Positions 1 through 49,501 of a stretch of 49,501 nt of DNA are shown here, one piece after another. How positions within the stretch are numbered: the first letter of the stretch is position 1; every line of letters begins with the position of its first letter. This DNA is from Bacteroidia bacterium (GTDB taxonomy: Bacteria; Bacteroidota; Bacteroidia; B-17B0; Aurantibacillaceae), in assembly GCA_020846025.1 (NCBI GenBank), contig JADLER010000189.1:1-49501 (forward strand), written 5' to 3'. Position numbers and translations under genes: made by a program. The notes below the pieces were generated by a model. That model made no database searches, had not been told where the DNA came from, and worked only from the letters and a program-made list of their open reading frames with translations.

Positions 1-651
1 ATTCGTTAATAAGATACTAGAAACCGCCTCACCTAAATTAATGCCTGTTCGGTTTGCATCAAATGGCTTACATGGCTCAGTACTTAAAGCGTTAAACGAT
101 TTAAAACCACTTATTGTAAATTCTGATAAGATATCACCTCCACACACAATTACGTGATTAAATTGTCCGCTTTGTATCCAGCGTTGCGCCATTATAATTG
201 CCAAAATACCCGATATACAGGCATTGGATAAAACAATAGGTTGCTGTTTAAATTGAAAGTGATTTTGTAAGTGTTGCGCTAGTTGATGAAGATAAACCCG
301 CTTTGAATCTATAGTTGGATAGGCATCTTCAAGAATATCAATATTTCCTTTGGTGGTTGAATAAATAACTAATAATTTTTCATCTTGAGGATTTATATTG
401 CTTTTATTTAATACATCTTGTATAGATAAAATACTCAGTTTTTCTAAGCGAGTGTGCTGATTTGTGTCTCCAATCGAAGAAAAATATTGATTAATTAATT
501 CATCATTTATTTTTCCAACACAAAACGCATCGTTAGAAAAATGGAGTTGGGTGGGCTTAACTGCTATTTCTGAATTTAATACTGCACGATAATTTTGTTC
601 CGTTGTAAAACCTAATGGACTAATTATATTGTTATACGATGCAAGTATCAT
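1..651 (-). CDS. beta-ketoacyl-ACP synthase family protein (3' end outside window)
   Basis: The first 217 codons of a minus-strand gene, starting at an ATG at 649-651 and running off the left edge with no stop. The segment SNACISGIL places a Cys (residue 145) in the nucleophile-elbow position of thiolase-fold condensing enzymes. It is followed by VCGGDILSEFT and KPFDANRTGINLGEAV, which match the region after the active-site Cys in KAS I/II proteins. The family condenses acyl and malonyl-ACP units in fatty acid, polyketide or aryl-polyene/flexirubin synthesis. The catalytic His residues would lie in the missing C-terminal part. The short, divergent N-terminus suggests a secondary-metabolite type rather than housekeeping FabF, but this is inference. 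Confidence 0.8.
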   Translation of the reverse strand, partial: MILASYNNIISPLGFTTEQNYRAVLNSEIAVKPTQLHFSNDAFCVGKINDELINQYFSSIGDTNQHTRLEKLSILSIQDVLNKSNINPQDEKLLVIYSTTKGNIDILEDAYPTIDSKRVYLHQLAQHLQNHFQFKQQPIVLSNACISGILAIIMAQRWIQSGQFNHVIVCGGDILSEFTISGFKSFNALSTEPCKPFDANRTGINLGEAVSSILLTN

Positions 652-723
652 TAAAACACAAATGTAAGATTTTTTCTTATCGGATATTGCGACAAAAATT
701 TTCTTATTTTTACATATCTAAGT

Positions 724-3153
724 ATGAAAAAACTTACATATACGCTTACTTTTTTATTTTTTATTTTCCAAGGTTCTTCTCAAAACCGTGAAATTGATAG
801 TTTATTACAAATTCTAAAAGTTGATAAAAAGGATACGAATGAAGTAAAAGCAATCCAAGATTTGGCTCTAATTTATCTTGATATAGGAAACTATGATAGC
901 GCTAACATACTATACAATCAAGCAATGATTCTTGCCGAGAGATTGCAATATATGAAAGCTGTTGTTACTTCTTACAATGGTATTGGAAATATGAATTACT
1001 ATCAAGATAATTTTTCAAATGCCATAACAAACTATTATAAGGCTTTAAAAATAAGCGAGAAATTAAATAATAAAAAAAGCGTTGCAACCATATATTGTAA
1101 TATAGGAAATGTTTTTAGACGTCAAGGTAAATATTCAGAAGCTCTAAAACAATATACTGTTTCTTTAAAAATAAGAGAAGAGATAGGAGATAAACGGGGA
1201 ATTGCAATATGTTATAACAATATTGGACTTCTTTATGACTATCAAGGATATTTTCCTGAGGCTTTAAAAACATATTCAATTGCTTTAAAAATACAAGAAG
1301 AAATTAACGATTTGCGTGGAGTTGCAGTTTCTTATAACGACATTGGAACAATTTATGATGTTCAGGGGAATTACCCTGAGGCTTTGAAAAATTATTTTAT
1401 TTCTCTTAAAATACGTGAGAAATTAGGGGATAAATATGGTATTGCTGCTTCATATTTAAATATTGGAATAATTTATTTTAGACAAGAACATTTTTCTGAA
1501 GCTTTAAAAAATTATTTTACTGCTTTAAAATTATTTGAACAAATTATTGATAAACAAAACATTACACGTTCATACATCTGCATCGGTGCTGTATATTCCA
1601 ATCAAGAAAAATATACCGAAGCCTTAAAATATTATTATGCTGCATTGAAAATACAAGATGAAATAGGTGATAAAATAGGTATTATAGATTCTTACAGCAA
1701 TATTGGAGTTGTTCACTTCAATAATGGAAATTACTCTGAAGCATTGAAAAATTATTTTTCTTCCTTAAAAATAGCAGAAGAAATCGGTTATAGGTTTAAC
1801 TTCCCATCAGCTTACAATAATATTGGAAGAGTTTATGTAAGAATGAATGAAGCATCAAAAGGTAAACAATGGCTACAAAAAGGGTTGGATATAGCTAAGG
1901 AAATGAATGATATAGATAATAAAAAAGAAATTTACTTAGGATTGTCAGAGGCTGACAGTATCTTAGGTAATTACAAATCAGCGTATATCAATTATAAACT
2001 ATATACTGTTTATAAAGACAGTATTAATAATAATGAAAATACTAAAAAAACAGTACAATTATCAATGCAATATGAGTTCAACAAAAAACAAACCGCCGAT
2101 AGCCTTAAATTAGCCGAAGAAAGAAGTATAAGCATTCTAAAGTTTGAGCAAGAAAAAAAACAGCGCTATTTCCTATATGGTGGTTTGATTTTAGTAGTGA
2201 TATTTGCTGGTTTCATATTCAATAGATTTAAAGTAACTCAGAAACAAAAGATAATCATCGAAGCAAAGGAACGAGTAACTCAACAACAGAATGCGTTAAT
2301 CAGTGAACAAAAAAAAGTAATTGAAGAACGGCATAAAGAAGTAACAGATAGTATCAATTACGCAGAAAGAATACAACGAAGTATGCTTGCAACAACTAAA
2401 AGTTTAACTGAGAATTTAACTGACCATTTTGTATTGTTCAAACCGAAAGATGTGGTCAGTGGTGATTTTTATTGGACATCAAAATTATCTAATGAAAATT
2501 TCGTGTTAGCAACTGCAGATAGTACAGGGCATGGTGTTCCTGGTGCTATTATGAGTGTGGTAAATATGAACTCACTTAAAGAGGCGGTTAAAAATGGTTA
2601 TACTAAACCACATGAGATTTTAAACTACACAAGAAATATCATCATAGAAACTTTAAAAAACGATGGAACGATAGAAGGTGGTAAAGACGGAATGGATTGC
2701 TCATTATGCGTTTATGATTTTAAAAATTTGAAATTATTTGTTGCTGCTGCAAATAATCCTGTATGGATAGTTAGAAAAGTTGGTGATAGTAATAACGAGC
2801 TTGTTGAATCTGATGCGATTCAGCAACATATCTACAGCAATAAACAACTTATAGAGATAAAACCAGACAAAATGCCTATAGGAAAACATGAACGACAAGA
2901 TATTTCTTTTACTTTACACGAAATTAAATTACAAAAAGATGATATTATTTATTCATTAACAGATGGTTTTCCTGATCAATTTGGTGGAGAAAAAGGTAAA
3001 AAATTTATGATAAAAAATTTGAGAGAATTACTAGTCGTCAATTCTTATTTACCAATGTTAGAGCAGAAAAAATTACTCGAAACCACATTTGCTAATTGGG
3101 TAGGTGATTTGGAACAAGTGGACGATGTTACAATTATTGGCGTGAGGATTTGA
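724..3153 (+). CDS. TPR-repeat sensor with C-terminal SpoIIE-type PP2C phosphatase
   Basis: 809 residues. The order is an N-terminal signal peptide (about 1-19), TPR repeats at about 50-400, one membrane segment (about 481-500), a charged coiled coil (about 505-550) and a SpoIIE/PP2C domain to the end. Metal-binding Asp motifs are visible: KPKDVVSGDFYW near 575, ADSTGHGVPGA near 598, LTDGFPDQFGG near 746 and QVDDVTIIG at the C-terminus. The topology predicts that the TPRs sit outside the inner membrane and regulate a cytoplasmic Ser/Thr phosphatase. The likely substrate class is a phosphorylated STAS-type anti-anti-sigma factor, but none is encoded alongside. Seven TPR units are spaced exactly 120 nt apart. 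Two paralogues lie at 9706 and 17955. Confidence 0.93.
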   Translation: MKKLTYTLTFLFFIFQGSSQNREIDSLLQILKVDKKDTNEVKAIQDLALIYLDIGNYDSANILYNQAMILAERLQYMKAVVTSYNGIGNMNYYQDNFSNAITNYYKALKISEKLNNKKSVATIYCNIGNVFRRQGKYSEALKQYTVSLKIREEIGDKRGIAICYNNIGLLYDYQGYFPEALKTYSIALKIQEEINDLRGVAVSYNDIGTIYDVQGNYPEALKNYFISLKIREKLGDKYGIAASYLNIGIIYFRQEHFSEALKNYFTALKLFEQIIDKQNITRSYICIGAVYSNQEKYTEALKYYYAALKIQDEIGDKIGIIDSYSNIGVVHFNNGNYSEALKNYFSSLKIAEEIGYRFNFPSAYNNIGRVYVRMNEASKGKQWLQKGLDIAKEMNDIDNKKEIYLGLSEADSILGNYKSAYINYKLYTVYKDSINNNENTKKTVQLSMQYEFNKKQTADSLKLAEERSISILKFEQEKKQRYFLYGGLILVVIFAGFIFNRFKVTQKQKIIIEAKERVTQQQNALISEQKKVIEERHKEVTDSINYAERIQRSMLATTKSLTENLTDHFVLFKPKDVVSGDFYWTSKLSNENFVLATADSTGHGVPGAIMSVVNMNSLKEAVKNGYTKPHEILNYTRNIIIETLKNDGTIEGGKDGMDCSLCVYDFKNLKLFVAAANNPVWIVRKVGDSNNELVESDAIQQHIYSNKQLIEIKPDKMPIGKHERQDISFTLHEIKLQKDDIIYSLTDGFPDQFGGEKGKKFMIKNLRELLVVNSYLPMLEQKKLLETTFANWVGDLEQVDDVTIIGVRI

Positions 3154-3361
3154 AATGTGCTATCCCAATTTTAAAAAAGTTAGCTTTTAGAGTTAATAAA
3201 CATGTATTACAAATACAATTAGAATATTGCGAAGCAATAAATTTTAATTCTTCATCAGATAATGCAACTGTTGAGCAATGACAGTTTGAGATGTCATGTG
3301 GTTTGCATTCAAAGGATTGATGGCAGCGAGCGCAAAGTAAAAGTGTAGTTGTTTTTGTCAT
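3134..3361 (-). CDS. cysteine-rich CWC-family small protein
   Basis: 75 residues. The pattern CARCHQSFEC, then CHC, then CICNTC matches the cysteine-rich CWC family of small, probably metal-binding (zinc-ribbon-like) proteins. Its molecular function is not known to me. In the usual CWC signature the middle motif is Cys-Trp-Cys; here it is Cys-His-Cys. The gene is convergent with the preceding phosphatase gene and overlaps its last 20 bases. It begins 11 bases beyond the hairpin that probably terminates the rpmF operon. Confidence 0.7.
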   Translation of the reverse strand: MTKTTTLLLCARCHQSFECKPHDISNCHCSTVALSDEELKFIASQYSNCICNTCLLTLKANFFKIGIAHFKSSRQ

Positions 3362-3371
3362 ATAACAAATT

Positions 3372-3405
3372 AAAAAAGCCTTCCTGTACTACACAAGAAG
3401 GCTTT
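3372..3405 (-). terminator. rho-independent terminator of the yceD-rpmF operon
   Basis: A perfect 9-bp stem (AAAGCCTTC / GAAGGCTTT, 3375-3383 with 3397-3405) and a 13-nt loop. On the minus strand it ends in a run of six T. It lies 20 bases downstream of the rpmF stop codon. Confidence 0.75.
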
Positions 3406-3424
3406 GTTAGGTTGTATTTATAAA

Positions 3425-3613
3425 TTACTTAGTAGCTTTTTCCATTACTACTTTTCCTTTGTAATATAATTTTCCTTCAAACCAATGTGCACGGTGAAAT
3501 AAGTGAGCTTCACCAGTAGTGGTGTCTTTAGCTATTGTCATTACAGGAGCTTTGTATGTAGAACGACGTGAATCTCTACGCGATCTCGATAATTTTCGTT
3601 TTGGATTAGGCAT
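3425..3613 (-). CDS. rpmF: 50S ribosomal protein L32
   Basis: 62 residues. The start [18 protein letters not shown] is the hallmark basic N-terminus of bacterial L32, a structural protein of the large ribosomal subunit. The rest ([19 protein letters not shown]) matches the longer Bacteroidota form. No zinc-binding cysteines are present, so this is the cysteine-free type. It lies 11 bases downstream of the yceD-like gene, the conserved bacterial arrangement, and is followed by a clear terminator. Confidence 0.97.
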
Positions 3614-3624
3614 GGTTCGTAATT

Positions 3625-4161
3625 TTAATTATTGTTAAACTTTATATTTTTTAATTTTTCCCATTCGGGATTTTCACTTGGTTCTATATCTGTTTTTAGT
3701 TCGTTGTATTTAGCAAGCGTTTCTTCATCACAAGCTACATCTATGTCATATTCCATTTCTTCATCATCACACGGCACTCTACGATTAGGTATTGATAACT
3801 CGATGTACTCGTACAAATATTGCGAAAAATCCACCTCATCAACTCCTTCTTTGAGTACTAAAATTTCATCATTACTTTCTTCGGGATTACCGTGTTTGAT
3901 GACTAATTTTTCTTGTCCAGAGATTGGGCAATCGTACTCTACCAAACATCTATCGCAACTCAGCCCAACTGTTCCTTCAAACGTGAACACGATATGTAAT
4001 AAAGTGTTTTGTTTTACCAGCTTGGCTTTTACCAAAATGTTGGCTTTTGTAATTTCGCTTTCACTAAATTGTTCAAAGAACTTTTCTGTAATCTCAAATT
4101 CAAATTGATGTTCTCCAACCGCTAATCCTCCAAATTGTAATTTATACTGACTCTTTCCCAT
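3625..4161 (-). CDS. yceD: YceD/DUF177 family protein, 23S rRNA accumulation
   Basis: 178 residues of the DUF177 (YceD) family, whose members are needed for normal 23S rRNA accumulation and are nearly always encoded directly before rpmF, as here. The family's Cys pair is visible in [15 protein letters not shown] conserved acidic stretch [19 protein letters not shown] follows. A good -7 promoter box lies 23 bases upstream of the ATG, so yceD and rpmF probably form one transcript. Confidence 0.92.
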
Positions 4162-4183
4162 AGCTCAACATCAAAATGGACGG

Positions 4184-4213
4184 CAAATATACATTTTTTT
4201 TCAATTCAAACAA
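4184..4213 (-). promoter_or_regulatory. Bacteroidota-type promoter for yceD-rpmF
   Basis: Read on the minus strand, a TTG (-33 element, complement of 4211-4213) is followed after 19 bases by TATATTTG (complement of 4184-4191). This matches the TTG-N17-23-TAnnTTTG promoter of Bacteroidota. It is positioned just upstream of the yceD ATG. Confidence 0.75.
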
Positions 4214-4247
4214 CAAAATAACTGAAATTTAGCTTATTAGACTAATT

Positions 4248-4856
4248 TTAAGGTATGGTACTTTGAATTAAACATTTAGGAATATACCATATATCCTTGT
4301 AGTTTTCCATAACAATGATTTCATTTTGACAAGTAAGGTATTGTTTTTGGACATTTCTTTTCATTATCCAAGCATTTCCAAGTCTTATCTCGTTGATTAT
4401 GAGTAGTTTTAGAGTGTCTAAAGAAACTTTACGATGCGTATCCCCAATCTTAAAACCTAATTCGTTATTTCTTAAATCCATTTCACAGGCTAAACTATCA
4501 GCACGATCGTTAAACTCTAAAATGTTTTTATAAAAATAATATTGATTTGTTTTTTCGTGAGCTTTTCCAAGTTGGCGTATTTTTTTTACTTTAATTTTTT
4601 GAGCCAAATAAGCCATGGTAAAGCCATGTCTAAAAGCATCGAGCGTGCCACCACTCTCAAAACTGTCTAATACTTTTTGATTTTTAACCTCATTGTATAT
4701 CGTCATGGCTGTTTTTAACCGTGTTTTTACTCGGAGTGCAGCAAATGCATGCAACATGGCCCAGCGTTTTTCATATTTTCCAATTTGATGTTGTGCCTGA
4801 GCCACTGGCAAAAAACCTATACATAAAGCAATGCAGATACACATGGATTTTAACAT
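4248..4856 (-). CDS. secreted DUF6973-like protein
   Basis: About 202 residues from the ATG at 4854-4856. I chose this start because MLKSMCICIALCIGFLPVAQAQ is a good signal peptide, whereas the longer in-frame version would run through the divergent neighbour. The segments DAFRHGFTMAYLAQ, GKAHEK and MDLRNNELGFKIG match the pattern of DUF6973 proteins (a conserved RH, HE and D-NN-G core), whose biochemical function is unknown to me. The family assignment is from memory of the motif spacing and is moderate. It is probably exported to the periplasm. Confidence 0.65.
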   Translation of the reverse strand: MLKSMCICIALCIGFLPVAQAQHQIGKYEKRWAMLHAFAALRVKTRLKTAMTIYNEVKNQKVLDSFESGGTLDAFRHGFTMAYLAQKIKVKKIRQLGKAHEKTNQYYFYKNILEFNDRADSLACEMDLRNNELGFKIGDTHRKVSLDTLKLLIINEIRLGNAWIMKRNVQKQYLTCQNEIIVMENYKDIWYIPKCLIQSTIP

Positions 4857-4909
4857 GACTTTGTTAGCAATAGTTAAGATAAAAACACGAAAATAATAAA
4901 AGCTTTTTA

Positions 4910-4917
4910 TATCTTTG
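4910..4917 (+). promoter_or_regulatory. -7 box TATCTTTG
   Basis: An exact TAnnTTTG match ending 6 bases before the ATG at 4924. No convincing TTG lies at -33. If used, the transcript would begin at or very near the start codon. Confidence 0.55.
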
Positions 4918-4923
4918 GAGTTG

Positions 4924-5196
4924 ATGGACTTTAAAAATGACATAGCAAAACGTTTTTTTAGCAAGCAAGAGATAGGCGGTGCTGAAAGCATTAATGATTT
5001 GCGCGATAAAGAATTTAGTGGTAAAAAATTAACAGCCGAAGAAAAATTTGCCTTAGCAAATTTTGATCGTTACAGATTACATATATTAAACGCTCAAGAA
5101 AACGAAGAGCAGTTTCATTATCATTATAGGCAATTACAGGTTATTTCTAACCTTGGCGATTGGCGTGAGTTTTTAAAAGACGAATACGCTAAGTAA
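4924..5196 (+). CDS. hypothetical small acidic/helical protein
   Basis: 90 residues from the ATG at 4924. A TTG at 4915 in the same frame overlaps the -7 box, so I rejected it. The product is hydrophilic and charged, without signal peptide, membrane segment or Cys/His clusters. It contains LTAEEKFALANFDRYRLHIL and ends in WREFLKDEYAK. I do not recognise a family. It is divergent from the DUF6973-like gene, with 67 bases between the two starts. Confidence 0.65.
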   Translation: MDFKNDIAKRFFSKQEIGGAESINDLRDKEFSGKKLTAEEKFALANFDRYRLHILNAQENEEQFHYHYRQLQVISNLGDWREFLKDEYAK

Positions 5197-5227
5197 TTAC
5201 TCGTTTCTTTGTTTCTTTTACTTCAAG

Positions 5228-5330
5228 GCAAAAGAAAGTAAGATAATATCCGCTCGAACGAATTTTTTTGTTTTTATGCCGCAGCATTACAAATGTAGCA
5301 GAGCGGAAAAGCAACCGTAAATTTTGCCCT
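5228..5330. repeat. dispersed intergenic repeat, copy 1
   Basis: It starts with a 33-base block (5228-5260) that is identical to 6741-6773. After a T-rich spacer comes a second block (GCCGC.GCATTACAAATG), then TTTGCCCT near the end. Immediately upstream, TTTCTTTT and AAAAGAAA form an 8-bp stem that overlaps the start of the repeat. It occupies most of the gap between the genes at 4924 and 5396. Confidence 0.8.
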
Positions 5331-5395
5331 CATAAAATATAGAGATACTTTAGAAGTAAAGCAGTTTATAATTGATGTGAAGTAACATCAGTAAA

Positions 5396-6655
5396 TTATT
5401 CAATTACAATCTTTATGAAATACAGCATTTGTTTATTGCTTGTAATTTTAACGAAATACACCCCCAATAATTCGTTCAATTGAATTTTATGATCGGATAT
5501 ATTTTGTTTTACAAAAACAGTTTTACCCATCAAATCATAAACTTCCACATCAATATTTCCTTCAAAGTGCTTTGGATACGTTATGTTAAAAATACCACCT
5601 GAGCTTGGATTTGGGAAAAAAGCAATAGCTTCATCAGATTCCTCTTTAATTGATGTACAAACATTTACTATCACGTTAGTTGTGGCGGTATAAGAACATC
5701 CCATAGATGAAATTGTATGTGTAACGGCATAATTTCCAGCTGAATTAAAATTAACATCAGGCGTTGGAGTTACAGTTGAATTGTTAACCGTGAAGCCTGA
5801 ATTAGGATTAAAACTCCAATAATGAGATGATAAACTAGGACTTCCAACTGCACTAAAAATAATATTATCTCCCGTGCAAATAATTGGATTACTTGGAATA
5901 AAGTTTGGATTTAAAATTGGTAAAACGTGTATAGTTAAAGTATCTGCAAAAACACACCCTCCACCATTACTGGCCGTTAAAATATAAGAAGTGGTTATAT
6001 TTGGACTAACATTAACCGTTGATGTTGTTCCTGCACCATCAGACCAATTATAATTTGTAATAGGGCCATTAACTATATTAACAGCTGAAATAGAGATAGT
6101 ATCATAACTACAAATAGTATCCTGTACCGTATTTAAAGAAAAAGACAAATCCTGTCCAGGATTCCCCGGAACGGTAAATGAAACTGGAGCAGTCCAAGGA
6201 CCCGCTGGAGGCATTCCGGCACTACCCCCTAACCATTCTCTTACCGAAAAATAGTAAACACCACCACAAGTTAAATCAGAAAAAGGAATAAAAACATCAT
6301 GGTATGGCTCAACAGTACATTCATCAGGCCAAACACTAGCGGATGTGTAATTTGGTACATTTAATAATGAATGATACCATGGAAATGAATTATATACCAC
6401 TGCGCCACCGGCACCACTACTTATATAAGATTGTACAAGTGTAGAAGGAGCAACAGGATATAATGTATCCGTAGAGACTATTGCTTGCATCCAATATGGA
6501 CCACAACCACAAGTTGCAGGATCAGACGCACCGCTAATTGTAATTCCAGTTGATGAGATGGTATAAGATACATTAACAAGGGCTAAGCCATGACACGCCT
6601 TCAGTTTAAAATTAAAAAAACTAAGTATAACTAGTGTAAGTAAAAATAATCTCAT
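5396..6655 (-). CDS. secreted T9SS cargo protein with PKD-like domain and type A sorting tail
   Basis: 419 residues from the ATG at 6653-6655. MRLFLLTLVILSFFNFKLKAC looks like a signal peptide, and a longer in-frame start would prepend a second hydrophobic stretch. The middle contains Ig/PKD-like beta-sandwich sequence (SVNVSPNITTSYILTASNGGG). The C-terminus AIAFFPNPSSGGIFNITYP...GVYFVKITS is a type A (Por secretion system) sorting domain, which directs export and attachment by the type IX system. The N-terminal half (ATCGCGPYWMQAIVS, CGGVYYFSVREWLGG) is not recognised. Both flanks carry copies of the same intergenic repeat. Confidence 0.85.
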   Translation of the reverse strand: MRLFLLTLVILSFFNFKLKACHGLALVNVSYTISSTGITISGASDPATCGCGPYWMQAIVSTDTLYPVAPSTLVQSYISSGAGGAVVYNSFPWYHSLLNVPNYTSASVWPDECTVEPYHDVFIPFSDLTCGGVYYFSVREWLGGSAGMPPAGPWTAPVSFTVPGNPGQDLSFSLNTVQDTICSYDTISISAVNIVNGPITNYNWSDGAGTTSTVNVSPNITTSYILTASNGGGCVFADTLTIHVLPILNPNFIPSNPIICTGDNIIFSAVGSPSLSSHYWSFNPNSGFTVNNSTVTPTPDVNFNSAGNYAVTHTISSMGCSYTATTNVIVNVCTSIKEESDEAIAFFPNPSSGGIFNITYPKHFEGNIDVEVYDLMGKTVFVKQNISDHKIQLNELLGVYFVKITSNKQMLYFIKIVIE

Positions 6656-6740
6656 AAATAAAATATTTATACTAAGATATAACAAAAATCCGATTAAAAC
6701 CAAGAATATTACAATAAATGGATTTAACAGTTGATGCTGA

Positions 6741-6865
6741 GCAAAAGAAAGTAAGATAATATCCGCTCGAACGTTTTTTTACTTTTATTGCCGCCGCATT
6801 ACAAATGCAGCTGAGCTGGAGCGCACGAATAGGTTATTTATTTAACCCCAATTAAACTTTGCCCT
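6741..6865. repeat. dispersed intergenic repeat, copy 2
   Basis: A direct copy of 5228-5330. The 33-base block at 6741-6773 is identical. The following T-run, the GCCGC.GCATTACAAATG block (6790-6807) and the CTTTGCCCT end are conserved, with small insertions. Together the copies bracket the T9SS cargo gene in direct orientation. Confidence 0.8.
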
Positions 6866-6875
6866 GTTAGTAGAA

Positions 6876-6906
6876 TTGTGAGAATATATTTCTTTTTATA
6901 ACTTTA
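6876..6906 (+). promoter_or_regulatory. promoter of the ABC ATPase gene
   Basis: TTG at 6876-6878, then 20 bases, then TAACTTTA at 6899-6906. This is one mismatch from TAnnTTTG. The ATG follows only 4 bases later, so a leaderless transcript is possible. Confidence 0.5.
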
Positions 6907-6910
6907 CTGT

Positions 6911-7636
6911 ATGGAACCCATTATTGAGTTATCTCAAATTAAGAAAGAGTATAAAATAGGGCAAGAAGAAATTCATGCTTTAAACGGAGTAACTTTAAAT
7001 ATTTATAAAAATGAATATGTAGCCTTAATGGGACCAAGTGGTAGTGGAAAATCTACTTTAATGAATATGCTAGGCTGCCTTGATACGCCTACCTCGGGCG
7101 AGTACATTCTTAATAAACTGGCAGTTGCTAAAATGAGCGATAACGAATTGGCCGAGGTAAGAAACAAGCAAATAGGTTTTGTGTTTCAAACGTTTAATCT
7201 TTTGCCACGTTCTACCACCCTCGAAAATGTAATGTTGCCATTGGTGTATGCTGGCGTTCCTAAAGCCACTCGCGAAGAAATGGCTATGAAGGTTTTAAAA
7301 CAAGTAGGTTTAGAAAATAGGGTGTCTCATAAACCCAATGAATTATCGGGCGGACAAAGACAGCGTGTAGCCATTGCCCGAGCGCTTGTAAATAATCCTG
7401 CTATTATTTTAGCGGATGAACCTACTGGCAACTTAGATAGTAAAACATCGGTAGAAATTATGGGCTTGCTAGAAGAGATTCATAATAATGGTAATACCAT
7501 TATTTTAGTAACACACGAGGAAGATATTGCTTTGCATGCTCATCGTATTGTACGATTAAAAGATGGCGTCATCGAATCTGATAAACCAAATGATACCATT
7601 ACTACGTTTAAAAGTCGTATTGTAAATTATACTTAG
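6911..7636 (+). CDS. ABC transporter ATP-binding protein, LolD/MacB type
   Basis: 241 residues with all ATPase motifs: Walker [10 protein letters not shown] (41-49), Q-loop VFQTFNLLP (Q93), signature LSGGQRQR (145-152), Walker B IILADE (165-170) and the H-loop in LVTHEED (H202). The pattern, including the [16 protein letters not shown] stretch, is that of the LolD/MacB/FtsE-like group, which drives MacB-fold permeases in lipoprotein release, efflux or mechanotransmission. No permease gene lies beside it, so the partner is unknown. Its stop codon overlaps that of the convergent gene at 7633. Confidence 0.93.
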
Positions 7637-9624
7637 GGTAAGTTTATTTGGTTTTTTGTGCTGATGTAAATTTTATCAATTTCAAGCTGACCTTTATTGA
7701 GTTTTAATTCCATGGTTTGTAATTTATTGTACTCCATTGCTTGTTTTAAATTAATGGCTGCCCATTTCCAATGCGAGGTAGATTTAAGATTGGTACAATC
7801 TGCTTTTTGATGATTAAGTGTGCTTTCAATTTTTCCATTTCCTCGGTATCGTATCCAAATGTGTGTGGGCGTGTGAAGCGAATCGCGAGGAATAAATTGA
7901 TACGTTAATTTGTGAGTATGCGATAGTTTTACAAAACTTGTAAATTGATGATAATGATGAATAGTATCGCATTCGGTATAAATATCTTCCGAAGCTAAGG
8001 GAGTATCATTAACCTCTGCTTCAAATACAAAATCTTTACTCCAATAATCCGGATGTGTGCTTTCGTGCCAAGTATCTAATTGATAAAAAATGGTTCTACC
8101 ATCTTTTACAACTTCATATACATACACGCTACCTTGTTTTCTAATATCAAAAGTTAATTCCTGATGATTAAAAGGAATTGTAACTGTTTTTATTTCGGGA
8201 GTAGAGGCACTGTCATTGGAAAAAGGCTGATAAGTGCCTGCAATGATGTATTTTTCTTTTTGTTGGTGTTTTCTAATTGTTACTAAAACGTGTTTATCAC
8301 TTGTTCTATATGAAATAATGGGTTGTTTTTTCTCATTAAACAATACATTCCCTTCTCTTAATACATCCTCAAAACGACTGGTAATGGCTTGTGCGTATGC
8401 AGGCATGGCTGCTTGCCACACCCAAGTACCTGGATTAATAAAAGGAGATGATAAACTAAAATAACCTACATAATAAAACTCGGCACCTATCACTGATAAA
8501 CATTTTAGTAAGCCTAACCATTGACCTGGCCTAATATCTTCTTCTTGTTTTTTAGACCAACCAGCTGCAATGAATGGGCTAAATAATTTATCGCCATCGT
8601 TTATTTCTGTTTTTCTTCCTACTTCAATCCATTTCCAGCCGTGCCATGCACCCATCCAATCTTTCCAGTTTTTAGCCCAACGCGGATAAAAATCAGGAGT
8701 AGAATAGTAATTACCATTAATGGGCGTCATACTTTTTTTCATTACACTCCAATTAAATCTATCAATAGGGCCACCTTCAACTGTATAAATAGTAAACTGT
8801 GTGTTTTTTAATTCAGGTATTTCTTTCATAAAACAATCTGAGTATGCGTTTCGAAGGTGTAATTTTTGTTCGGCCATAAAAATCTCCCACGAATCAATTT
8901 TTAAAGAATCCTTTAAACGAATCATTACAGTATCTTTTTTAAGATGTTTTAATAAATAGGGACCAGGGGGTTCTTCGCCATTTTCATTAATTAAATTAAT
9001 AGGGCGAGTTAATTTTTTGATAATTTGATTAAGGTAAAATTTTTGGGTGTAACCATCTATCTTTATGAGTGAATCAGGGAAGTCAAAACGAATTTGTTTC
9101 TGATTTTTTCCGTTAAATTTAAATTTTATGTATAAGTTACTATCTAGTGAAGATGTAAGTATTGTAGGTCGTTTAAAATTTTGATAACCAGCTTTTTTTG
9201 GGCTAATTTGTTGCCAAAAAGTAACCACGTGTAATGGTACTTGAGGATTTTCATTTGCTAATTTAATATACAAAGGAGTATCATCAACTTTAGGCCCCGT
9301 AAATGCAGAACCCGAATTTGGAATCACAACACCATAGTTCCAATTAGTAATTAATTCTTTTTGAATCTCATAAGCATTATAAATTGCTTTATTGTTATTT
9401 ACTCCTTTTATCCCTCTACCACCCATATAATCAGGATTCATCCAATTTACTAATCGCAGGAGTTGATTATTGGGGTAATAACGAGGTGTAGGATAATGTT
9501 GTAATTGATAAATAACACTTTGTGTGGTATCTGGGTATCCAATAGGATAAGAAGTGATGTTAGAAGATTGAGCTAAAACAACCCAATAATTAATTACTAA
9601 GATCACACTAATTAAAAAACGCAT
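7633..9624 (-). CDS. large secreted protein of unknown function (possibly glycoside-hydrolase-like)
   Basis: 663 residues with a signal peptide ([19 protein letters not shown]). No family is recognised with confidence. The central part is rich in aromatic residues typical of carbohydrate-active enzymes ([41 protein letters not shown]). The C-terminal 250 residues look like beta-sandwich sequence ([15 protein letters not shown]). There is no T9SS sorting tail. A barrel catalytic domain with a beta-rich accessory domain is conceivable, but I cannot point to catalytic residues. The gene is monocistronic, lying between two convergent or divergent neighbours. Confidence 0.7.
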
Positions 9625-9705
9625 AGCACTAAATTAAGAATAGTTTTTTTATGAAAGTAGCTTTTTGTATTTTTATCTAACTTTAGAATAAATTCTGTTA
9701 GCCTC

Positions 9706-11754
9706 ATGAATATTAAAAAACAAATTGTGGTGTTTTGTGTAAGCTTTATAGCTTTGCTTAATTCTAATTTGTTATTGGCGCAACCCTCAACGGTAACATC
9801 TTCAGATAGTTTAATTCAAAGAGTTCGTTTGTCTTATCAAGAAAATCCTAATTTAGCATATCAGTATGCTACACAGGCAGTAGTTCAGGCTAAAAAAGAG
9901 AACTCAGACCTTAATTTAGGTATTGCTTATGAGATGTTAGGGCTTTCATTAGATTACCTTAGTAAATTGGATTCAGCTTTATATTATTATGATAAAGCGG
10001 CGCCTTTGTTAAGTGCTCAGTCGGATAAGATACATTTGGGGCAATTGTATATCACCAAAGCCAATACTTTATATCTATTAAATAGAAATCAAGAAGCCAT
10101 ATTATATTATCAAAAAGCTTATGATCTATTAAAAATATCAGGGAATATAAAAAAACAAGCAGGTGCATTAATGGGCATGGCTAATATCTATTCTATTATG
10201 AAATCGTATGAGTTGTCGCTTAAATATTATGCACAATCTCTAGATTTAGTTAAACAAATTAATGATGAACAGTTTACTTCCTATATACTGACTAATATAT
10301 CGGAGGTTTACACTTCGATGCGAGATTATAAGAAGGCCATAGAATATGAAAGTCAATCTTTAAAGATTAAAGAAAAGATTCATAAAGATTATGATTTAGT
10401 TTATACCTATATTAATCTAGCGGAATTATTGATGATGGAAAATTTGAATTATAAAGACTCTGCATTGATGTATCTGAATAAGGCAGTAGCTTTGTCTAAT
10501 AAAATAGATAATCAAGAGTTTTTGTGTAGTTCATATCAAGGTATGGTAAAATTCTATGACGCTATCAATGATAATCAAAAAGCAATTGAATACGCATACT
10601 TAGCATTAGAATTGTCGAAGAGGATAAAAAATATTAGAAGTGAATTAAATATATCTGGACTTCTTTCTAATATTTTTGAGGAGCAGAAAAATTTTGAAAA
10701 AGCAAATGAATATATACACAGATATATTATACTAAACGACAGCATAAATAATATGGAAGTTCGAAAATCATTTAATGAACTACAAACCAAGTATGAAACA
10801 GATAAAAAGGAAAAAGAAATTATGTTACTTAACGAACGTGATAAAAAACGCACGTATTTTATTTACTCCTCCATTATTGTGGTTGCATTATTAGGGCTAC
10901 TTTCTTTTACATTATATAACCGTTTTAGGTTAAAGAAAAAAGTAGCAGGAGAGTTGGAAAAGAGAAATAAAGAAATTGAAATTCAGAAAAATTTAGTAGA
11001 TGAAAAGCAAACCGAGATTTTAGATTCGATTAATTACGCTAAACGTATTCAGTACGCCTTATTAGCACAGGAAGAAGTTTTAAAAAGAAATCTTAAAAAC
11101 TATTTTATATTATTTAAACCTAAAGATATTGTTAGTGGCGATTTTTATTGGGCTACGGAACATCAAGATAAATTTTACTTAGCGGTGTGTGATAGCACAG
11201 GACATGGCGTGCCAGGAGCATTTATGAGTTTGCTAAACATTGGTTTTTTAAGCGAGGCGGTTAAAGAAAAACAAATCACGAAACCTCACGAAATATTAAA
11301 CTATGTAAGGCAACGCCTAATTGAAAGTATTGCTACAGAAGGGCAACAAGATGGCATGGATGCTATTTTAATTTGTTTAGACAAAAAGAACTCTAAAATA
11401 ACTTATGCCGCCGCTAATAATCAACCCGTATTAATTCAACAATCATCACAATTAGTTGAATTATCAAAAGACAAATTGCCCGTAGGAAAAAGCCCACATG
11501 AACAGTCGTTTAACTTATATGAGATTGATGCTCAAAAAGGAGATAAATTATATTTATATACAGATGGTTTTGCTGATCAATTTGGAGGACCTAAGAAAAA
11601 GAAATTCAAATACAAACAGCTTCACGATTTGTTACTGAATAACTCTAATTTGCCTTTAGCAAAACAATACCAGAATCTGGAATCTTCGTTTAATTCTTGG
11701 CGTGGTGATTTAGAACAGATAGATGATGTATTAATTTTAGGCTTCGAAATTTAA
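9706..11754 (+). CDS. TPR-repeat sensor with C-terminal SpoIIE-type PP2C phosphatase
   Basis: 682 residues, a paralogue of the proteins at 724 and 17955. It has a signal peptide (about 1-26), TPR-like helical repeats (about 50-350), a membrane segment near 384-405, a coiled coil (about 408-445) and a SpoIIE phosphatase domain. Metal-site motifs are KPKDIVSGDFYW near 471, CDSTGHGVPGAFMS near 494, YTDGFADQFGG near 618 and QIDDVLILG at the end. The sequence just before the phosphatase, DSINYAKRIQYALL, is the conserved linker in this group. The target is unknown. The IPP isomerase gene follows at a distance of 34 bases with its own promoter box. Confidence 0.93.
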   Translation: MNIKKQIVVFCVSFIALLNSNLLLAQPSTVTSSDSLIQRVRLSYQENPNLAYQYATQAVVQAKKENSDLNLGIAYEMLGLSLDYLSKLDSALYYYDKAAPLLSAQSDKIHLGQLYITKANTLYLLNRNQEAILYYQKAYDLLKISGNIKKQAGALMGMANIYSIMKSYELSLKYYAQSLDLVKQINDEQFTSYILTNISEVYTSMRDYKKAIEYESQSLKIKEKIHKDYDLVYTYINLAELLMMENLNYKDSALMYLNKAVALSNKIDNQEFLCSSYQGMVKFYDAINDNQKAIEYAYLALELSKRIKNIRSELNISGLLSNIFEEQKNFEKANEYIHRYIILNDSINNMEVRKSFNELQTKYETDKKEKEIMLLNERDKKRTYFIYSSIIVVALLGLLSFTLYNRFRLKKKVAGELEKRNKEIEIQKNLVDEKQTEILDSINYAKRIQYALLAQEEVLKRNLKNYFILFKPKDIVSGDFYWATEHQDKFYLAVCDSTGHGVPGAFMSLLNIGFLSEAVKEKQITKPHEILNYVRQRLIESIATEGQQDGMDAILICLDKKNSKITYAAANNQPVLIQQSSQLVELSKDKLPVGKSPHEQSFNLYEIDAQKGDKLYLYTDGFADQFGGPKKKKFKYKQLHDLLLNNSNLPLAKQYQNLESSFNSWRGDLEQIDDVLILGFEI

Positions 11755-11759
11755 TTACC

Positions 11760-11767
11760 TATCTTTG
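11760..11767 (+). promoter_or_regulatory. -7 box TATCTTTG for idi
   Basis: An exact TAnnTTTG box starting 6 bases after the phosphatase stop codon and 21 bases before the TTG start of the isomerase gene. It suggests that idi is transcribed separately from the upstream gene. Confidence 0.6.
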
Positions 11768-11788
11768 CATTTTTAATGGAAATTTGTT

Positions 11789-12289
11789 TTGAAAGAATTT
11801 GTAATACTAGTAGATGAACAGGATAATGAAATAGGTGTGATGGAAAAGATGCAGGCACACAAAGAAGGTGTTTTGCATAGAGCATTTTCTATTTTTATTT
11901 TTAATAGCAAAAATGAATTATTATTGCAACAACGTGCTCTTTCTAAATATCATAGTGCTGGTTTGTGGACTAACACATGTTGCTCGCATCCACGACCTAA
12001 CGAAACTATTAAAGATGCTGCTGCTAGACGACTTTTTGAGGAAATGGGTTTAACTTCTGACTTAACAATTAAAACTCATTTTATTTATAAATCAACTTTT
12101 GAAAACGGATTAACCGAACACGAATTCGATTATGTGTTAATAGGATATACACAAGCGGTTCCTGTTATTAATCCAGAAGAAGTTCATAATTATAAATGGA
12201 AAGACATTGCCTCAATTAAAAAAGATTTAGTAGAAAATCCTCAGCATTACACGGCGTGGTTTAAAATAGCCATTGAACAAGTATTTTAA
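11789..12289 (+). CDS. idi: isopentenyl-diphosphate delta-isomerase, type I
   Basis: 166 residues of the Nudix-fold type I enzyme that interconverts isopentenyl and dimethylallyl diphosphate. Expected features are present: metal-site His residues H24 and H30, the catalytic Cys in TNTCCSHP (C65, with H67), the Nudix-like RRLFEEMG, and the acidic pair in GLTEHEFDYVLIG (E110, E112). The reading frame begins at TTG (11789). The nearby ATG at 11776 is out of frame and hits a stop quickly, so TTG is the likely start. The enzyme supplies isoprenoid precursors. Confidence 0.95.
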   Translation: MKEFVILVDEQDNEIGVMEKMQAHKEGVLHRAFSIFIFNSKNELLLQQRALSKYHSAGLWTNTCCSHPRPNETIKDAAARRLFEEMGLTSDLTIKTHFIYKSTFENGLTEHEFDYVLIGYTQAVPVINPEEVHNYKWKDIASIKKDLVENPQHYTAWFKIAIEQVF

Positions 12290-12302
12290 TAATTGAGTTT
12301 TT

Positions 12303-13214
12303 TTAGTAACTAAGGTAAGGTAAGATGGCTTGAAGTTTTTCTTGGCTAAAAATACCAAGGTTCTTGAAATCATTCTCAGTTAATTTTCCATGTTTAAATC
12401 TATAATTGATAATGGCTTGAGCCGTTTGAAAATTAAAGTAGGGATGTTTTCTAAGTGTATTAAAATCTATCACATTAATAGGAATTTTAGTAATAACATC
12501 TGAATTTAGTTTTATCTGCGAAGTTAATATTTGGTATAAACTATCTGTCATTCCATACACTTCTTTAAGTTGTTCAATAGAATGAAATCCCCCTAACATG
12601 CCTCTGTATTTCATGATTCGCTTGGTAAAACCTGGCCCTATTCCTTTTAAATATACTAAGCTTAAGCTATCGGCAGAATTTATCTCTACAAGTTCTTTCA
12701 CAAGAGTTCTTTTCTCGAAAGTAAATTTCTTTTGAATTTCATTACTATCTTTACTTTTATGTTTTGTTTCAGCAGGAATTAAAATATAATTTTCAAGACG
12801 TTGGTATAGTTCGGGTTTTAGTCCGTAAAGTTTTATTAAATCTTCGGGTTTCTTAAATTTCCCTCCTTTGTTTCTATAATTTATTAAGGTACTTGTTAGT
12901 TTTTTTGAGAATCCTAATTTTTCAGCATCAGTGGCATTAATGGTGTTTGGGTCAAAAGTAAAATAAGTAGGTTCTGTATTTTCTACTTCGATTGATTTAT
13001 ATTTCTTAATAGTATATTGTTTTGTATCAACATTAACAATGGGTGTAGCATTTGTAAGAATTACCGGTTGGTGTTTTACATCAATATAAGGCATCGATAA
13101 GCGAATTACTATTAATACGATGATAATAGAACCAAGAATAAAAACACCATTACGTTCCTGTTTATTAAAATGAAAAAATTGAAATAAAATATGGTTAATC
13201 TTTCGGAACAACAT
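12303..13214 (-). CDS. helix-hairpin-helix (ComEA-like) membrane-anchored protein
   Basis: 303 residues. One membrane segment (about 22-40) follows a short basic N-terminus, and the rest carries three ComEA-type helix-hairpin-helix units. These include KLTSTLINYRNKGGKFKKPE near 105, YLKGIGPGFTKRIMKYRGM near 188, and QAIINYRFKHGKLTENDF near 262. Such units bind DNA non-specifically; ComEA itself is a competence DNA receptor. The tandem architecture is typical of Bacteroidota, where the role is not established. The ATG lies inside the end of the upstream permease gene (20-base overlap), suggesting translational coupling. Confidence 0.85.
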   Translation of the reverse strand: MLFRKINHILFQFFHFNKQERNGVFILGSIIIVLIVIRLSMPYIDVKHQPVILTNATPIVNVDTKQYTIKKYKSIEVENTEPTYFTFDPNTINATDAEKLGFSKKLTSTLINYRNKGGKFKKPEDLIKLYGLKPELYQRLENYILIPAETKHKSKDSNEIQKKFTFEKRTLVKELVEINSADSLSLVYLKGIGPGFTKRIMKYRGMLGGFHSIEQLKEVYGMTDSLYQILTSQIKLNSDVITKIPINVIDFNTLRKHPYFNFQTAQAIINYRFKHGKLTENDFKNLGIFSQEKLQAILPYLSY

Positions 13215-14652
13215 GTTGGTTTTGTTTTTTAAACAAGTAAAAGATTGGAATACCTAATAACATAATAAACACACCCATGCCACAATTAAATGATTTAACA
13301 ATTAATAAATTAATACAGATGACACTTGTAAGAATGATATATAACAATGGAATAACAGGATAACCAAAGGCTTTGTATGGTCGTTCGGCATTTGGCAATT
13401 TTTTACGTAATACAAATAATCCTATAATGGTTATAATATAAAATACTAACGATGAGAATGTACAATAATCTAATAAATCGCCATAAGAACCTGACAAACA
13501 TAAGAAGCTTGCCCACACACCTTGAATTACAAGAGCATAAGATGGTGCAGAATATTGATTTAACTTGCTCGCTTTTTTAAAAAACAAGCCTTCTTGTGCC
13601 ATTGATTGAAAAAGCCTTGCGCCAGATAAAATTAATCCATTATTGCAGCCAAAAGTCGAAATCATAATAAGTGCAGCCATCACATATTTTGCAACATCTC
13701 CTAATACTATAAATAGAGCAGCCGTTCCAACTCTATCATTTTTAGCAAACATAATTCCTCTCGCAATATCGTTGTTTGAATTCATATCACCTTCAATGGG
13801 GAGTAAACATAAATAAGAGACATTAGCTAGAACATAAAATAAAGTAACTATACACACCCCAAAGAATAAACCAAGTGGGATGTTTCGTTTTGGATTATTT
13901 ACTTCACCTGCAATAAAAGTTACGTTATTCCAAGCATCGCTACTAAATAATGCGCCTAACATAGCACTACCGATTGCTGAATATAAAGCAATTCCTGATA
14001 ATGAGTTAAATCCTATAAAGGTATTATTTGAAATTATAGCTTGTTGTCCTTGCCAAGCAGTTGAAAAATTTGAAGCTAAAACTCCTTTATTTATGCCAAA
14101 ATATATTCCCACAATAATAAGACTAAACAAAGCAATTAATTTAGCTGAAGTAAAAATACGTTGAATGATTTTCCCGTTCTCAATGCCTTTTGTATTAATA
14201 TATGTAAGCAGAGCAATAATAGCAATGGCAAGAAGTTGAGCAGATGTAATTTTTAAACTTAAAATCTTTATGAGCACATGTCCTTCTTCAAAGAAAGGAA
14301 TAAAAACACCAGTAAATTTGGCAAAGGCAACTGCCACGGCAGCAATAACGCCAGTTTGTATAACTAAAAACACGGTCCACCCATAAACAAAAGCCGTTAA
14401 TTCTCCAAATGCTTTTTTAATATATACAAATTGTCCGCCAGCTTGTGGCATCATACTAGCAAGTTCGCCATAACTTAAAGCAGCAATTAAGGTTAAAAGA
14501 CCTGATAAAATCCAAACAATTAATAGCCAACCAGCAGAACCTACTGTACGAGCTATATCGGCACTTACAATAAAAATACCCGATCCAATCATAGAGCCTG
14601 CCACTAAAAATGTGGTATCAATTAAACTAAGGCTACGCTTTTGTTCGGTCAT
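13195..14652 (-). CDS. APC-superfamily amino acid permease (LAT-like)
   Basis: About 485 residues from the ATG at 14650-14652. A further in-frame ATG at 14679 lies inside the hairpin at 14668-14693, so I prefer the downstream start. It is highly hydrophobic with the multi-helix pattern of the amino acid-polyamine-organocation family. The first helix motif is FLVAGSMIGSGIFIV and the next loop is GELASMMPQAGGQFVYIKKAFG, as in L-type exchangers. Substrate is not predictable from the sequence. It follows another APC permease on the same strand but is separated from it by a hairpin. Confidence 0.92.
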   Translation of the reverse strand: MTEQKRSLSLIDTTFLVAGSMIGSGIFIVSADIARTVGSAGWLLIVWILSGLLTLIAALSYGELASMMPQAGGQFVYIKKAFGELTAFVYGWTVFLVIQTGVIAAVAVAFAKFTGVFIPFFEEGHVLIKILSLKITSAQLLAIAIIALLTYINTKGIENGKIIQRIFTSAKLIALFSLIIVGIYFGINKGVLASNFSTAWQGQQAIISNNTFIGFNSLSGIALYSAIGSAMLGALFSSDAWNNVTFIAGEVNNPKRNIPLGLFFGVCIVTLFYVLANVSYLCLLPIEGDMNSNNDIARGIMFAKNDRVGTAALFIVLGDVAKYVMAALIMISTFGCNNGLILSGARLFQSMAQEGLFFKKASKLNQYSAPSYALVIQGVWASFLCLSGSYGDLLDYCTFSSLVFYIITIIGLFVLRKKLPNAERPYKAFGYPVIPLLYIILTSVICINLLIVKSFNCGMGVFIMLLGIPIFYLFKKQNQHVVPKD

Positions 14653-14667
14653 ATTTTTAAGAAATGT

Positions 14668-14693
14668 AAAAGTCGGCAAACAAGCCGACTTTT
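14668..14693 (-). terminator. hairpin terminator between the two permease genes
   Basis: A perfect 10-bp inverted repeat (AAAAGTCGGC / GCCGACTTTT) with a 6-base loop, flanked by T residues on both strands. It lies just after the stop of the gene at 14703-16181 and before the start of the next permease. Confidence 0.7.
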
Positions 14694-14702
14694 TTATGTA
14701 AA

Positions 14703-16181
14703 TTATTCTTGAGTTGGTTTTTGTAAATTGCTATTTCGTTTACTATAAACAAAATAAACAATAATACCTAAGCTTCCCCAGATAAGGAAAAACACCCATG
14801 TAGCAGCACGAACCTGTGTCATTAAAAATAAATTAAATAATACGCCTAAAGTTCCAATTAAGTAAACTGCAGGGGTTTTATAAGGTCTTTCAAGTTCTGG
14901 CTTTTTAAAACGTAAAATCATTACAGCAACACATACCATAGCAAAAGCTAATAAGGTTCCCATACTACACATTTCACTTACTTTATCAATAGGGGTAAGG
15001 GCTGCAACTATTGAAATAATTAATCCAACTAATAATGTGCTTTTGTGCGGTGTTTTAAAAGATTGATGCAATGTTTTAAAGAATGGAGGCAGTAACCCAT
15101 CTTTTGCCATTCCTAAGAAGATACGAGTTTGCCCTAGCATCATTACAAGCATTACCGAGGTTAAGCCAGCAGTAGCTGCTAATGTAATAATAAATACAGC
15201 CCAATTAATTCCAATGCCTGAAAATGCTGATGCAACAGGCGCAGCTTTATCTAGTTGGTCATATTTTACCATACCAGTTAAAACCAATGAAACTAAAATA
15301 TATAAAATGGTACAAATAACTAACGAAGCTACAATCGCAAAAGGCACATCTTTTTTCGGATTAATAGCCTCACCCGCTTGAGTAGATACAGCATCAAAAC
15401 CTATATAAGCAAAAAACACAATGGTAGCAGCGGTTAATACCCCGCCAAAACCAAAATTCACTTTACCTGTTGGATTTCCTAGATCGTCTAATACAGGTAC
15501 TTCGGCAGGAATGAATGGCTTCCAGTTTTCTGGATTAATATAAAATGCTCCAACTACAATTACAAATAATACAACTGCAATTTTCACCACCACAATTATA
15601 TTATTAGTGCTTGCTGCTTCTTTAATACCTTTTACTAAAATTGCGGTTACAACCCATGTAATTAAAAATGCAGGTAAGTTAAAAGCAAAACTAGGAGCAG
15701 CAATACCCATTTCGGCACATTTTTCAGTGGCTGTAGCTAGATCATTACATAACCAAATAGGAAAATCTATATGAAAAATGTGTAAGAGTTTTACAAAATA
15801 ACCACTCCATGCCACTGCTACGGTGGTAGCACCCATCATGTATTCTAAAATCAAATTCCAACCAATAAACCAAGCAAAGAGTTCGCCCACAGTGCCATAG
15901 GCATAGGCGTAGGCAGAACCCTCAACGGGTAAAACCGAGGCAAACTCAGCATAACACAACGAAGCAAATAAACAACCAATACCTGCAATTACAAATGATA
16001 AAGCTAAAGCGGGTCCCGCATAGTCATGTGCGGCAATACCTGTTAAGGTAAAAATACCACCACCAATAATGGCGCCTATTCCCAATGAGGTTAACCCCCA
16101 TTTTGTTAAAACACGTTTTAAATCACTTTTTTTCATATCGGCTTCAAACGCCGATACAGGTTTTACTCTCCAAACTGACAT
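14703..16181 (-). CDS. APC-superfamily permease, cationic amino acid transporter-like
   Basis: 492 residues with 12 or more predicted membrane segments. TSLGIGAIIGGGIFTLTG is the typical first-helix motif. CYAEFASVLPVEGSAYAYAYGTVGELFAWFIGWNLILEY is the signature stretch of the CAT-type (YfnA-like) branch. AYIGFDAVSTQAGEAINPKKDVP is also characteristic. The likely role is proton-coupled uptake or exchange of amino acids, substrate not determined. It has its own putative promoter upstream (16226-16233), divergent from the protease gene. Confidence 0.93.
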   Translation of the reverse strand: MSVWRVKPVSAFEADMKKSDLKRVLTKWGLTSLGIGAIIGGGIFTLTGIAAHDYAGPALALSFVIAGIGCLFASLCYAEFASVLPVEGSAYAYAYGTVGELFAWFIGWNLILEYMMGATTVAVAWSGYFVKLLHIFHIDFPIWLCNDLATATEKCAEMGIAAPSFAFNLPAFLITWVVTAILVKGIKEAASTNNIIVVVKIAVVLFVIVVGAFYINPENWKPFIPAEVPVLDDLGNPTGKVNFGFGGVLTAATIVFFAYIGFDAVSTQAGEAINPKKDVPFAIVASLVICTILYILVSLVLTGMVKYDQLDKAAPVASAFSGIGINWAVFIITLAATAGLTSVMLVMMLGQTRIFLGMAKDGLLPPFFKTLHQSFKTPHKSTLLVGLIISIVAALTPIDKVSEMCSMGTLLAFAMVCVAVMILRFKKPELERPYKTPAVYLIGTLGVLFNLFLMTQVRAATWVFFLIWGSLGIIVYFVYSKRNSNLQKPTQE

Positions 16182-16225
16182 ATAGTATTTTTTATTTGAA
16201 TGTTTTTTATAAATCTTAACTTATT

Positions 16226-16233
16226 CAAATATA
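16226..16233 (-). promoter_or_regulatory. -7 box TATATTTG for the CAT-like permease
   Basis: An exact TAnnTTTG match on the minus strand, 45 bases upstream of the ATG at 16181. The -33 region is weak. Confidence 0.5.
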
Positions 16234-16264
16234 TATTATTTTTAATAAAAAACATATTATGGCT

Positions 16265-16272
16265 TATCTTTG
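16265..16272 (+). promoter_or_regulatory. -7 box TATCTTTG for the M50 protease gene
   Basis: An exact TAnnTTTG match 27 bases before the GTG start at 16300. It is arranged back to back with the box at 16226-16233. Confidence 0.55.
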
Positions 16273-16299
16273 TGAAAAAATACGCTAAAACTTAAAATC

Positions 16300-17271
16300 G
16301 TGGAGGAGAATAATCAACAATCGTTTCAAACAGACCAAAACAACTTTGATTCAGAAGTAAAATCCATACTACCTAAACCTATAGTAGAACAAGATAAAAA
16401 AAATTGGGTTCGTAAATCTTTAATTAGTTTAGCTATTTATGCCTTCTTGTTTTATGTTATTTTTAATCAAGATTTAATCAACATCGCTGCTGTATTAGTG
16501 GTATTAATGATACATGAATTTGGTCATTTTTTTGCAATGAAATTTTTTAATTATCATAATGTGAAATTATTTGTATTACCATTGCTAGGAGCTTATGTAA
16601 CTGGGAAAAAGTCTGTTGTATCTCAAAAACAAATGAGTATTATTATATTGGCAGGGCCTTTGCCTGGTATTATCATTGGAACTGTATTGTTGTTCTACAA
16701 TCTTATGAATCCTAATGAGCGGGTAGAAATGTTAGCCAATATATTTTTGATAATTAATTTTTTTAATCTTTTACCTTTTATGCCTCTTGATGGAGGTAGA
16801 TTATTAGAGACTTTATTCATAAAACAAAATCATATTATCAGAGTGGTATTTAGTATTATTTCAATTATAGTATTGGTGATATTAGCTATTACACTAAAAA
16901 GTTTTATTTTTTTAATAATTCCGGTTACCATGATTTTTGATTTAATATATGAGATAAAGAACAATAACATTAGAGAATTTTTAAATCAGGAAAGAATAAA
17001 CTATATATGTAATTATAATGAATTACCCGATAAGGATTACTGGATAATAAGAGATGGTGTTATTTTGTCTTTTAGTCGTCGTTACTCCATGGTACAAGCA
17101 GGTGTTGCAAAGTATAGTATTGTTGAGGGAAGTTTAGTGCAACATGTAATTTCTATATTACAAACACCTTTTATAAATGATATTAAATTATTCGGAAAAA
17201 TGTTTGTTACAACTTTATATCTTTTTTTCTTAATAGGATTACCAATTATTATTTATATGTATTTGCTTTGA
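16300..17271 (+). CDS. site-2 protease family (M50) intramembrane metalloprotease
   Basis: 323 residues starting at GTG. A polar N-terminus is followed by several membrane helices. The zinc motif HEFGH (72-76) and the distal motif PLDGGR (D164) are both present within hydrophobic segments, as in site-2 proteases that cleave membrane-bound regulators. There is no PDZ domain. The C-terminal third is soluble then ends in one more helix. Its stop overlaps the start of the PAP2 gene (TTGA), so the two are probably co-translated. The substrate is unknown. Confidence 0.88.
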   Translation: MEENNQQSFQTDQNNFDSEVKSILPKPIVEQDKKNWVRKSLISLAIYAFLFYVIFNQDLINIAAVLVVLMIHEFGHFFAMKFFNYHNVKLFVLPLLGAYVTGKKSVVSQKQMSIIILAGPLPGIIIGTVLLFYNLMNPNERVEMLANIFLIINFFNLLPFMPLDGGRLLETLFIKQNHIIRVVFSIISIIVLVILAITLKSFIFLIIPVTMIFDLIYEIKNNNIREFLNQERINYICNYNELPDKDYWIIRDGVILSFSRRYSMVQAGVAKYSIVEGSLVQHVISILQTPFINDIKLFGKMFVTTLYLFFLIGLPIIIYMYLL

Positions 17272-17867
17272 GAGAAATAATATTCTTTATACTTTTTATT
17301 ACTTTTTGTCTAAATGCAAAATCTCAATCGATAGATTATAGGATATTGAAGTCTATCAATCAAAACGAACATTCAGCTTGGGACAAAACCATGAATACGG
17401 TTTCTAATTCGGTATTTCCTATAATGTTAGCTACTCCCATTTCTTTAATAGGTGTGGGTTATGCACAAAATAATCAAACTATCTTAAGAGATGGGTTTAA
17501 ATCAGCAATTTCGATTGGCTTAAATGCGGCACTAACTTCCGGATTAAAATTAGCTGTCAATCGTAAACGACCTTTTGTGAAATATCCTAATGACATAATT
17601 CAAAGGACTCATGTTGGAAAATACTCATTTCCATCGGGGCACACGTCTAATGCTTTTGCGGCAGCTACGGCATTAACTTTAAGTAGCAAAAAATGGTATG
17701 TAGCAGTTCCTTCGTATGCTTATGCCTGTTTGGTAGGTTATTCGCGCATGCGCCTTGGGGTTCATTTTCCAAGCGATGTATTAGGTGGTATGGTTATTGG
17801 TATTGGCGCTTCGCTTTTGGTGTTTCAGGCAGATAAATGGCTACAAACACAAAGTCTTATTCGTTAA
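17268..17867 (+). CDS. PAP2-family phosphatase
   Basis: 199 residues starting with a TTG that overlaps the stop of the upstream gene. The first 20 residues form a signal peptide or anchor. All three parts of the acid phosphatase/vanadium haloperoxidase signature are present: KLAVNRKRP (K94, R101), PSGH (122-125) and SRMRLGVHFPSD (R160, H166, D170). The family dephosphorylates lipid phosphates such as undecaprenyl diphosphate or phosphatidic/phosphatidylglycerol phosphates. The active site would face the periplasm. Co-expression with the M50 protease is likely from the overlap. Confidence 0.92.
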   Translation: MREIIFFILFITFCLNAKSQSIDYRILKSINQNEHSAWDKTMNTVSNSVFPIMLATPISLIGVGYAQNNQTILRDGFKSAISIGLNAALTSGLKLAVNRKRPFVKYPNDIIQRTHVGKYSFPSGHTSNAFAAATALTLSSKKWYVAVPSYAYACLVGYSRMRLGVHFPSDVLGGMVIGIGASLLVFQADKWLQTQSLIR

Positions 17868-17954
17868 TTCTTTTAGATATCTTAAAGAAGACAAATTCAT
17901 TAAAGTTTTTTTAGTAATCTTTTTTTACGATATTTAGATATTAATTCTAAAATT

Positions 17955-19967
17955 TTGAGAAAGTTTATATGTATAATATGCTGTGTGGTATCAAGTCAGC
18001 TTGCTTTCACTCAAAATATTGATTCTTTGAAAAAAGAATTAGCAGTATGCAATAATGATACTAATAAAGTAAATATATTATTACAACTCATTGAAATTAT
18101 AACAGATGATAACGTATGGCCAAAATATAATGACCAAATGCTTCATGTGTCGGAAAAGTTAATAGAAAGTGACAATGCATTAATACGTAGAAAAGGGCAA
18201 AAAGGACTGGCTGATGCCTATAACAACATTGGATTTATTTATAATAACCAAGGTGATATTCCAAATGCGTTAGAGAACTTTAGGAAAAGTTTAAGTATGC
18301 AAGAAAAATTAGGAGATAAAGTGGGGGTGGCGGAATCCATGAGTAATATAGGGGTTATTTATTATTTTCAGAACGAGTTATCTAAGGCTTTAGATTATTA
18401 TTTAAAGAGCTTAAAAATCCGTGAGTCAATAGGAGATAAGGATGGTATTGCAAACTCTTTAAATAACATTGGGAATTTATTTTATACCCAAAATAATATG
18501 ACAAGGGCTTTATATTATAGCACAAGAAGTTTGAAAATACAAGAAGAGATTGGAGATTATGAGGGAATGGCTTATTCTTTAAATAATTTGGGAGGTATTT
18601 ATTTTTATAAAGGAGAAATTGCCAAAGCTTTAGAATATTATTTTAAAAGTAAACAAATGAGCCAAAAAATTGGCGACTCACAAGGCTTAGCAGCTTCCAT
18701 GCATAATATTGCTTCAGTGTATATAAAATCCGCACTTAGAAATCAAGGAGATAGAAAAAAACAATTATTACTAGCCCAAGCTTATACAGACAGTTCTTTA
18801 ACCCTCTCAAGACAACTGGGATTTCCGGCAAATATTAGAAATGCAGAACGTTTATTATCGCGAATAGATTCTGCTAATGGAAGATTTGCCGATGCTTGGG
18901 AACATTATAAACAATATATTATTTATAAGGATAGTATAAATAATGAAGCTAATCATCAAGCAAGTATCAAAAGTCACTTAAAATATGTGTTTGAAAAAAA
19001 AGAAGCCATCTTAAAGGAACAGATAGATAAAGAGCGAATAATAGTTGAAGAAAAAAGCAAAATGCAACAACTAATTATTTTTTGTGTGGCTGCTGGTTTA
19101 GCACTAGTATTAGTTTTTTCTTTATTTATTTATAGAAGTTTACTAAAGAATCGGAAAGCAAATTTAATTATCTCAAATCAAAAAAAATTAGTAGAAGATA
19201 AAAACTTAATCATTGAAATTAAACAAAAGGAAATAATAGACTCAATCAATTATGCCAAGCGCATTCAATATTCGTTACTAGCTCATCACGATTACTTGAA
19301 GCAACATTTGCCAAACCATTTTATTTATTTTAATCCTAAAGATATTGTAAGTGGCGATTTTTACTGGGCAACCAAAAAAGATGATAAATTTTATTTAGCT
19401 GTATGCGATAGTACTGGACATGGTGTTCCTGGCGCATTTATGAGTTTATTAAACATAGGTTATTTAAGCGAAGCTATTAATGAAAAGGACATAGAAAAAC
19501 CTAATGAGATTTTTAATTATGTGCGTACACGCTTGATAGAAAATATTAGTAAAGATGGGCAAAAAGATGGCTTTGATGGTATTTTAATTTGTTTTGATAA
19601 AGGTTCTAATCAATTAACCTATGCTGCTGCAAATAATAAACCGGTTTTGATTCATGATAATCTGGTTAAAGAACTTGAGGCAGATAGAATGCCCGTTGGG
19701 ATAGGTGAGAAAAAAGATAATTTCAATCTATATACAGTAAATGTGTCTTCTGGTGATTTGTTATATTTATATACTGATGGTTATGCCGATCAATTTGGTG
19801 GGCCAAAAGGTAAGAAGTTTAAATATAAGTCTTTAAATGAGTTGATAAACACTAATCATCATTTTACATTAACTCAACAGCAAGAGATTTTAAGTTCAAA
19901 TTTCGAGTTTTGGAAAGGAGAATTAGAACAAGTAGATGATGTGTGTGTAATAGGGATTAAGTTTTGA
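17955..19967 (+). CDS. TPR-repeat sensor with C-terminal SpoIIE-type PP2C phosphatase
   Basis: 670 residues, the third member of this paralogous group. It starts at TTG (17955), which gives the signal peptide MRKFICIICCVVSSQLAFTQ. There are four to five TPR units of 40 residues (about 85-290), a membrane segment near 374-394, a coiled coil, then the phosphatase. Motifs are NPKDIVSGDFYW near 460, CDSTGHGVPGAFMS near 483, YTDGYADQFGG near 608 and QVDDVCVIG at the end. The usual KPKD is NPKD here. No regulator gene is adjacent. Confidence 0.92.
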   Translation: MRKFICIICCVVSSQLAFTQNIDSLKKELAVCNNDTNKVNILLQLIEIITDDNVWPKYNDQMLHVSEKLIESDNALIRRKGQKGLADAYNNIGFIYNNQGDIPNALENFRKSLSMQEKLGDKVGVAESMSNIGVIYYFQNELSKALDYYLKSLKIRESIGDKDGIANSLNNIGNLFYTQNNMTRALYYSTRSLKIQEEIGDYEGMAYSLNNLGGIYFYKGEIAKALEYYFKSKQMSQKIGDSQGLAASMHNIASVYIKSALRNQGDRKKQLLLAQAYTDSSLTLSRQLGFPANIRNAERLLSRIDSANGRFADAWEHYKQYIIYKDSINNEANHQASIKSHLKYVFEKKEAILKEQIDKERIIVEEKSKMQQLIIFCVAAGLALVLVFSLFIYRSLLKNRKANLIISNQKKLVEDKNLIIEIKQKEIIDSINYAKRIQYSLLAHHDYLKQHLPNHFIYFNPKDIVSGDFYWATKKDDKFYLAVCDSTGHGVPGAFMSLLNIGYLSEAINEKDIEKPNEIFNYVRTRLIENISKDGQKDGFDGILICFDKGSNQLTYAAANNKPVLIHDNLVKELEADRMPVGIGEKKDNFNLYTVNVSSGDLLYLYTDGYADQFGGPKGKKFKYKSLNELINTNHHFTLTQQQEILSSNFEFWKGELEQVDDVCVIGIKF

Positions 19968-20038
19968 GATTAGCCTATATTTTTAATGAGTTACCCGTTA
20001 ATTTTACTTAATTGAGTGGAGATGCCATGAAAATCTAT

Positions 20039-20046
20039 TATCTTTA
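20039..20046 (+). promoter_or_regulatory. possible -7 box TATCTTTA
   Basis: One mismatch to TAnnTTTG, ending 6 bases before the ATG at 20053. A TTG lies 24 bases upstream (20012-20014), slightly beyond the usual spacing. Confidence 0.35.
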
Positions 20047-20052
20047 CCCTTG

Positions 20053-20679
20053 ATGAGACATCTTTTTTTAATAATTTTTACTCTTAGTGCTTTATTGAGT
20101 TTTTCTCAGGCTCCAGTTGTAAACAATAAGTATCTGCAAATTTCGGGTGTGGTGTTAGATGATAGTTTACAACCTTTACCATTTGTTTCTATTATGATAA
20201 AAGGCACTAAAACTGGCACAGTAAGCGATTATTACGGTTTTTTTACTATAGTAGCCCAACCGGGTGATGAAATGCAGTTTTTTTCGGTTAGTCATAAAAG
20301 TAAAGCATATCAACTGGACGATACACTTTCAGGAAAACATTATTCTATTATTCAGATATTAACCAGAGATACAGTTCAACTACCATTAGTAAACGTATAT
20401 CCATGGCCAAGTAAAGAGCAATTTAAACGAGCTATTCTAAATTTAGATTTATCAGATACTGATATTGAACGAGCTTATCGTAACATGGAAAATGAAGATG
20501 TTCGCCAATCTATAAAAGGAGGTAGTATGGACGCTGCGGCTAATTATAGAATTAGGATGCAACAACAATACACACGTATGTATCAAGCTGGGCAATATCC
20601 AAGTGTGAGTTTGCTTAATCCTGTAGCTTGGGCAAAATTTATTGATGCCTGGCGAAGTGGCAAATTGAAGATTAAATAA
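20053..20679 (+). CDS. secreted carboxypeptidase-regulatory-like domain protein
   Basis: 208 residues from ATG 20053 (a TTG lies one codon upstream). It has a signal peptide MRHLFLIIFTLSALLSFSQA, then a CarboxypepD-regulatory-like beta-sandwich (about 28-110: ISGVVLDDSLQPLPFVSIMIKGTKTGTVSD...). The C-terminal helical part is conserved in Bacteroidota homologues (VNVYPWPSKEQFKRAIL). There is no barrel, so it is not itself a receptor. It precedes a TonB-dependent receptor with the same N-terminal fold by 57 bases and may act with it at the outer membrane (inference). Confidence 0.82.
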   Translation: MRHLFLIIFTLSALLSFSQAPVVNNKYLQISGVVLDDSLQPLPFVSIMIKGTKTGTVSDYYGFFTIVAQPGDEMQFFSVSHKSKAYQLDDTLSGKHYSIIQILTRDTVQLPLVNVYPWPSKEQFKRAILNLDLSDTDIERAYRNMENEDVRQSIKGGSMDAAANYRIRMQQQYTRMYQAGQYPSVSLLNPVAWAKFIDAWRSGKLKIK

Positions 20680-20736
20680 TACCTTAAAAATCCATTTCTT
20701 TTTACAATATTTGTAGGATAAGTCCGTTTTTTACAA

Positions 20737-23244
20737 GTGTTGTTAAAATACCTTTATACTATATTATTTTTACTGAGTTGTGCTACGCTTGCTTTTTCGC
20801 AAAGTGCCATAATATCAGGTGTAGTAAAAGATAATGATGGTGTTGGAATACCCGATGTGCAAGTAGCTATACTCGAAGATGCCTCCATTCATACTACTAC
20901 CGATGTAAATGGTAGTTACCAATTATCAGTACCTTCCTTTAAAGAAATTACTCTGTCATTTTATAACATCAGCTATATTCAATTTAATCAAAAACTCACT
21001 TTACTTTCAAATGAAAAATTAACGATTAATCCCAAGCTCACCACTAAAAATAATATAGAGGAAGTAAACATTGTGTACGAAAAAAATCGTCATCAAGAGT
21101 TGTATAATATTAATCCTAAAAATTTTATTCATATACCCAGCCCTAGCGGAAATATAGAAGACCTTATCAAAACACAGATAGGAGTGAGCAGTAATAATGA
21201 ATTGAGTAGCGGCTACTCGGTAAGAGGCGGTAACTTTGATGAAAACCTTGTTTACGTAAACGATATAGAGGTGTATCGTCCTTTTTTGGCAAGAAGCGGA
21301 CAACAAGAAGGATTGAGTTTTGCAAATCCAGACATGGTTGGTAATATTAATTTTTCGGCTGGTGGTTTTGAAGCTCGATATGGAGATAAGATGTCTTCTG
21401 TTTTGGATATTACGTATAAAAAACCAACCAAATTTGGTGGCGCTGTTAGTGGTGGTTTTATGGGAGGCACTTTATATTTAGAAGGCATTTCTAAAAATCG
21501 CTTGTTAGCATGGAGTATAGGTTCGCGCTACAAATCTAATGCGTACTTGTTAAAGAATATGGATACTAAAGGCGAGTACCGTCCACGTTTTTATGATGTA
21601 CAAAGTTTTTTAACCTTTACCATCAACGAGAAATGGTCGGTAGAGTTTTTAGGAAACATTGCAAATAATAAATATTTAGTAATACCAGCCAATAGAGAAA
21701 CCACCTTTGGTACAGTAAATAATGCCGTTAAATTAAGTATTTATTTTGACGGTCAAGAAATGATGCAATATCATACTATGTTAGGAGGTTTATCAACTAC
21801 ATTTAAACCTAATTCACGAACCAAATTAAAACTGATAACTTCTGCATATACAACACAAGAAGAAGAATATTTTACGGTACAAGGACAATATTTTATTGAT
21901 CAGTTAGAAGCTGATTTTGGAAAAGATAATTTTGGACAAGTAGCGTTCAATAGAGGTATTGGCACTTTTTTAAATAATGGTAGAAATAGAATTGATGCTA
22001 AAGTATTTAATATAGAACACAAGGGGACTCGAATAATAGGTAAGAAAAGAGAAAATGAATTATTGTGGGGAGTACGCTATCAACACGAAATGATAGAAGA
22101 TAAATTGAGCGAGTGGCGGATGATAGACTCGGCAGGATATGTAGCACCATATAGTCCTACTGAGATTAACTTATTAGATGTTGTTAAAACACGAATCCAT
22201 TTACAAACTAATCGTGTGCAAGGCTATTTGCAATATGTGTATCATAAGCGGTTACGAGATTCTTCTGAAATTACAACCACAGCTGGCGTGAGAGCTAATT
22301 ATTGGGATTTTAATCAACAAACGGTTGTTTCTCCTAGGATTACAATGTCATTTAAACCAAACTGGAAGCCTGATTTTTTATTTAAAGCGTCGTGGGGTTA
22401 TTATTATCAACCACCATTTTACAGAGAAATGCGCGGATTTGACGGACAACTAAATCCTAACATCAAAGCTCAGCAATCTATTCATTATTTATTGTCAGCC
22501 GATTATAACTTTAAGATTTGGCGAAGACCTTTTAAAATTATATTAGCAGGCTATTATAAGGAACTTAAAAATTTAATTCCGTATGAGATTGATAATACAA
22601 AGATTAGATATTTTGCTGTAAATAATTCTATTGGCTATACACAAGGTATTGATTTAAGAATTAATGGTGAGTTTATAAAGGGCATAGAATCGTGGGCTAC
22701 ATTGGGCGTTATGCAAACTATGGAAAATATAAGTGGAGATAGAAAAGTAACATATTTTAATGCCGCAGGCGATTCTATTATTCCGGGATATACCTTTGAT
22801 ACCAAAGCAGTTGATAGCACGGTAACAGGGATAGGTTATATTCCTCGTCCTACCGACCAGCGCGTTACCTTTGGTATGTTCTTTCAAGATTATATTCCTA
22901 AATTGCCTTCATGCAAAATGTACTTAAATATGCAATTTGGAACAGGCTTACCATTTGGTCCTCCTAATCATATCCGTTGGCAACAGGTGTTTAGAATGCC
23001 TCCATATCGCCGGGTAGATATTGGATTAGCATATCAAATTATAAAAGAAGATAAACCACTACCAAAATCTAATTCGCTACATTTTATTAAAGGCATGTTT
23101 ATTAGCGTAGAGATTTTTAATTTATTGCAAATTAATAATACAGTTTCTTACACTTGGGTTACCGATGTTACCAACCGACAATATGCTGTGCCTAATTACC
23201 TAACTCGTAGAATGGTAAATTTGAAATTACAGGTGAAATTTTAG
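20737..23244 (+). CDS. TonB-dependent receptor with N-terminal carboxypeptidase-regulatory-like domain
   Basis: 835 residues, start read as GTG at 20737. It has a signal peptide to about residue 21, a CarboxypepD-regulatory-like domain (about 25-110: ISGVVKDNDGVGIPDVQVA), a plug (about 130-230, with SVRGGNFDENLVYVNDIEVYRP) and a long beta-barrel ending in the aromatic C-terminus VNLKLQVKF. It transports a ligand across the outer membrane using TonB energy. No SusD partner is present, so it is not a SusC-type glycan importer. The substrate is unknown. Confidence 0.9.
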   Translation: MLLKYLYTILFLLSCATLAFSQSAIISGVVKDNDGVGIPDVQVAILEDASIHTTTDVNGSYQLSVPSFKEITLSFYNISYIQFNQKLTLLSNEKLTINPKLTTKNNIEEVNIVYEKNRHQELYNINPKNFIHIPSPSGNIEDLIKTQIGVSSNNELSSGYSVRGGNFDENLVYVNDIEVYRPFLARSGQQEGLSFANPDMVGNINFSAGGFEARYGDKMSSVLDITYKKPTKFGGAVSGGFMGGTLYLEGISKNRLLAWSIGSRYKSNAYLLKNMDTKGEYRPRFYDVQSFLTFTINEKWSVEFLGNIANNKYLVIPANRETTFGTVNNAVKLSIYFDGQEMMQYHTMLGGLSTTFKPNSRTKLKLITSAYTTQEEEYFTVQGQYFIDQLEADFGKDNFGQVAFNRGIGTFLNNGRNRIDAKVFNIEHKGTRIIGKKRENELLWGVRYQHEMIEDKLSEWRMIDSAGYVAPYSPTEINLLDVVKTRIHLQTNRVQGYLQYVYHKRLRDSSEITTTAGVRANYWDFNQQTVVSPRITMSFKPNWKPDFLFKASWGYYYQPPFYREMRGFDGQLNPNIKAQQSIHYLLSADYNFKIWRRPFKIILAGYYKELKNLIPYEIDNTKIRYFAVNNSIGYTQGIDLRINGEFIKGIESWATLGVMQTMENISGDRKVTYFNAAGDSIIPGYTFDTKAVDSTVTGIGYIPRPTDQRVTFGMFFQDYIPKLPSCKMYLNMQFGTGLPFGPPNHIRWQQVFRMPPYRRVDIGLAYQIIKEDKPLPKSNSLHFIKGMFISVEIFNLLQINNTVSYTWVTDVTNRQYAVPNYLTRRMVNLKLQVKF

Positions 23245-23252
23245 TAAAAAAA

Positions 23253-24344
23253 TTATTTTTTATAAACCATTACATTAAATACAAAAGGTTGTATTTTCTT
23301 AATCTGTTCGCTACGTTTTAATCCTTTTAATTTCGATTTCTTAGAGGATAAAGTTAATTCATCTTTTATGGTTTCATCTTTCAAGCTATCGATGGTTTGT
23401 TTAATGAAATTTGATTTAATGGCAAAGCCTGTTGCTTCGGCAGAGGTTTGTTTACCACGAATTACACCAATAATATTTCCGTGTTCGTCCATTAAAGGGC
23501 CACCACTGTTACCTGGGTTTACAGGAATTGAAATTTGATACATGGTCGTATCATTATTAAATCCTGTGCTTGAACTTAATGCGCCTTCACCATACACAAT
23601 GTCTCTACGAGGATAACCAAGTGTGAAAACTTTATCACCTATGTCGGAGGTATTGTCTTTAAATGAAAAAGGAAATAGTAAGTCTTTAAGAGCTGAATTA
23701 TCTTCAATTTTATAAATAGCAATATCTAAAGATGGATTAGAGGTAACAAGTTTTGCTACCGAGCGCCCAATGGTATTGTTTGTAACAAAAACCGAATCGG
23801 CATTTTTAACCATGTGGTAACTTGTAATAAAATATCCTTTGTTGTTTAAAGCAAAACCTGTTCCTTCTATATTAGCTGGAGCATAATTTTTATGAGGCTT
23901 TCTTGCGGCTACTTTTAGTCCTTCAATAATGGCATCTTGCGAATACTTTAAGCCAGTAACATCACGTTTTAAATCGGTAATAGCGTTGCTTTGTTGTTTT
24001 AATAAGTAACCGCCAGCGCTTAGTACCATTATAGTTCCAATAACAGCTACAACTGCAACCGATGCTGCTACTGCAAAAGTTCGACCGTGTTTTTTAATAA
24101 AAGTTTCTTCTTTAAGAGGAATAATTTTGGTTTCGTTGGCAAACTCCTGACGATGAATTTTAGATAATATCTTTTTTAAATCAGAACGTTGTTCGTGTGC
24201 GTGAATGGTTTGTATTAGTTTTATATGCTTTTGGTAAGCATCAGCAAAACTGATATCGTTTTTAAGTTGCGTTTCAAACTCAATTTTTTGTTCAACACTT
24301 AACTCCCCAAATAAATACTTGTCAAATAATTCTGCGTTTCTCAT
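23253..24344 (-). CDS. membrane anti-sigma-like domain fused to trypsin-like (HtrA/Deg-type) serine protease
   Basis: 363 residues from the ATG at 24342-24344. An alternative in-frame ATG 8 codons upstream would overlap the sigma gene by 14 bases. The N-terminal 70 residues (LFDKYLFGELSVEQKIEFE) resemble the cytoplasmic domain of Bacteroidota anti-sigma factors. A membrane helix lies at about 92-115. The periplasmic part has a trypsin-like fold with a full triad: H177 in ITSYHMV, D207 in SLDIAIYK and S280 in NPGNSGGPL. No PDZ domain is present. The gene directly follows an ECF sigma gene, so it may sense envelope stress and control that sigma factor. Confidence 0.85.
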   Translation of the reverse strand: MRNAELFDKYLFGELSVEQKIEFETQLKNDISFADAYQKHIKLIQTIHAHEQRSDLKKILSKIHRQEFANETKIIPLKEETFIKKHGRTFAVAASVAVVAVIGTIMVLSAGGYLLKQQSNAITDLKRDVTGLKYSQDAIIEGLKVAARKPHKNYAPANIEGTGFALNNKGYFITSYHMVKNADSVFVTNNTIGRSVAKLVTSNPSLDIAIYKIEDNSALKDLLFPFSFKDNTSDIGDKVFTLGYPRRDIVYGEGALSSSTGFNNDTTMYQISIPVNPGNSGGPLMDEHGNIIGVIRGKQTSAEATGFAIKSNFIKQTIDSLKDETIKDELTLSSKKSKLKGLKRSEQIKKIQPFVFNVMVYKK

Positions 24345-24354
24345 ATCTCTCTCT

Positions 24355-24915
24355 TTAATTCGATTCAAAAAAATACCGTTTTAAACGTTGTAAACATTTA
24401 TATTTTTGTGTTTTAGCATTGTCAGCATTGGTATATCCAAATTTTTCGGATATTTCTTCCATGCTAAGTTTGTGAACATAAAAATCTTTTAGTAGTGTGC
24501 TACAAGGTTCTCCAAGGTTTTCTAAACTATCATTCATTTTTTTAATATCCGCTTCTTTTTGCAAGTGCTCGGTTAGTTCTTCACTTACATCTACCACCTC
24601 ATCTTCTTCTTCGGAGTTTAGTCGGGTTAATTGCCCTTTATTGCGCAGTTGCTTTAACCATAGGCGTTTGGCAACAGAGTAAATAAAAGTTTGTAACTGA
24701 CAGTTGAGCTGAAAATGCGGTTTTTGTACGGTTTCATACAATACAATAATTGTATCTTGATAGACATCGGCAGCTGCTTGATTGTCGCCACTATTGTTTA
24801 CAACATATTTAAGAACGAGGTTATAATACTTTTTGTATAAAGCACGCAACACCACATCATCACTTTGCTTTAATCCTTCAATAAATTCAAGGTCGGTGTA
24901 CGTTACTTTCGACAT
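24355..24915 (-). CDS. ECF RNA polymerase sigma factor
   Basis: 186 residues. Region 2 is visible in LYKKYYNLVLKYVVNNSGDNQAAADVYQDTIIVLYE and QLQTFIYSVAKRLWLKQLR. Region 4 is in STLLKDFYVHKLSMEEISEKFGYTNADNAKTQKYKCLQRLKR, containing the helix-turn-helix that reads the -35 element. Its stop codon lies 10 bases before the start of the anti-sigma/protease gene, which makes a classic regulator pair. The target promoters are unknown. Confidence 0.92.
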   Translation of the reverse strand: MSKVTYTDLEFIEGLKQSDDVVLRALYKKYYNLVLKYVVNNSGDNQAAADVYQDTIIVLYETVQKPHFQLNCQLQTFIYSVAKRLWLKQLRNKGQLTRLNSEEEDEVVDVSEELTEHLQKEADIKKMNDSLENLGEPCSTLLKDFYVHKLSMEEISEKFGYTNADNAKTQKYKCLQRLKRYFFESN

Positions 24916-24965
24916 AAAGCCTTGTTTATATTAATACCTCGTTTGCTTAAAGGTAACCTGTTTTT

Positions 24966-26258
24966 TTAAGATTTATTCATTAATTCTTCTATCTCATCTG
25001 CCTCTAGCGGAATGTTTTTCATAAGGTCGTCATTTCCGTTGGGTGTAATTAAGATGTTGTTTTCCAGGCGAATACCTAAGTTTTCTTCTAAAATATAAAT
25101 GCCTGGTTCGCAGGTAAACACATTTCCGGCTTGCATAGGTTCGTAAAAGAAGCCAACATCGTGTACGTCTAATCCCATAAAATGAGAAGTGCCATGCATA
25201 AAGTATTTTTTATATGCTGGCCATGCTGGATTTTGGTTTTTCACATCCTCTGTTTTAAGTAAGCCAAGTTGCAATAATTCTTCAGTCATTAAATCGCCTA
25301 CGGCTTTGTTGTATTTTTCGAAGGTGTTACCAACTACTAGCATTTTAGTAGCTGCTTTCATAACACGCAATACGGCATTATACACTTCTTTTTGGCGTTT
25401 GGTAAATTTACCATTTACAGGTATAGCCCTTGTCATATCACTAGCATAGTTTGCATATTCGGCAGCTACGTCTAATAACAACACATCGCCATCTTTGCAG
25501 GGCTTATTGTTTTCAACATAATGCAATACACAGGCATTTTTGCCACTTGCTATAATAGGACCATAAGCAAAGCCACGACTTCTGTTTCTTACAAATTCAT
25601 GTATTAACTCAGCTTCTATCTCATACTCGGTAACGCCTGGTTTTACATAACTTAATAAACGACGAAAACCTTTCTCGGTAATATTGCAAGCTTGTTGTAT
25701 TTGCTCAATTTCAATAGGATGCTTAATGGCTCTAATTTTGTGCATAATAGGTGCCGAGCGCTGTATGCTATGCAATGGGTATTGTTGCTGAATAGAAGCA
25801 TTAAAACGTGTTTGAGCTGTTTGCATATCAATATAGCGGCGTGTGTGCTCATTACTATTCAAATAAATGTGTTCGGCTTGAAAAATAAAGCCTTTTATAA
25901 CTTTGTCAAACTCATGGTGCCAGTAAATATTTTCTATTCCACTTACTTCTTTCGCTTCTTCTTTAGTAAGTTTTGCTCCTTCCCAAATGGCAATTAACTC
26001 GCTGGTTTCTTTAATAAAAAGCACCTCTTTGTGTTTTCCATCTTTTACATCTGGAAAAATGAGTAATATCGTGTCTTCTTGGTCTATTCCTGATAAATAG
26101 AATAAATCACTGTTTTGTACAAAACCAAAGGAGCCATCCGCATTGGTAGGTAAAATATCATTACTAACGAAGAGTGCCAACGAATTTGGCTTTAGATGTT
26201 TGCAGAAATTTTTACGATTATCGATAAAAAGGTCTTTTTTTATGGCAGAATATTTCAT
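24966..26258 (-). CDS. pepP: Xaa-Pro aminopeptidase (aminopeptidase P, M24B)
   Basis: 430 residues with the two-domain layout of aminopeptidase P: an N-terminal creatinase-like domain (about 1-165) and a C-terminal pita-bread metalloprotease. Metal ligands can be seen in LLLDVAAEY, SDMTRAIPVNG, FMHGTSHFMGLDVHDVG, TCEPGIYI and IRLENNILIT (Asp, Asp, His, Glu, Glu). It removes N-terminal residues preceding proline in the cytoplasm, needing Mn or similar ions. There is no signal peptide. It stands alone between the sigma operon and the divergent tandem gene pair. Confidence 0.94.
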   Translation of the reverse strand: MKYSAIKKDLFIDNRKNFCKHLKPNSLALFVSNDILPTNADGSFGFVQNSDLFYLSGIDQEDTILLIFPDVKDGKHKEVLFIKETSELIAIWEGAKLTKEEAKEVSGIENIYWHHEFDKVIKGFIFQAEHIYLNSNEHTRRYIDMQTAQTRFNASIQQQYPLHSIQRSAPIMHKIRAIKHPIEIEQIQQACNITEKGFRRLLSYVKPGVTEYEIEAELIHEFVRNRSRGFAYGPIIASGKNACVLHYVENNKPCKDGDVLLLDVAAEYANYASDMTRAIPVNGKFTKRQKEVYNAVLRVMKAATKMLVVGNTFEKYNKAVGDLMTEELLQLGLLKTEDVKNQNPAWPAYKKYFMHGTSHFMGLDVHDVGFFYEPMQAGNVFTCEPGIYILEENLGIRLENNILITPNGNDDLMKNIPLEADEIEELMNKS

Positions 26259-26275
26259 TTTTTCGATTAATTTAT

Positions 26276-26283
26276 TATCTTTG
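26276..26283 (+). promoter_or_regulatory. -7 box TATCTTTG
   Basis: An exact TAnnTTTG match 26 bases before the ATG at 26310. Confidence 0.55.
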
Positions 26284-26309
26284 ATTTTACTAATATACTT
26301 ATTTTTTTA

Positions 26310-26744
26310 ATGAGTTGCTTTACTGTCATAAAAAAAGCTGAAACAGAGGTTGCAAAAGTATCGTTTTGTAGCGATAATATTGTGAGAGTAATGATAAAGA
26401 GGAATGTTGATGTTACTCCCGAACAGTTTAAAGAGTTGTTTGCATTGTATAATCAATTAGCGGAGGGCGAAGCTTTTCCGTATTTATACTATGCCGAGGA
26501 TTCTTCCTCAAATATTACTGAAGAGGGTAGGAGATACGCAAAAGAAAACGAGTTTTCGTTTCCTAAAGTTTGCAATGCCGCATTAGTTACTCGTTTGGCA
26601 CATAAACTATTAGCCGATTTTTATTTAAAATTTAACAAGCCCCATTATCCATTTAAAGTTTTTTCAAATATGGATGATGCTGAAAAATGGTGTTTGGAGC
26701 AGTATGCCAAGTACCAAAAAAGCCATTTAGTTTCTTGTAAATAG
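26310..26744 (+). CDS. small STAS/SpoIIAA-like hypothetical protein, copy 1
   Basis: 144 residues, no signal peptide. It is clearly paralogous to the next gene: both share xSDxxVRV near residue 25, AxxxYNxLxEGxxxxxxYY near 50, YAKxNxxSFPKxC near 85 and a C-terminal FxxxxDAExWCxEQ. The alternating beta/alpha pattern and the C-terminal Asp-Ala-x-x-Trp-Cys segment resemble SpoIIAA-like (STAS) proteins such as DUF7793. No phospho-acceptor Ser/Thr motif is obvious. Function unknown. Confidence 0.6.
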   Translation: MSCFTVIKKAETEVAKVSFCSDNIVRVMIKRNVDVTPEQFKELFALYNQLAEGEAFPYLYYAEDSSSNITEEGRRYAKENEFSFPKVCNAALVTRLAHKLLADFYLKFNKPHYPFKVFSNMDDAEKWCLEQYAKYQKSHLVSCK

Positions 26745-26746
26745 AT

Positions 26747-26754
26747 TATATTTG
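26747..26754 (+). promoter_or_regulatory. -7 box TATATTTG
   Basis: An exact TAnnTTTG match starting just after the stop of the upstream paralogue and ending 6 bases before the ATG at 26761. It suggests that the second copy has its own, nearly leaderless transcript. Confidence 0.5.
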
Positions 26755-26760
26755 GCGCGG

Positions 26761-27186
26761 ATGAATTTTAAAATTCTTAAACAAAGCGAAACAAAATCTG
26801 TTACTATTCAGTTATGTAGCGATGGCGTTGTGCGTGTAATTGGAAAGCCGCAGGAAACAATGGATGAGGAACAAATGAAACTCAACATCAAGGCGTATAA
26901 TAGTTTAATAGAAGGAAAATCGTATGCTTTTATGTATTATTCTTTAGACGATACCTTTGTGTTTGGGAGTGATGCCATTAAATACGCCAAGGCAAATCAA
27001 CATTCATTTCCAAAAATATGTATTGCAGTCGTAACAAAAAGTTTGGCTCAAAAAATTGTGGCTAACTTTTATTTAAAGATAAGCCCGCAACTTAGTCCGT
27101 TAAAAATTTTCAACTCTATATCTGATGCTGAAAACTGGTGCTACGAACAAATAGAAAAGTTTAACACGGCTAAAGTATGTAAATAA
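26761..27186 (+). CDS. small STAS/SpoIIAA-like hypothetical protein, copy 2
   Basis: 141 residues from ATG 26761. A TTG at 26752 in the same frame falls inside the -7 box, so I rejected it. It is a tandem paralogue of 26310-26744, with the same spacing of SDGVVRVIG, YNSLIEGKSYAFMYY, YAKANQHSFPKIC and ISDAENWCYEQ. It probably arose by local duplication followed by strong divergence. Function unknown. Confidence 0.6.
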   Translation: MNFKILKQSETKSVTIQLCSDGVVRVIGKPQETMDEEQMKLNIKAYNSLIEGKSYAFMYYSLDDTFVFGSDAIKYAKANQHSFPKICIAVVTKSLAQKIVANFYLKISPQLSPLKIFNSISDAENWCYEQIEKFNTAKVCK

Positions 27187-27257
27187 AGAGGAGAGTTGTA
27201 TTTTTAACTTACTATCAATACCCTACACACAAATATTCCAATTAACCCAAAATTTCG

Positions 27258-27265
27258 TAAATTTG
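27258..27265 (+). promoter_or_regulatory. -7 box TAAATTTG for the antitoxin-fic operon
   Basis: An exact TAnnTTTG match 25 bases before the antitoxin ATG. No clear -33 element was seen. Confidence 0.5.
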
Positions 27266-27290
27266 TAAAAGGTTTAAGAACTGAGAAGAT

Positions 27291-27512
27291 ATGTTTGCCA
27301 CAATAGAAATAGATAGAATTAACCTAACAATAATGGGAGTGAAATTTTCAGACTTGAGGACTTTAGAGAACACTGCTAATGCTATAGGGAGTAATATGTT
27401 TGAAGGATTTATACCAACACCAAAAGGAATTGAAATAATTAGGGATTATGTAACTGGCAAGATATCTCTAACAGAACTTGTGGCATTTGCTAAACAAAAA
27501 GCCTATGTCTAA
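27291..27512 (+). CDS. VbhA-like antitoxin of a Fic toxin
   Basis: 73 residues. The inhibitory helix motif of class I Fic antitoxins, (S/T)xxxE(G/N), is present as SNMFEG (S34-G39). Its Glu (E38) would enter the Fic active site and block ATP positioning. It is followed by PTPKGIEIIRDYVTGKISLTEL, matching the VbhA-type helical bundle. The last 8 bases overlap the fic start codon, giving coupled translation and the usual antitoxin-first order. Confidence 0.82.
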   Translation: MFATIEIDRINLTIMGVKFSDLRTLENTANAIGSNMFEGFIPTPKGIEIIRDYVTGKISLTELVAFAKQKAYV

Positions 27513-28110
27513 TGCTTATAAATACATGGATGCAAACCACATCTATGTTGACTCTAAAACAGGAGTTTTAAAAAATTTACAAGGTATTTTAGAACATGAT
27601 GTATTACTCTTTGTTGAGAGTGCTGCCGTAACTAAACGACTACAAGAGCTTTACGAAAACCCGATTAAAATTAAATCAATTGATAGTCTTTTTGAAATTC
27701 ATAAACATTTATTTCAAGATATTTATGTATGGGCTGGAAAGAAGCGCCTTGTTGAGATAAGTAAAGATGGAAAACAGTTTTTTCCAATTTCCAATTTCGA
27801 TAACGCATTCACATATATTAATCAGCTAATTACTGAATTCAAAAAAATACCGAAAGACAACAAAAAAGAACTAGCTGAAAAGTTGGCAGAGATTTTAGAC
27901 AACATCAACTATTTACATCCATTTCGGGAAGGTAACGGAAGAACACAAAGAGAGTTTTTAAGGTTATTAGCTTTAGATAAGGATTTGATTTTAAATCTCA
28001 ATCCATCGGATAACAAAAATGTTTATCAGCAATATATGAAAGGAACTATTGAGAGCAATGTTTTGGTATTGACTGAACTGATTTTTGAACTGATTACCTC
28101 TAACAATTGA
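27505..28110 (+). CDS. Fic-family adenylyltransferase toxin
   Basis: 201 residues from the ATG at 27505, chosen because it overlaps the antitoxin stop (ATGTCTAA); a longer version would reach further into the antitoxin gene. The Fic motif HPFREGNGR (138-146) is complete, including the catalytic His. The flap region (about 84-95) and the helical core (FEIHKHLFQDIYVWAGKKR) match Fic/Doc proteins. The family transfers AMP to hydroxyl side chains of target proteins. VbhT-like toxins modify DNA gyrase and topoisomerase IV; the target here is unknown. Confidence 0.92.
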   Translation: MSNAYKYMDANHIYVDSKTGVLKNLQGILEHDVLLFVESAAVTKRLQELYENPIKIKSIDSLFEIHKHLFQDIYVWAGKKRLVEISKDGKQFFPISNFDNAFTYINQLITEFKKIPKDNKKELAEKLAEILDNINYLHPFREGNGRTQREFLRLLALDKDLILNLNPSDNKNVYQQYMKGTIESNVLVLTELIFELITSNN

Positions 28111-28184
28111 GATTTAAGTTCATCCTACATGCAAAATACTCCAATTAATATTGCATCTAATAAAACTTTAATAAAATTTAAATC

Positions 28185-28883
28185 CTAAAACTTTGAGCGA
28201 AGAGCGTCTATTGCCCTTGATAAATAAGGTTTTAAGGGCGCTTCACGTAGTTCCATATTCTTTTTTAATACAATGCTTACATAATCATGTACCGCATAAA
28301 AGAGCGAATACGAATTCATAGAGTAAAGTTTAAAACCATAAGGATAGGCATGATTTAATAAATCTTGCATTGATAAAGATTGGTCAATTATTTGCAATTT
28401 ATCGGGATGGTTTTTTCTTAACCAGTTTAAGTGATTAGGTTCTGGTATATTGATTAATACCACTGCATTAGGGCTCGTTAGTTTAGCAATGGTTTCAAAA
28501 ATATGAGCGTGTTGATCTACAGGTATATGCTCTAACACATCAGGAAAAACCACAAAATCAAATTGTAATGAGTGTGTAAAATTACTCATGTCGTTTACTA
28601 AAAACTCGGCATGAGTGTAAGATTTATTATACTGCTTAGCTAGTTCAATACTCTCGGGGCTAATATCTAATCCTACCAGTTTGCCTTGTGGTATGTGTTT
28701 TAAAATAAGTTGACTAACCGTGCCAATACCGCATCCAATTTCTAATACCTTTGAGTTAGCTTGTAGCCCAACTTTCTTTAAGTTTTTTAAAATTGTTAAA
28801 TGCCTTTTATTAATACCAACCTTTTTTACTGTTTTTAAATGTACAGTATCGTAGTATGTTTTTACTTCCTCGATAGTAGCCAT
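28185..28883 (-). CDS. class I SAM-dependent methyltransferase
   Basis: 232 residues. Motif I is VLEIGCGIGTV (47-57), the acidic loop is GLDISPESIELA (71-82), and motif II/III is FDFVVFPDVLEHIP (108-121). These define a Rossmann-fold methyltransferase of the Methyltransf_11/25 type. There is no membrane segment. It is divergent from the rfbB operon and might modify sugars or lipids of that pathway, but the sequence does not show the acceptor. Confidence 0.88.
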   Translation of the reverse strand: MATIEEVKTYYDTVHLKTVKKVGINKRHLTILKNLKKVGLQANSKVLEIGCGIGTVSQLILKHIPQGKLVGLDISPESIELAKQYNKSYTHAEFLVNDMSNFTHSLQFDFVVFPDVLEHIPVDQHAHIFETIAKLTSPNAVVLINIPEPNHLNWLRKNHPDKLQIIDQSLSMQDLLNHAYPYGFKLYSMNSYSLFYAVHDYVSIVLKKNMELREAPLKPYLSRAIDALRSKF

Positions 28884-28909
28884 TATGGGGTAATTTGCTT
28901 AAATTTTCT

Positions 28910-28917
28910 CAAAAATA
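28910..28917 (-). promoter_or_regulatory. -7 box TATTTTTG for the methyltransferase gene
   Basis: An exact TAnnTTTG match on the minus strand, 27 bases upstream of the ATG at 28883. Confidence 0.45.
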
Positions 28918-29026
28918 AGTAAAAAAACACTCACTTTTTAGGCATTTTGAACGAATAAGTACCCAAGGCTTCTCTTTTTTTAAATCATACTTTGTATATT
29001 CGTAACAAATATTTTTTTAACGTTTT

Positions 29027-30076
29027 ATGAAAGTTTTGATAACAGGTGGTGCAGGGTTCATTGGGTCTCATGTAGTGAGATTGTTTGTCAATAAATATCC
29101 TAATTATTCTATTTATAATTTAGATAAATTAACCTATGCAGGAAATTTAGCCAACTTAAAAGATGTAGAGAGTAAACCGAATTACACCTTTATAAAAGGC
29201 GATATAGTAGATGCTGATTTTATTAATCAGTTATTTAAAACACATCAGTTTAATGCCGTTATACATTTAGCTGCCGAGAGCCATGTAGATAGAAGTATTA
29301 CAAATCCTTTAGAGTTTGTATATACCAATGTGATTGGCACGGTAAATTTATTAAACGCAGCCAAAGAATTATTTAAGGCAGATGCTACTCAGTTTACTAA
29401 GTTTTATCATGTTTCTACTGATGAGGTGTATGGCTCGTTAGGCGATACGGGCTTGTTTACCGAAACTACAGCTTACGATCCACACAGTCCTTATTCGGCA
29501 TCTAAAGCAAGTTCCGATCATTTTGTAAGAGCCTATCACGATACTTATAAATTGCCTTGTGTTATTTCTAATTGCTCAAATAACTATGGTCCATTTCATT
29601 TTCCTGAAAAATTAATTCCATTGTGTATTAATAATATCAAGCACAATAAACCGTTACCTATTTACGGTAAAGGCGAAAACGTGCGCGATTGGTTATTTGT
29701 AGAAGATCATGCAAGAGCTATAGATGTTATTTTTCATAAAGCGGCATTAGGTAGCACGTATAATATAGGTGGTCATAACGAGTGGACTAATATTGATGTT
29801 ATTAAACTATTGTGCGATATGATGGATGAAAAACTTGGACGTGCAAAGGGAACTAATCAAAAATTAATCACTTTTGTAACTGATAGAGCAGGCCACGATT
29901 TACGTTATGCTATTGATTCTACAAAGTTGCAAAATGAGTTAGGATGGAAACCTTCTTTGCAATTTGAAGAAGGTCTTTCAAAAACGGTAGATTGGTATTT
30001 GCAAAACGAAGCTTGGCTCAATGATGTTACTTCGGGCGAGTACGCTAAATATTATGAAAAACAATATCAATCATAA
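29027..30076 (+). CDS. rfbB: dTDP-glucose 4,6-dehydratase
   Basis: 349 residues of the extended SDR family. The NAD-binding motif is ITGGAGFIG (5-13). NLDKLTYAGNL (31-41) is characteristic of RmlB/RfbB. STDEVYG (130-136) holds the catalytic Thr-Asp-Glu triad and YSASK (156-160) the Tyr and Lys. It converts dTDP-glucose to the 4-keto-6-deoxy sugar, the precursor of rhamnose and other deoxysugars of surface polysaccharides. The other rml genes are not in the window. Its stop overlaps the next start (TAATG). Confidence 0.96.
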   Translation: MKVLITGGAGFIGSHVVRLFVNKYPNYSIYNLDKLTYAGNLANLKDVESKPNYTFIKGDIVDADFINQLFKTHQFNAVIHLAAESHVDRSITNPLEFVYTNVIGTVNLLNAAKELFKADATQFTKFYHVSTDEVYGSLGDTGLFTETTAYDPHSPYSASKASSDHFVRAYHDTYKLPCVISNCSNNYGPFHFPEKLIPLCINNIKHNKPLPIYGKGENVRDWLFVEDHARAIDVIFHKAALGSTYNIGGHNEWTNIDVIKLLCDMMDEKLGRAKGTNQKLITFVTDRAGHDLRYAIDSTKLQNELGWKPSLQFEEGLSKTVDWYLQNEAWLNDVTSGEYAKYYEKQYQS

Positions 30077-31503
30077 TGGTATTTAGTAGCATTACATTTT
30101 TAGTTTATTTTCTTCCATTATTCCTTTTGGTGTATCATCTTACACCACATAAGTTTAAGAATGCTTGCATCTTAATTTTCAGTATTATTTTTTATGCTTG
30201 GGGTGGCCCTAAATTTATTTTTGTGATTTTGGGTACCACCTTTATTGATTACTTTATCGTTAATAAAATGTACCAAGCTAAAAGTGAGAAAGGGAAAAAA
30301 CAACTCTTGATTATCTCCCTTCTTATTAATTTGGGCTTATTGGCTTACTTTAAGTATAGTAATTTTTTTATTGATAATATCAATGTAGCTTTATCTACTT
30401 TAGGTATAAAAGAGATAACTTGGTTGAAAATTGCTTTACCTATTGGCATTTCGTTTTACACCTTTGAGAGTGTAACTTATGTAGTTGATGTGTATAGAGG
30501 TGTTCACAAGCCACTCAAAAATTTTTGGCATTATCAAACCTATATTTTATTATTTCCAAAACTAATTGCAGGACCTATTGTTCGTTACCACGATATTGCC
30601 GACCAAATAACAGATAGAGAAAAAAATTATACAGCCGATGTAAAGCTGAGTGGCTTTTATACCTTTTGCATAGGCTTAGCAAAGAAAGTAATTATAGCTA
30701 ATACCATTGGCTCACAAGCCGATGATGTATTTAAGTTGGAAGCACAAGATTTAAACACGGCTGCTGCTTGGGTGGGTGCTTTAGCATACACGTTTCAAAT
30801 TTATTTTGATTTTAGTGGCTATAGCGATATGGCTATTGGATTATGTAAGATAATGGGTATTCGTTTGCCCGAAAATTTTAATAACCCTTATCTTTCTTCT
30901 AGCATTAGCGAGTTTTGGAGAAGATGGCATATAACGCTTGGAACTTGGATGAAAAATTATTTATACATCCCGTTAGGCGGAAATAAAGTGAATGCAAATT
31001 ATAAGTTGTACAGAAATTTATTAATTGTGTTTTTGGCGTCGGGCTTGTGGCATGGCGCTAGTTGGAACTTTGTAATTTGGGGTGCTTATCATGGCTTGTT
31101 CTTAATATTAGAGCGGTTATTTTTATTAAATGTGTATGCCAAAATCGGGAAATTTATTTCAACCATCATCACTTTTATAATCGTTGTAGTAGGTTGGGTA
31201 TATTTTAGAATAGAGGATTTATCGCAGGCAAATCATATTGTAAAAACAATGTTTAGTTTTGATTTTACGGATGGTAAATTTGCTTTACACAACGATTTTT
31301 ATTTTTCGTTGTCTTTGGCAGTAGTGTTTTCTTTCTTTGCTTGTTTACCTTTTACCAAAACGCTTCAAGCTAAGGTGTATGGCGAGCATCATACCACATT
31401 ATCTAATACAGTGCTGTTAAGTTGTAGTATCTTGTTATTTTATATTTCATTAAGTTATATTGCCGCACTTGGTTTTAATCCTTTTATTTATTTTAGATTT
31501 TAA
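30076..31503 (+). CDS. MBOAT-family membrane O-acyltransferase (AlgI-like)
   Basis: 475 residues with about ten membrane segments. It contains the typical AlgI-like sequence: FDFSGYSDMAIGLCKIMG, FWRRWHITLGTWMKNYLYIPLGG, and the catalytic His in ASGLWHGASWNFVIWGAYHG. The family moves acyl groups across the inner membrane, usually to acetylate alginate, cellulose or other extracellular polymers. It is translationally coupled to rfbB and followed after 3 bases by an AlgX/AlgJ-like gene, the standard acceptor-side partner. Confidence 0.94.
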   Translation: MVFSSITFLVYFLPLFLLVYHLTPHKFKNACILIFSIIFYAWGGPKFIFVILGTTFIDYFIVNKMYQAKSEKGKKQLLIISLLINLGLLAYFKYSNFFIDNINVALSTLGIKEITWLKIALPIGISFYTFESVTYVVDVYRGVHKPLKNFWHYQTYILLFPKLIAGPIVRYHDIADQITDREKNYTADVKLSGFYTFCIGLAKKVIIANTIGSQADDVFKLEAQDLNTAAAWVGALAYTFQIYFDFSGYSDMAIGLCKIMGIRLPENFNNPYLSSSISEFWRRWHITLGTWMKNYLYIPLGGNKVNANYKLYRNLLIVFLASGLWHGASWNFVIWGAYHGLFLILERLFLLNVYAKIGKFISTIITFIIVVVGWVYFRIEDLSQANHIVKTMFSFDFTDGKFALHNDFYFSLSLAVVFSFFACLPFTKTLQAKVYGEHHTTLSNTVLLSCSILLFYISLSYIAALGFNPFIYFRF

Positions 31504-31506
31504 GCT

Positions 31507-32826
31507 ATGAGACAAAAACCTTATAATATGTTTGTGTGGGTTGCTTTTGTAGCAATAGCTTGGCCATTGGTTGCCAGTTGGACTAAAAAAAATAATGTTC
31601 CTAATTTAACGGGTATTGTCATAAATAATGTAAACCCCGATTCGCTTTTAAAAAAAGATAAAAGTTTATGGTTTAGTGGAGAATATCAAAGCTTGAAAGA
31701 TGATTACAATAACGATCATTGGGCATATAAAGAATTGTGTGTGCGATTAAATAATCAGTTTTATTATAATTGTTTTAATCAGTTAAGAGTTAATTCTTTT
31801 GTGTCGGGCAAAGATAACTATGTGTATAGCGAAACTTATATCTTTTCAGCTTTTGGAGATGATTATGTTGGTGAACAAAAAATTATTCAAAAATTACAAA
31901 AGGCAAAAGTTATTCAAGATAGTTTAAAACGTAAAGGCATTGATTTATTATTAGTATTTGCACCAGGAAAAGGAGAGTATTGTATTGAACAAATTGATGA
32001 TAAATATGTACATCCAATTAAACATACTAATTACAATACTTATATTGAACAGTGTAAAAAATTAGGACTAAATGTACTCGATTTAAAAGCTTGGTTTCAA
32101 CAATTAAAACCTACTACCCCTTATCCTTTATTTCCAAAATTCGGACATCATTGGAGTTACTACGCTGAGTGTTTAGCAACCGATACCATCCTTCATCATA
32201 TTGAACACTTGCATCATTGCGATATGCCTGAGGTGTCATGGAATAAAATAGATGTAGTGGACACATCAAGAAGCAGAGATGCTGATGTGCTAAAGAGTAT
32301 GAATTTATATAAGAATCCATCTCAAAATATGAAATTGGCTTATCCTGAATTATTGTTTGAACAAGATACTGCCAAAAATAAAACAAGGGTTTTAACGATT
32401 AGTGATAGTTATTGGTATGGGCCTGTATATATGGGTGTACCACAAAACTGTATGGCAGGCGGACAGTTTTGGTATTATTATAATAAAATTATTCCTAATC
32501 CTAATCCTGCCGAAAAAGTAGAGGTTTGGCAATTAGATTTAAAACAACAACTCGAAAGTAATCAAGTAGTAATGTTGTTATATTCAGATGGAAACTTGCC
32601 AAACTTTGGTAATGAATTCTTTGATGATGCGTATGAATTATATACAAATCCTACTTCGTACTACGCACGAGTAGAGCGTAACAAAACGATTAAACAATAC
32701 GCCAAACAGATTAGAGAGAAACCAATATTGCTTAAAAAAGCCACTAAAAAATCAGAGGAATTGCAAATTCCTTTAGATTCTGCCATAAAGCTAGATGCTA
32801 TGAAACTAGCGGGTATTAGTAAATAG
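31507..32826 (+). CDS. AlgX/AlgJ-like SGNH-fold acetyltransferase
   Basis: 439 residues with an N-terminal signal anchor (FVWVAFVAIAWPLVASW, about 9-25). The SGNH-like elements are LLLVFAPGKGEYC, FPKFGHHWSYYAECLATD (His/Asp-like region) and LTISDSYWYGPVYMG (Ser in the GDS-like block). Together with the upstream MBOAT protein this resembles the AlgI-AlgJ/AlgX pair that attaches acetyl groups to polysaccharides in the periplasm. The polymer acceptor is unknown. I infer function mainly from the pairing. Confidence 0.82.
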   Translation: MRQKPYNMFVWVAFVAIAWPLVASWTKKNNVPNLTGIVINNVNPDSLLKKDKSLWFSGEYQSLKDDYNNDHWAYKELCVRLNNQFYYNCFNQLRVNSFVSGKDNYVYSETYIFSAFGDDYVGEQKIIQKLQKAKVIQDSLKRKGIDLLLVFAPGKGEYCIEQIDDKYVHPIKHTNYNTYIEQCKKLGLNVLDLKAWFQQLKPTTPYPLFPKFGHHWSYYAECLATDTILHHIEHLHHCDMPEVSWNKIDVVDTSRSRDADVLKSMNLYKNPSQNMKLAYPELLFEQDTAKNKTRVLTISDSYWYGPVYMGVPQNCMAGGQFWYYYNKIIPNPNPAEKVEVWQLDLKQQLESNQVVMLLYSDGNLPNFGNEFFDDAYELYTNPTSYYARVERNKTIKQYAKQIREKPILLKKATKKSEELQIPLDSAIKLDAMKLAGISK

Positions 32827-32862
32827 ATACAGGCCTATTATGGCATTAATACTTTGACTAAA

Positions 32863-32880
32863 TTTAGGTTATTACCTAAA
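32863..32880. terminator. small hairpin at the end of two convergent genes
   Basis: TTTAGGT and ACCTAAA form a perfect 7-bp stem with loop TATT, overlapping the stop region of the minus-strand adhesin gene. No strong T-run follows, so terminator activity is uncertain. Confidence 0.3.
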
Positions 32881-35800
32881 CAAATTCACTGAGCCATGTT
32901 TTTCTATTTCTTTTCCGTCAAAGCCAGTGGCTTTTACAAAGAAGAAGTAGGTGCCCTCAGGAGCAGAAGCACCATTTGGTACTTTTCCATCCCACGAGGC
33001 TTTCGCGCCGCTGAACTCGTATAATTTCTCACCCCAACGGTTAAAGATTTGTAAAGCTATTTCTTTTACCCCTGTAGATTTAATAGTAAATATATCATTT
33101 ACATTATCCCCATTTGGTGTAAATACATTTGGTATTTCAAGTGTTAAACCATCTTCTACCACTATTTCTACCGTAGCTGTTGCTACACAAGTTCCAGACG
33201 CTACCACTAAACTCACAGTATAAGTTCCTGTGGTAAATGTTTGACTTGGATTTTGATCAGTAGATGTTTGACCATTTCCAAAATCCCATGTAAAACTTGT
33301 GCCATTACCACCACCCGTAAAGTTAACATCTAGTGGCGATGTACCCGTTGTAGGATTAGCAGTTAAACTAGCCGTAGCCGATGATTGACTAACTGTTACT
33401 ACTGCCGAACTCGAACAACCCGTTACATTATCAGTTACAGTTAAAGTGTAAGTTCCTGTTTCGCCAACTGTAGGATTTAAAGTATTGCTACCTGTTAAAA
33501 TACTAGTAGCAGATGGTCCAGCCCAAGTATATGACACATTACTAGAAGTGGTAACACCGTTTAATACTACTGTGCTACTACCACAAGCAATGTTAGCCGA
33601 TGTACCAGCATCTACACCTTGTGGTGTAACCGTACTACCAGTTACTACATATTGTACGGTGGTTGAACAGCCATTTACTGCATCTACTACTTCTAAAGTA
33701 TAAGTACCCGCCGATGTTACATCAATAGATGGTGTATTAAGATTACCAGGTAACCAATTAATATTGGTAGCGTTAGCACCGCTAGTACTAGAGTTTAAAG
33801 TAACTGTACCATTACTAGCCCCACAACCAATTACAGTGTTACTTGAGGTAACTGTAATAGTGCCAGTAGGAGCTGTATTATCTACAACCACTGTAAAGGT
33901 ATTTGCTGTATTAGTAGAAGAACTAACACAACCTGTAAGCGTATTGGTTACAGCTAAGGTATAAACACCTGCTGCGGTAAATGTGGCACTCGCCTGATTT
34001 GGAGAACTTGCTAAACCTGTTCCAGACCAAGTATAAGTTACATTAGCACTTGGTGATACCGTAGGAGTTACCGTTACATTCAAATTCGTACAAGTAATGG
34101 TACCACTATTTCCAGAAGTAGAAAGCGTGGCTGATGGTAATGCTGTTGCATCTACCACGGTTACAACATTATTGGCAATGCTGGTAGCACAACCCGATAC
34201 TGTATTTGTTACCACTGCACTATACGTTCCAGGAGCGGTAAACTGTGGTGTAGCAGTAGTTTCAGTGCCAGGCACAATACCAGCCGTAGGCGACCAACTA
34301 TAACTTACAGGGCTCGCTGTGGTGGTAATAGCTACCGTAGGGCTTGGATTTGTACAAGTAATAGAAGCTGTATTAGATGATAAGGTTACTACTGGAATAC
34401 CTGCATCAGCTACTACCTCTACAGTAGCTTGTAAAGCCGATGAAGTGCTACATCCAGTAATTGTATTGGTAACAGATACTGTATAAATACCTGGATTACT
34501 TACCATAACCGGGTTACCAGTTAAAGTACCACTGCTTGGTGTTGTCCAAGTATAAATGGTATTAGGGTCATCTGAACTACTACCTGATAAGGTTACGGTA
34601 GGTACTGCGCAAGTAGCGGTTAAGGTAGGAGCTGTACCTAAGGTAAAGCTAGGCGTTGTGGTATTAGAGATAACGGTTACAGTGCTTGTACCTGTACAAC
34701 CATTGATATTGTCAGTAACTGTCACCACATAACTACCGCCTGCATCCACACTTGGGCTACTGCTTGTGCCATTGGTAATAGTACCAGGGCCAGACCATGA
34801 ATACGCATAATTAGTACCTGTTGGTGTCGCATTAAGGGTAACAAGCGTATTAGTACAAGTAATGGTAGATGATGAAGTGGCATTAGCCACTGGGGCAATG
34901 GTATTACTTGGCACATTGGCTGTGTAAATAGCATCACAACCTGAAGAAGTATTTGTAATGGTTACACTATACACGCCTGGCATGTTAGCTGTTGTTACTG
35001 AATTAGTAGGGCTACCTAAAGTACCTGGCCCACTCCAAGCGAAAGATAAAGGATCGGAACCAACCGGTGTCACCCCAATGGTAACAATAGAATTAGTACA
35101 AGTAATAGAATTAGTAACAGGGTTTACTGTTGCTTGCGGAACATTCGTAGAAGAACTTACGGTTACCACTGAAGTATGAGTACAGCCAGAGGCTGGTATG
35201 GTAGCAACTAAAGTATAGGTACCAGGAGCACAAGCTGCTGTTGTAAAACTACTAGATGAGCCACAAACACCGCCTAACCAGTTAGCTGTAGCACCTGCTG
35301 GACTTGCTGAGCCTGTTAAGGTAACAGAAGGGCTTCCGCAGGTAAGGGTTTGAGACGGACCAGCATTCGCTGTTGGTGTGGTGGTGTTTTGATTAATAGT
35401 GGTATTAGCAGTAGCGGTACAACCATTAGCGGCTGTTACTACAACAACGTAAGAACCTGGAGTATTAGCGGTAGTAGTCGCAGTGTTAGTAGCTCCTGTA
35501 ATACCAGGACCAGACCATGCATAAGTACCACCACCAGTAGCGGTTAGATTAATGCTATTAACAGTACAGGTTAATGAACCACTATTGCTAGCGCCTGCTG
35601 TTGGAGCTGTTGTATTTTGTGTAACAGACGTATTAGCAGTAGCAGTACAACCATTGGCAGCTGTAACTAAAACAGAATAAGTGCCACCCGCATTAACGGT
35701 TGGGTTTGCAGAAGTGTTGCCTGTGATAGCACCGCCAGTCCAAGCATAAGTTCCACCACCACTAGCTGTTAAGGTAACAGTAGTATTGGTACAATTTAAT

Positions 35801-38049
35801 GAACCAGAATTTACAGCACCTGCTGTTGGAGCGGTAGTATTTTGTGTAACAGATGTATTAGCAGTAGCAGTACAACCATTAGCAGCTGTAACAGTTACTA
35901 CATAAGTACCTGGTAAATTCACGGAAGGAGTAGCAGTAGAACCACCACTTACAATACCTGGCCCACTCCAAGCATAGGTTCCTCCACCAGTACCAGTAAT
36001 GCCAATGGTACGTGTAGTACAGGTTAAAGTAGAACTATTGCTAGCGCCCGCTGTTGGTGCAGTAGTGTTTTGTGTAACAGATGTATTAGCAGTTGCAGTA
36101 CAGCCATTGGCAGCTGTAACAGTTACTACATAAGTACCTGGTAAATTTACGGAAGGAGTAGCAGTAGAACCACCACTCACAATACCTGGTCCACTCCAAG
36201 CATAAGCACCTCCACCAGTACCAGTAATGCCAATGGTACGTGTTGTACAGGTTAAAGTAGAACTATTGCTAGCACCCGCTGTTGGTGCGGTAGTGTTTTG
36301 AGAAACCGCTGTTGTTGTAGTAGTAGAGCAACCATTACTGCCAGTTACAATTACAGTATATGTGCCTCCTTGATTGATAACAGGATTTGCTGTTAAACTA
36401 CCACTTACAATACCTGGTCCACTCCAAGTGTAAGTTCCGCCTCCTGTGGCTGTGAGTGTTGCAGTGGTATTTGTACAATTTAAACTAGCAGAATTTACTG
36501 TTACTGTTGGACCAGCTCCTGAGGTAACGTAAACAGTAGATTTAAGCATAGCTAAACATCCCGAAGTGCCTCCAACATAACAGCTATACGTGGTGGTTAC
36601 AGTAGGATTTACTACAACAGAGTGTGTGGTATTAGAACCAACAAAAGTACCTGGATTAGATGCAGTCCACGAATAGGATAAAGCACCAGAGTTTACACTT
36701 AATGTCGTTGAACTTCCTGCACAAATAGTAGCAGAATTAGCAGATATTGTATAAGCAGAAGCACTGGCACAAATGGCATTACTGCTCATACCTGCCGTTG
36801 TGTTTGTTCCTGCATAATTTGTTGCTGTAGATAAATTAACATTAGTTACTGTACCATTAAGTACTGTTAAGACAGGAGATGAATTTACTTTTGTAATACT
36901 GGTGCCACATGTTGCAGATGAACCAGCAAAACCACTTGTGTCCGTAACTACTAAACCGAAATCCCAGTTCCCTCCTACTGTAGGTCCCATCCATCCGCTA
37001 GCCAAATAAGTACAACCAGAGATAGTGATACCATGAAAACCATCATCATTAACACTTGGTCCACCACCGTTTCCATATCTTTTTGTCCAAATAACAGTTC
37101 CTGTATTGCCATTTAGTTTTGCCATCATTGCATAATTATTTTCTGTTTCACCAGCCACAACTACAGCACCGTATTGGTCGAACGCACAATTAATACCCCA
37201 TGAATTTCCCATAGTAGTTGGATTTCGGAGATACCAACTGTATTGACCATTAATTTGGCGTGTCCATAACACATTACCTGAAAGGTCTATCTTTACTACT
37301 ATAAGATTACCTGGATTTCCCGAACTTGACTGAGCGGTTGCGCCACATAAAACAATTCCACTCGCAGATATATCCATTCCCGTAAAGTGAGGCCTTAATG
37401 ATGCACCCACATAAGTCTTACACCAATTTACATTCCCATTAGCAGCATTTACACTTAAAACATAAGATTCGGCTGTACCGCCAACATCAAAACTTCCTGC
37501 CATATAATAATTGGAACCTGATTTATGAATCACATAAGCATCTGCATTATTTCCATTAATAGTATATTCTTTATACCAGATTAGATTCCCACTAGCATCT
37601 GTTTTAATAATACAAGGCTTGTTATTAAACCCAGCAGCTACTACATCTGTACCATCATTTATAATATATCTTAAGGTCCCACTTCCATAATTTTTAGAAA
37701 ACTGTTTTACCATTGTGGCATCATACTTTACAATAAGTTTGTTTTGAGAACCAATTGCTCCATTATGTCCAGCAACAAAAATATTATCTGATGCATCAAT
37801 GGAAGCAGAGAATAGTTCACCTGAATTAGCAACAACTCTGTTAGTAGAGTAGGCACCTGTTGTATTTGCTACCACAAAACAAGGTTTATCGTCTAATAAA
37901 CCTGCCATGACTAATTCGCCTTTTGCATTTACTACAAGGTGATTAGACCACGAATAATTACCAGATTGTCCATAATTGAAATATCCAATATTTTGAGCAA
38001 AGCTACCTATTGTAATAAATGAAAAAATAATAAGTATGATTTTTTTCAT
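32872..38049 (-). CDS. giant adhesin-like T9SS protein with Ig/PKD repeats and type B (gliding-motility) sorting domain
   Basis: 1725 residues. It has a signal peptide MKKIILIIFSFITIGSFAQ, then a beta-propeller-like region to about residue 390 (repeats with FVAGHNG, VVAAGFNNKP, IVLCGATAQ). About 15 Ig/PKD-like units of 75-85 residues follow (pattern T-C-T/N, Y-W-S/T-G-P, G-x-Y-x-V-x-V-T-x-x-x-x-G-C). There is one canonical PKD unit near 1570 (FTWDFGNGQTSTDQNPSQTF) and a C-terminal CHU_C domain (IPNVFTPNGDNVNDIFTIKS...IFNRWGEKLYE). The tail marks it as type IX secretion cargo for the cell surface. It is rich in Thr and Ser with regular paired Cys. Function beyond adhesion is inference. Confidence 0.92.
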   Translation of the reverse strand: MKKIILIIFSFITIGSFAQNIGYFNYGQSGNYSWSNHLVVNAKGELVMAGLLDDKPCFVVANTTGAYSTNRVVANSGELFSASIDASDNIFVAGHNGAIGSQNKLIVKYDATMVKQFSKNYGSGTLRYIINDGTDVVAAGFNNKPCIIKTDASGNLIWYKEYTINGNNADAYVIHKSGSNYYMAGSFDVGGTAESYVLSVNAANGNVNWCKTYVGASLRPHFTGMDISASGIVLCGATAQSSSGNPGNLIVVKIDLSGNVLWTRQINGQYSWYLRNPTTMGNSWGINCAFDQYGAVVVAGETENNYAMMAKLNGNTGTVIWTKRYGNGGGPSVNDDGFHGITISGCTYLASGWMGPTVGGNWDFGLVVTDTSGFAGSSATCGTSITKVNSSPVLTVLNGTVTNVNLSTATNYAGTNTTAGMSSNAICASASAYTISANSATICAGSSTTLSVNSGALSYSWTASNPGTFVGSNTTHSVVVNPTVTTTYSCYVGGTSGCLAMLKSTVYVTSGAGPTVTVNSASLNCTNTTATLTATGGGTYTWSGPGIVSGSLTANPVINQGGTYTVIVTGSNGCSTTTTTAVSQNTTAPTAGASNSSTLTCTTRTIGITGTGGGAYAWSGPGIVSGGSTATPSVNLPGTYVVTVTAANGCTATANTSVTQNTTAPTAGASNSSTLTCTTRTIGITGTGGGTYAWSGPGIVSGGSTATPSVNLPGTYVVTVTAANGCTATANTSVTQNTTAPTAGAVNSGSLNCTNTTVTLTASGGGTYAWTGGAITGNTSANPTVNAGGTYSVLVTAANGCTATANTSVTQNTTAPTAGASNSGSLTCTVNSINLTATGGGTYAWSGPGITGATNTATTTANTPGSYVVVVTAANGCTATANTTINQNTTTPTANAGPSQTLTCGSPSVTLTGSASPAGATANWLGGVCGSSSSFTTAACAPGTYTLVATIPASGCTHTSVVTVSSSTNVPQATVNPVTNSITCTNSIVTIGVTPVGSDPLSFAWSGPGTLGSPTNSVTTANMPGVYSVTITNTSSGCDAIYTANVPSNTIAPVANATSSSTITCTNTLVTLNATPTGTNYAYSWSGPGTITNGTSSSPSVDAGGSYVVTVTDNINGCTGTSTVTVISNTTTPSFTLGTAPTLTATCAVPTVTLSGSSSDDPNTIYTWTTPSSGTLTGNPVMVSNPGIYTVSVTNTITGCSTSSALQATVEVVADAGIPVVTLSSNTASITCTNPSPTVAITTTASPVSYSWSPTAGIVPGTETTATPQFTAPGTYSAVVTNTVSGCATSIANNVVTVVDATALPSATLSTSGNSGTITCTNLNVTVTPTVSPSANVTYTWSGTGLASSPNQASATFTAAGVYTLAVTNTLTGCVSSSTNTANTFTVVVDNTAPTGTITVTSSNTVIGCGASNGTVTLNSSTSGANATNINWLPGNLNTPSIDVTSAGTYTLEVVDAVNGCSTTVQYVVTGSTVTPQGVDAGTSANIACGSSTVVLNGVTTSSNVSYTWAGPSATSILTGSNTLNPTVGETGTYTLTVTDNVTGCSSSAVVTVSQSSATASLTANPTTGTSPLDVNFTGGGNGTSFTWDFGNGQTSTDQNPSQTFTTGTYTVSLVVASGTCVATATVEIVVEDGLTLEIPNVFTPNGDNVNDIFTIKSTGVKEIALQIFNRWGEKLYEFSGAKASWDGKVPNGASAPEGTYFFFVKATGFDGKEIEKHGSVNLFR
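35845..36300 (-). repeat. two tandem 228-bp coding repeats within the adhesin
   Basis: Copies 35845-36072 and 36073-36300 encode 76-residue Ig-like units. By eye there are about 12 base differences, but only one residue differs (Ala/Thr in GGG(A/T)YAW). A related unit with a 225-bp period continues at 35620-35844. Confidence 0.85.
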
Positions 38050-38105
38050 GTTTTAAAAAATTAATGTGATAATATTTTTTTTATATAGGAAAATTACTAT
38101 GAATT

Positions 38106-38145
38106 TTTAGTGCATTTTTTGACATAGGTCAAAAAATGCACTAAA
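38106..38145. promoter_or_regulatory. perfect 18-bp inverted repeat containing a CRP/FNR-type palindrome
   Basis: TTTAGTGCATTTTTTGAC, a 4-base centre ATAG, then the exact reverse complement. The core TTGACATAGGTCAA fits the TTGAC-N4-GTCAA pattern of CRP/FNR-family sites. It lies 56-96 bases upstream of the adhesin start and 44 bases after the receptor stop. It has no T-run typical of a terminator but could still be a hairpin. Confidence 0.6.
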
Positions 38146-38189
38146 CTGTTTAGGATGCTAGACTGTTTATTAGATTGGTATAATCTATA

Positions 38190-40193
38190 TTAAAAGATAA
38201 AATTAAGATTAGCGGTAAAGTTTCTTCCAAATCTTGGAACCTGACCAATATCTAAATGCTCACGGTATCTGATGTCGAAAATATTCTCACAAGCTAATGA
38301 GAATTGAATGACACTAGATTTTATTCTGAAATTTCTAGCAGCTCTTAGGTTAAATAAGTGGTATTCAGGAGTTAAAACATCTCCATAATCGCTGTTAACC
38401 CTATTTTGTTTCATCGCATAATCGTGTTCAATCTGAAATTGAAATAAATTTAATTTATAACGTAAAGCATGTTGTAATTTTAAAGGTGGAATTAAAGGCA
38501 ATGATTTTCCATCAAATGTTTCTGTATAAATATATTTAATACTATTTATATAGGTAAGGTTATCAATAATGTGATACTTTAAATTAAACTCTCCCCCCAT
38601 TGATGTGGCGTATTTTATGTTCTTATAGGATTTTAAACCTTTTGCACCAATTGTCATAGCACTCATGCCATTAAGTTGGTATGAGTAGATGTAATTACTT
38701 ATTTGGTGATAAAAGAAATTAAAAGAGTAATCCAATTTTTTTAAACTATGTTTTATAAGTAATTCAGATTGATAGGATTGCTCTGGTTTTAATAAAATAT
38801 TACCTATATAGTCGTATTGATCTTGTCGATTAAATAAATAATATCCATATCGTTCATTACTTGTGGCAAGACGCTCTCCATAGCCAACGGATAATTGAAC
38901 CAATAATCTATCTAAGAATGTTTTTGAATAAGAAATATTTCCGCTCTTTAAAACATCTTCTAATTCATTTGTAATATTTGTGTTAAATACTTTCCACTGT
39001 TTATAACCTATACCTCTTACGGCAGATTGTAAATAATAATCAGCTCGAGCATTAAAATTTAATTGTTGTTTGTGTTTTAAATCAAGTTTATATTTAATAG
39101 CTAAGCCAGCATTATTAAGATTGTTTTCGGGCAATGTTTGCATATACATAATGGGTTCACCAATAGGATACATTGTCATGTCAGCGCGTGCATATACATT
39201 ATGAAAATCGAGCCTAACTTTTAATTTATCACTAGCAAATAACTCATTATACATTCCAGTAGTTTTTGTCCATCCTGGCATATCCATGTGCATAGGAACA
39301 TTCGGGCGATGAGTGTCATCCATGAAATGTGTTATTTGGTTGTAATAAAATTTTAATTCATTTCTAGTGAAGTAACTGTTGTTAAATGTAATTTGATGTG
39401 TTAAAGATGTTATTTGTGCTGTTGCATTTCCAACATCCATAGGTAAGGCTGGGTAGCCAATATTTTTTCCCCAATCTCCTAAGTAGTCTATTTTAAGTAA
39501 CTGAGTTTTTGCAATTTTAAATAACACATTGGCTCCAATATTGTATTTTTCAAATCCTGAGTATGGAATAATTAAATATCCACCTGCTTTATAATCATTT
39601 GCTTTTCTATAAGTACCATTTACTCGATAGGCTATTTTTTCGGTGGAATGTTGTAGTGCAGCAGATGCATAGTAAGCATTGTTTACACTTAAATATGTTT
39701 GAGAAATTTGACCGCTTAGATTAGAATGGCAATTTAGTGTGGGTTCTCGTAGTTGCATATTTATTTGCCCACCAATATTGCTGCCATTCATTGTTCCTGA
39801 AGCGCCATGTGCTACTTGTATAGCAGATAGATTGGAGGGTTCAACATAAATAGAAACTGGATCCATTTTGTCTGTACAAGCGCCATAAATCTTCATGCCA
39901 TCAATCGTTAAATTAGTTTGACCTGAATTGTAATTTCGCAAAGTAGGCTCTAACCCATAAGCGCCTCGTTTAATTAAATTAACGCCTTGCATTCTAGATA
40001 AAATATCTTCGGTAGTTGCTAATTTGTTGTTTTTATAAAAATCAAACGATTGATCTTTTTCTTCACTTAAGTCGCATACTGAAATTTCATCAAGTGTAAT
40101 GGTCTTTAAGGACGAATCTTTTGGGGTGTTTTGCCCCAAAAGATTCAAATTTATGAATAGAATAAATATGACTAATATTTGTTTTTGTAACAT
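38190..40193 (-). CDS. TonB-dependent receptor, OprC/NosA-like (putative copper uptake)
   Basis: 667 residues with a signal peptide (about 1-20), no carboxypeptidase-like N-terminal domain, a plug (about 50-150) and a barrel ending in NFTANLNFIF. In the plug, GACTDKMDPVSIYVEPS has the CxxxM arrangement (C106, M110) that binds copper in Pseudomonas OprC. An extracellular-loop-like stretch HFMDDTHRPNVPMHMDMPGW (H289 to W308) is rich in Met and His, suggesting a second ligand set. These features and the neighbours point to copper. A different metal cannot be ruled out. Its ATG overlaps the stop of the upstream lipoprotein (TAATG). Confidence 0.85.
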   Translation of the reverse strand: MLQKQILVIFILFINLNLLGQNTPKDSSLKTITLDEISVCDLSEEKDQSFDFYKNNKLATTEDILSRMQGVNLIKRGAYGLEPTLRNYNSGQTNLTIDGMKIYGACTDKMDPVSIYVEPSNLSAIQVAHGASGTMNGSNIGGQINMQLREPTLNCHSNLSGQISQTYLSVNNAYYASAALQHSTEKIAYRVNGTYRKANDYKAGGYLIIPYSGFEKYNIGANVLFKIAKTQLLKIDYLGDWGKNIGYPALPMDVGNATAQITSLTHQITFNNSYFTRNELKFYYNQITHFMDDTHRPNVPMHMDMPGWTKTTGMYNELFASDKLKVRLDFHNVYARADMTMYPIGEPIMYMQTLPENNLNNAGLAIKYKLDLKHKQQLNFNARADYYLQSAVRGIGYKQWKVFNTNITNELEDVLKSGNISYSKTFLDRLLVQLSVGYGERLATSNERYGYYLFNRQDQYDYIGNILLKPEQSYQSELLIKHSLKKLDYSFNFFYHQISNYIYSYQLNGMSAMTIGAKGLKSYKNIKYATSMGGEFNLKYHIIDNLTYINSIKYIYTETFDGKSLPLIPPLKLQHALRYKLNLFQFQIEHDYAMKQNRVNSDYGDVLTPEYHLFNLRAARNFRIKSSVIQFSLACENIFDIRYREHLDIGQVPRFGRNFTANLNFIF

Positions 40194-41041
40194 TATTGTA
40201 AAGTCATTTCAAAATATTGATCATCACTTATTAATGTTCCATTTTTAAATAATTTTAAGTGTACATACCACAATCCAGACATGGTATAATTTACTTTTCC
40301 TAAATAGTGACCCTTGCCTACATGTGTTGGGTTGATATTATTTGGCGAGCCATGTCCCATGCTCGGCATTTCTGGTTCAATTTCAACTGTATATTGGTCA
40401 ATAAATGGATAAGTCATTCCGTTTACACGTTGATGTAAGGTTATTTCAAAATTATTGGTTCCAACAGATGGGTTGGTTGGTTGTACCAGGCTAATAAACA
40501 CTTTTTTATTACTATCTAATGCTAAAACTACACTTTTAAATTTACTAGGAGAACTTGCTGACACATCTACGCCAAGAGAGCCTAGTCCTGATTTGCCATT
40601 TTTGTGGTTATGGAAATTAATATTTAATGACCACTGAGAAGCAGTTCCAGCCATTGAGAATATAACAGCGCTTCTAAAGTAGCCATTTGTACTAATTGTA
40701 TCACTTGTGTTTTCTACTGGTGAACCATGAGACATACTTCCCATATTCATTAATGGAGAGATATTACAGTGGCCCATATTAAGAGCACTTCCATCTGTTG
40801 AATCAGTAAAAGCTACATAGATAAGATTATATCCAGTTTCAAAAGCTTTATCTGTATATATTGAAGCTTTTGCATTTGCCCCAACAATATAAGTTTCTCC
40901 AATTTTTATTAGGTTGTTGGGCGTGCTTGGTGTTGTAACTTCTTCTTCTGGTTCAATAGATTTGTTTTTTTTACAGGCACTTGAAATTCCAATAATGAAG
41001 AGTAAAAATGTTAAGAGTTTAATTTTGTTAAGCGTTTTCAT
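40193..41041 (-). CDS. lipoprotein with two YtkA-like domains, Met/His rich (paralogue A)
   Basis: 282 residues. The signal peptide ends in a lipobox (IGISSAC, C23). There are two similar beta-sandwich halves (about 45-160 and 165-280). Each carries a Met/His cluster at the same place: MNMGSMSHGSP (98-108) and PEMPSMGHGSP (224-233 region). The second half also has GKGHYLGKVNYTMSGLWYVHLK, the pattern of YtkA-like domains. Such Met/His clusters suit Cu(I)/Cu(II) binding, so this may hand metal on from the receptor. It is about 50% similar by eye to the protein at 41681 and coupled to the receptor gene by a 1-base overlap. Confidence 0.8.
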   Translation of the reverse strand: MKTLNKIKLLTFLLFIIGISSACKKNKSIEPEEEVTTPSTPNNLIKIGETYIVGANAKASIYTDKAFETGYNLIYVAFTDSTDGSALNMGHCNISPLMNMGSMSHGSPVENTSDTISTNGYFRSAVIFSMAGTASQWSLNINFHNHKNGKSGLGSLGVDVSASSPSKFKSVVLALDSNKKVFISLVQPTNPSVGTNNFEITLHQRVNGMTYPFIDQYTVEIEPEMPSMGHGSPNNINPTHVGKGHYLGKVNYTMSGLWYVHLKLFKNGTLISDDQYFEMTLQ

Positions 41042-41203
41042 AAGTTCTATTTTTTTTAATGTTAAATATTGATTTAATGATTGAAATCAATAACCTTAAT
41101 TTGTAACTACACACAAATCCCTACACACTCAAGAAGGGGTGTGAGAATTGAATTGGCTAATTAATTTCAGGATAAACGTAGGATATGGCTAATACAGCCA
41201 AAC

Positions 41204-41572
41204 TTAACAGGTAGGTGGGTGAAAAATAGACTGAGTAGCTTTAGGTAAATTACTTGGAATGAATTTACCATTTAGCGAAGCGTTTGGTGTTTCTATGTTT
41301 AATAATTTTAATTCATTGTTCTCTGAGATTAAAAGTATTTCATTTATCTCTTTAAATGTGTTTTTTGTTGTGCCTTCCTTTTCTTCTTGTTCATGCAATT
41401 GTTTTTTTAGATGACACTTACCTTTACATTTTAATTTTGGTTTAGACTTATTCTCACAATACTTTTTGGTAATTAATTCCTTATTTATAATGTAATTTGA
41501 GAATAAATACAATTTACTGAAAGTAGAACTTAGTAAACCAACAACAAGAATTATAGCAACAATTATTCTCAT
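41204..41572 (-). CDS. small exported Cys-rich protein of a Bacteroidota copper-locus family
   Basis: 122 residues with an N-terminal hydrophobic segment (2-17). The core YCENKSKPKLKCKGKCHLKK (C39, C49, C53, H54) and the C-terminal FHPPTC (H118, C122) leave four Cys and two His on the exported part. I recognise the pattern C-x9-C-x3-CH from small uncharacterised Bacteroidota proteins encoded near metal-transport genes, but I know no biochemical role. The Cys/His pattern suggests metal binding or thiol redox. It lies between the two lipoprotein paralogues and has a possible promoter upstream. Confidence 0.7.
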   Translation of the reverse strand: MRIIVAIILVVGLLSSTFSKLYLFSNYIINKELITKKYCENKSKPKLKCKGKCHLKKQLHEQEEKEGTTKNTFKEINEILLISENNELKLLNIETPNASLNGKFIPSNLPKATQSIFHPPTC

Positions 41573-41589
41573 AAGAGGAAATTCAAATA

Positions 41590-41597
41590 CAAAGGTA
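41590..41597 (-). promoter_or_regulatory. -7 box TACCTTTG upstream of the small Cys-rich gene
   Basis: An exact TAnnTTTG match on the minus strand, 17 bases upstream of the ATG at 41572. A perfect 10-base palindrome GATTATAATC lies further upstream at 41621-41630. It could provide a second transcript for the lower half of the operon. Confidence 0.45.
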
Positions 41598-41680
41598 AAG
41601 CCTTATCTTTAATTTTAACTGATTATAATCATAATTAAAAAAGATATAGATTATATATTTTTAATTGAAGGCCAATTTGA

Positions 41681-42526
41681 TTAATGTACATCCATATCAA
41701 AAATCTGGTCGGTACTGATTAATGTGCCATTTTTAAATAATCTCACATGAACAATCCATGCGCCTGTCATTGTGAAATTTACCCTTCCAAAATAATGTCC
41801 CTTCTCAGTGAATATGGGATTTACATTAAAGGGAGAGCCATGTTCCATACTGGCCATTTCAGGTTCAATTTCTACTGAGTACGAATTAATGGTTGTATAT
41901 ATTGAGTCGGTAATTTTTTGGTGTAATACAATTTCAAAATTATTTTTTCCAACTTTTGGTAGTTCGGGCTGCACTAATGACATGTAAACTTGTTTATTGC
42001 TATCTAATGCTAATACAAGATCCTTAAACCGGCTAGGAGTACTTGCATTTACTTGAATGTTTAACGTTCCATTACCTGTTGTGTTATTGGTATGATTATG
42101 GTAATTTATTAATAATTGCCATTGAGATGCAGTACCTGTCATTGGAAATACAACGGCTCTTTTATAATAATTATCAGTAACCACACTGTCTGTTGAATTT
42201 TCAATAGGGGCGTAGTGTATTGTTCCGCCCATATTCATTTTTGCAAAAATTTTGCAGTGTCCATAGTTTAAGGCGTTTCCACTTGCCGAATCAATAAACT
42301 GAATATACAAAGAGTTATATCCAGTTTCTAAATTTCTTGGAGCAAATATTAACACTTTGGCATTTGCTCCAATTATATACGTTTCTCCTATCTTTAACAA
42401 ATTACTAGTATTATTTATGCTTGATGTTTCTTCTTCTTCTGGCTCATTATCATGTTGCTTTTTACAAAACGTAAAAACACTTAAGCATAAAATTAATACT
42501 AGTGATAAAGTTTTTATTTTCATCAT
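41681..42526 (-). CDS. lipoprotein with two YtkA-like domains (paralogue B)
   Basis: 281 residues with a lipobox (SVFTFC, C21). It is the same two-domain design as 40193-41041 and shares long identical segments (LLKIGETYI, GANAK, GTASQW, LALDSNK, VEIEPEM, LFKNGTLIS). Its Met/His clusters are partly degraded: AKMNMGGTIHYAP (95-106) and PEMASMEHGSP (222-232). The paralogues may therefore differ in metal affinity. The start is 10 bases after the Rrf2 stop, so it is co-transcribed with the regulator. Confidence 0.8.
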   Translation of the reverse strand: MMKIKTLSLVLILCLSVFTFCKKQHDNEPEEEETSSINNTSNLLKIGETYIIGANAKVLIFAPRNLETGYNSLYIQFIDSASGNALNYGHCKIFAKMNMGGTIHYAPIENSTDSVVTDNYYKRAVVFPMTGTASQWQLLINYHNHTNNTTGNGTLNIQVNASTPSRFKDLVLALDSNKQVYMSLVQPELPKVGKNNFEIVLHQKITDSIYTTINSYSVEIEPEMASMEHGSPFNVNPIFTEKGHYFGRVNFTMTGAWIVHVRLFKNGTLISTDQIFDMDVH

Positions 42527-42536
42527 AATTTTGAAG

Positions 42537-42974
42537 TTAGATTTTTAAACAACTTAACCCTATATCTACACTTCTCGACATATCAGAAAGGGTTGTTTTA
42601 TGAACCATCTTTAGTAAATCTTTTTTAATAAATTTAAATTGATTGTGAACGGGACAGGGGTGGTCTTCAGAACATTTTTTTAATCCTAAAACGCAAGTTT
42701 TTTCAATCATATTCCCATCAATGGCAGTAATAACATCTATTAATTTAATTTTTTTAGAGTCTTTCATATTAATACCAAAGCCTCCTAGCTTACCTTTACT
42801 CGAGTTAACTATACCAGCTCTAACTAATTTTTGTAAAATTTTAGCCGTAAATGCTTTTGGCGAATCAATTTCATTTGAAATATCTGTTAAGTTACACTGT
42901 TCTTTATTTAATGATTTTTGTGCAATATAAACTGTTGCTTTTATGCCATATTCGCAAGCCTTTGAAAATATCAT
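42537..42974 (-). CDS. Rrf2-family transcriptional regulator with Cys/His cluster
   Basis: 145 residues. The winged helix N-terminus (MIFSKACEYGIKATVYIAQ, then the recognition-helix region SPKAFTAKILQKLVRAGIV and the wing SSKGKLGGF) is that of Rrf2/IscR/NsrR proteins. A cluster C94-x6-C101-x5-C107 with H110 in CPVH matches the position where IscR and NsrR bind an Fe-S cluster, so redox, NO or metal sensing is plausible. It is the first gene of the minus-strand metal operon and sits across the intergenic region from mbnP, so it probably regulates both arms. Confidence 0.88.
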   Translation of the reverse strand: MIFSKACEYGIKATVYIAQKSLNKEQCNLTDISNEIDSPKAFTAKILQKLVRAGIVNSSKGKLGGFGINMKDSKKIKLIDVITAIDGNMIEKTCVLGLKKCSEDHPCPVHNQFKFIKKDLLKMVHKTTLSDMSRSVDIGLSCLKI

Positions 42975-42997
42975 GAGATTTTAAGTTATTCGTAAAA

Positions 42998-43026
42998 TTT
43001 AATTCGTTTTAAATGTACGAATTAAA
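42998..43026. promoter_or_regulatory. inverted repeat TTTAATTCG / CGAATTAAA in the rrf2-mbnP intergenic region
   Basis: Perfect 9-bp arms separated by 11 bases that contain a possible minus-strand -7 box, TACATTTA (complement of 43010-43017). A dyad centred on the promoter of the rrf2 operon fits an operator for autoregulation. Confidence 0.5.
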
Positions 43027-43028
43027 TC

Positions 43029-43042
43029 GGATATTTTTATCC
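43029..43042. promoter_or_regulatory. candidate Rrf2 operator GGATATTTTTATCC
   Basis: A perfect 5-bp dyad GGATA-N4-TATCC between the two divergent promoters. A further half-site-like TATTATCC follows at 43056-43063, directly upstream of the mbnP -7 box. Assignment to the Rrf2 protein is inference from location. Confidence 0.5.
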
Positions 43043-43075
43043 TAATTTAAATAAATATTATCCTATTTTTTTGCA

Positions 43076-43083
43076 TATATTTG
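43076..43083 (+). promoter_or_regulatory. -7 box TATATTTG for the mbnP-mbnH operon
   Basis: An exact TAnnTTTG match on the plus strand, 80 bases before the mbnP ATG. The upstream region that would hold -33 is occupied by the TATTATCC half-site. Confidence 0.5.
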
Positions 43084-43163
43084 GTAAATCTTAATGTTAA
43101 AAATTGAATTTTAGTGAATTATTCAGTAACTTTATTTTATTGATTTTAAAATTTCTTAATATA

Positions 43164-43931
43164 ATGAAAGCTTTTAATTTTTATGCCCGATTATTCATTA
43201 TAATGTTCATTACTGTAATAATGAGTGCTTGTAAAAAAGACACGAAGGTTTCAGACAAAGTTGAAGAGCCTGAAAGTACAACCACCTCAGTTACTTTTAG
43301 TTTTATACCTAAAAATGGTACTCAGACCTTACTTTGGGATTCTATTTCAAATACCAATGCGGCAGGCAATCAATTTAGTGTAAATACTATCAATCTGTAT
43401 ATTTCAAACGTGTGGTTGAAACATGCTAATGGGAGTATATTTAAATCAAATCAGGTGTTTTATATCGACCCAAAGATTGTTTCAAAATCTTCTTTCCAAT
43501 TAAGTGATGTTCCGAAAGGAGATTATGTAGAAGTCCAATTTCTGTTGGGATTAGATACAATTAAGAATGTTGACAACGGATTAGAAACAACTATGGATAA
43601 TTTAAATATGGCTTGGCCAACAATGATGGGTGGTGGTTATCATTTTATAAAAATGGAAGGACATTATTTAGATGGCGCTAGTGTGTCTAAAGGTTATGCG
43701 GTTCATTTAGGAAAAAATGAAAACTTGGTACAAGTTACGATTCTTAAGAATTTAAGCTTTCCGAATGCAAGTCATCAGTGCTCTATTTCATTTGATGTGA
43801 ATGAAGCATTTACAAGTCCTTATTTATATGACCTTAATGCTGAAGCAAATTATACGATGTCTGATTCCATCGCAATGTCTCATATTAAAACAAACTTACA
43901 AGATGCGTTTAATATTATTCAAAATAACTAG
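43164..43931 (+). CDS. mbnP: MbnP-family copper-associated lipoprotein
   Basis: 255 residues from the ATG at 43164, which gives a lipoprotein signal (IMSACKK, C23); the frame extends upstream only to a TTG. The MbnP family pattern is present: NQFSVNTINLYISNVWLKHANGS (69-91), MAWPTMMGGGYHFIKMEG (149-166) and YAVHLGKNEN. Trp residues are W58, W84 and W151. His residues H160, H167, H181 and H204 could serve as ligands. In methanotrophs MbnP binds copper and one Trp is oxidised by the di-heme partner MbnH. The partner gene follows here with a 29-base overlap. Confidence 0.85.
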   Translation: MKAFNFYARLFIIMFITVIMSACKKDTKVSDKVEEPESTTTSVTFSFIPKNGTQTLLWDSISNTNAAGNQFSVNTINLYISNVWLKHANGSIFKSNQVFYIDPKIVSKSSFQLSDVPKGDYVEVQFLLGLDTIKNVDNGLETTMDNLNMAWPTMMGGGYHFIKMEGHYLDGASVSKGYAVHLGKNENLVQVTILKNLSFPNASHQCSISFDVNEAFTSPYLYDLNAEANYTMSDSIAMSHIKTNLQDAFNIIQNN

Positions 43932-44919
43932 TGTAATATTCTTAGCTCTTCTATTATTTAACTGTACTAAAAATAGTGCGGAGGAGATAGAGCCTAACAC
44001 CGCTACACCGCTTACACCTTATACAGTGAATGTTCCTGATTATTTTCCTAAAATGGAAATACCAGTAGATAATCCCTTGACTGTAGAAGGAATAAGTTTG
44101 GGAAGACAATTGTATTACGATCCTATTTTATCAAATAATGGAAACTCTTGTTCTACTTGTCATAATGCACCTGAGTCCTTTTCTAGTTATTCGGCAAATT
44201 CCTTACCGCATATAAATTTAGCATGGAATTCTACTTTTTTATGGGATGGACATATAAATGGTACCTTAGAAGACATTATGAAATTTGAGGTAGAAGATTT
44301 TTTTCAAACAGATATATCTAAATTAAACAACTCTTCATATTATAAAAGTGAATTTAAAAAAGTTTTTAATGTTGATGTCATAACTCATAAAAATGTTGAA
44401 TATGCTTTGGCCCAATTTTTTAGAGTAATGGTTTCTTCTAATTCTTTGTACGATAAATTCTATCAGCATACTGCAAACTTTACTCCTTCACAAATGAATG
44501 GTTTTATCACGTTTATTACTGAGAAAGGGGATTGTTTTCATTGTCATTCAGTAGGGCTTTTTACTGACAACAAATTTCATAATATAGGCATTGACTCAGT
44601 ATTTACAGGTGTAAACGCTGGACGTTATAATTATACAAATAACCCAAGCGATCTAGGATTATTTAAAACACCCACTTTAAGAAACATTGAATTAACTCCG
44701 CCTTATATGCACGATGGTAGATTTCAAACTCTTGAAGAGGTAGTTGATTTTTATAATTCTGGTGTTAAACACAGTTCTACTCTTGATCCTATTATGACAA
44801 AAGGCACTAAAATGTTTGGCTTAGGTTTAAGCGCTACTGATAAGCAGGATTTAGTTGCTTTCCTTAAAACATTAACTGATACTACATTTACAAAAAATCC
44901 AATGCTACAACAGCCTTAA
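43903..44919 (+). CDS. mbnH: MbnH-like di-heme cytochrome c peroxidase family lipoprotein
   Basis: 338 residues from the ATG at 43903. This start gives a lipobox (LLLFNC, C21); the frame upstream of it only shadows mbnP. Two c-type heme sites are present: CSTCH (83-87) and CFHCH (211-215). Conserved CcP/MauG elements are LGRQLYYDPILSNNG, LAWNSTFLWDG, TPTLRNIELTPPYMHDGRF and TLEEVVDFYNSG. Family members use peroxide or high-valent heme chemistry; MbnH oxidises a Trp of MbnP. The overlap with mbnP, rather than with a detoxification gene, supports MbnH over a simple cytochrome c peroxidase. Confidence 0.88.
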   Translation: MRLILFKITSVIFLALLLFNCTKNSAEEIEPNTATPLTPYTVNVPDYFPKMEIPVDNPLTVEGISLGRQLYYDPILSNNGNSCSTCHNAPESFSSYSANSLPHINLAWNSTFLWDGHINGTLEDIMKFEVEDFFQTDISKLNNSSYYKSEFKKVFNVDVITHKNVEYALAQFFRVMVSSNSLYDKFYQHTANFTPSQMNGFITFITEKGDCFHCHSVGLFTDNKFHNIGIDSVFTGVNAGRYNYTNNPSDLGLFKTPTLRNIELTPPYMHDGRFQTLEEVVDFYNSGVKHSSTLDPIMTKGTKMFGLGLSATDKQDLVAFLKTLTDTTFTKNPMLQQP

Positions 44920-44968
44920 AAACATATTATGTAGTAGTATTTTTTTTAAATTTCCTCATGCTTAAATT

Positions 44969-45394
44969 ATGAATACAAATATTATTGATTTTATAAATCA
45001 AAATCAAGTGGCTACCATTTGTTTTGTAGATAAACAAAATAAACCTTATTGTATTAATGCGTTTTATTGTTTTGCAGATAATCAAGAAACCTTAATTTTT
45101 AAATCTTCGTTTGGTACAACACATGATGATTTTGTTAAGAATGGAAATCCTACATCTGGAACCATTGTGCAAGATCAAAATAATTTAGCAAAACTTAAGG
45201 GGATTCAGTTTTCAGGAGTTATTGTCAATCAGGATGAAATTAATAAGCGCGGATTAAATCAACTATATCTCAAAAAGTTTCCTATCAGTATTGCGAAGCC
45301 AGGATACATTTGGGGTATAGAACTTAATTTTATAAAATTTACTAATAATACTCTTGGATTTGGCAATAAAACTGTTTGGCAAAAAGAAAATTAG
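44969..45394 (+). CDS. pyridoxamine 5'-phosphate oxidase-like (split-barrel flavin-binding) protein
   Basis: 141 residues. The segment VATICFVDKQNKPYCINAFYCF near 15-36 and the following strand LIFKSSFGTTHDDFVKNG fit the FMN-binding split barrel of PNPOx-like proteins. These catalyse diverse flavin or heme reactions; the specific reaction is not predictable. It lies 49 bases after mbnH and could be in the same transcript, but no functional link is evident. Its last 4 bases overlap the convergent SRPBCC gene. Confidence 0.78.
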   Translation: MNTNIIDFINQNQVATICFVDKQNKPYCINAFYCFADNQETLIFKSSFGTTHDDFVKNGNPTSGTIVQDQNNLAKLKGIQFSGVIVNQDEINKRGLNQLYLKKFPISIAKPGYIWGIELNFIKFTNNTLGFGNKTVWQKEN

Positions 45395-45927
45395 TTTGTG
45401 TTTTTTTGTTCGATAAGTTTCTTCAAATTCTTTAATCCTTCTTCAAAATCTGGAGCAATCATTTCTTCAAAACTCATAAATAAACTCATTGCTCTAAACA
45501 TAAATGGTGTATGAGAATACATGCCCCACACAACTTGGCTTGTCTCGCCTTGCTGTTTTAGTATGTAATAGTTTTCCGAATCACCAAAATCGTCAAAATG
45601 TAAGGTGTTCATAATTGTATCTCCATGTGTATATTGATAAGTTAAAGAGCCTTTCCCAGCTTGTTCTTTATCACTTTCCCATGACAACTTATATCCACGC
45701 TCTCCAACTGTCCCAGTATAATTAGTTTTCATTTGTGGGTCATATTTAGTATAAGGACTCCATTGCTCTTGAAAAATTTTAAAATCGTACAATGTATTTT
45801 TAATTGTTTCAGCTGGCGCATTAATTTCTATCATTCTTTCCACTCTGCTGTCCGAATTTCCTATAATACATAATATAAAATATAATCCAATAATGGAAGC
45901 CAATACAATAAGAATTTTTTTAAGCAT
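45391..45927 (-). CDS. SRPBCC-fold (polyketide cyclase/START-like) protein with N-terminal membrane anchor
   Basis: 178 residues. The first 25 form a hydrophobic anchor (ILIVLASIIGLYFILCIIG). The rest, starting RVERMIEINAPAETIKNTLYDFKIFQEQWSPY, is the helix-grip fold of polyketide-cyclase-type SRPBCC proteins, which bind hydrophobic ligands in a deep cavity. The C-terminal amphipathic helix (DFEEGLKNLKKLIEQK) is intact. The ligand is unknown. No operon partner. Confidence 0.85.
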   Translation of the reverse strand: MLKKILIVLASIIGLYFILCIIGNSDSRVERMIEINAPAETIKNTLYDFKIFQEQWSPYTKYDPQMKTNYTGTVGERGYKLSWESDKEQAGKGSLTYQYTHGDTIMNTLHFDDFGDSENYYILKQQGETSQVVWGMYSHTPFMFRAMSLFMSFEEMIAPDFEEGLKNLKKLIEQKNTN

Positions 45928-46046
45928 AAGTAATTTAGTTTGAATGGTTTATTTCATATAAACTTACAAAAATTTAGAATAAATACAATTTTTTTCAGTC
46001 ATTAAATTGCAAAAGAACATTGGTATCCGAAGTTTCATTCAACACA

Positions 46047-46078
46047 GGATTAAATCGAAGCAGAGCTTCGTTTAATCC
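46047..46078. repeat. imperfect hairpin downstream of 46151-47005
   Basis: GGATTAAATCGAAGC pairs with GCTTCGTTTAATCC with one bulged base and a short loop. A second inverted repeat, TATGTGTA / TACACATA, follows at 46086-46118. There is no T-run. This gap (45928-46150) holds no gene. Confidence 0.5.
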
Positions 46079-46150
46079 CTATATGTTATGTGTAGCTGTA
46101 TCTACAATGCTTTACACATAGTTTTTTAGTTGTCCACCATGAGTTACAAG

Positions 46151-47005
46151 TTATTTGAAATAATCCTTTTGGTCAGTCGGTTTTATTTTTTTGGTTTGAT
46201 AAATTTGGAACCTACGAGAAACACCCAAATATAAGCCAGTACCTTTAAAATCAACATTTTGTTTATACGTTTTACTATAATTAGTATTTGGATTACTAAT
46301 GGTTAATGTATTCAAATCGCGCCCTGTTGCGTAAGGTGAGTATGTAAAAATTAAGGTAGAACTAAATATGTATTTGTTTCTAATATAAACATCACTTCCT
46401 AACCCAAAATTGATTAAGTAACCTCTTTTGTGCCACGTAAAAGATTTGTTTTGAAATGCATATACCGTTCCATTTTCATCAATTGTCCCAGCTATTCCAA
46501 AATTACCAGTACTTTCTCCACCTTTTTGTGGGCCACCTCTTTGAGCCATCCCAGCACCTATTATTATAGAACAATTTAAGTTTGAAGGTAATGAGTAAAG
46601 TGTATATTTATAATTAATATAATATCTAATAAAGGAGGATTTTCCTTTTATTGAACTTTCACCGAAAGTATAACCTATACCGTTTTGATAATTATCTGCA
46701 TAAACTTTATAAATAAAAGAGTTGCCATCGGTATTTAAACCAATCAATATTTCTTTTTTAGGAGAAAGTTGAATACCTGCTGATATGCCAAAATTAAGTG
46801 GAGCCCAAAAACAAAAGTTACTTGTTTTGTATTCTAAATTGTAAGGACTATTGACATTGGTTTTGGTATTCCAATGAAATGAGTTATCTGAGGTAATACT
46901 CATTTTTCCAAATATGTCTGTGTAAAAAAAACATTTCAATTGGGCAGAAACCTGCCCAATTGAAAATATAAGAATTGCTGTTATAACTACATTTTTGGTT
47001 TTCAT
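46151..47005 (-). CDS. putative outer-membrane beta-barrel protein
   Basis: 284 residues with a signal peptide (ITAILIFSIGQVSAQ, to about 22). The rest has an alternating hydrophobic/aromatic pattern with many Tyr and Gly (FIRYYINYKYTLYSLP, GTGLYLGVSRRFQIY), as in small outer-membrane barrels. I do not recognise a named family. It follows the lipoprotein gene by 2 bases and is probably translated with it. Confidence 0.65.
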   Translation of the reverse strand: MKTKNVVITAILIFSIGQVSAQLKCFFYTDIFGKMSITSDNSFHWNTKTNVNSPYNLEYKTSNFCFWAPLNFGISAGIQLSPKKEILIGLNTDGNSFIYKVYADNYQNGIGYTFGESSIKGKSSFIRYYINYKYTLYSLPSNLNCSIIIGAGMAQRGGPQKGGESTGNFGIAGTIDENGTVYAFQNKSFTWHKRGYLINFGLGSDVYIRNKYIFSSTLIFTYSPYATGRDLNTLTISNPNTNYSKTYKQNVDFKGTGLYLGVSRRFQIYQTKKIKPTDQKDYFK

Positions 47006-47007
47006 AA

Positions 47008-47985
47008 TTAATCTGAAATATGAACATAATCAGTAAAAAATATCGTGTAAGGATTGGGATATGATGGTATTGACGAATTCTCGCAACGATACCTTACCTT
47101 ATAATCATAACTTTTAAGAGCTTTTACCCCATTATAAAACCTGTAAGTTTGCGTTTTAGTATTACCGTTCGTAGTATGGTTTACTGATATCCATGGATGT
47201 GAGTAATCGCTCACTGATGAGCCGCAACGCACACTATAGTCACAATTGTCTAATTGAAACCAATAATTTAGTTCTCCATTTTGAACGGACTGAAATTGAC
47301 CAATTGATTTTAAGACAAAGTAAATACCTAGTGCTTGATATTTACTTACTAATACCATTTGAAATCCGTTTGTTGGAGAAACTGTTACAGTATTAGAGGT
47401 TGCGCTCTTATGTTTTGCCCACCTATCAGAACAAAATATTCCTCTCTGTGCAGAAGGTAAACCGTTTTCAACTAGTTTTATAACTTCATCTTCAGTACTG
47501 TAAACTAATATGTTTGGATTCGATTCTTTTTTATCTATTAAGTCTTGATAATCTGAAATATTTTTTTCGGCTAATACATAAACTTTTTCATTATTAACAT
47601 CAATCTTATATAGAAATTTACCAATCTTCAATGTCAAGTCCTCATTAAGCATCGAAGCTAAAAAATCATCACCAATTTCATCTTTTACATTAGGGTTATT
47701 ATCAATCATTGATTGATATGATTTTAGGTCCATGCTTTTAAGAGTTGAAATGAAACCCTCAATAAATTCCGGTTCAGTACTAGAAAGTATTGATTCATAT
47801 GCTTCAGACGATTCGAAGATTAGCAATTTTTTATCTGTTGCAATGTGATACCTTTCGTCAAACACAACAGGTTGACTTTGTTGGGTATTTACTTCTTTTA
47901 CTTGTTGCAGTTTTTCTTTAGTGCAACCTACAATTGAAATTCCTACTATGGTAAGGAATAAGCCACCGTAAATGATTTTTTTCAT
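47008..47985 (-). CDS. hypothetical lipoprotein
   Basis: 325 residues with a lipoprotein signal (IVGISIVGC, C21). The body is soluble with no motif I know. Cys residues in the C-terminal half (CSDRW, CDYSVRCGS, RYRCENS) may form disulfides. It is the first gene of a two-gene unit with the putative outer-membrane protein at 46151, so both probably act at the outer membrane. Function unknown. Confidence 0.65.
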   Translation of the reverse strand: MKKIIYGGLFLTIVGISIVGCTKEKLQQVKEVNTQQSQPVVFDERYHIATDKKLLIFESSEAYESILSSTEPEFIEGFISTLKSMDLKSYQSMIDNNPNVKDEIGDDFLASMLNEDLTLKIGKFLYKIDVNNEKVYVLAEKNISDYQDLIDKKESNPNILVYSTEDEVIKLVENGLPSAQRGIFCSDRWAKHKSATSNTVTVSPTNGFQMVLVSKYQALGIYFVLKSIGQFQSVQNGELNYWFQLDNCDYSVRCGSSVSDYSHPWISVNHTTNGNTKTQTYRFYNGVKALKSYDYKVRYRCENSSIPSYPNPYTIFFTDYVHISD

Positions 47986-48112
47986 TTTGTAAAATGTTAA
48001 ATTTTGCCTTACTTCTTTTTTTGGAGTGTTCAGGTCATTTTTTTCTCCATTTATTTTGTTTCTTTTTTGTATTTCAGTTCCAAATTATAGCACTGTCCTG
48101 TCGAACAGTTAC

Positions 48113-48246
48113 ACATAACGGTTTGCAAATTGGCGAGGGAGCGGAATTTAAGCACAGAAGTTGAATAGAATTACAATCGTTAATCTTTGCACATAAGTTC
48201 AATCGAAGCCGTTTCCCCGCTCTCTTGCCAATTTGTTTGTTATAGC
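48113..48246. repeat. attC-like intergenic repeat, copy 1
   Basis: It opens with ATAACGGTTTGCAAATTGGCGAG and closes with a partly complementary CTTGCCAATTTGTTTGTTATA, so the ends can fold together. The inner part has CTTTGCACA (48185-48193) and CAATCGAAGCCGTT (48200-48213), found with the same 15-base offset in the copy at 49182-49323. Little else fills the gap between 47985 and 48253. Confidence 0.7.
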
Positions 48247-48252
48247 CAGTGG

Positions 48253-49110
48253 TTATTGTTTCTTAATTTCTACTCGCCTGTTTTTGGCTTTCCCTTCATC
48301 TGTTAAATTGTCTGCTATTGGTCTGTCTTGTCCATAACCTACAGTTTTCATTCTATCACCAGAAATTCCTTTGTTAACCAAAGTGTTTTTAATACTTAAT
48401 GCTCTCTGTTCAGAAAGTGCTTTATTTGAAGCTTGACTCCCAACATTGTCGGTATGTCCTTCTATAATCACACTTAAAGAAGGATTTTCGTTTAACATCC
48501 TATACAGTTCATCAATAATATTTTGTGATTCTGACTTTATAGAGGATTTTCCTGCTTCAAAGTTGATGTATAATGTCAGCGGACTACCTGAATTGATTTT
48601 GTCAAACATTGCGCTAGCTTCAATTTCTTGTTTCATTCCTTCTTTTGTTAGCAGTACGAAAGTGAATTCATCAACAGGATTGTTTAAAAGATCGTAAATC
48701 CCCAACCAATATTCATTCCCACCTTTTTGAAAGTGAAATGTTGCTCCAGTCCAACCACCATCACTTGCTGTTTTACTATAAACCTTCTTTCCGCCCATTT
48801 TAAGAATAGCATTTTCATAGTTTTTCACAACTTGAAAAATGCTGGGTAATTCCGGTCCGTAAGGAATTGTTGATGAGTAAAGCATTTTTGTAACTTTTCC
48901 TTCTAATGTTTGTGTTTTGTCTTGTCCAATTGTAAAAGCATACTCATCATAATTTTCCTGACAGTCAGCAAGGTAAAATTTTTCAAGTCGATTGAAAAAT
49001 GGATGGTCTTTACAATTTTCTTTATCAATGTAATCTTGTGCTTGTAGCAACCCATTTGTAGCAAAAAAAATTGTTGCTAAAAAAATTGATTTTAATAATT
49101 TCCTTTTCAT
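48253..49110 (-). CDS. OmpA-family peptidoglycan-binding protein
   Basis: 285 residues with a signal peptide (FLATIFFATNGLLQAQ, to about 25). The C-terminal 100 residues are an OmpA-like domain: LYINFEAGKSSIKSES, VIIEGHTDNVGSQASNKALSEQRA and VGYGQDRPIADN with the final NRRVEI. The Asp and Arg that clamp diaminopimelate are present. The N-terminal half (about 26-180) is a separate domain of unknown function, not an OmpA barrel. It probably anchors the envelope to peptidoglycan. The gene is bracketed by two related intergenic repeats. Confidence 0.9.
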   Translation of the reverse strand: MKRKLLKSIFLATIFFATNGLLQAQDYIDKENCKDHPFFNRLEKFYLADCQENYDEYAFTIGQDKTQTLEGKVTKMLYSSTIPYGPELPSIFQVVKNYENAILKMGGKKVYSKTASDGGWTGATFHFQKGGNEYWLGIYDLLNNPVDEFTFVLLTKEGMKQEIEASAMFDKINSGSPLTLYINFEAGKSSIKSESQNIIDELYRMLNENPSLSVIIEGHTDNVGSQASNKALSEQRALSIKNTLVNKGISGDRMKTVGYGQDRPIADNLTDEGKAKNRRVEIKKQ

Positions 49111-49181
49111 ACGTTTTTATTTTTATTAGTGTTTAAATTTTGGTCGGACATTCGTCTTGTGATCGGTCGCTCTACCATTGG

Positions 49182-49323
49182 CTATAACGGGCTCGCGGAT
49201 TTGCGAAGTTCCGAAGGCGGGGAATTTTAGCACAAAAGCTCAATCGAAGAACGAATGTTGAACTTTGCACAAATGCCCAATCGAAGCCGTTCAGCCCCGC
49301 TTTTGGCAATACCTTGTTGAACT
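49182..49323. repeat. attC-like intergenic repeat, copy 2
   Basis: It begins CTATAACGGGCTCGC and ends GGCAATACCTTGTTGAAC. It has the inner blocks CTTTGCACA (49263-49271) and CAATCGAAGCCGTT (49278-49291) in the same order and spacing as 48113-48246, plus a related GCACA.AAG..(G/C)AAT.GAA block. Outside these blocks the two copies are clearly diverged. The surrounding gap (49111-49401) holds no other feature that I can support. Confidence 0.7.
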
Positions 49324-49401
49324 AAACCTTCGGTAGCCACAAACAAAACAAAAATACACATATATCTCGTATAAGCAAACTCACTTTAAATAAAAAATAT
49401 T

Positions 49402-49501
49402 ATGAGTTTACAAAAAAAGCGATACAATACCATTGTATCACAAGCCAAACAAAACGTGATAGGCTTTTCATCGGCCTATCAAAAATTTTTAGAACGTGTA
49501 A
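49402..49501 (+). CDS. 5' end of an unidentified gene (cut by window edge)
   Basis: An ATG at 49402 opens a frame of 33 codons that runs off the right edge without a stop. The product begins MSLQKKRYNTIVSQAKQNVI and continues in a helical, basic style. It is too short to assign a family. It starts 79 bases after the second attC-like repeat. Confidence 0.45.
   Translation, partial: MSLQKKRYNTIVSQAKQNVIGFSSAYQKFLERV

Follow-up and report, generated by a model that had tools for sequence, protein, structure and literature searches.

The window examined here, a 49,501-nucleotide stretch of contig JADLER010000189.1 from a Bacteroidia bacterium of the Aurantibacillaceae (assembly GCA_020846025.1), carries seven adjacent genes in two divergent arms, together with several putative regulatory features:

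38190–40193, minus strand: TonB-dependent copper receptor, OprC/NosA-like (PF00593, PF07715, copper-site residues)
40193–41041, minus strand: lipoprotein A (PF13115 above cut-off, CrdA-like)
41042–41203, minus strand: leader-to-lipoprotein A gap of 162 bases, without a promoter motif
41204–41572, minus strand: small Cys protein of 122 residues, putative copper-sensing leader peptide (Cys cluster, FHPP)
41213–41224, minus strand: FHPP codons (residues 117–120), putative ribosome arrest motif
41414–41458, minus strand: Cys-cluster codons, C39-x9-C49-x-G-x-C53, invariant in homologues
41590–41597, minus strand: Bacteroidota -7 promoter-like motif TACCTTTG, before the small Cys gene
41681–42526, minus strand: lipoprotein B (PF13115 YtkA, above cut-off)
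42537–42974, minus strand: Rrf2-family regulator (PF02082, E 3e-23)
43029–43042, no strand assigned: candidate operator, GGATATTTTTATCC inverted repeat in the Rrf2/MbnP divergent region (conservation in G014 and G263)
43076–43083, plus strand: -7 promoter-like motif TATATTTG, before MbnP
43164–43931, plus strand: MbnP-family lipoprotein (PF20243 above cut-off)
43903–44919, plus strand: MbnH-family di-haem peroxidase (PF03150 above cut-off, two CxxCH)

Re-examination with Pfam and NCBIfam matches bore out the seven genes and strands proposed in an initial annotation of this DNA, and reproduced its three close junctions: the 10-base gap between the Rrf2 and lipoprotein B genes, the TAATG in which the lipoprotein A stop and the receptor ATG have one base in common, and the 29-base overlap of MbnP with MbnH, which starts as MRLILFK at 43903. 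A congeneric genome (G014) contains all seven genes in identical order at 85–96% identity, so the arrangement is not due to chance, and the complete set was found only within the window's genus. The minus arm is probably not a single operon, given the gaps of 108 and 162 bases that border the small Cys gene on its two sides and the -7 motif before it. The G014 copy of the locus adjoins an operon that, read by eye, resembles a caa3 oxidase/alternative complex III; oxidase genes do not lie beside the locus in the window, and the five COX1-type proteins of this genome are encoded elsewhere.

The minus-arm envelope proteins point to copper. The receptor has a complete CxxxM-HxM copper site (C106, M110, H289 and M291), which aligns with C143/M147/H323/M325 of OprC and is invariant in 36 of 36 receptor homologues; its match to the TonB-copper model TIGR01778 (E 9e-42, 143.6 bits) does not reach the curated cut-off of 472.45. 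Lipoprotein A carries a lipobox Cys and two beta-sandwich domains, with a C-terminal YtkA domain bearing a PxMxxMxHGSPNN motif, and in its structural model one domain matches Helicobacter pylori CrdA (9ll2; TM 0.74 by target length). Lipoprotein B is a 55% identical paralogue, found behind Rrf2 in the window's genus only. Since CrdA is a copper-resistance determinant, and lipoproteins of the YtkA and Met/His-rich kinds would be capable of buffering the metal, the cluster might instead confer tolerance by sequestration, with the lipoproteins and MbnP serving as copper sponges. We consider this decidedly unlikely, because the gene directly behind that of lipoprotein A encodes, in 28 of 30 loci, an energised TonB receptor whose copper site is of the import type, because efflux pump, oxidase and ATPase are all absent from the seven genes, and because the receptors OprC and CrtA are copper-repressed importers (PMC8610252, PMC12914433).

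In the plus arm, a PF20243 protein adjoins a MauG-like di-haem enzyme, and the Trp conserved in such pairs is present. MbnP scores 24.8 bits against TIGR04052, under the curated cut-off, and retains W151 and H181, while the commonly conserved H207 is replaced by Ser; MbnH scores 191.1 bits against TIGR04039 (cut-off 363), and its nearest solved structure is the di-heme enzyme 6e1c. An MNIO enzyme (PF05114, MbnB-type) was not found in the genome, which is 92% complete, so there is no sign of a methanobactin-type route, and we rejected that route. This accords with the earlier proposal of a methanobactin-independent pathway, but not as a novelty, given that methanobactin-independent pairs of MbnP and MbnH were already described in 2013 (PMC3621798) and that MbnP is present in 218 of 295 Bacteroidia genomes. 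The copper-acquisition reading of the locus gains on both counts, copper and acquisition, from the intact OprC-type site, the CrdA-like domain and the lack of MNIO, and the locus very probably imports copper. The same lack bears on the idea that the small Cys protein is itself the precursor of a RiPP or chalkophore that the receptor imports. The protein is small and Cys-rich, its gene stands beside a TonB receptor gene, and there are precedents in copper RiPPs made by MNIO enzymes and in the MNIO RiPPs of Bacteroidota (PMC12636315); however, the loci have no modifying enzyme in common and some loci headed by the small Cys family lack a receptor, which together with the missing MNIO makes such a precursor highly improbable.

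Across genomes, the arms correspond to two conserved modules, [small Cys protein-lipoprotein-receptor] and [MbnP-MbnH], and not to a single unit of seven genes; the Rrf2 gene and second lipoprotein are local additions. The modules are mostly apart; in three genomes of the window's family, from two genera, they lie near each other, and two further genomes have them in tandem. MbnP occurs within about 9 kb of lipoprotein-receptor genes in 4 of the 28 loci read (G000, G014, G263 and G135), while in the remaining 24 the fetched sequence, in some cases short, showed none; an additional case, in tandem, is L201, a Flavobacteriaceae MAG. The initial annotation had let its unified pathway depend on conserved linkage of the two arms, and this linkage is thus borne out in part. 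Phylum-wide, what both arms share is the small Cys-rich gene, to which the initial annotation had assigned no role. Of 30 loci with lipoprotein A, 25 have this gene directly upstream, and in the other five it is undetectable. MbnP, MbnH, lipoprotein A, a TonB receptor or PepSY is encoded no more than five genes downstream of it in 136 of 160 cases. The window's own MbnP-MbnH pair has no leader, and its promoter faces Rrf2.

The small Cys protein has no Pfam or NCBIfam match. Its 166 distinct Bacteroidota homologues all contain C-x9-C-x-G-x-C and a Pro-Pro 1–8 residues from the stop, and nothing else is invariant; by comparison, Pro-Pro falls within the last ten residues in just 4 of 582 other ORFs of these loci. 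The C-terminal motif is F-[H/R/Q]-P-P, which in the window reads FHPP and ends two residues from the stop. Between the two conserved ends, the distance from Cys cluster to Pro-Pro is held at 66.1 ± 1.9 residues (range 62–72), although linker identity is just 14% (composition expectation 6.7%). AlphaFold predicts a single N-terminal membrane helix (2–38), the remainder being of low confidence. The family shows the hallmarks of the CruR/CutF leader proteins: short length, a membrane segment (AlphaFold), a CxxC/CxxxC Cys pair and Pro-Pro in the last 15 residues, with the Cys cluster and Pro-Pro present in all 166 homologues. Its members are not detectably part of DUF2946: PF11162 is absent from the 25 families listed for the 42 members scanned at E ≤ 1, and we rejected that assignment; the DUF2946 model itself matches in 2 of 149 Bacteroidia genomes. 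Nor does the family contain RAPP or RGPP at a spacing of 45 residues, having F[HRQ]PP at 66 ± 2 instead.

Another possibility is that the small Cys protein acts once finished, as an ordinary copper chaperone of the periplasm with a membrane anchor, its C-terminal Pro-Pro belonging to the fold or to a partner-binding tail. A membrane helix, a Cys cluster, a place alongside copper genes and translation under purifying selection (dN 0.03, dS 0.35 against G014) are all in keeping with this. A chaperone would nevertheless be expected to fold, and no folded domain is predicted; it accounts poorly for a 66-residue linker that is almost unconserved yet kept in length, for conservation that is sharp precisely at the last codons, and for a gene in first place with a long gap after it. 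We regard the chaperone as rather unlikely.

The position of the gene fits a leader. Judged from motifs and gene order, the small Cys gene opens a copper-gene transcription unit whose promoter lies upstream only: TAnnTTTG is enriched upstream (4.9 and 4.2 per kb versus 0.8–1.3 in shuffled sequence) and depleted in the downstream gap (0.21 versus 0.85), where a full promoter was found in 0 of 122 cases. In the window, the RNA fold of 41042–41215 is stabler than shuffles (z -2.3). Terminator-like hairpins follow the gene in 22 of 109 cases, a frequency that does not exceed the one in other codirectional gaps (53 of 250); an RNA step therefore lacks distinctive support, and we dropped the attenuator hairpin as a diagnostic.

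Alternatively, the Rrf2 protein could be the main switch for both arms, with the small Cys gene a minor passenger. This regulator combines a PF02082 domain with C-x6-C-x5-C, possible Fe-S ligands; its gene and MbnP diverge in G000, G014 and G263, where a GGAYATTTTTATCC element is conserved, and the intergenic inverted repeat GGATATTTTTATCC is largely conserved in G014 and G263. However, Rrf2 was found beside the receptor module in the window's family only, whereas the small Cys gene is phylum-wide, and a copy of the GGAYATTTTTATCC element was not seen before the small Cys gene. We think this arrangement unlikely. For a possible denitrification link via NosA/NsrR, a search for nos_propeller_2 matched nowhere, this genome included.

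Our best reading is that the small Cys protein acts in cis as a cotranslational copper sensor. Its gene would lead the transcription unit of lipoprotein A and the receptor, and the ribosome may pause at the C-terminal F-[H/R/Q]-P-P while making it. With the chain in the Sec channel, about 66 residues would place the Cys cluster level with the outer face of the inner membrane or slightly beyond, in a position to bind, and so sample, periplasmic copper. Under copper scarcity, the arrest would persist and the downstream genes be expressed; bound copper would end it, and termination or an mRNA fold would shut those genes off. On the transport side, judging from its intact site, the OprC-like receptor would take ionic copper across the outer membrane, lipoproteins A and B may bind copper in the envelope and pass it on, and MbnH, as in its family, presumably creates a copper site in MbnP by oxidising its conserved Trp. 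Taken as a whole, this account, a copper-acquisition cluster with the small Cys gene as arrest leader of the lipoprotein A-receptor unit, is in our judgement reasonably likely. The chances appear evenly balanced for a broader proposal, in which the Bacteroidota possess a separate family of arrest peptides that sense copper and show no detectable relationship to DUF2946. These peptides would use F[H/R/Q]PP together with a ruler of 66 residues to detect copper where the Sec channel opens into the periplasm, and would control many of the MbnPH, OprC-like and PepSY-linked copper uptake genes of the phylum. If true, the proposal would provide a copper-sensing principle for a phylum abundant in soils, waters and guts, tie OprC-like import and MbnPH, modules thought separate, to one type of switch, and offer a new candidate arrest sequence with a testable account of uptake-gene control.

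The components have known counterparts. The window's receptor resembles OprC/NosA (PMC8610252) in its complete copper site but is remote in sequence, below the TIGR01778 cut-off, and coupled to a YtkA-type lipoprotein gene. Lipoprotein A has the fold of H. pylori CrdA in one domain, but is two-domain, lipid-anchored and receptor-paired. As in the MbnP/MbnH, MopE/SACCP and CorA/CorB pairs, a lipoprotein-type partner with the conserved Trp stands beside a di-haem enzyme; the window differs in having no methanobactin/MNIO genes, and its clade in the absence of one commonly conserved His. The small Cys gene shares the anatomy of the CruR/CutF copper-responsive leader proteins without matching the DUF2946 model. 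Like CutF of Rhodobacter capsulatus and the proteins of the CutF-like survey (PMC9973294), it encodes a short product with CxxxC, a signal or membrane segment and Pro-Pro no more than 15 residues from the C terminus, upstream of copper genes; unlike it, CutF promotes cutO in the presence of copper and has a spacing of 45 residues. Since 19–40% of the survey's list is Bacteroidota, the small Cys family is probably included there already, with no function given, and the survey's main text does not describe MbnP/YtkA-receptor neighbours or the Bacteroidota motif and its ruler. Closest is CruR (DUF2946), leader of bfrG/crtA in Bordetella pertussis, likewise a small first-gene ORF with an export segment, a Cys pair and a C-terminal Pro-Pro at constant distance, followed by a long gap (162 bp in B. 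pertussis and in the window); in Proteobacteria, OprC-type and PepSY-linked TonB receptors, PepSY_TM and MbnPH genes lie downstream of CruR (PMC9426467), and arrest at its RAPP has been demonstrated in vitro (PMC12992588). The RAPP/RGPP survey in the same study reported no copper-linked arrest peptides in Bacteroidota, which, if our reading is right, is because the motif there differs. Compared with CruR, the small Cys family has three Cys in C-x9-C-x-G-x-C, F[HRQ]PP in place of RAPP, a spacing of about 66 rather than 45 residues, and its hosts in another phylum, the Bacteroidota.

The initial annotation had described two divergent gene arms, and gene calls in the window together with domain searches confirmed the presence, strands and junctions of all seven genes:

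38190-40193 (-), TonB receptor
40193-41041 (-), lipoprotein A
41204-41572 (-), small Cys protein (122 aa), a putative copper-sensing leader peptide
41681-42526 (-), lipoprotein B
42537-42974 (-), Rrf2 regulator
43164-43931 (+), MbnP
43903-44919 (+), MbnH

On the minus strand, Rrf2 is followed after 10 bases by lipoprotein B, after 108 by the small Cys gene and after 162 by lipoprotein A, which is joined to the receptor gene through TAATG; on the plus strand, MbnP and MbnH overlap by 29 bases. A congener (G014) carries the identical set in identical order. In a sister genus (G263), Rrf2 is divergent from MbnP-MbnH with small Cys, lipoprotein and receptor genes downstream, and nrdD-nrdG (anaerobic ribonucleotide reductase genes) take the position of lipoprotein B. 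Elsewhere, the window encodes three TPR-SpoIIE phosphatase-type proteins within one 20 kb stretch (724-3153, 9706-11754 and 17955-19967) and a secreted protein of 1725 aa (32872-38049) with many repeat units, a PKD domain and a type IX secretion (CHU_C) tail.

Homologues of the small Cys protein occur in 162/295 Bacteroidia genomes and 102/247 phylum-wide genomes, with matches in further Bacteroidota classes and hosts including Flavobacterium, Chitinophaga, Hymenobacter and Fluviicola. Across 166 distinct sequences, the only invariant elements are C-x9-C-x-G-x-C and a Pro-Pro situated 1-8 residues ahead of the stop, mostly as [IV]-F-[H/R/Q]-P-P; as a control, PP falls within the final ten residues in 4/582 other ORFs of these loci. 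The last Cys and the Pro-Pro are 66.1 ± 1.9 residues apart, across a linker of just 14% identity. A Tyr 15 residues ahead of the first Pro, conserved in 67% of the family, recalls the aromatic residues by which SecM contacts the tunnel. AlphaFold predicts a single membrane helix, the remainder at low confidence, and divergence from G014 (dN 0.03, dS 0.35) indicates that the gene is translated. Bacteroidota-type small Cys loci in MAGs labelled Actinomyces viscosus, Candidatus Kuenenia stuttgartiensis and Candidatus Planktophila lacus (L166, L173, L205) probably reflect mislabelled or contaminated bins. One genus has a gene for a ScdA/RIC-type di-iron repair protein upstream of the small Cys gene, separated from it by 15-24 bases (L015:1056-1799, L053:256-1008).

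Promoter motifs place the small Cys gene at the head of transcription units. In the sequence ahead of it, the -7 motif of Bacteroidota, TAnnTTTG, is enriched three- to sixfold; in the gap 3' of it (median 104 bases) the motif is depleted, and none of 122 cases holds a full promoter. In the window, the -7 motif TACCTTTG lies 17 bases ahead of its start, and none was seen in the 162-base gap before lipoprotein A. The first gene 3' is MbnP in 50 cases, lipoprotein A in 25, a TonB receptor in 23 and, in 47, a member of an outer-membrane-like family of uncharacterised proteins that carry CDxCGC or CCAG motifs; a copper-type gene lies at most five genes behind in 136/160. Members of the uncharacterised family (~300-390 aa, motif N-terminal; for example L055:2402-3433, L063:1465-2496, L125:1456-2358 and relatives), probably of the outer membrane, have no Pfam match over cut-off and come after the small Cys gene in 89/160 loci, often adjoining MbnP.

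The proposed linkage of the two arms held in part. Lipoprotein A homologues occur in 36/295 and MbnP in 218/295 Bacteroidia genomes, and MbnP lies within about 9 kb in 4/28 lipoprotein-receptor loci, with a fifth case, outside that count, in a Flavobacteriaceae MAG (L201). There and in G135 the order is leader-lipoprotein-receptor-leader-MbnP-MbnH, one small Cys gene per module. The link is thus real but sporadic, and the small Cys gene is the shared element.

Receptor residues C106/M110 and H289/M291 align with OprC Cys143/Met147 and His323/Met325, both halves of the copper site, and do not vary among 36 homologues; this alignment and invariance argue more strongly for copper than the family score, which falls below the TIGR01778 cut-off. 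The model of lipoprotein A (mean pLDDT 83) shows a pair of beta-sandwich domains, with generic immunoglobulin-like matches and a compact single-domain match to the copper protein CrdA (TM 0.74 by target). The nearest solved structure to MbnH is 6e1c, a di-heme enzyme. MbnP keeps a Trp conserved in 96/97 homologues; in the window's clade (43164-43931 and L127:4757-5518), Ser replaces the commonly conserved His 207 and the usual DMFSVxHIHN tail is lost, so the metal (copper) site may differ from that of typical MbnP. A search of the 92%-complete genome turned up no MNIO enzyme, which makes a methanobactin route unlikely; MbnPH outside methanobactin operons has long been known (PMC3621798), so that part of the initial annotation is not new.

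Rrf2 has three Cys spaced much like those of Fe-S members. In each of the three related genomes, the stretch separating Rrf2 from MbnP holds a GGAYATTTTTATCC-like element, so Rrf2 may regulate both its own gene and MbnP-MbnH; no copy was seen ahead of the small Cys gene. This fits a candidate two-input scheme, Rrf2 acting on one arm and the leader on the other. In the sister genus, nrdD and nrdG follow Rrf2 (L127:5769-9210), which suggests that the Rrf2 protein senses redox state or oxygen.

The 5,334 proteins gathered by the CutF survey, all shorter than 150 aa and carrying PP close to the C terminus, are 19-40% Bacteroidota in origin and very likely include the small Cys family; the main-text sections consulted do not describe the family, its ruler or its MbnP/YtkA-receptor neighbours (PMC9973294). 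A later survey, which covered RAPP/RGPP alone, reported that Bacteroidota had no leaders linked to copper (PMC12992588). CruR-type leaders do seem to exist there, rarely, judging by a genuine DUF2946 protein with CTYC and C-terminal RGPP in a Bacteroidia genome (L237:1399-1794, G076).

For CruR, the proposed mechanism is an arrest at RAPP that lasts until copper relieves it, whereupon transcription of the receptor gene ends (PMC9426467); the arrest itself was demonstrated in vitro (PMC12992588). CutF senses copper in the periplasm while it is being exported (PMC9973294). If the ribosome tunnel takes up some 30 residues and the membrane crossing about 17, as given there, a 66-residue spacing would place the Cys cluster beyond the channel. 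The gap RNA in the window (41042-41215) is predicted to fold into a hairpin (z -2.3), but hairpins 3' of the small Cys gene are no commoner than in control gaps. The family resembles CruR and CutF in anatomy but differs in motif and spacing and does not match their sequence model. Some receptors in small Cys loci are followed by a PepSY_TM gene, as in CruR-controlled crtA operons (PMC12914433). For import genes, the CruR-type direction, on under copper scarcity, would be the likelier.

Follow-up and report, generated by a model that had tools for sequence, protein, structure and literature searches.

A pair of overlapping genes in a 49,501-nucleotide stretch of DNA from a Bacteroidia bacterium (hereafter the window) is a real, selected and unusual version of a known pairing, that of the copper protein MbnP with the di-haem enzyme MbnH. 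In methanotrophs, MbnH oxidises a Trp of MbnP to kynurenine, which becomes part of a copper site, and the ordinary enzyme does so by peroxide-type haem chemistry. For the pair described here, we give about even odds (a probability of roughly 0.5) to the reading that it is a variant MbnP/MbnH pair within a redox- or NO-responsive copper regulon, with a haem chemistry probably unlike that of the H2O2-driven MbnH. MbnP would bind Cu(I) as a lipoprotein tethered to the membrane, MbnH would be the di-haem partner made with it, and the copper-handling regulon to which they belong would be switched by an Rrf2 regulator of the Fe-S type during low-oxygen or nitrogen-oxide respiration.

Features of the mbnP/mbnH locus, with positions counted from the first base of the window
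Feature	Position	Strand	Remarks
TonB-dependent receptor	38190..40193	-	closest to the TonB-dependent copper receptor model (TIGR01778), with a score below the cut-off
second YtkA-domain lipoprotein	40193..41041	-	
small Cys-rich protein (YC...CKGKC...PPTC)	41204..41572	-	no family match
YtkA-domain lipoprotein	41681..42526	-	
Rrf2-family regulator	42537..42974	-	cysteines C-x6-C-x5-C; divergent from mbnP
predicted palindromic operator TCGGATATTTTTATCCTA	43027..43044	.	between Rrf2 gene and mbnP
mbnP-like gene, MbnP-family lipoprotein, 255 aa	43164..43931	+	PF20243 E 4.2e-26, 92.5 bits, above the cut-off of 27
MbnP variant motif M149-A-W151-P-T-M-M155-G-G-G-Y-H160	43608..43643	+	in place of WxW
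W151 codon (MbnP)	43614-43616	+	
H181 codon (MbnP)	43704..43706	+	the same in every aligned MbnP; probable copper ligand
mbnH-like gene, di-haem c-type MauG/bCCP-family lipoprotein, 338 aa	43903..44919	+	CCP_MauG E 9.6e-28
first haem-binding motif CSTCH	44149..44163	+	
H103 codon (MbnH)	44209..44211	+	new His of altered-pocket group
remodelled pocket segment LEDIMKFEVEDFFQT	44266..44310	+	replaces LE.Q...P.....EM
second haem-binding motif CFHCH	44533..44547	+	
Y284 codon (MbnH)	44752..44754	+	position of MauG-type axial Tyr
YhbP-like protein	44969..45394	+	

A selected pair of lipoprotein genes

The initial annotation had identified the two genes as mbnP and mbnH, and this is borne out by the matches of their products to PF20243 and CCP_MauG and by the best solved relative of MbnH, the 'Di-heme enzyme' 6e1c (E 7.8e-42). 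Both products score below the curated cut-offs of two further models, MbnP with 24.8 bits against 140 for MbnP_like_WxW (TIGR04052) and MbnH with 191.8 bits against 362.85 for the 'MbnH family' (TIGR04039). The genes are adjacent and co-directional, and the 29-base overlap (43903-43931, +) from which joint production had been proposed was confirmed and recurs, likewise at 29 bases, in three relatives (G086, L066 and L067), as read from their coordinates. The proposed tethering of both proteins to the membrane is likewise supported by their lipobox Cys residues, C23 of MbnP (MSAC) being invariant in eight close MbnPs and C21 of MbnH in nine close MbnHs, although the window's own LFNC is atypical.

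In comparison with G086, whose MbnP is 91% identical to that of the window, dN/dS was 0.047/0.67 (about 0.07) for MbnP and 0.020/0.51 (about 0.04) for MbnH, and these low ratios indicate that both are working genes under purifying selection. A genome search found a single MbnP gene in the window's genome, together with two further bCCP-like genes elsewhere in it. A scan of genome contigs yielded just two relatives, and a scan of viral contigs yielded none.

A remodelled haem pocket in MbnH

MbnH has the two CxxCH motifs and the axial Tyr on the second haem (Y284) that mark the MbnH/MauG type, and according to the alignment it retains the inter-haem Trp; with both c-haems in place it may still be a two-haem oxidant or an electron relay. 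Missing from it are the distal-pocket Gln and Pro of MauG, bCCP and MbnH, as well as a loop of 12-14 residues before the pocket, and the pocket Glu possibly corresponds to E129. We compared the pocket of the window protein and eight relatives (n=9) with that of 26 ordinary or bCCP-type rows. The Arg that precedes the pocket (26/26), the Pro (25/26) and the Gln (22/26) of the latter are found in none of the nine altered proteins, all of which have a His at position 103 that occurs in 0/26 elsewhere. The Glu is present in all 26 rows and, aligned at E129, in seven of the nine, being missing in L070 and L071. The interval between the first CxxCH and the inter-haem Trp is 38-40 in ordinary members versus 26 in the altered group (34 in two of them). 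With the pocket masked, the altered MbnHs still form one clade (support 86/96).

The pocket Gln, Pro and Glu are conserved across bCCP, MauG and BthA, where their variation harms peroxide binding (PMC6405878), and bCCPs with Gln or Glu variants are inactive (PMC10094543). The peroxide pocket of this clade has thus been rebuilt, with the loop, the otherwise invariant Arg, the Gln and the Pro lost, the Glu perhaps kept and an invariant His103 gained. Instead of activating H2O2 in the usual way, MbnH may activate a different molecule, or H2O2 with the help of another acid-base residue. The stronger idea that the whole peroxide pocket is lost was softened, since E129 may replace the Glu. That this MbnH acts like the methanotroph enzyme, as the initial annotation had assumed, is doubtful in view of an MbnP without WxW, an MbnH without Gln, Pro and preceding loop, and two relatives in which even the Glu is gone.

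One alternative is that this is an ordinary pair that has undergone drift, in which MbnH would use H2O2 with E129 as catalytic Glu and H103 or another residue in place of the Gln, and would turn W151 of MbnP into the kynurenine of a Cu(I) site. Such drift would be compatible with the retention of both haems, the inter-haem Trp and the Tyr ligand, with the alignment of E129 to the catalytic Glu (Glu113) in 7/9 proteins, with the invariance of W151 in the group and with a Gln that also varies in 4/26 ordinary members, but it fits poorly with the loss of the Glu in L070 and L071 and with the joint alteration of a Pro, an Arg and a 12-14-residue loop that are near-invariant otherwise, and we consider it somewhat unlikely. 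A conserved branch with an altered pocket is an experiment of nature on which residues of the pocket are needed.

The variant motif of MbnP

MbnP contains three Trp residues (W58, W84 and W151), and the earlier choice of W151 as the candidate for oxidation stands up well, as among them W151 alone is conserved throughout the family. Invariant positions among 17 aligned MbnPs are Y121, G129, M149, W151, G158, K163, E165, G166, H181, G183 and N244, and M149, W151 and H181 are kept across the window group, the f20/f43 group and the ordinary members. The copper site of MbnP in the published structure includes the Trp (as kynurenine), a Met and a His; M149 and H181 are the candidate ligands of the family as a whole. 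These two had been missed by the initial annotation, which pointed to H160 and H167 beside W151. H160, invariant like M232 in GGGYH sequences only, is retained as a candidate ligand specific to the subclade, whereas H167 is not conserved in the alignment, and the two were rejected as a ligand pair for that reason. In MbnP, as a predicted copper binder, the core positions M149, W151 and H181 are preserved, and M155, H160 and M232 are additional candidate ligands of the subclade.

The WxW motif itself is absent from MbnP, which has MAWPTMMGGGYHF with a single Trp at this place. Ordinary members of the same order read M-F-W-S-W-x-x-G-Y and the window MbnP and its clade M-x-W-P-x-x-M-G-G-G-Y-H; a third group, found in four genomes that belong to a single family, has SWNWP, SWNVP, SFNVP or NFNVP followed by LGGGYH. 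Direct profile alignment of the window clade with ordinary members places MxW on MxW with fairly high confidence, W151 being the first Trp of WxW. The third group aligns with ordinary members through the first of its Trp residues, and its alignment with the window clade puts W151 on its second Trp. As the three pairwise alignments are mutually inconsistent, the homology of W151 to the first Trp is likely, not proven. In work from 2021 on the MbnP of M. trichosporium, it was reportedly this first Trp that was converted to kynurenine, and W151 is probably its homologue as judged from sequence.

The opposite assignment leads to a different picture of the pair, in which W151, as the second Trp of WxW, would not be oxidised, copper would be bound by a Met/His site without kynurenine (M149, M155, H160, H181 and M232) and MbnH would serve as an electron-transfer or structural partner. 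This would agree with the profile alignment to the SWNWP/SWNVP/SFNVP group, which has lost one or both Trp residues and yet has an intact MbnH partner, and with the invariance of M232 and H160 among GGGYH sequences. We nevertheless consider it unlikely, given the confident match of MxW to MxW in the direct alignment and the joint conservation of M149 and W151, exactly as in ordinary members. Our preferred reading remains that of a variant pair in which W151 would be the oxidised residue.

WP-type MbnPs of two other families (G099, G217, G120; G305) have MbnH partners with an intact pocket, which indicates that the change in MbnP and the change in MbnH were separate events. Masking the motif in a tree of MbnPs left the GGGYH proteins together in a set of 17 rows (100/99), one of them a long-branched WxW-like row (L086), apart from the 26 ordinary ones. 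AlphaFold2 models of both proteins, built from three-sequence alignments, reached a mean pLDDT of 44 and 40, which was too low, and were discarded. Two MbnP relatives, L092 and L098 (G174 and G398), have no Trp at all at the motif (SFNVP and NFNVP), and the pocket of the MbnH partner is intact.

Genomic context and known systems

The three cysteines of the divergently encoded Rrf2 regulator are spaced as in Fe-S members, as read from the sequence, and the regulator may bind the predicted operator, a palindrome expected by chance 0.06 times in the window with one mismatch allowed. Its consensus, derived from these very loci, has 2-4 sites per genome in G000 (the window's genome), G086, G021 and G032, where an Rrf2 gene stands next to the pair or at the head of its gene row, 0 sites in four relatives with no Rrf2 gene seen beside the pair, and no matches in the controls. 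Two more copies in the window's genome precede a lipoprotein gene (L128, G000:C29:27125) and an acyl-CoA-synthetase-like gene (L134, G000:C217:5708) and add little explanation. A gene similar to that of the YhbP-like protein lies near the pair in L072, L067 and L071. Farther away, the window encodes a very large repeat protein of 1725 aa (32872-38049, -), which by reading has a C-terminal segment of the gliding/T9SS type (NVFTPNGDNVNDIFTI), and, within 20 kb, three similar TPR proteins with what reads as a C-terminal SpoIIE-like phosphatase domain (724-3153, 9706-11754 and 17955-19967).

No nitrogen-oxide respiration gene adjoins the pair in the window. In G032, the genes run in the row Rrf2, ScdA/RIC, class II ribonucleotide reductase, mbnP and mbnH, and 6-10 kb beyond it lie norB/norC-like genes (the NorB assignment coming from COX1 membership and reading rather than from a NorB model), whose leading gene carries a second operator. 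In G021, the second operator precedes the same kind of gene, and the pair lies ~3 kb from norC/norB-like genes and ~20 kb from nosZ. The gene downstream of the operator in both genomes, which heads the nor-like genes in G032, encodes a protein of 605-607 aa (HTFHIPVMGLGFTIDTP...) of no known family (L137:3363-5183 and L138:573-2387). NarK and MoaA are encoded beside the pair in G052, G053 and G043, with narG on the same contig, and a RIC-like protein and a hemerythrin-domain protein are encoded near it in G043 and G052, respectively. Seven of the eight genomes with the variant pair have nosZ, versus 13/79 others of the family (Fisher p 9e-5, a value that is too small as the genomes are related and is indicative only).

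The pair is likely used to bind or deliver copper when oxygen is low or nitrogen oxides are respired, and loci with genes for NO reductase and for the repair of NO damage tie this family of copper-binding lipoproteins to such respiration. A more speculative extension, to which we assign a low probability, is that the rebuilt pocket is an anoxic adaptation, with NO, nitrite or another non-peroxide oxidant maturing the copper site of MbnP, so that the loading of copper would be tied to nitrogen-oxide respiration, with the supply of nitrous-oxide reductase as one example. If true, it would provide a di-haem enzyme that matures a copper site without H2O2, and copper supply to NosZ bears on the removal of N2O.

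Among known systems, the window pair resembles in its gene pairing that of Methylosinus trichosporium OB3b, which we take to be the source of 7l6g (MbnP) and 6e1c (MbnH). The two MbnHs are related, and the window MbnP has MAW in common with 7l6g (MAWNW; a weak profile match, E 0.5), but it has no second Trp and carries the WPxxMGGGYH insertion, and 6e1c has the Gln, Pro and Glu, of which the Gln and Pro are missing here. No methanobactin genes were recognised among the window's ORFs. The WxW-type pairs of other Bacteroidota (TIGR04052/TIGR04039) are likewise lipoproteins, whose genes overlap or adjoin and follow the same order, but they combine WxW with the full peroxide pocket where the window pair combines a variant motif with a rebuilt one. 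MauG and the bacterial di-haem cytochrome c peroxidases are alike in the two CxxCH motifs and the inter-haem Trp, and the axial Tyr of the window MbnH is of the MauG type; it differs from them in having no distal Gln, Pro, preceding loop or Arg. A precedent for non-peroxide chemistry in the MauG fold is hydrazine synthase gamma, a homologue of bCCP and MauG whose active haem is the proposed site of action on NO (PMC12607021), to which the window MbnH has a weak match only (NF052341, E 4.6e-4), with no sign of a common function. The same logic as in MbnP/MbnH is seen in the copper proteins MopE/CorA with SACCP/CorB, in which a Trp-derived kynurenine is part of a Cu(I) site, accompanied by a MauG-like partner (PMC3912023).
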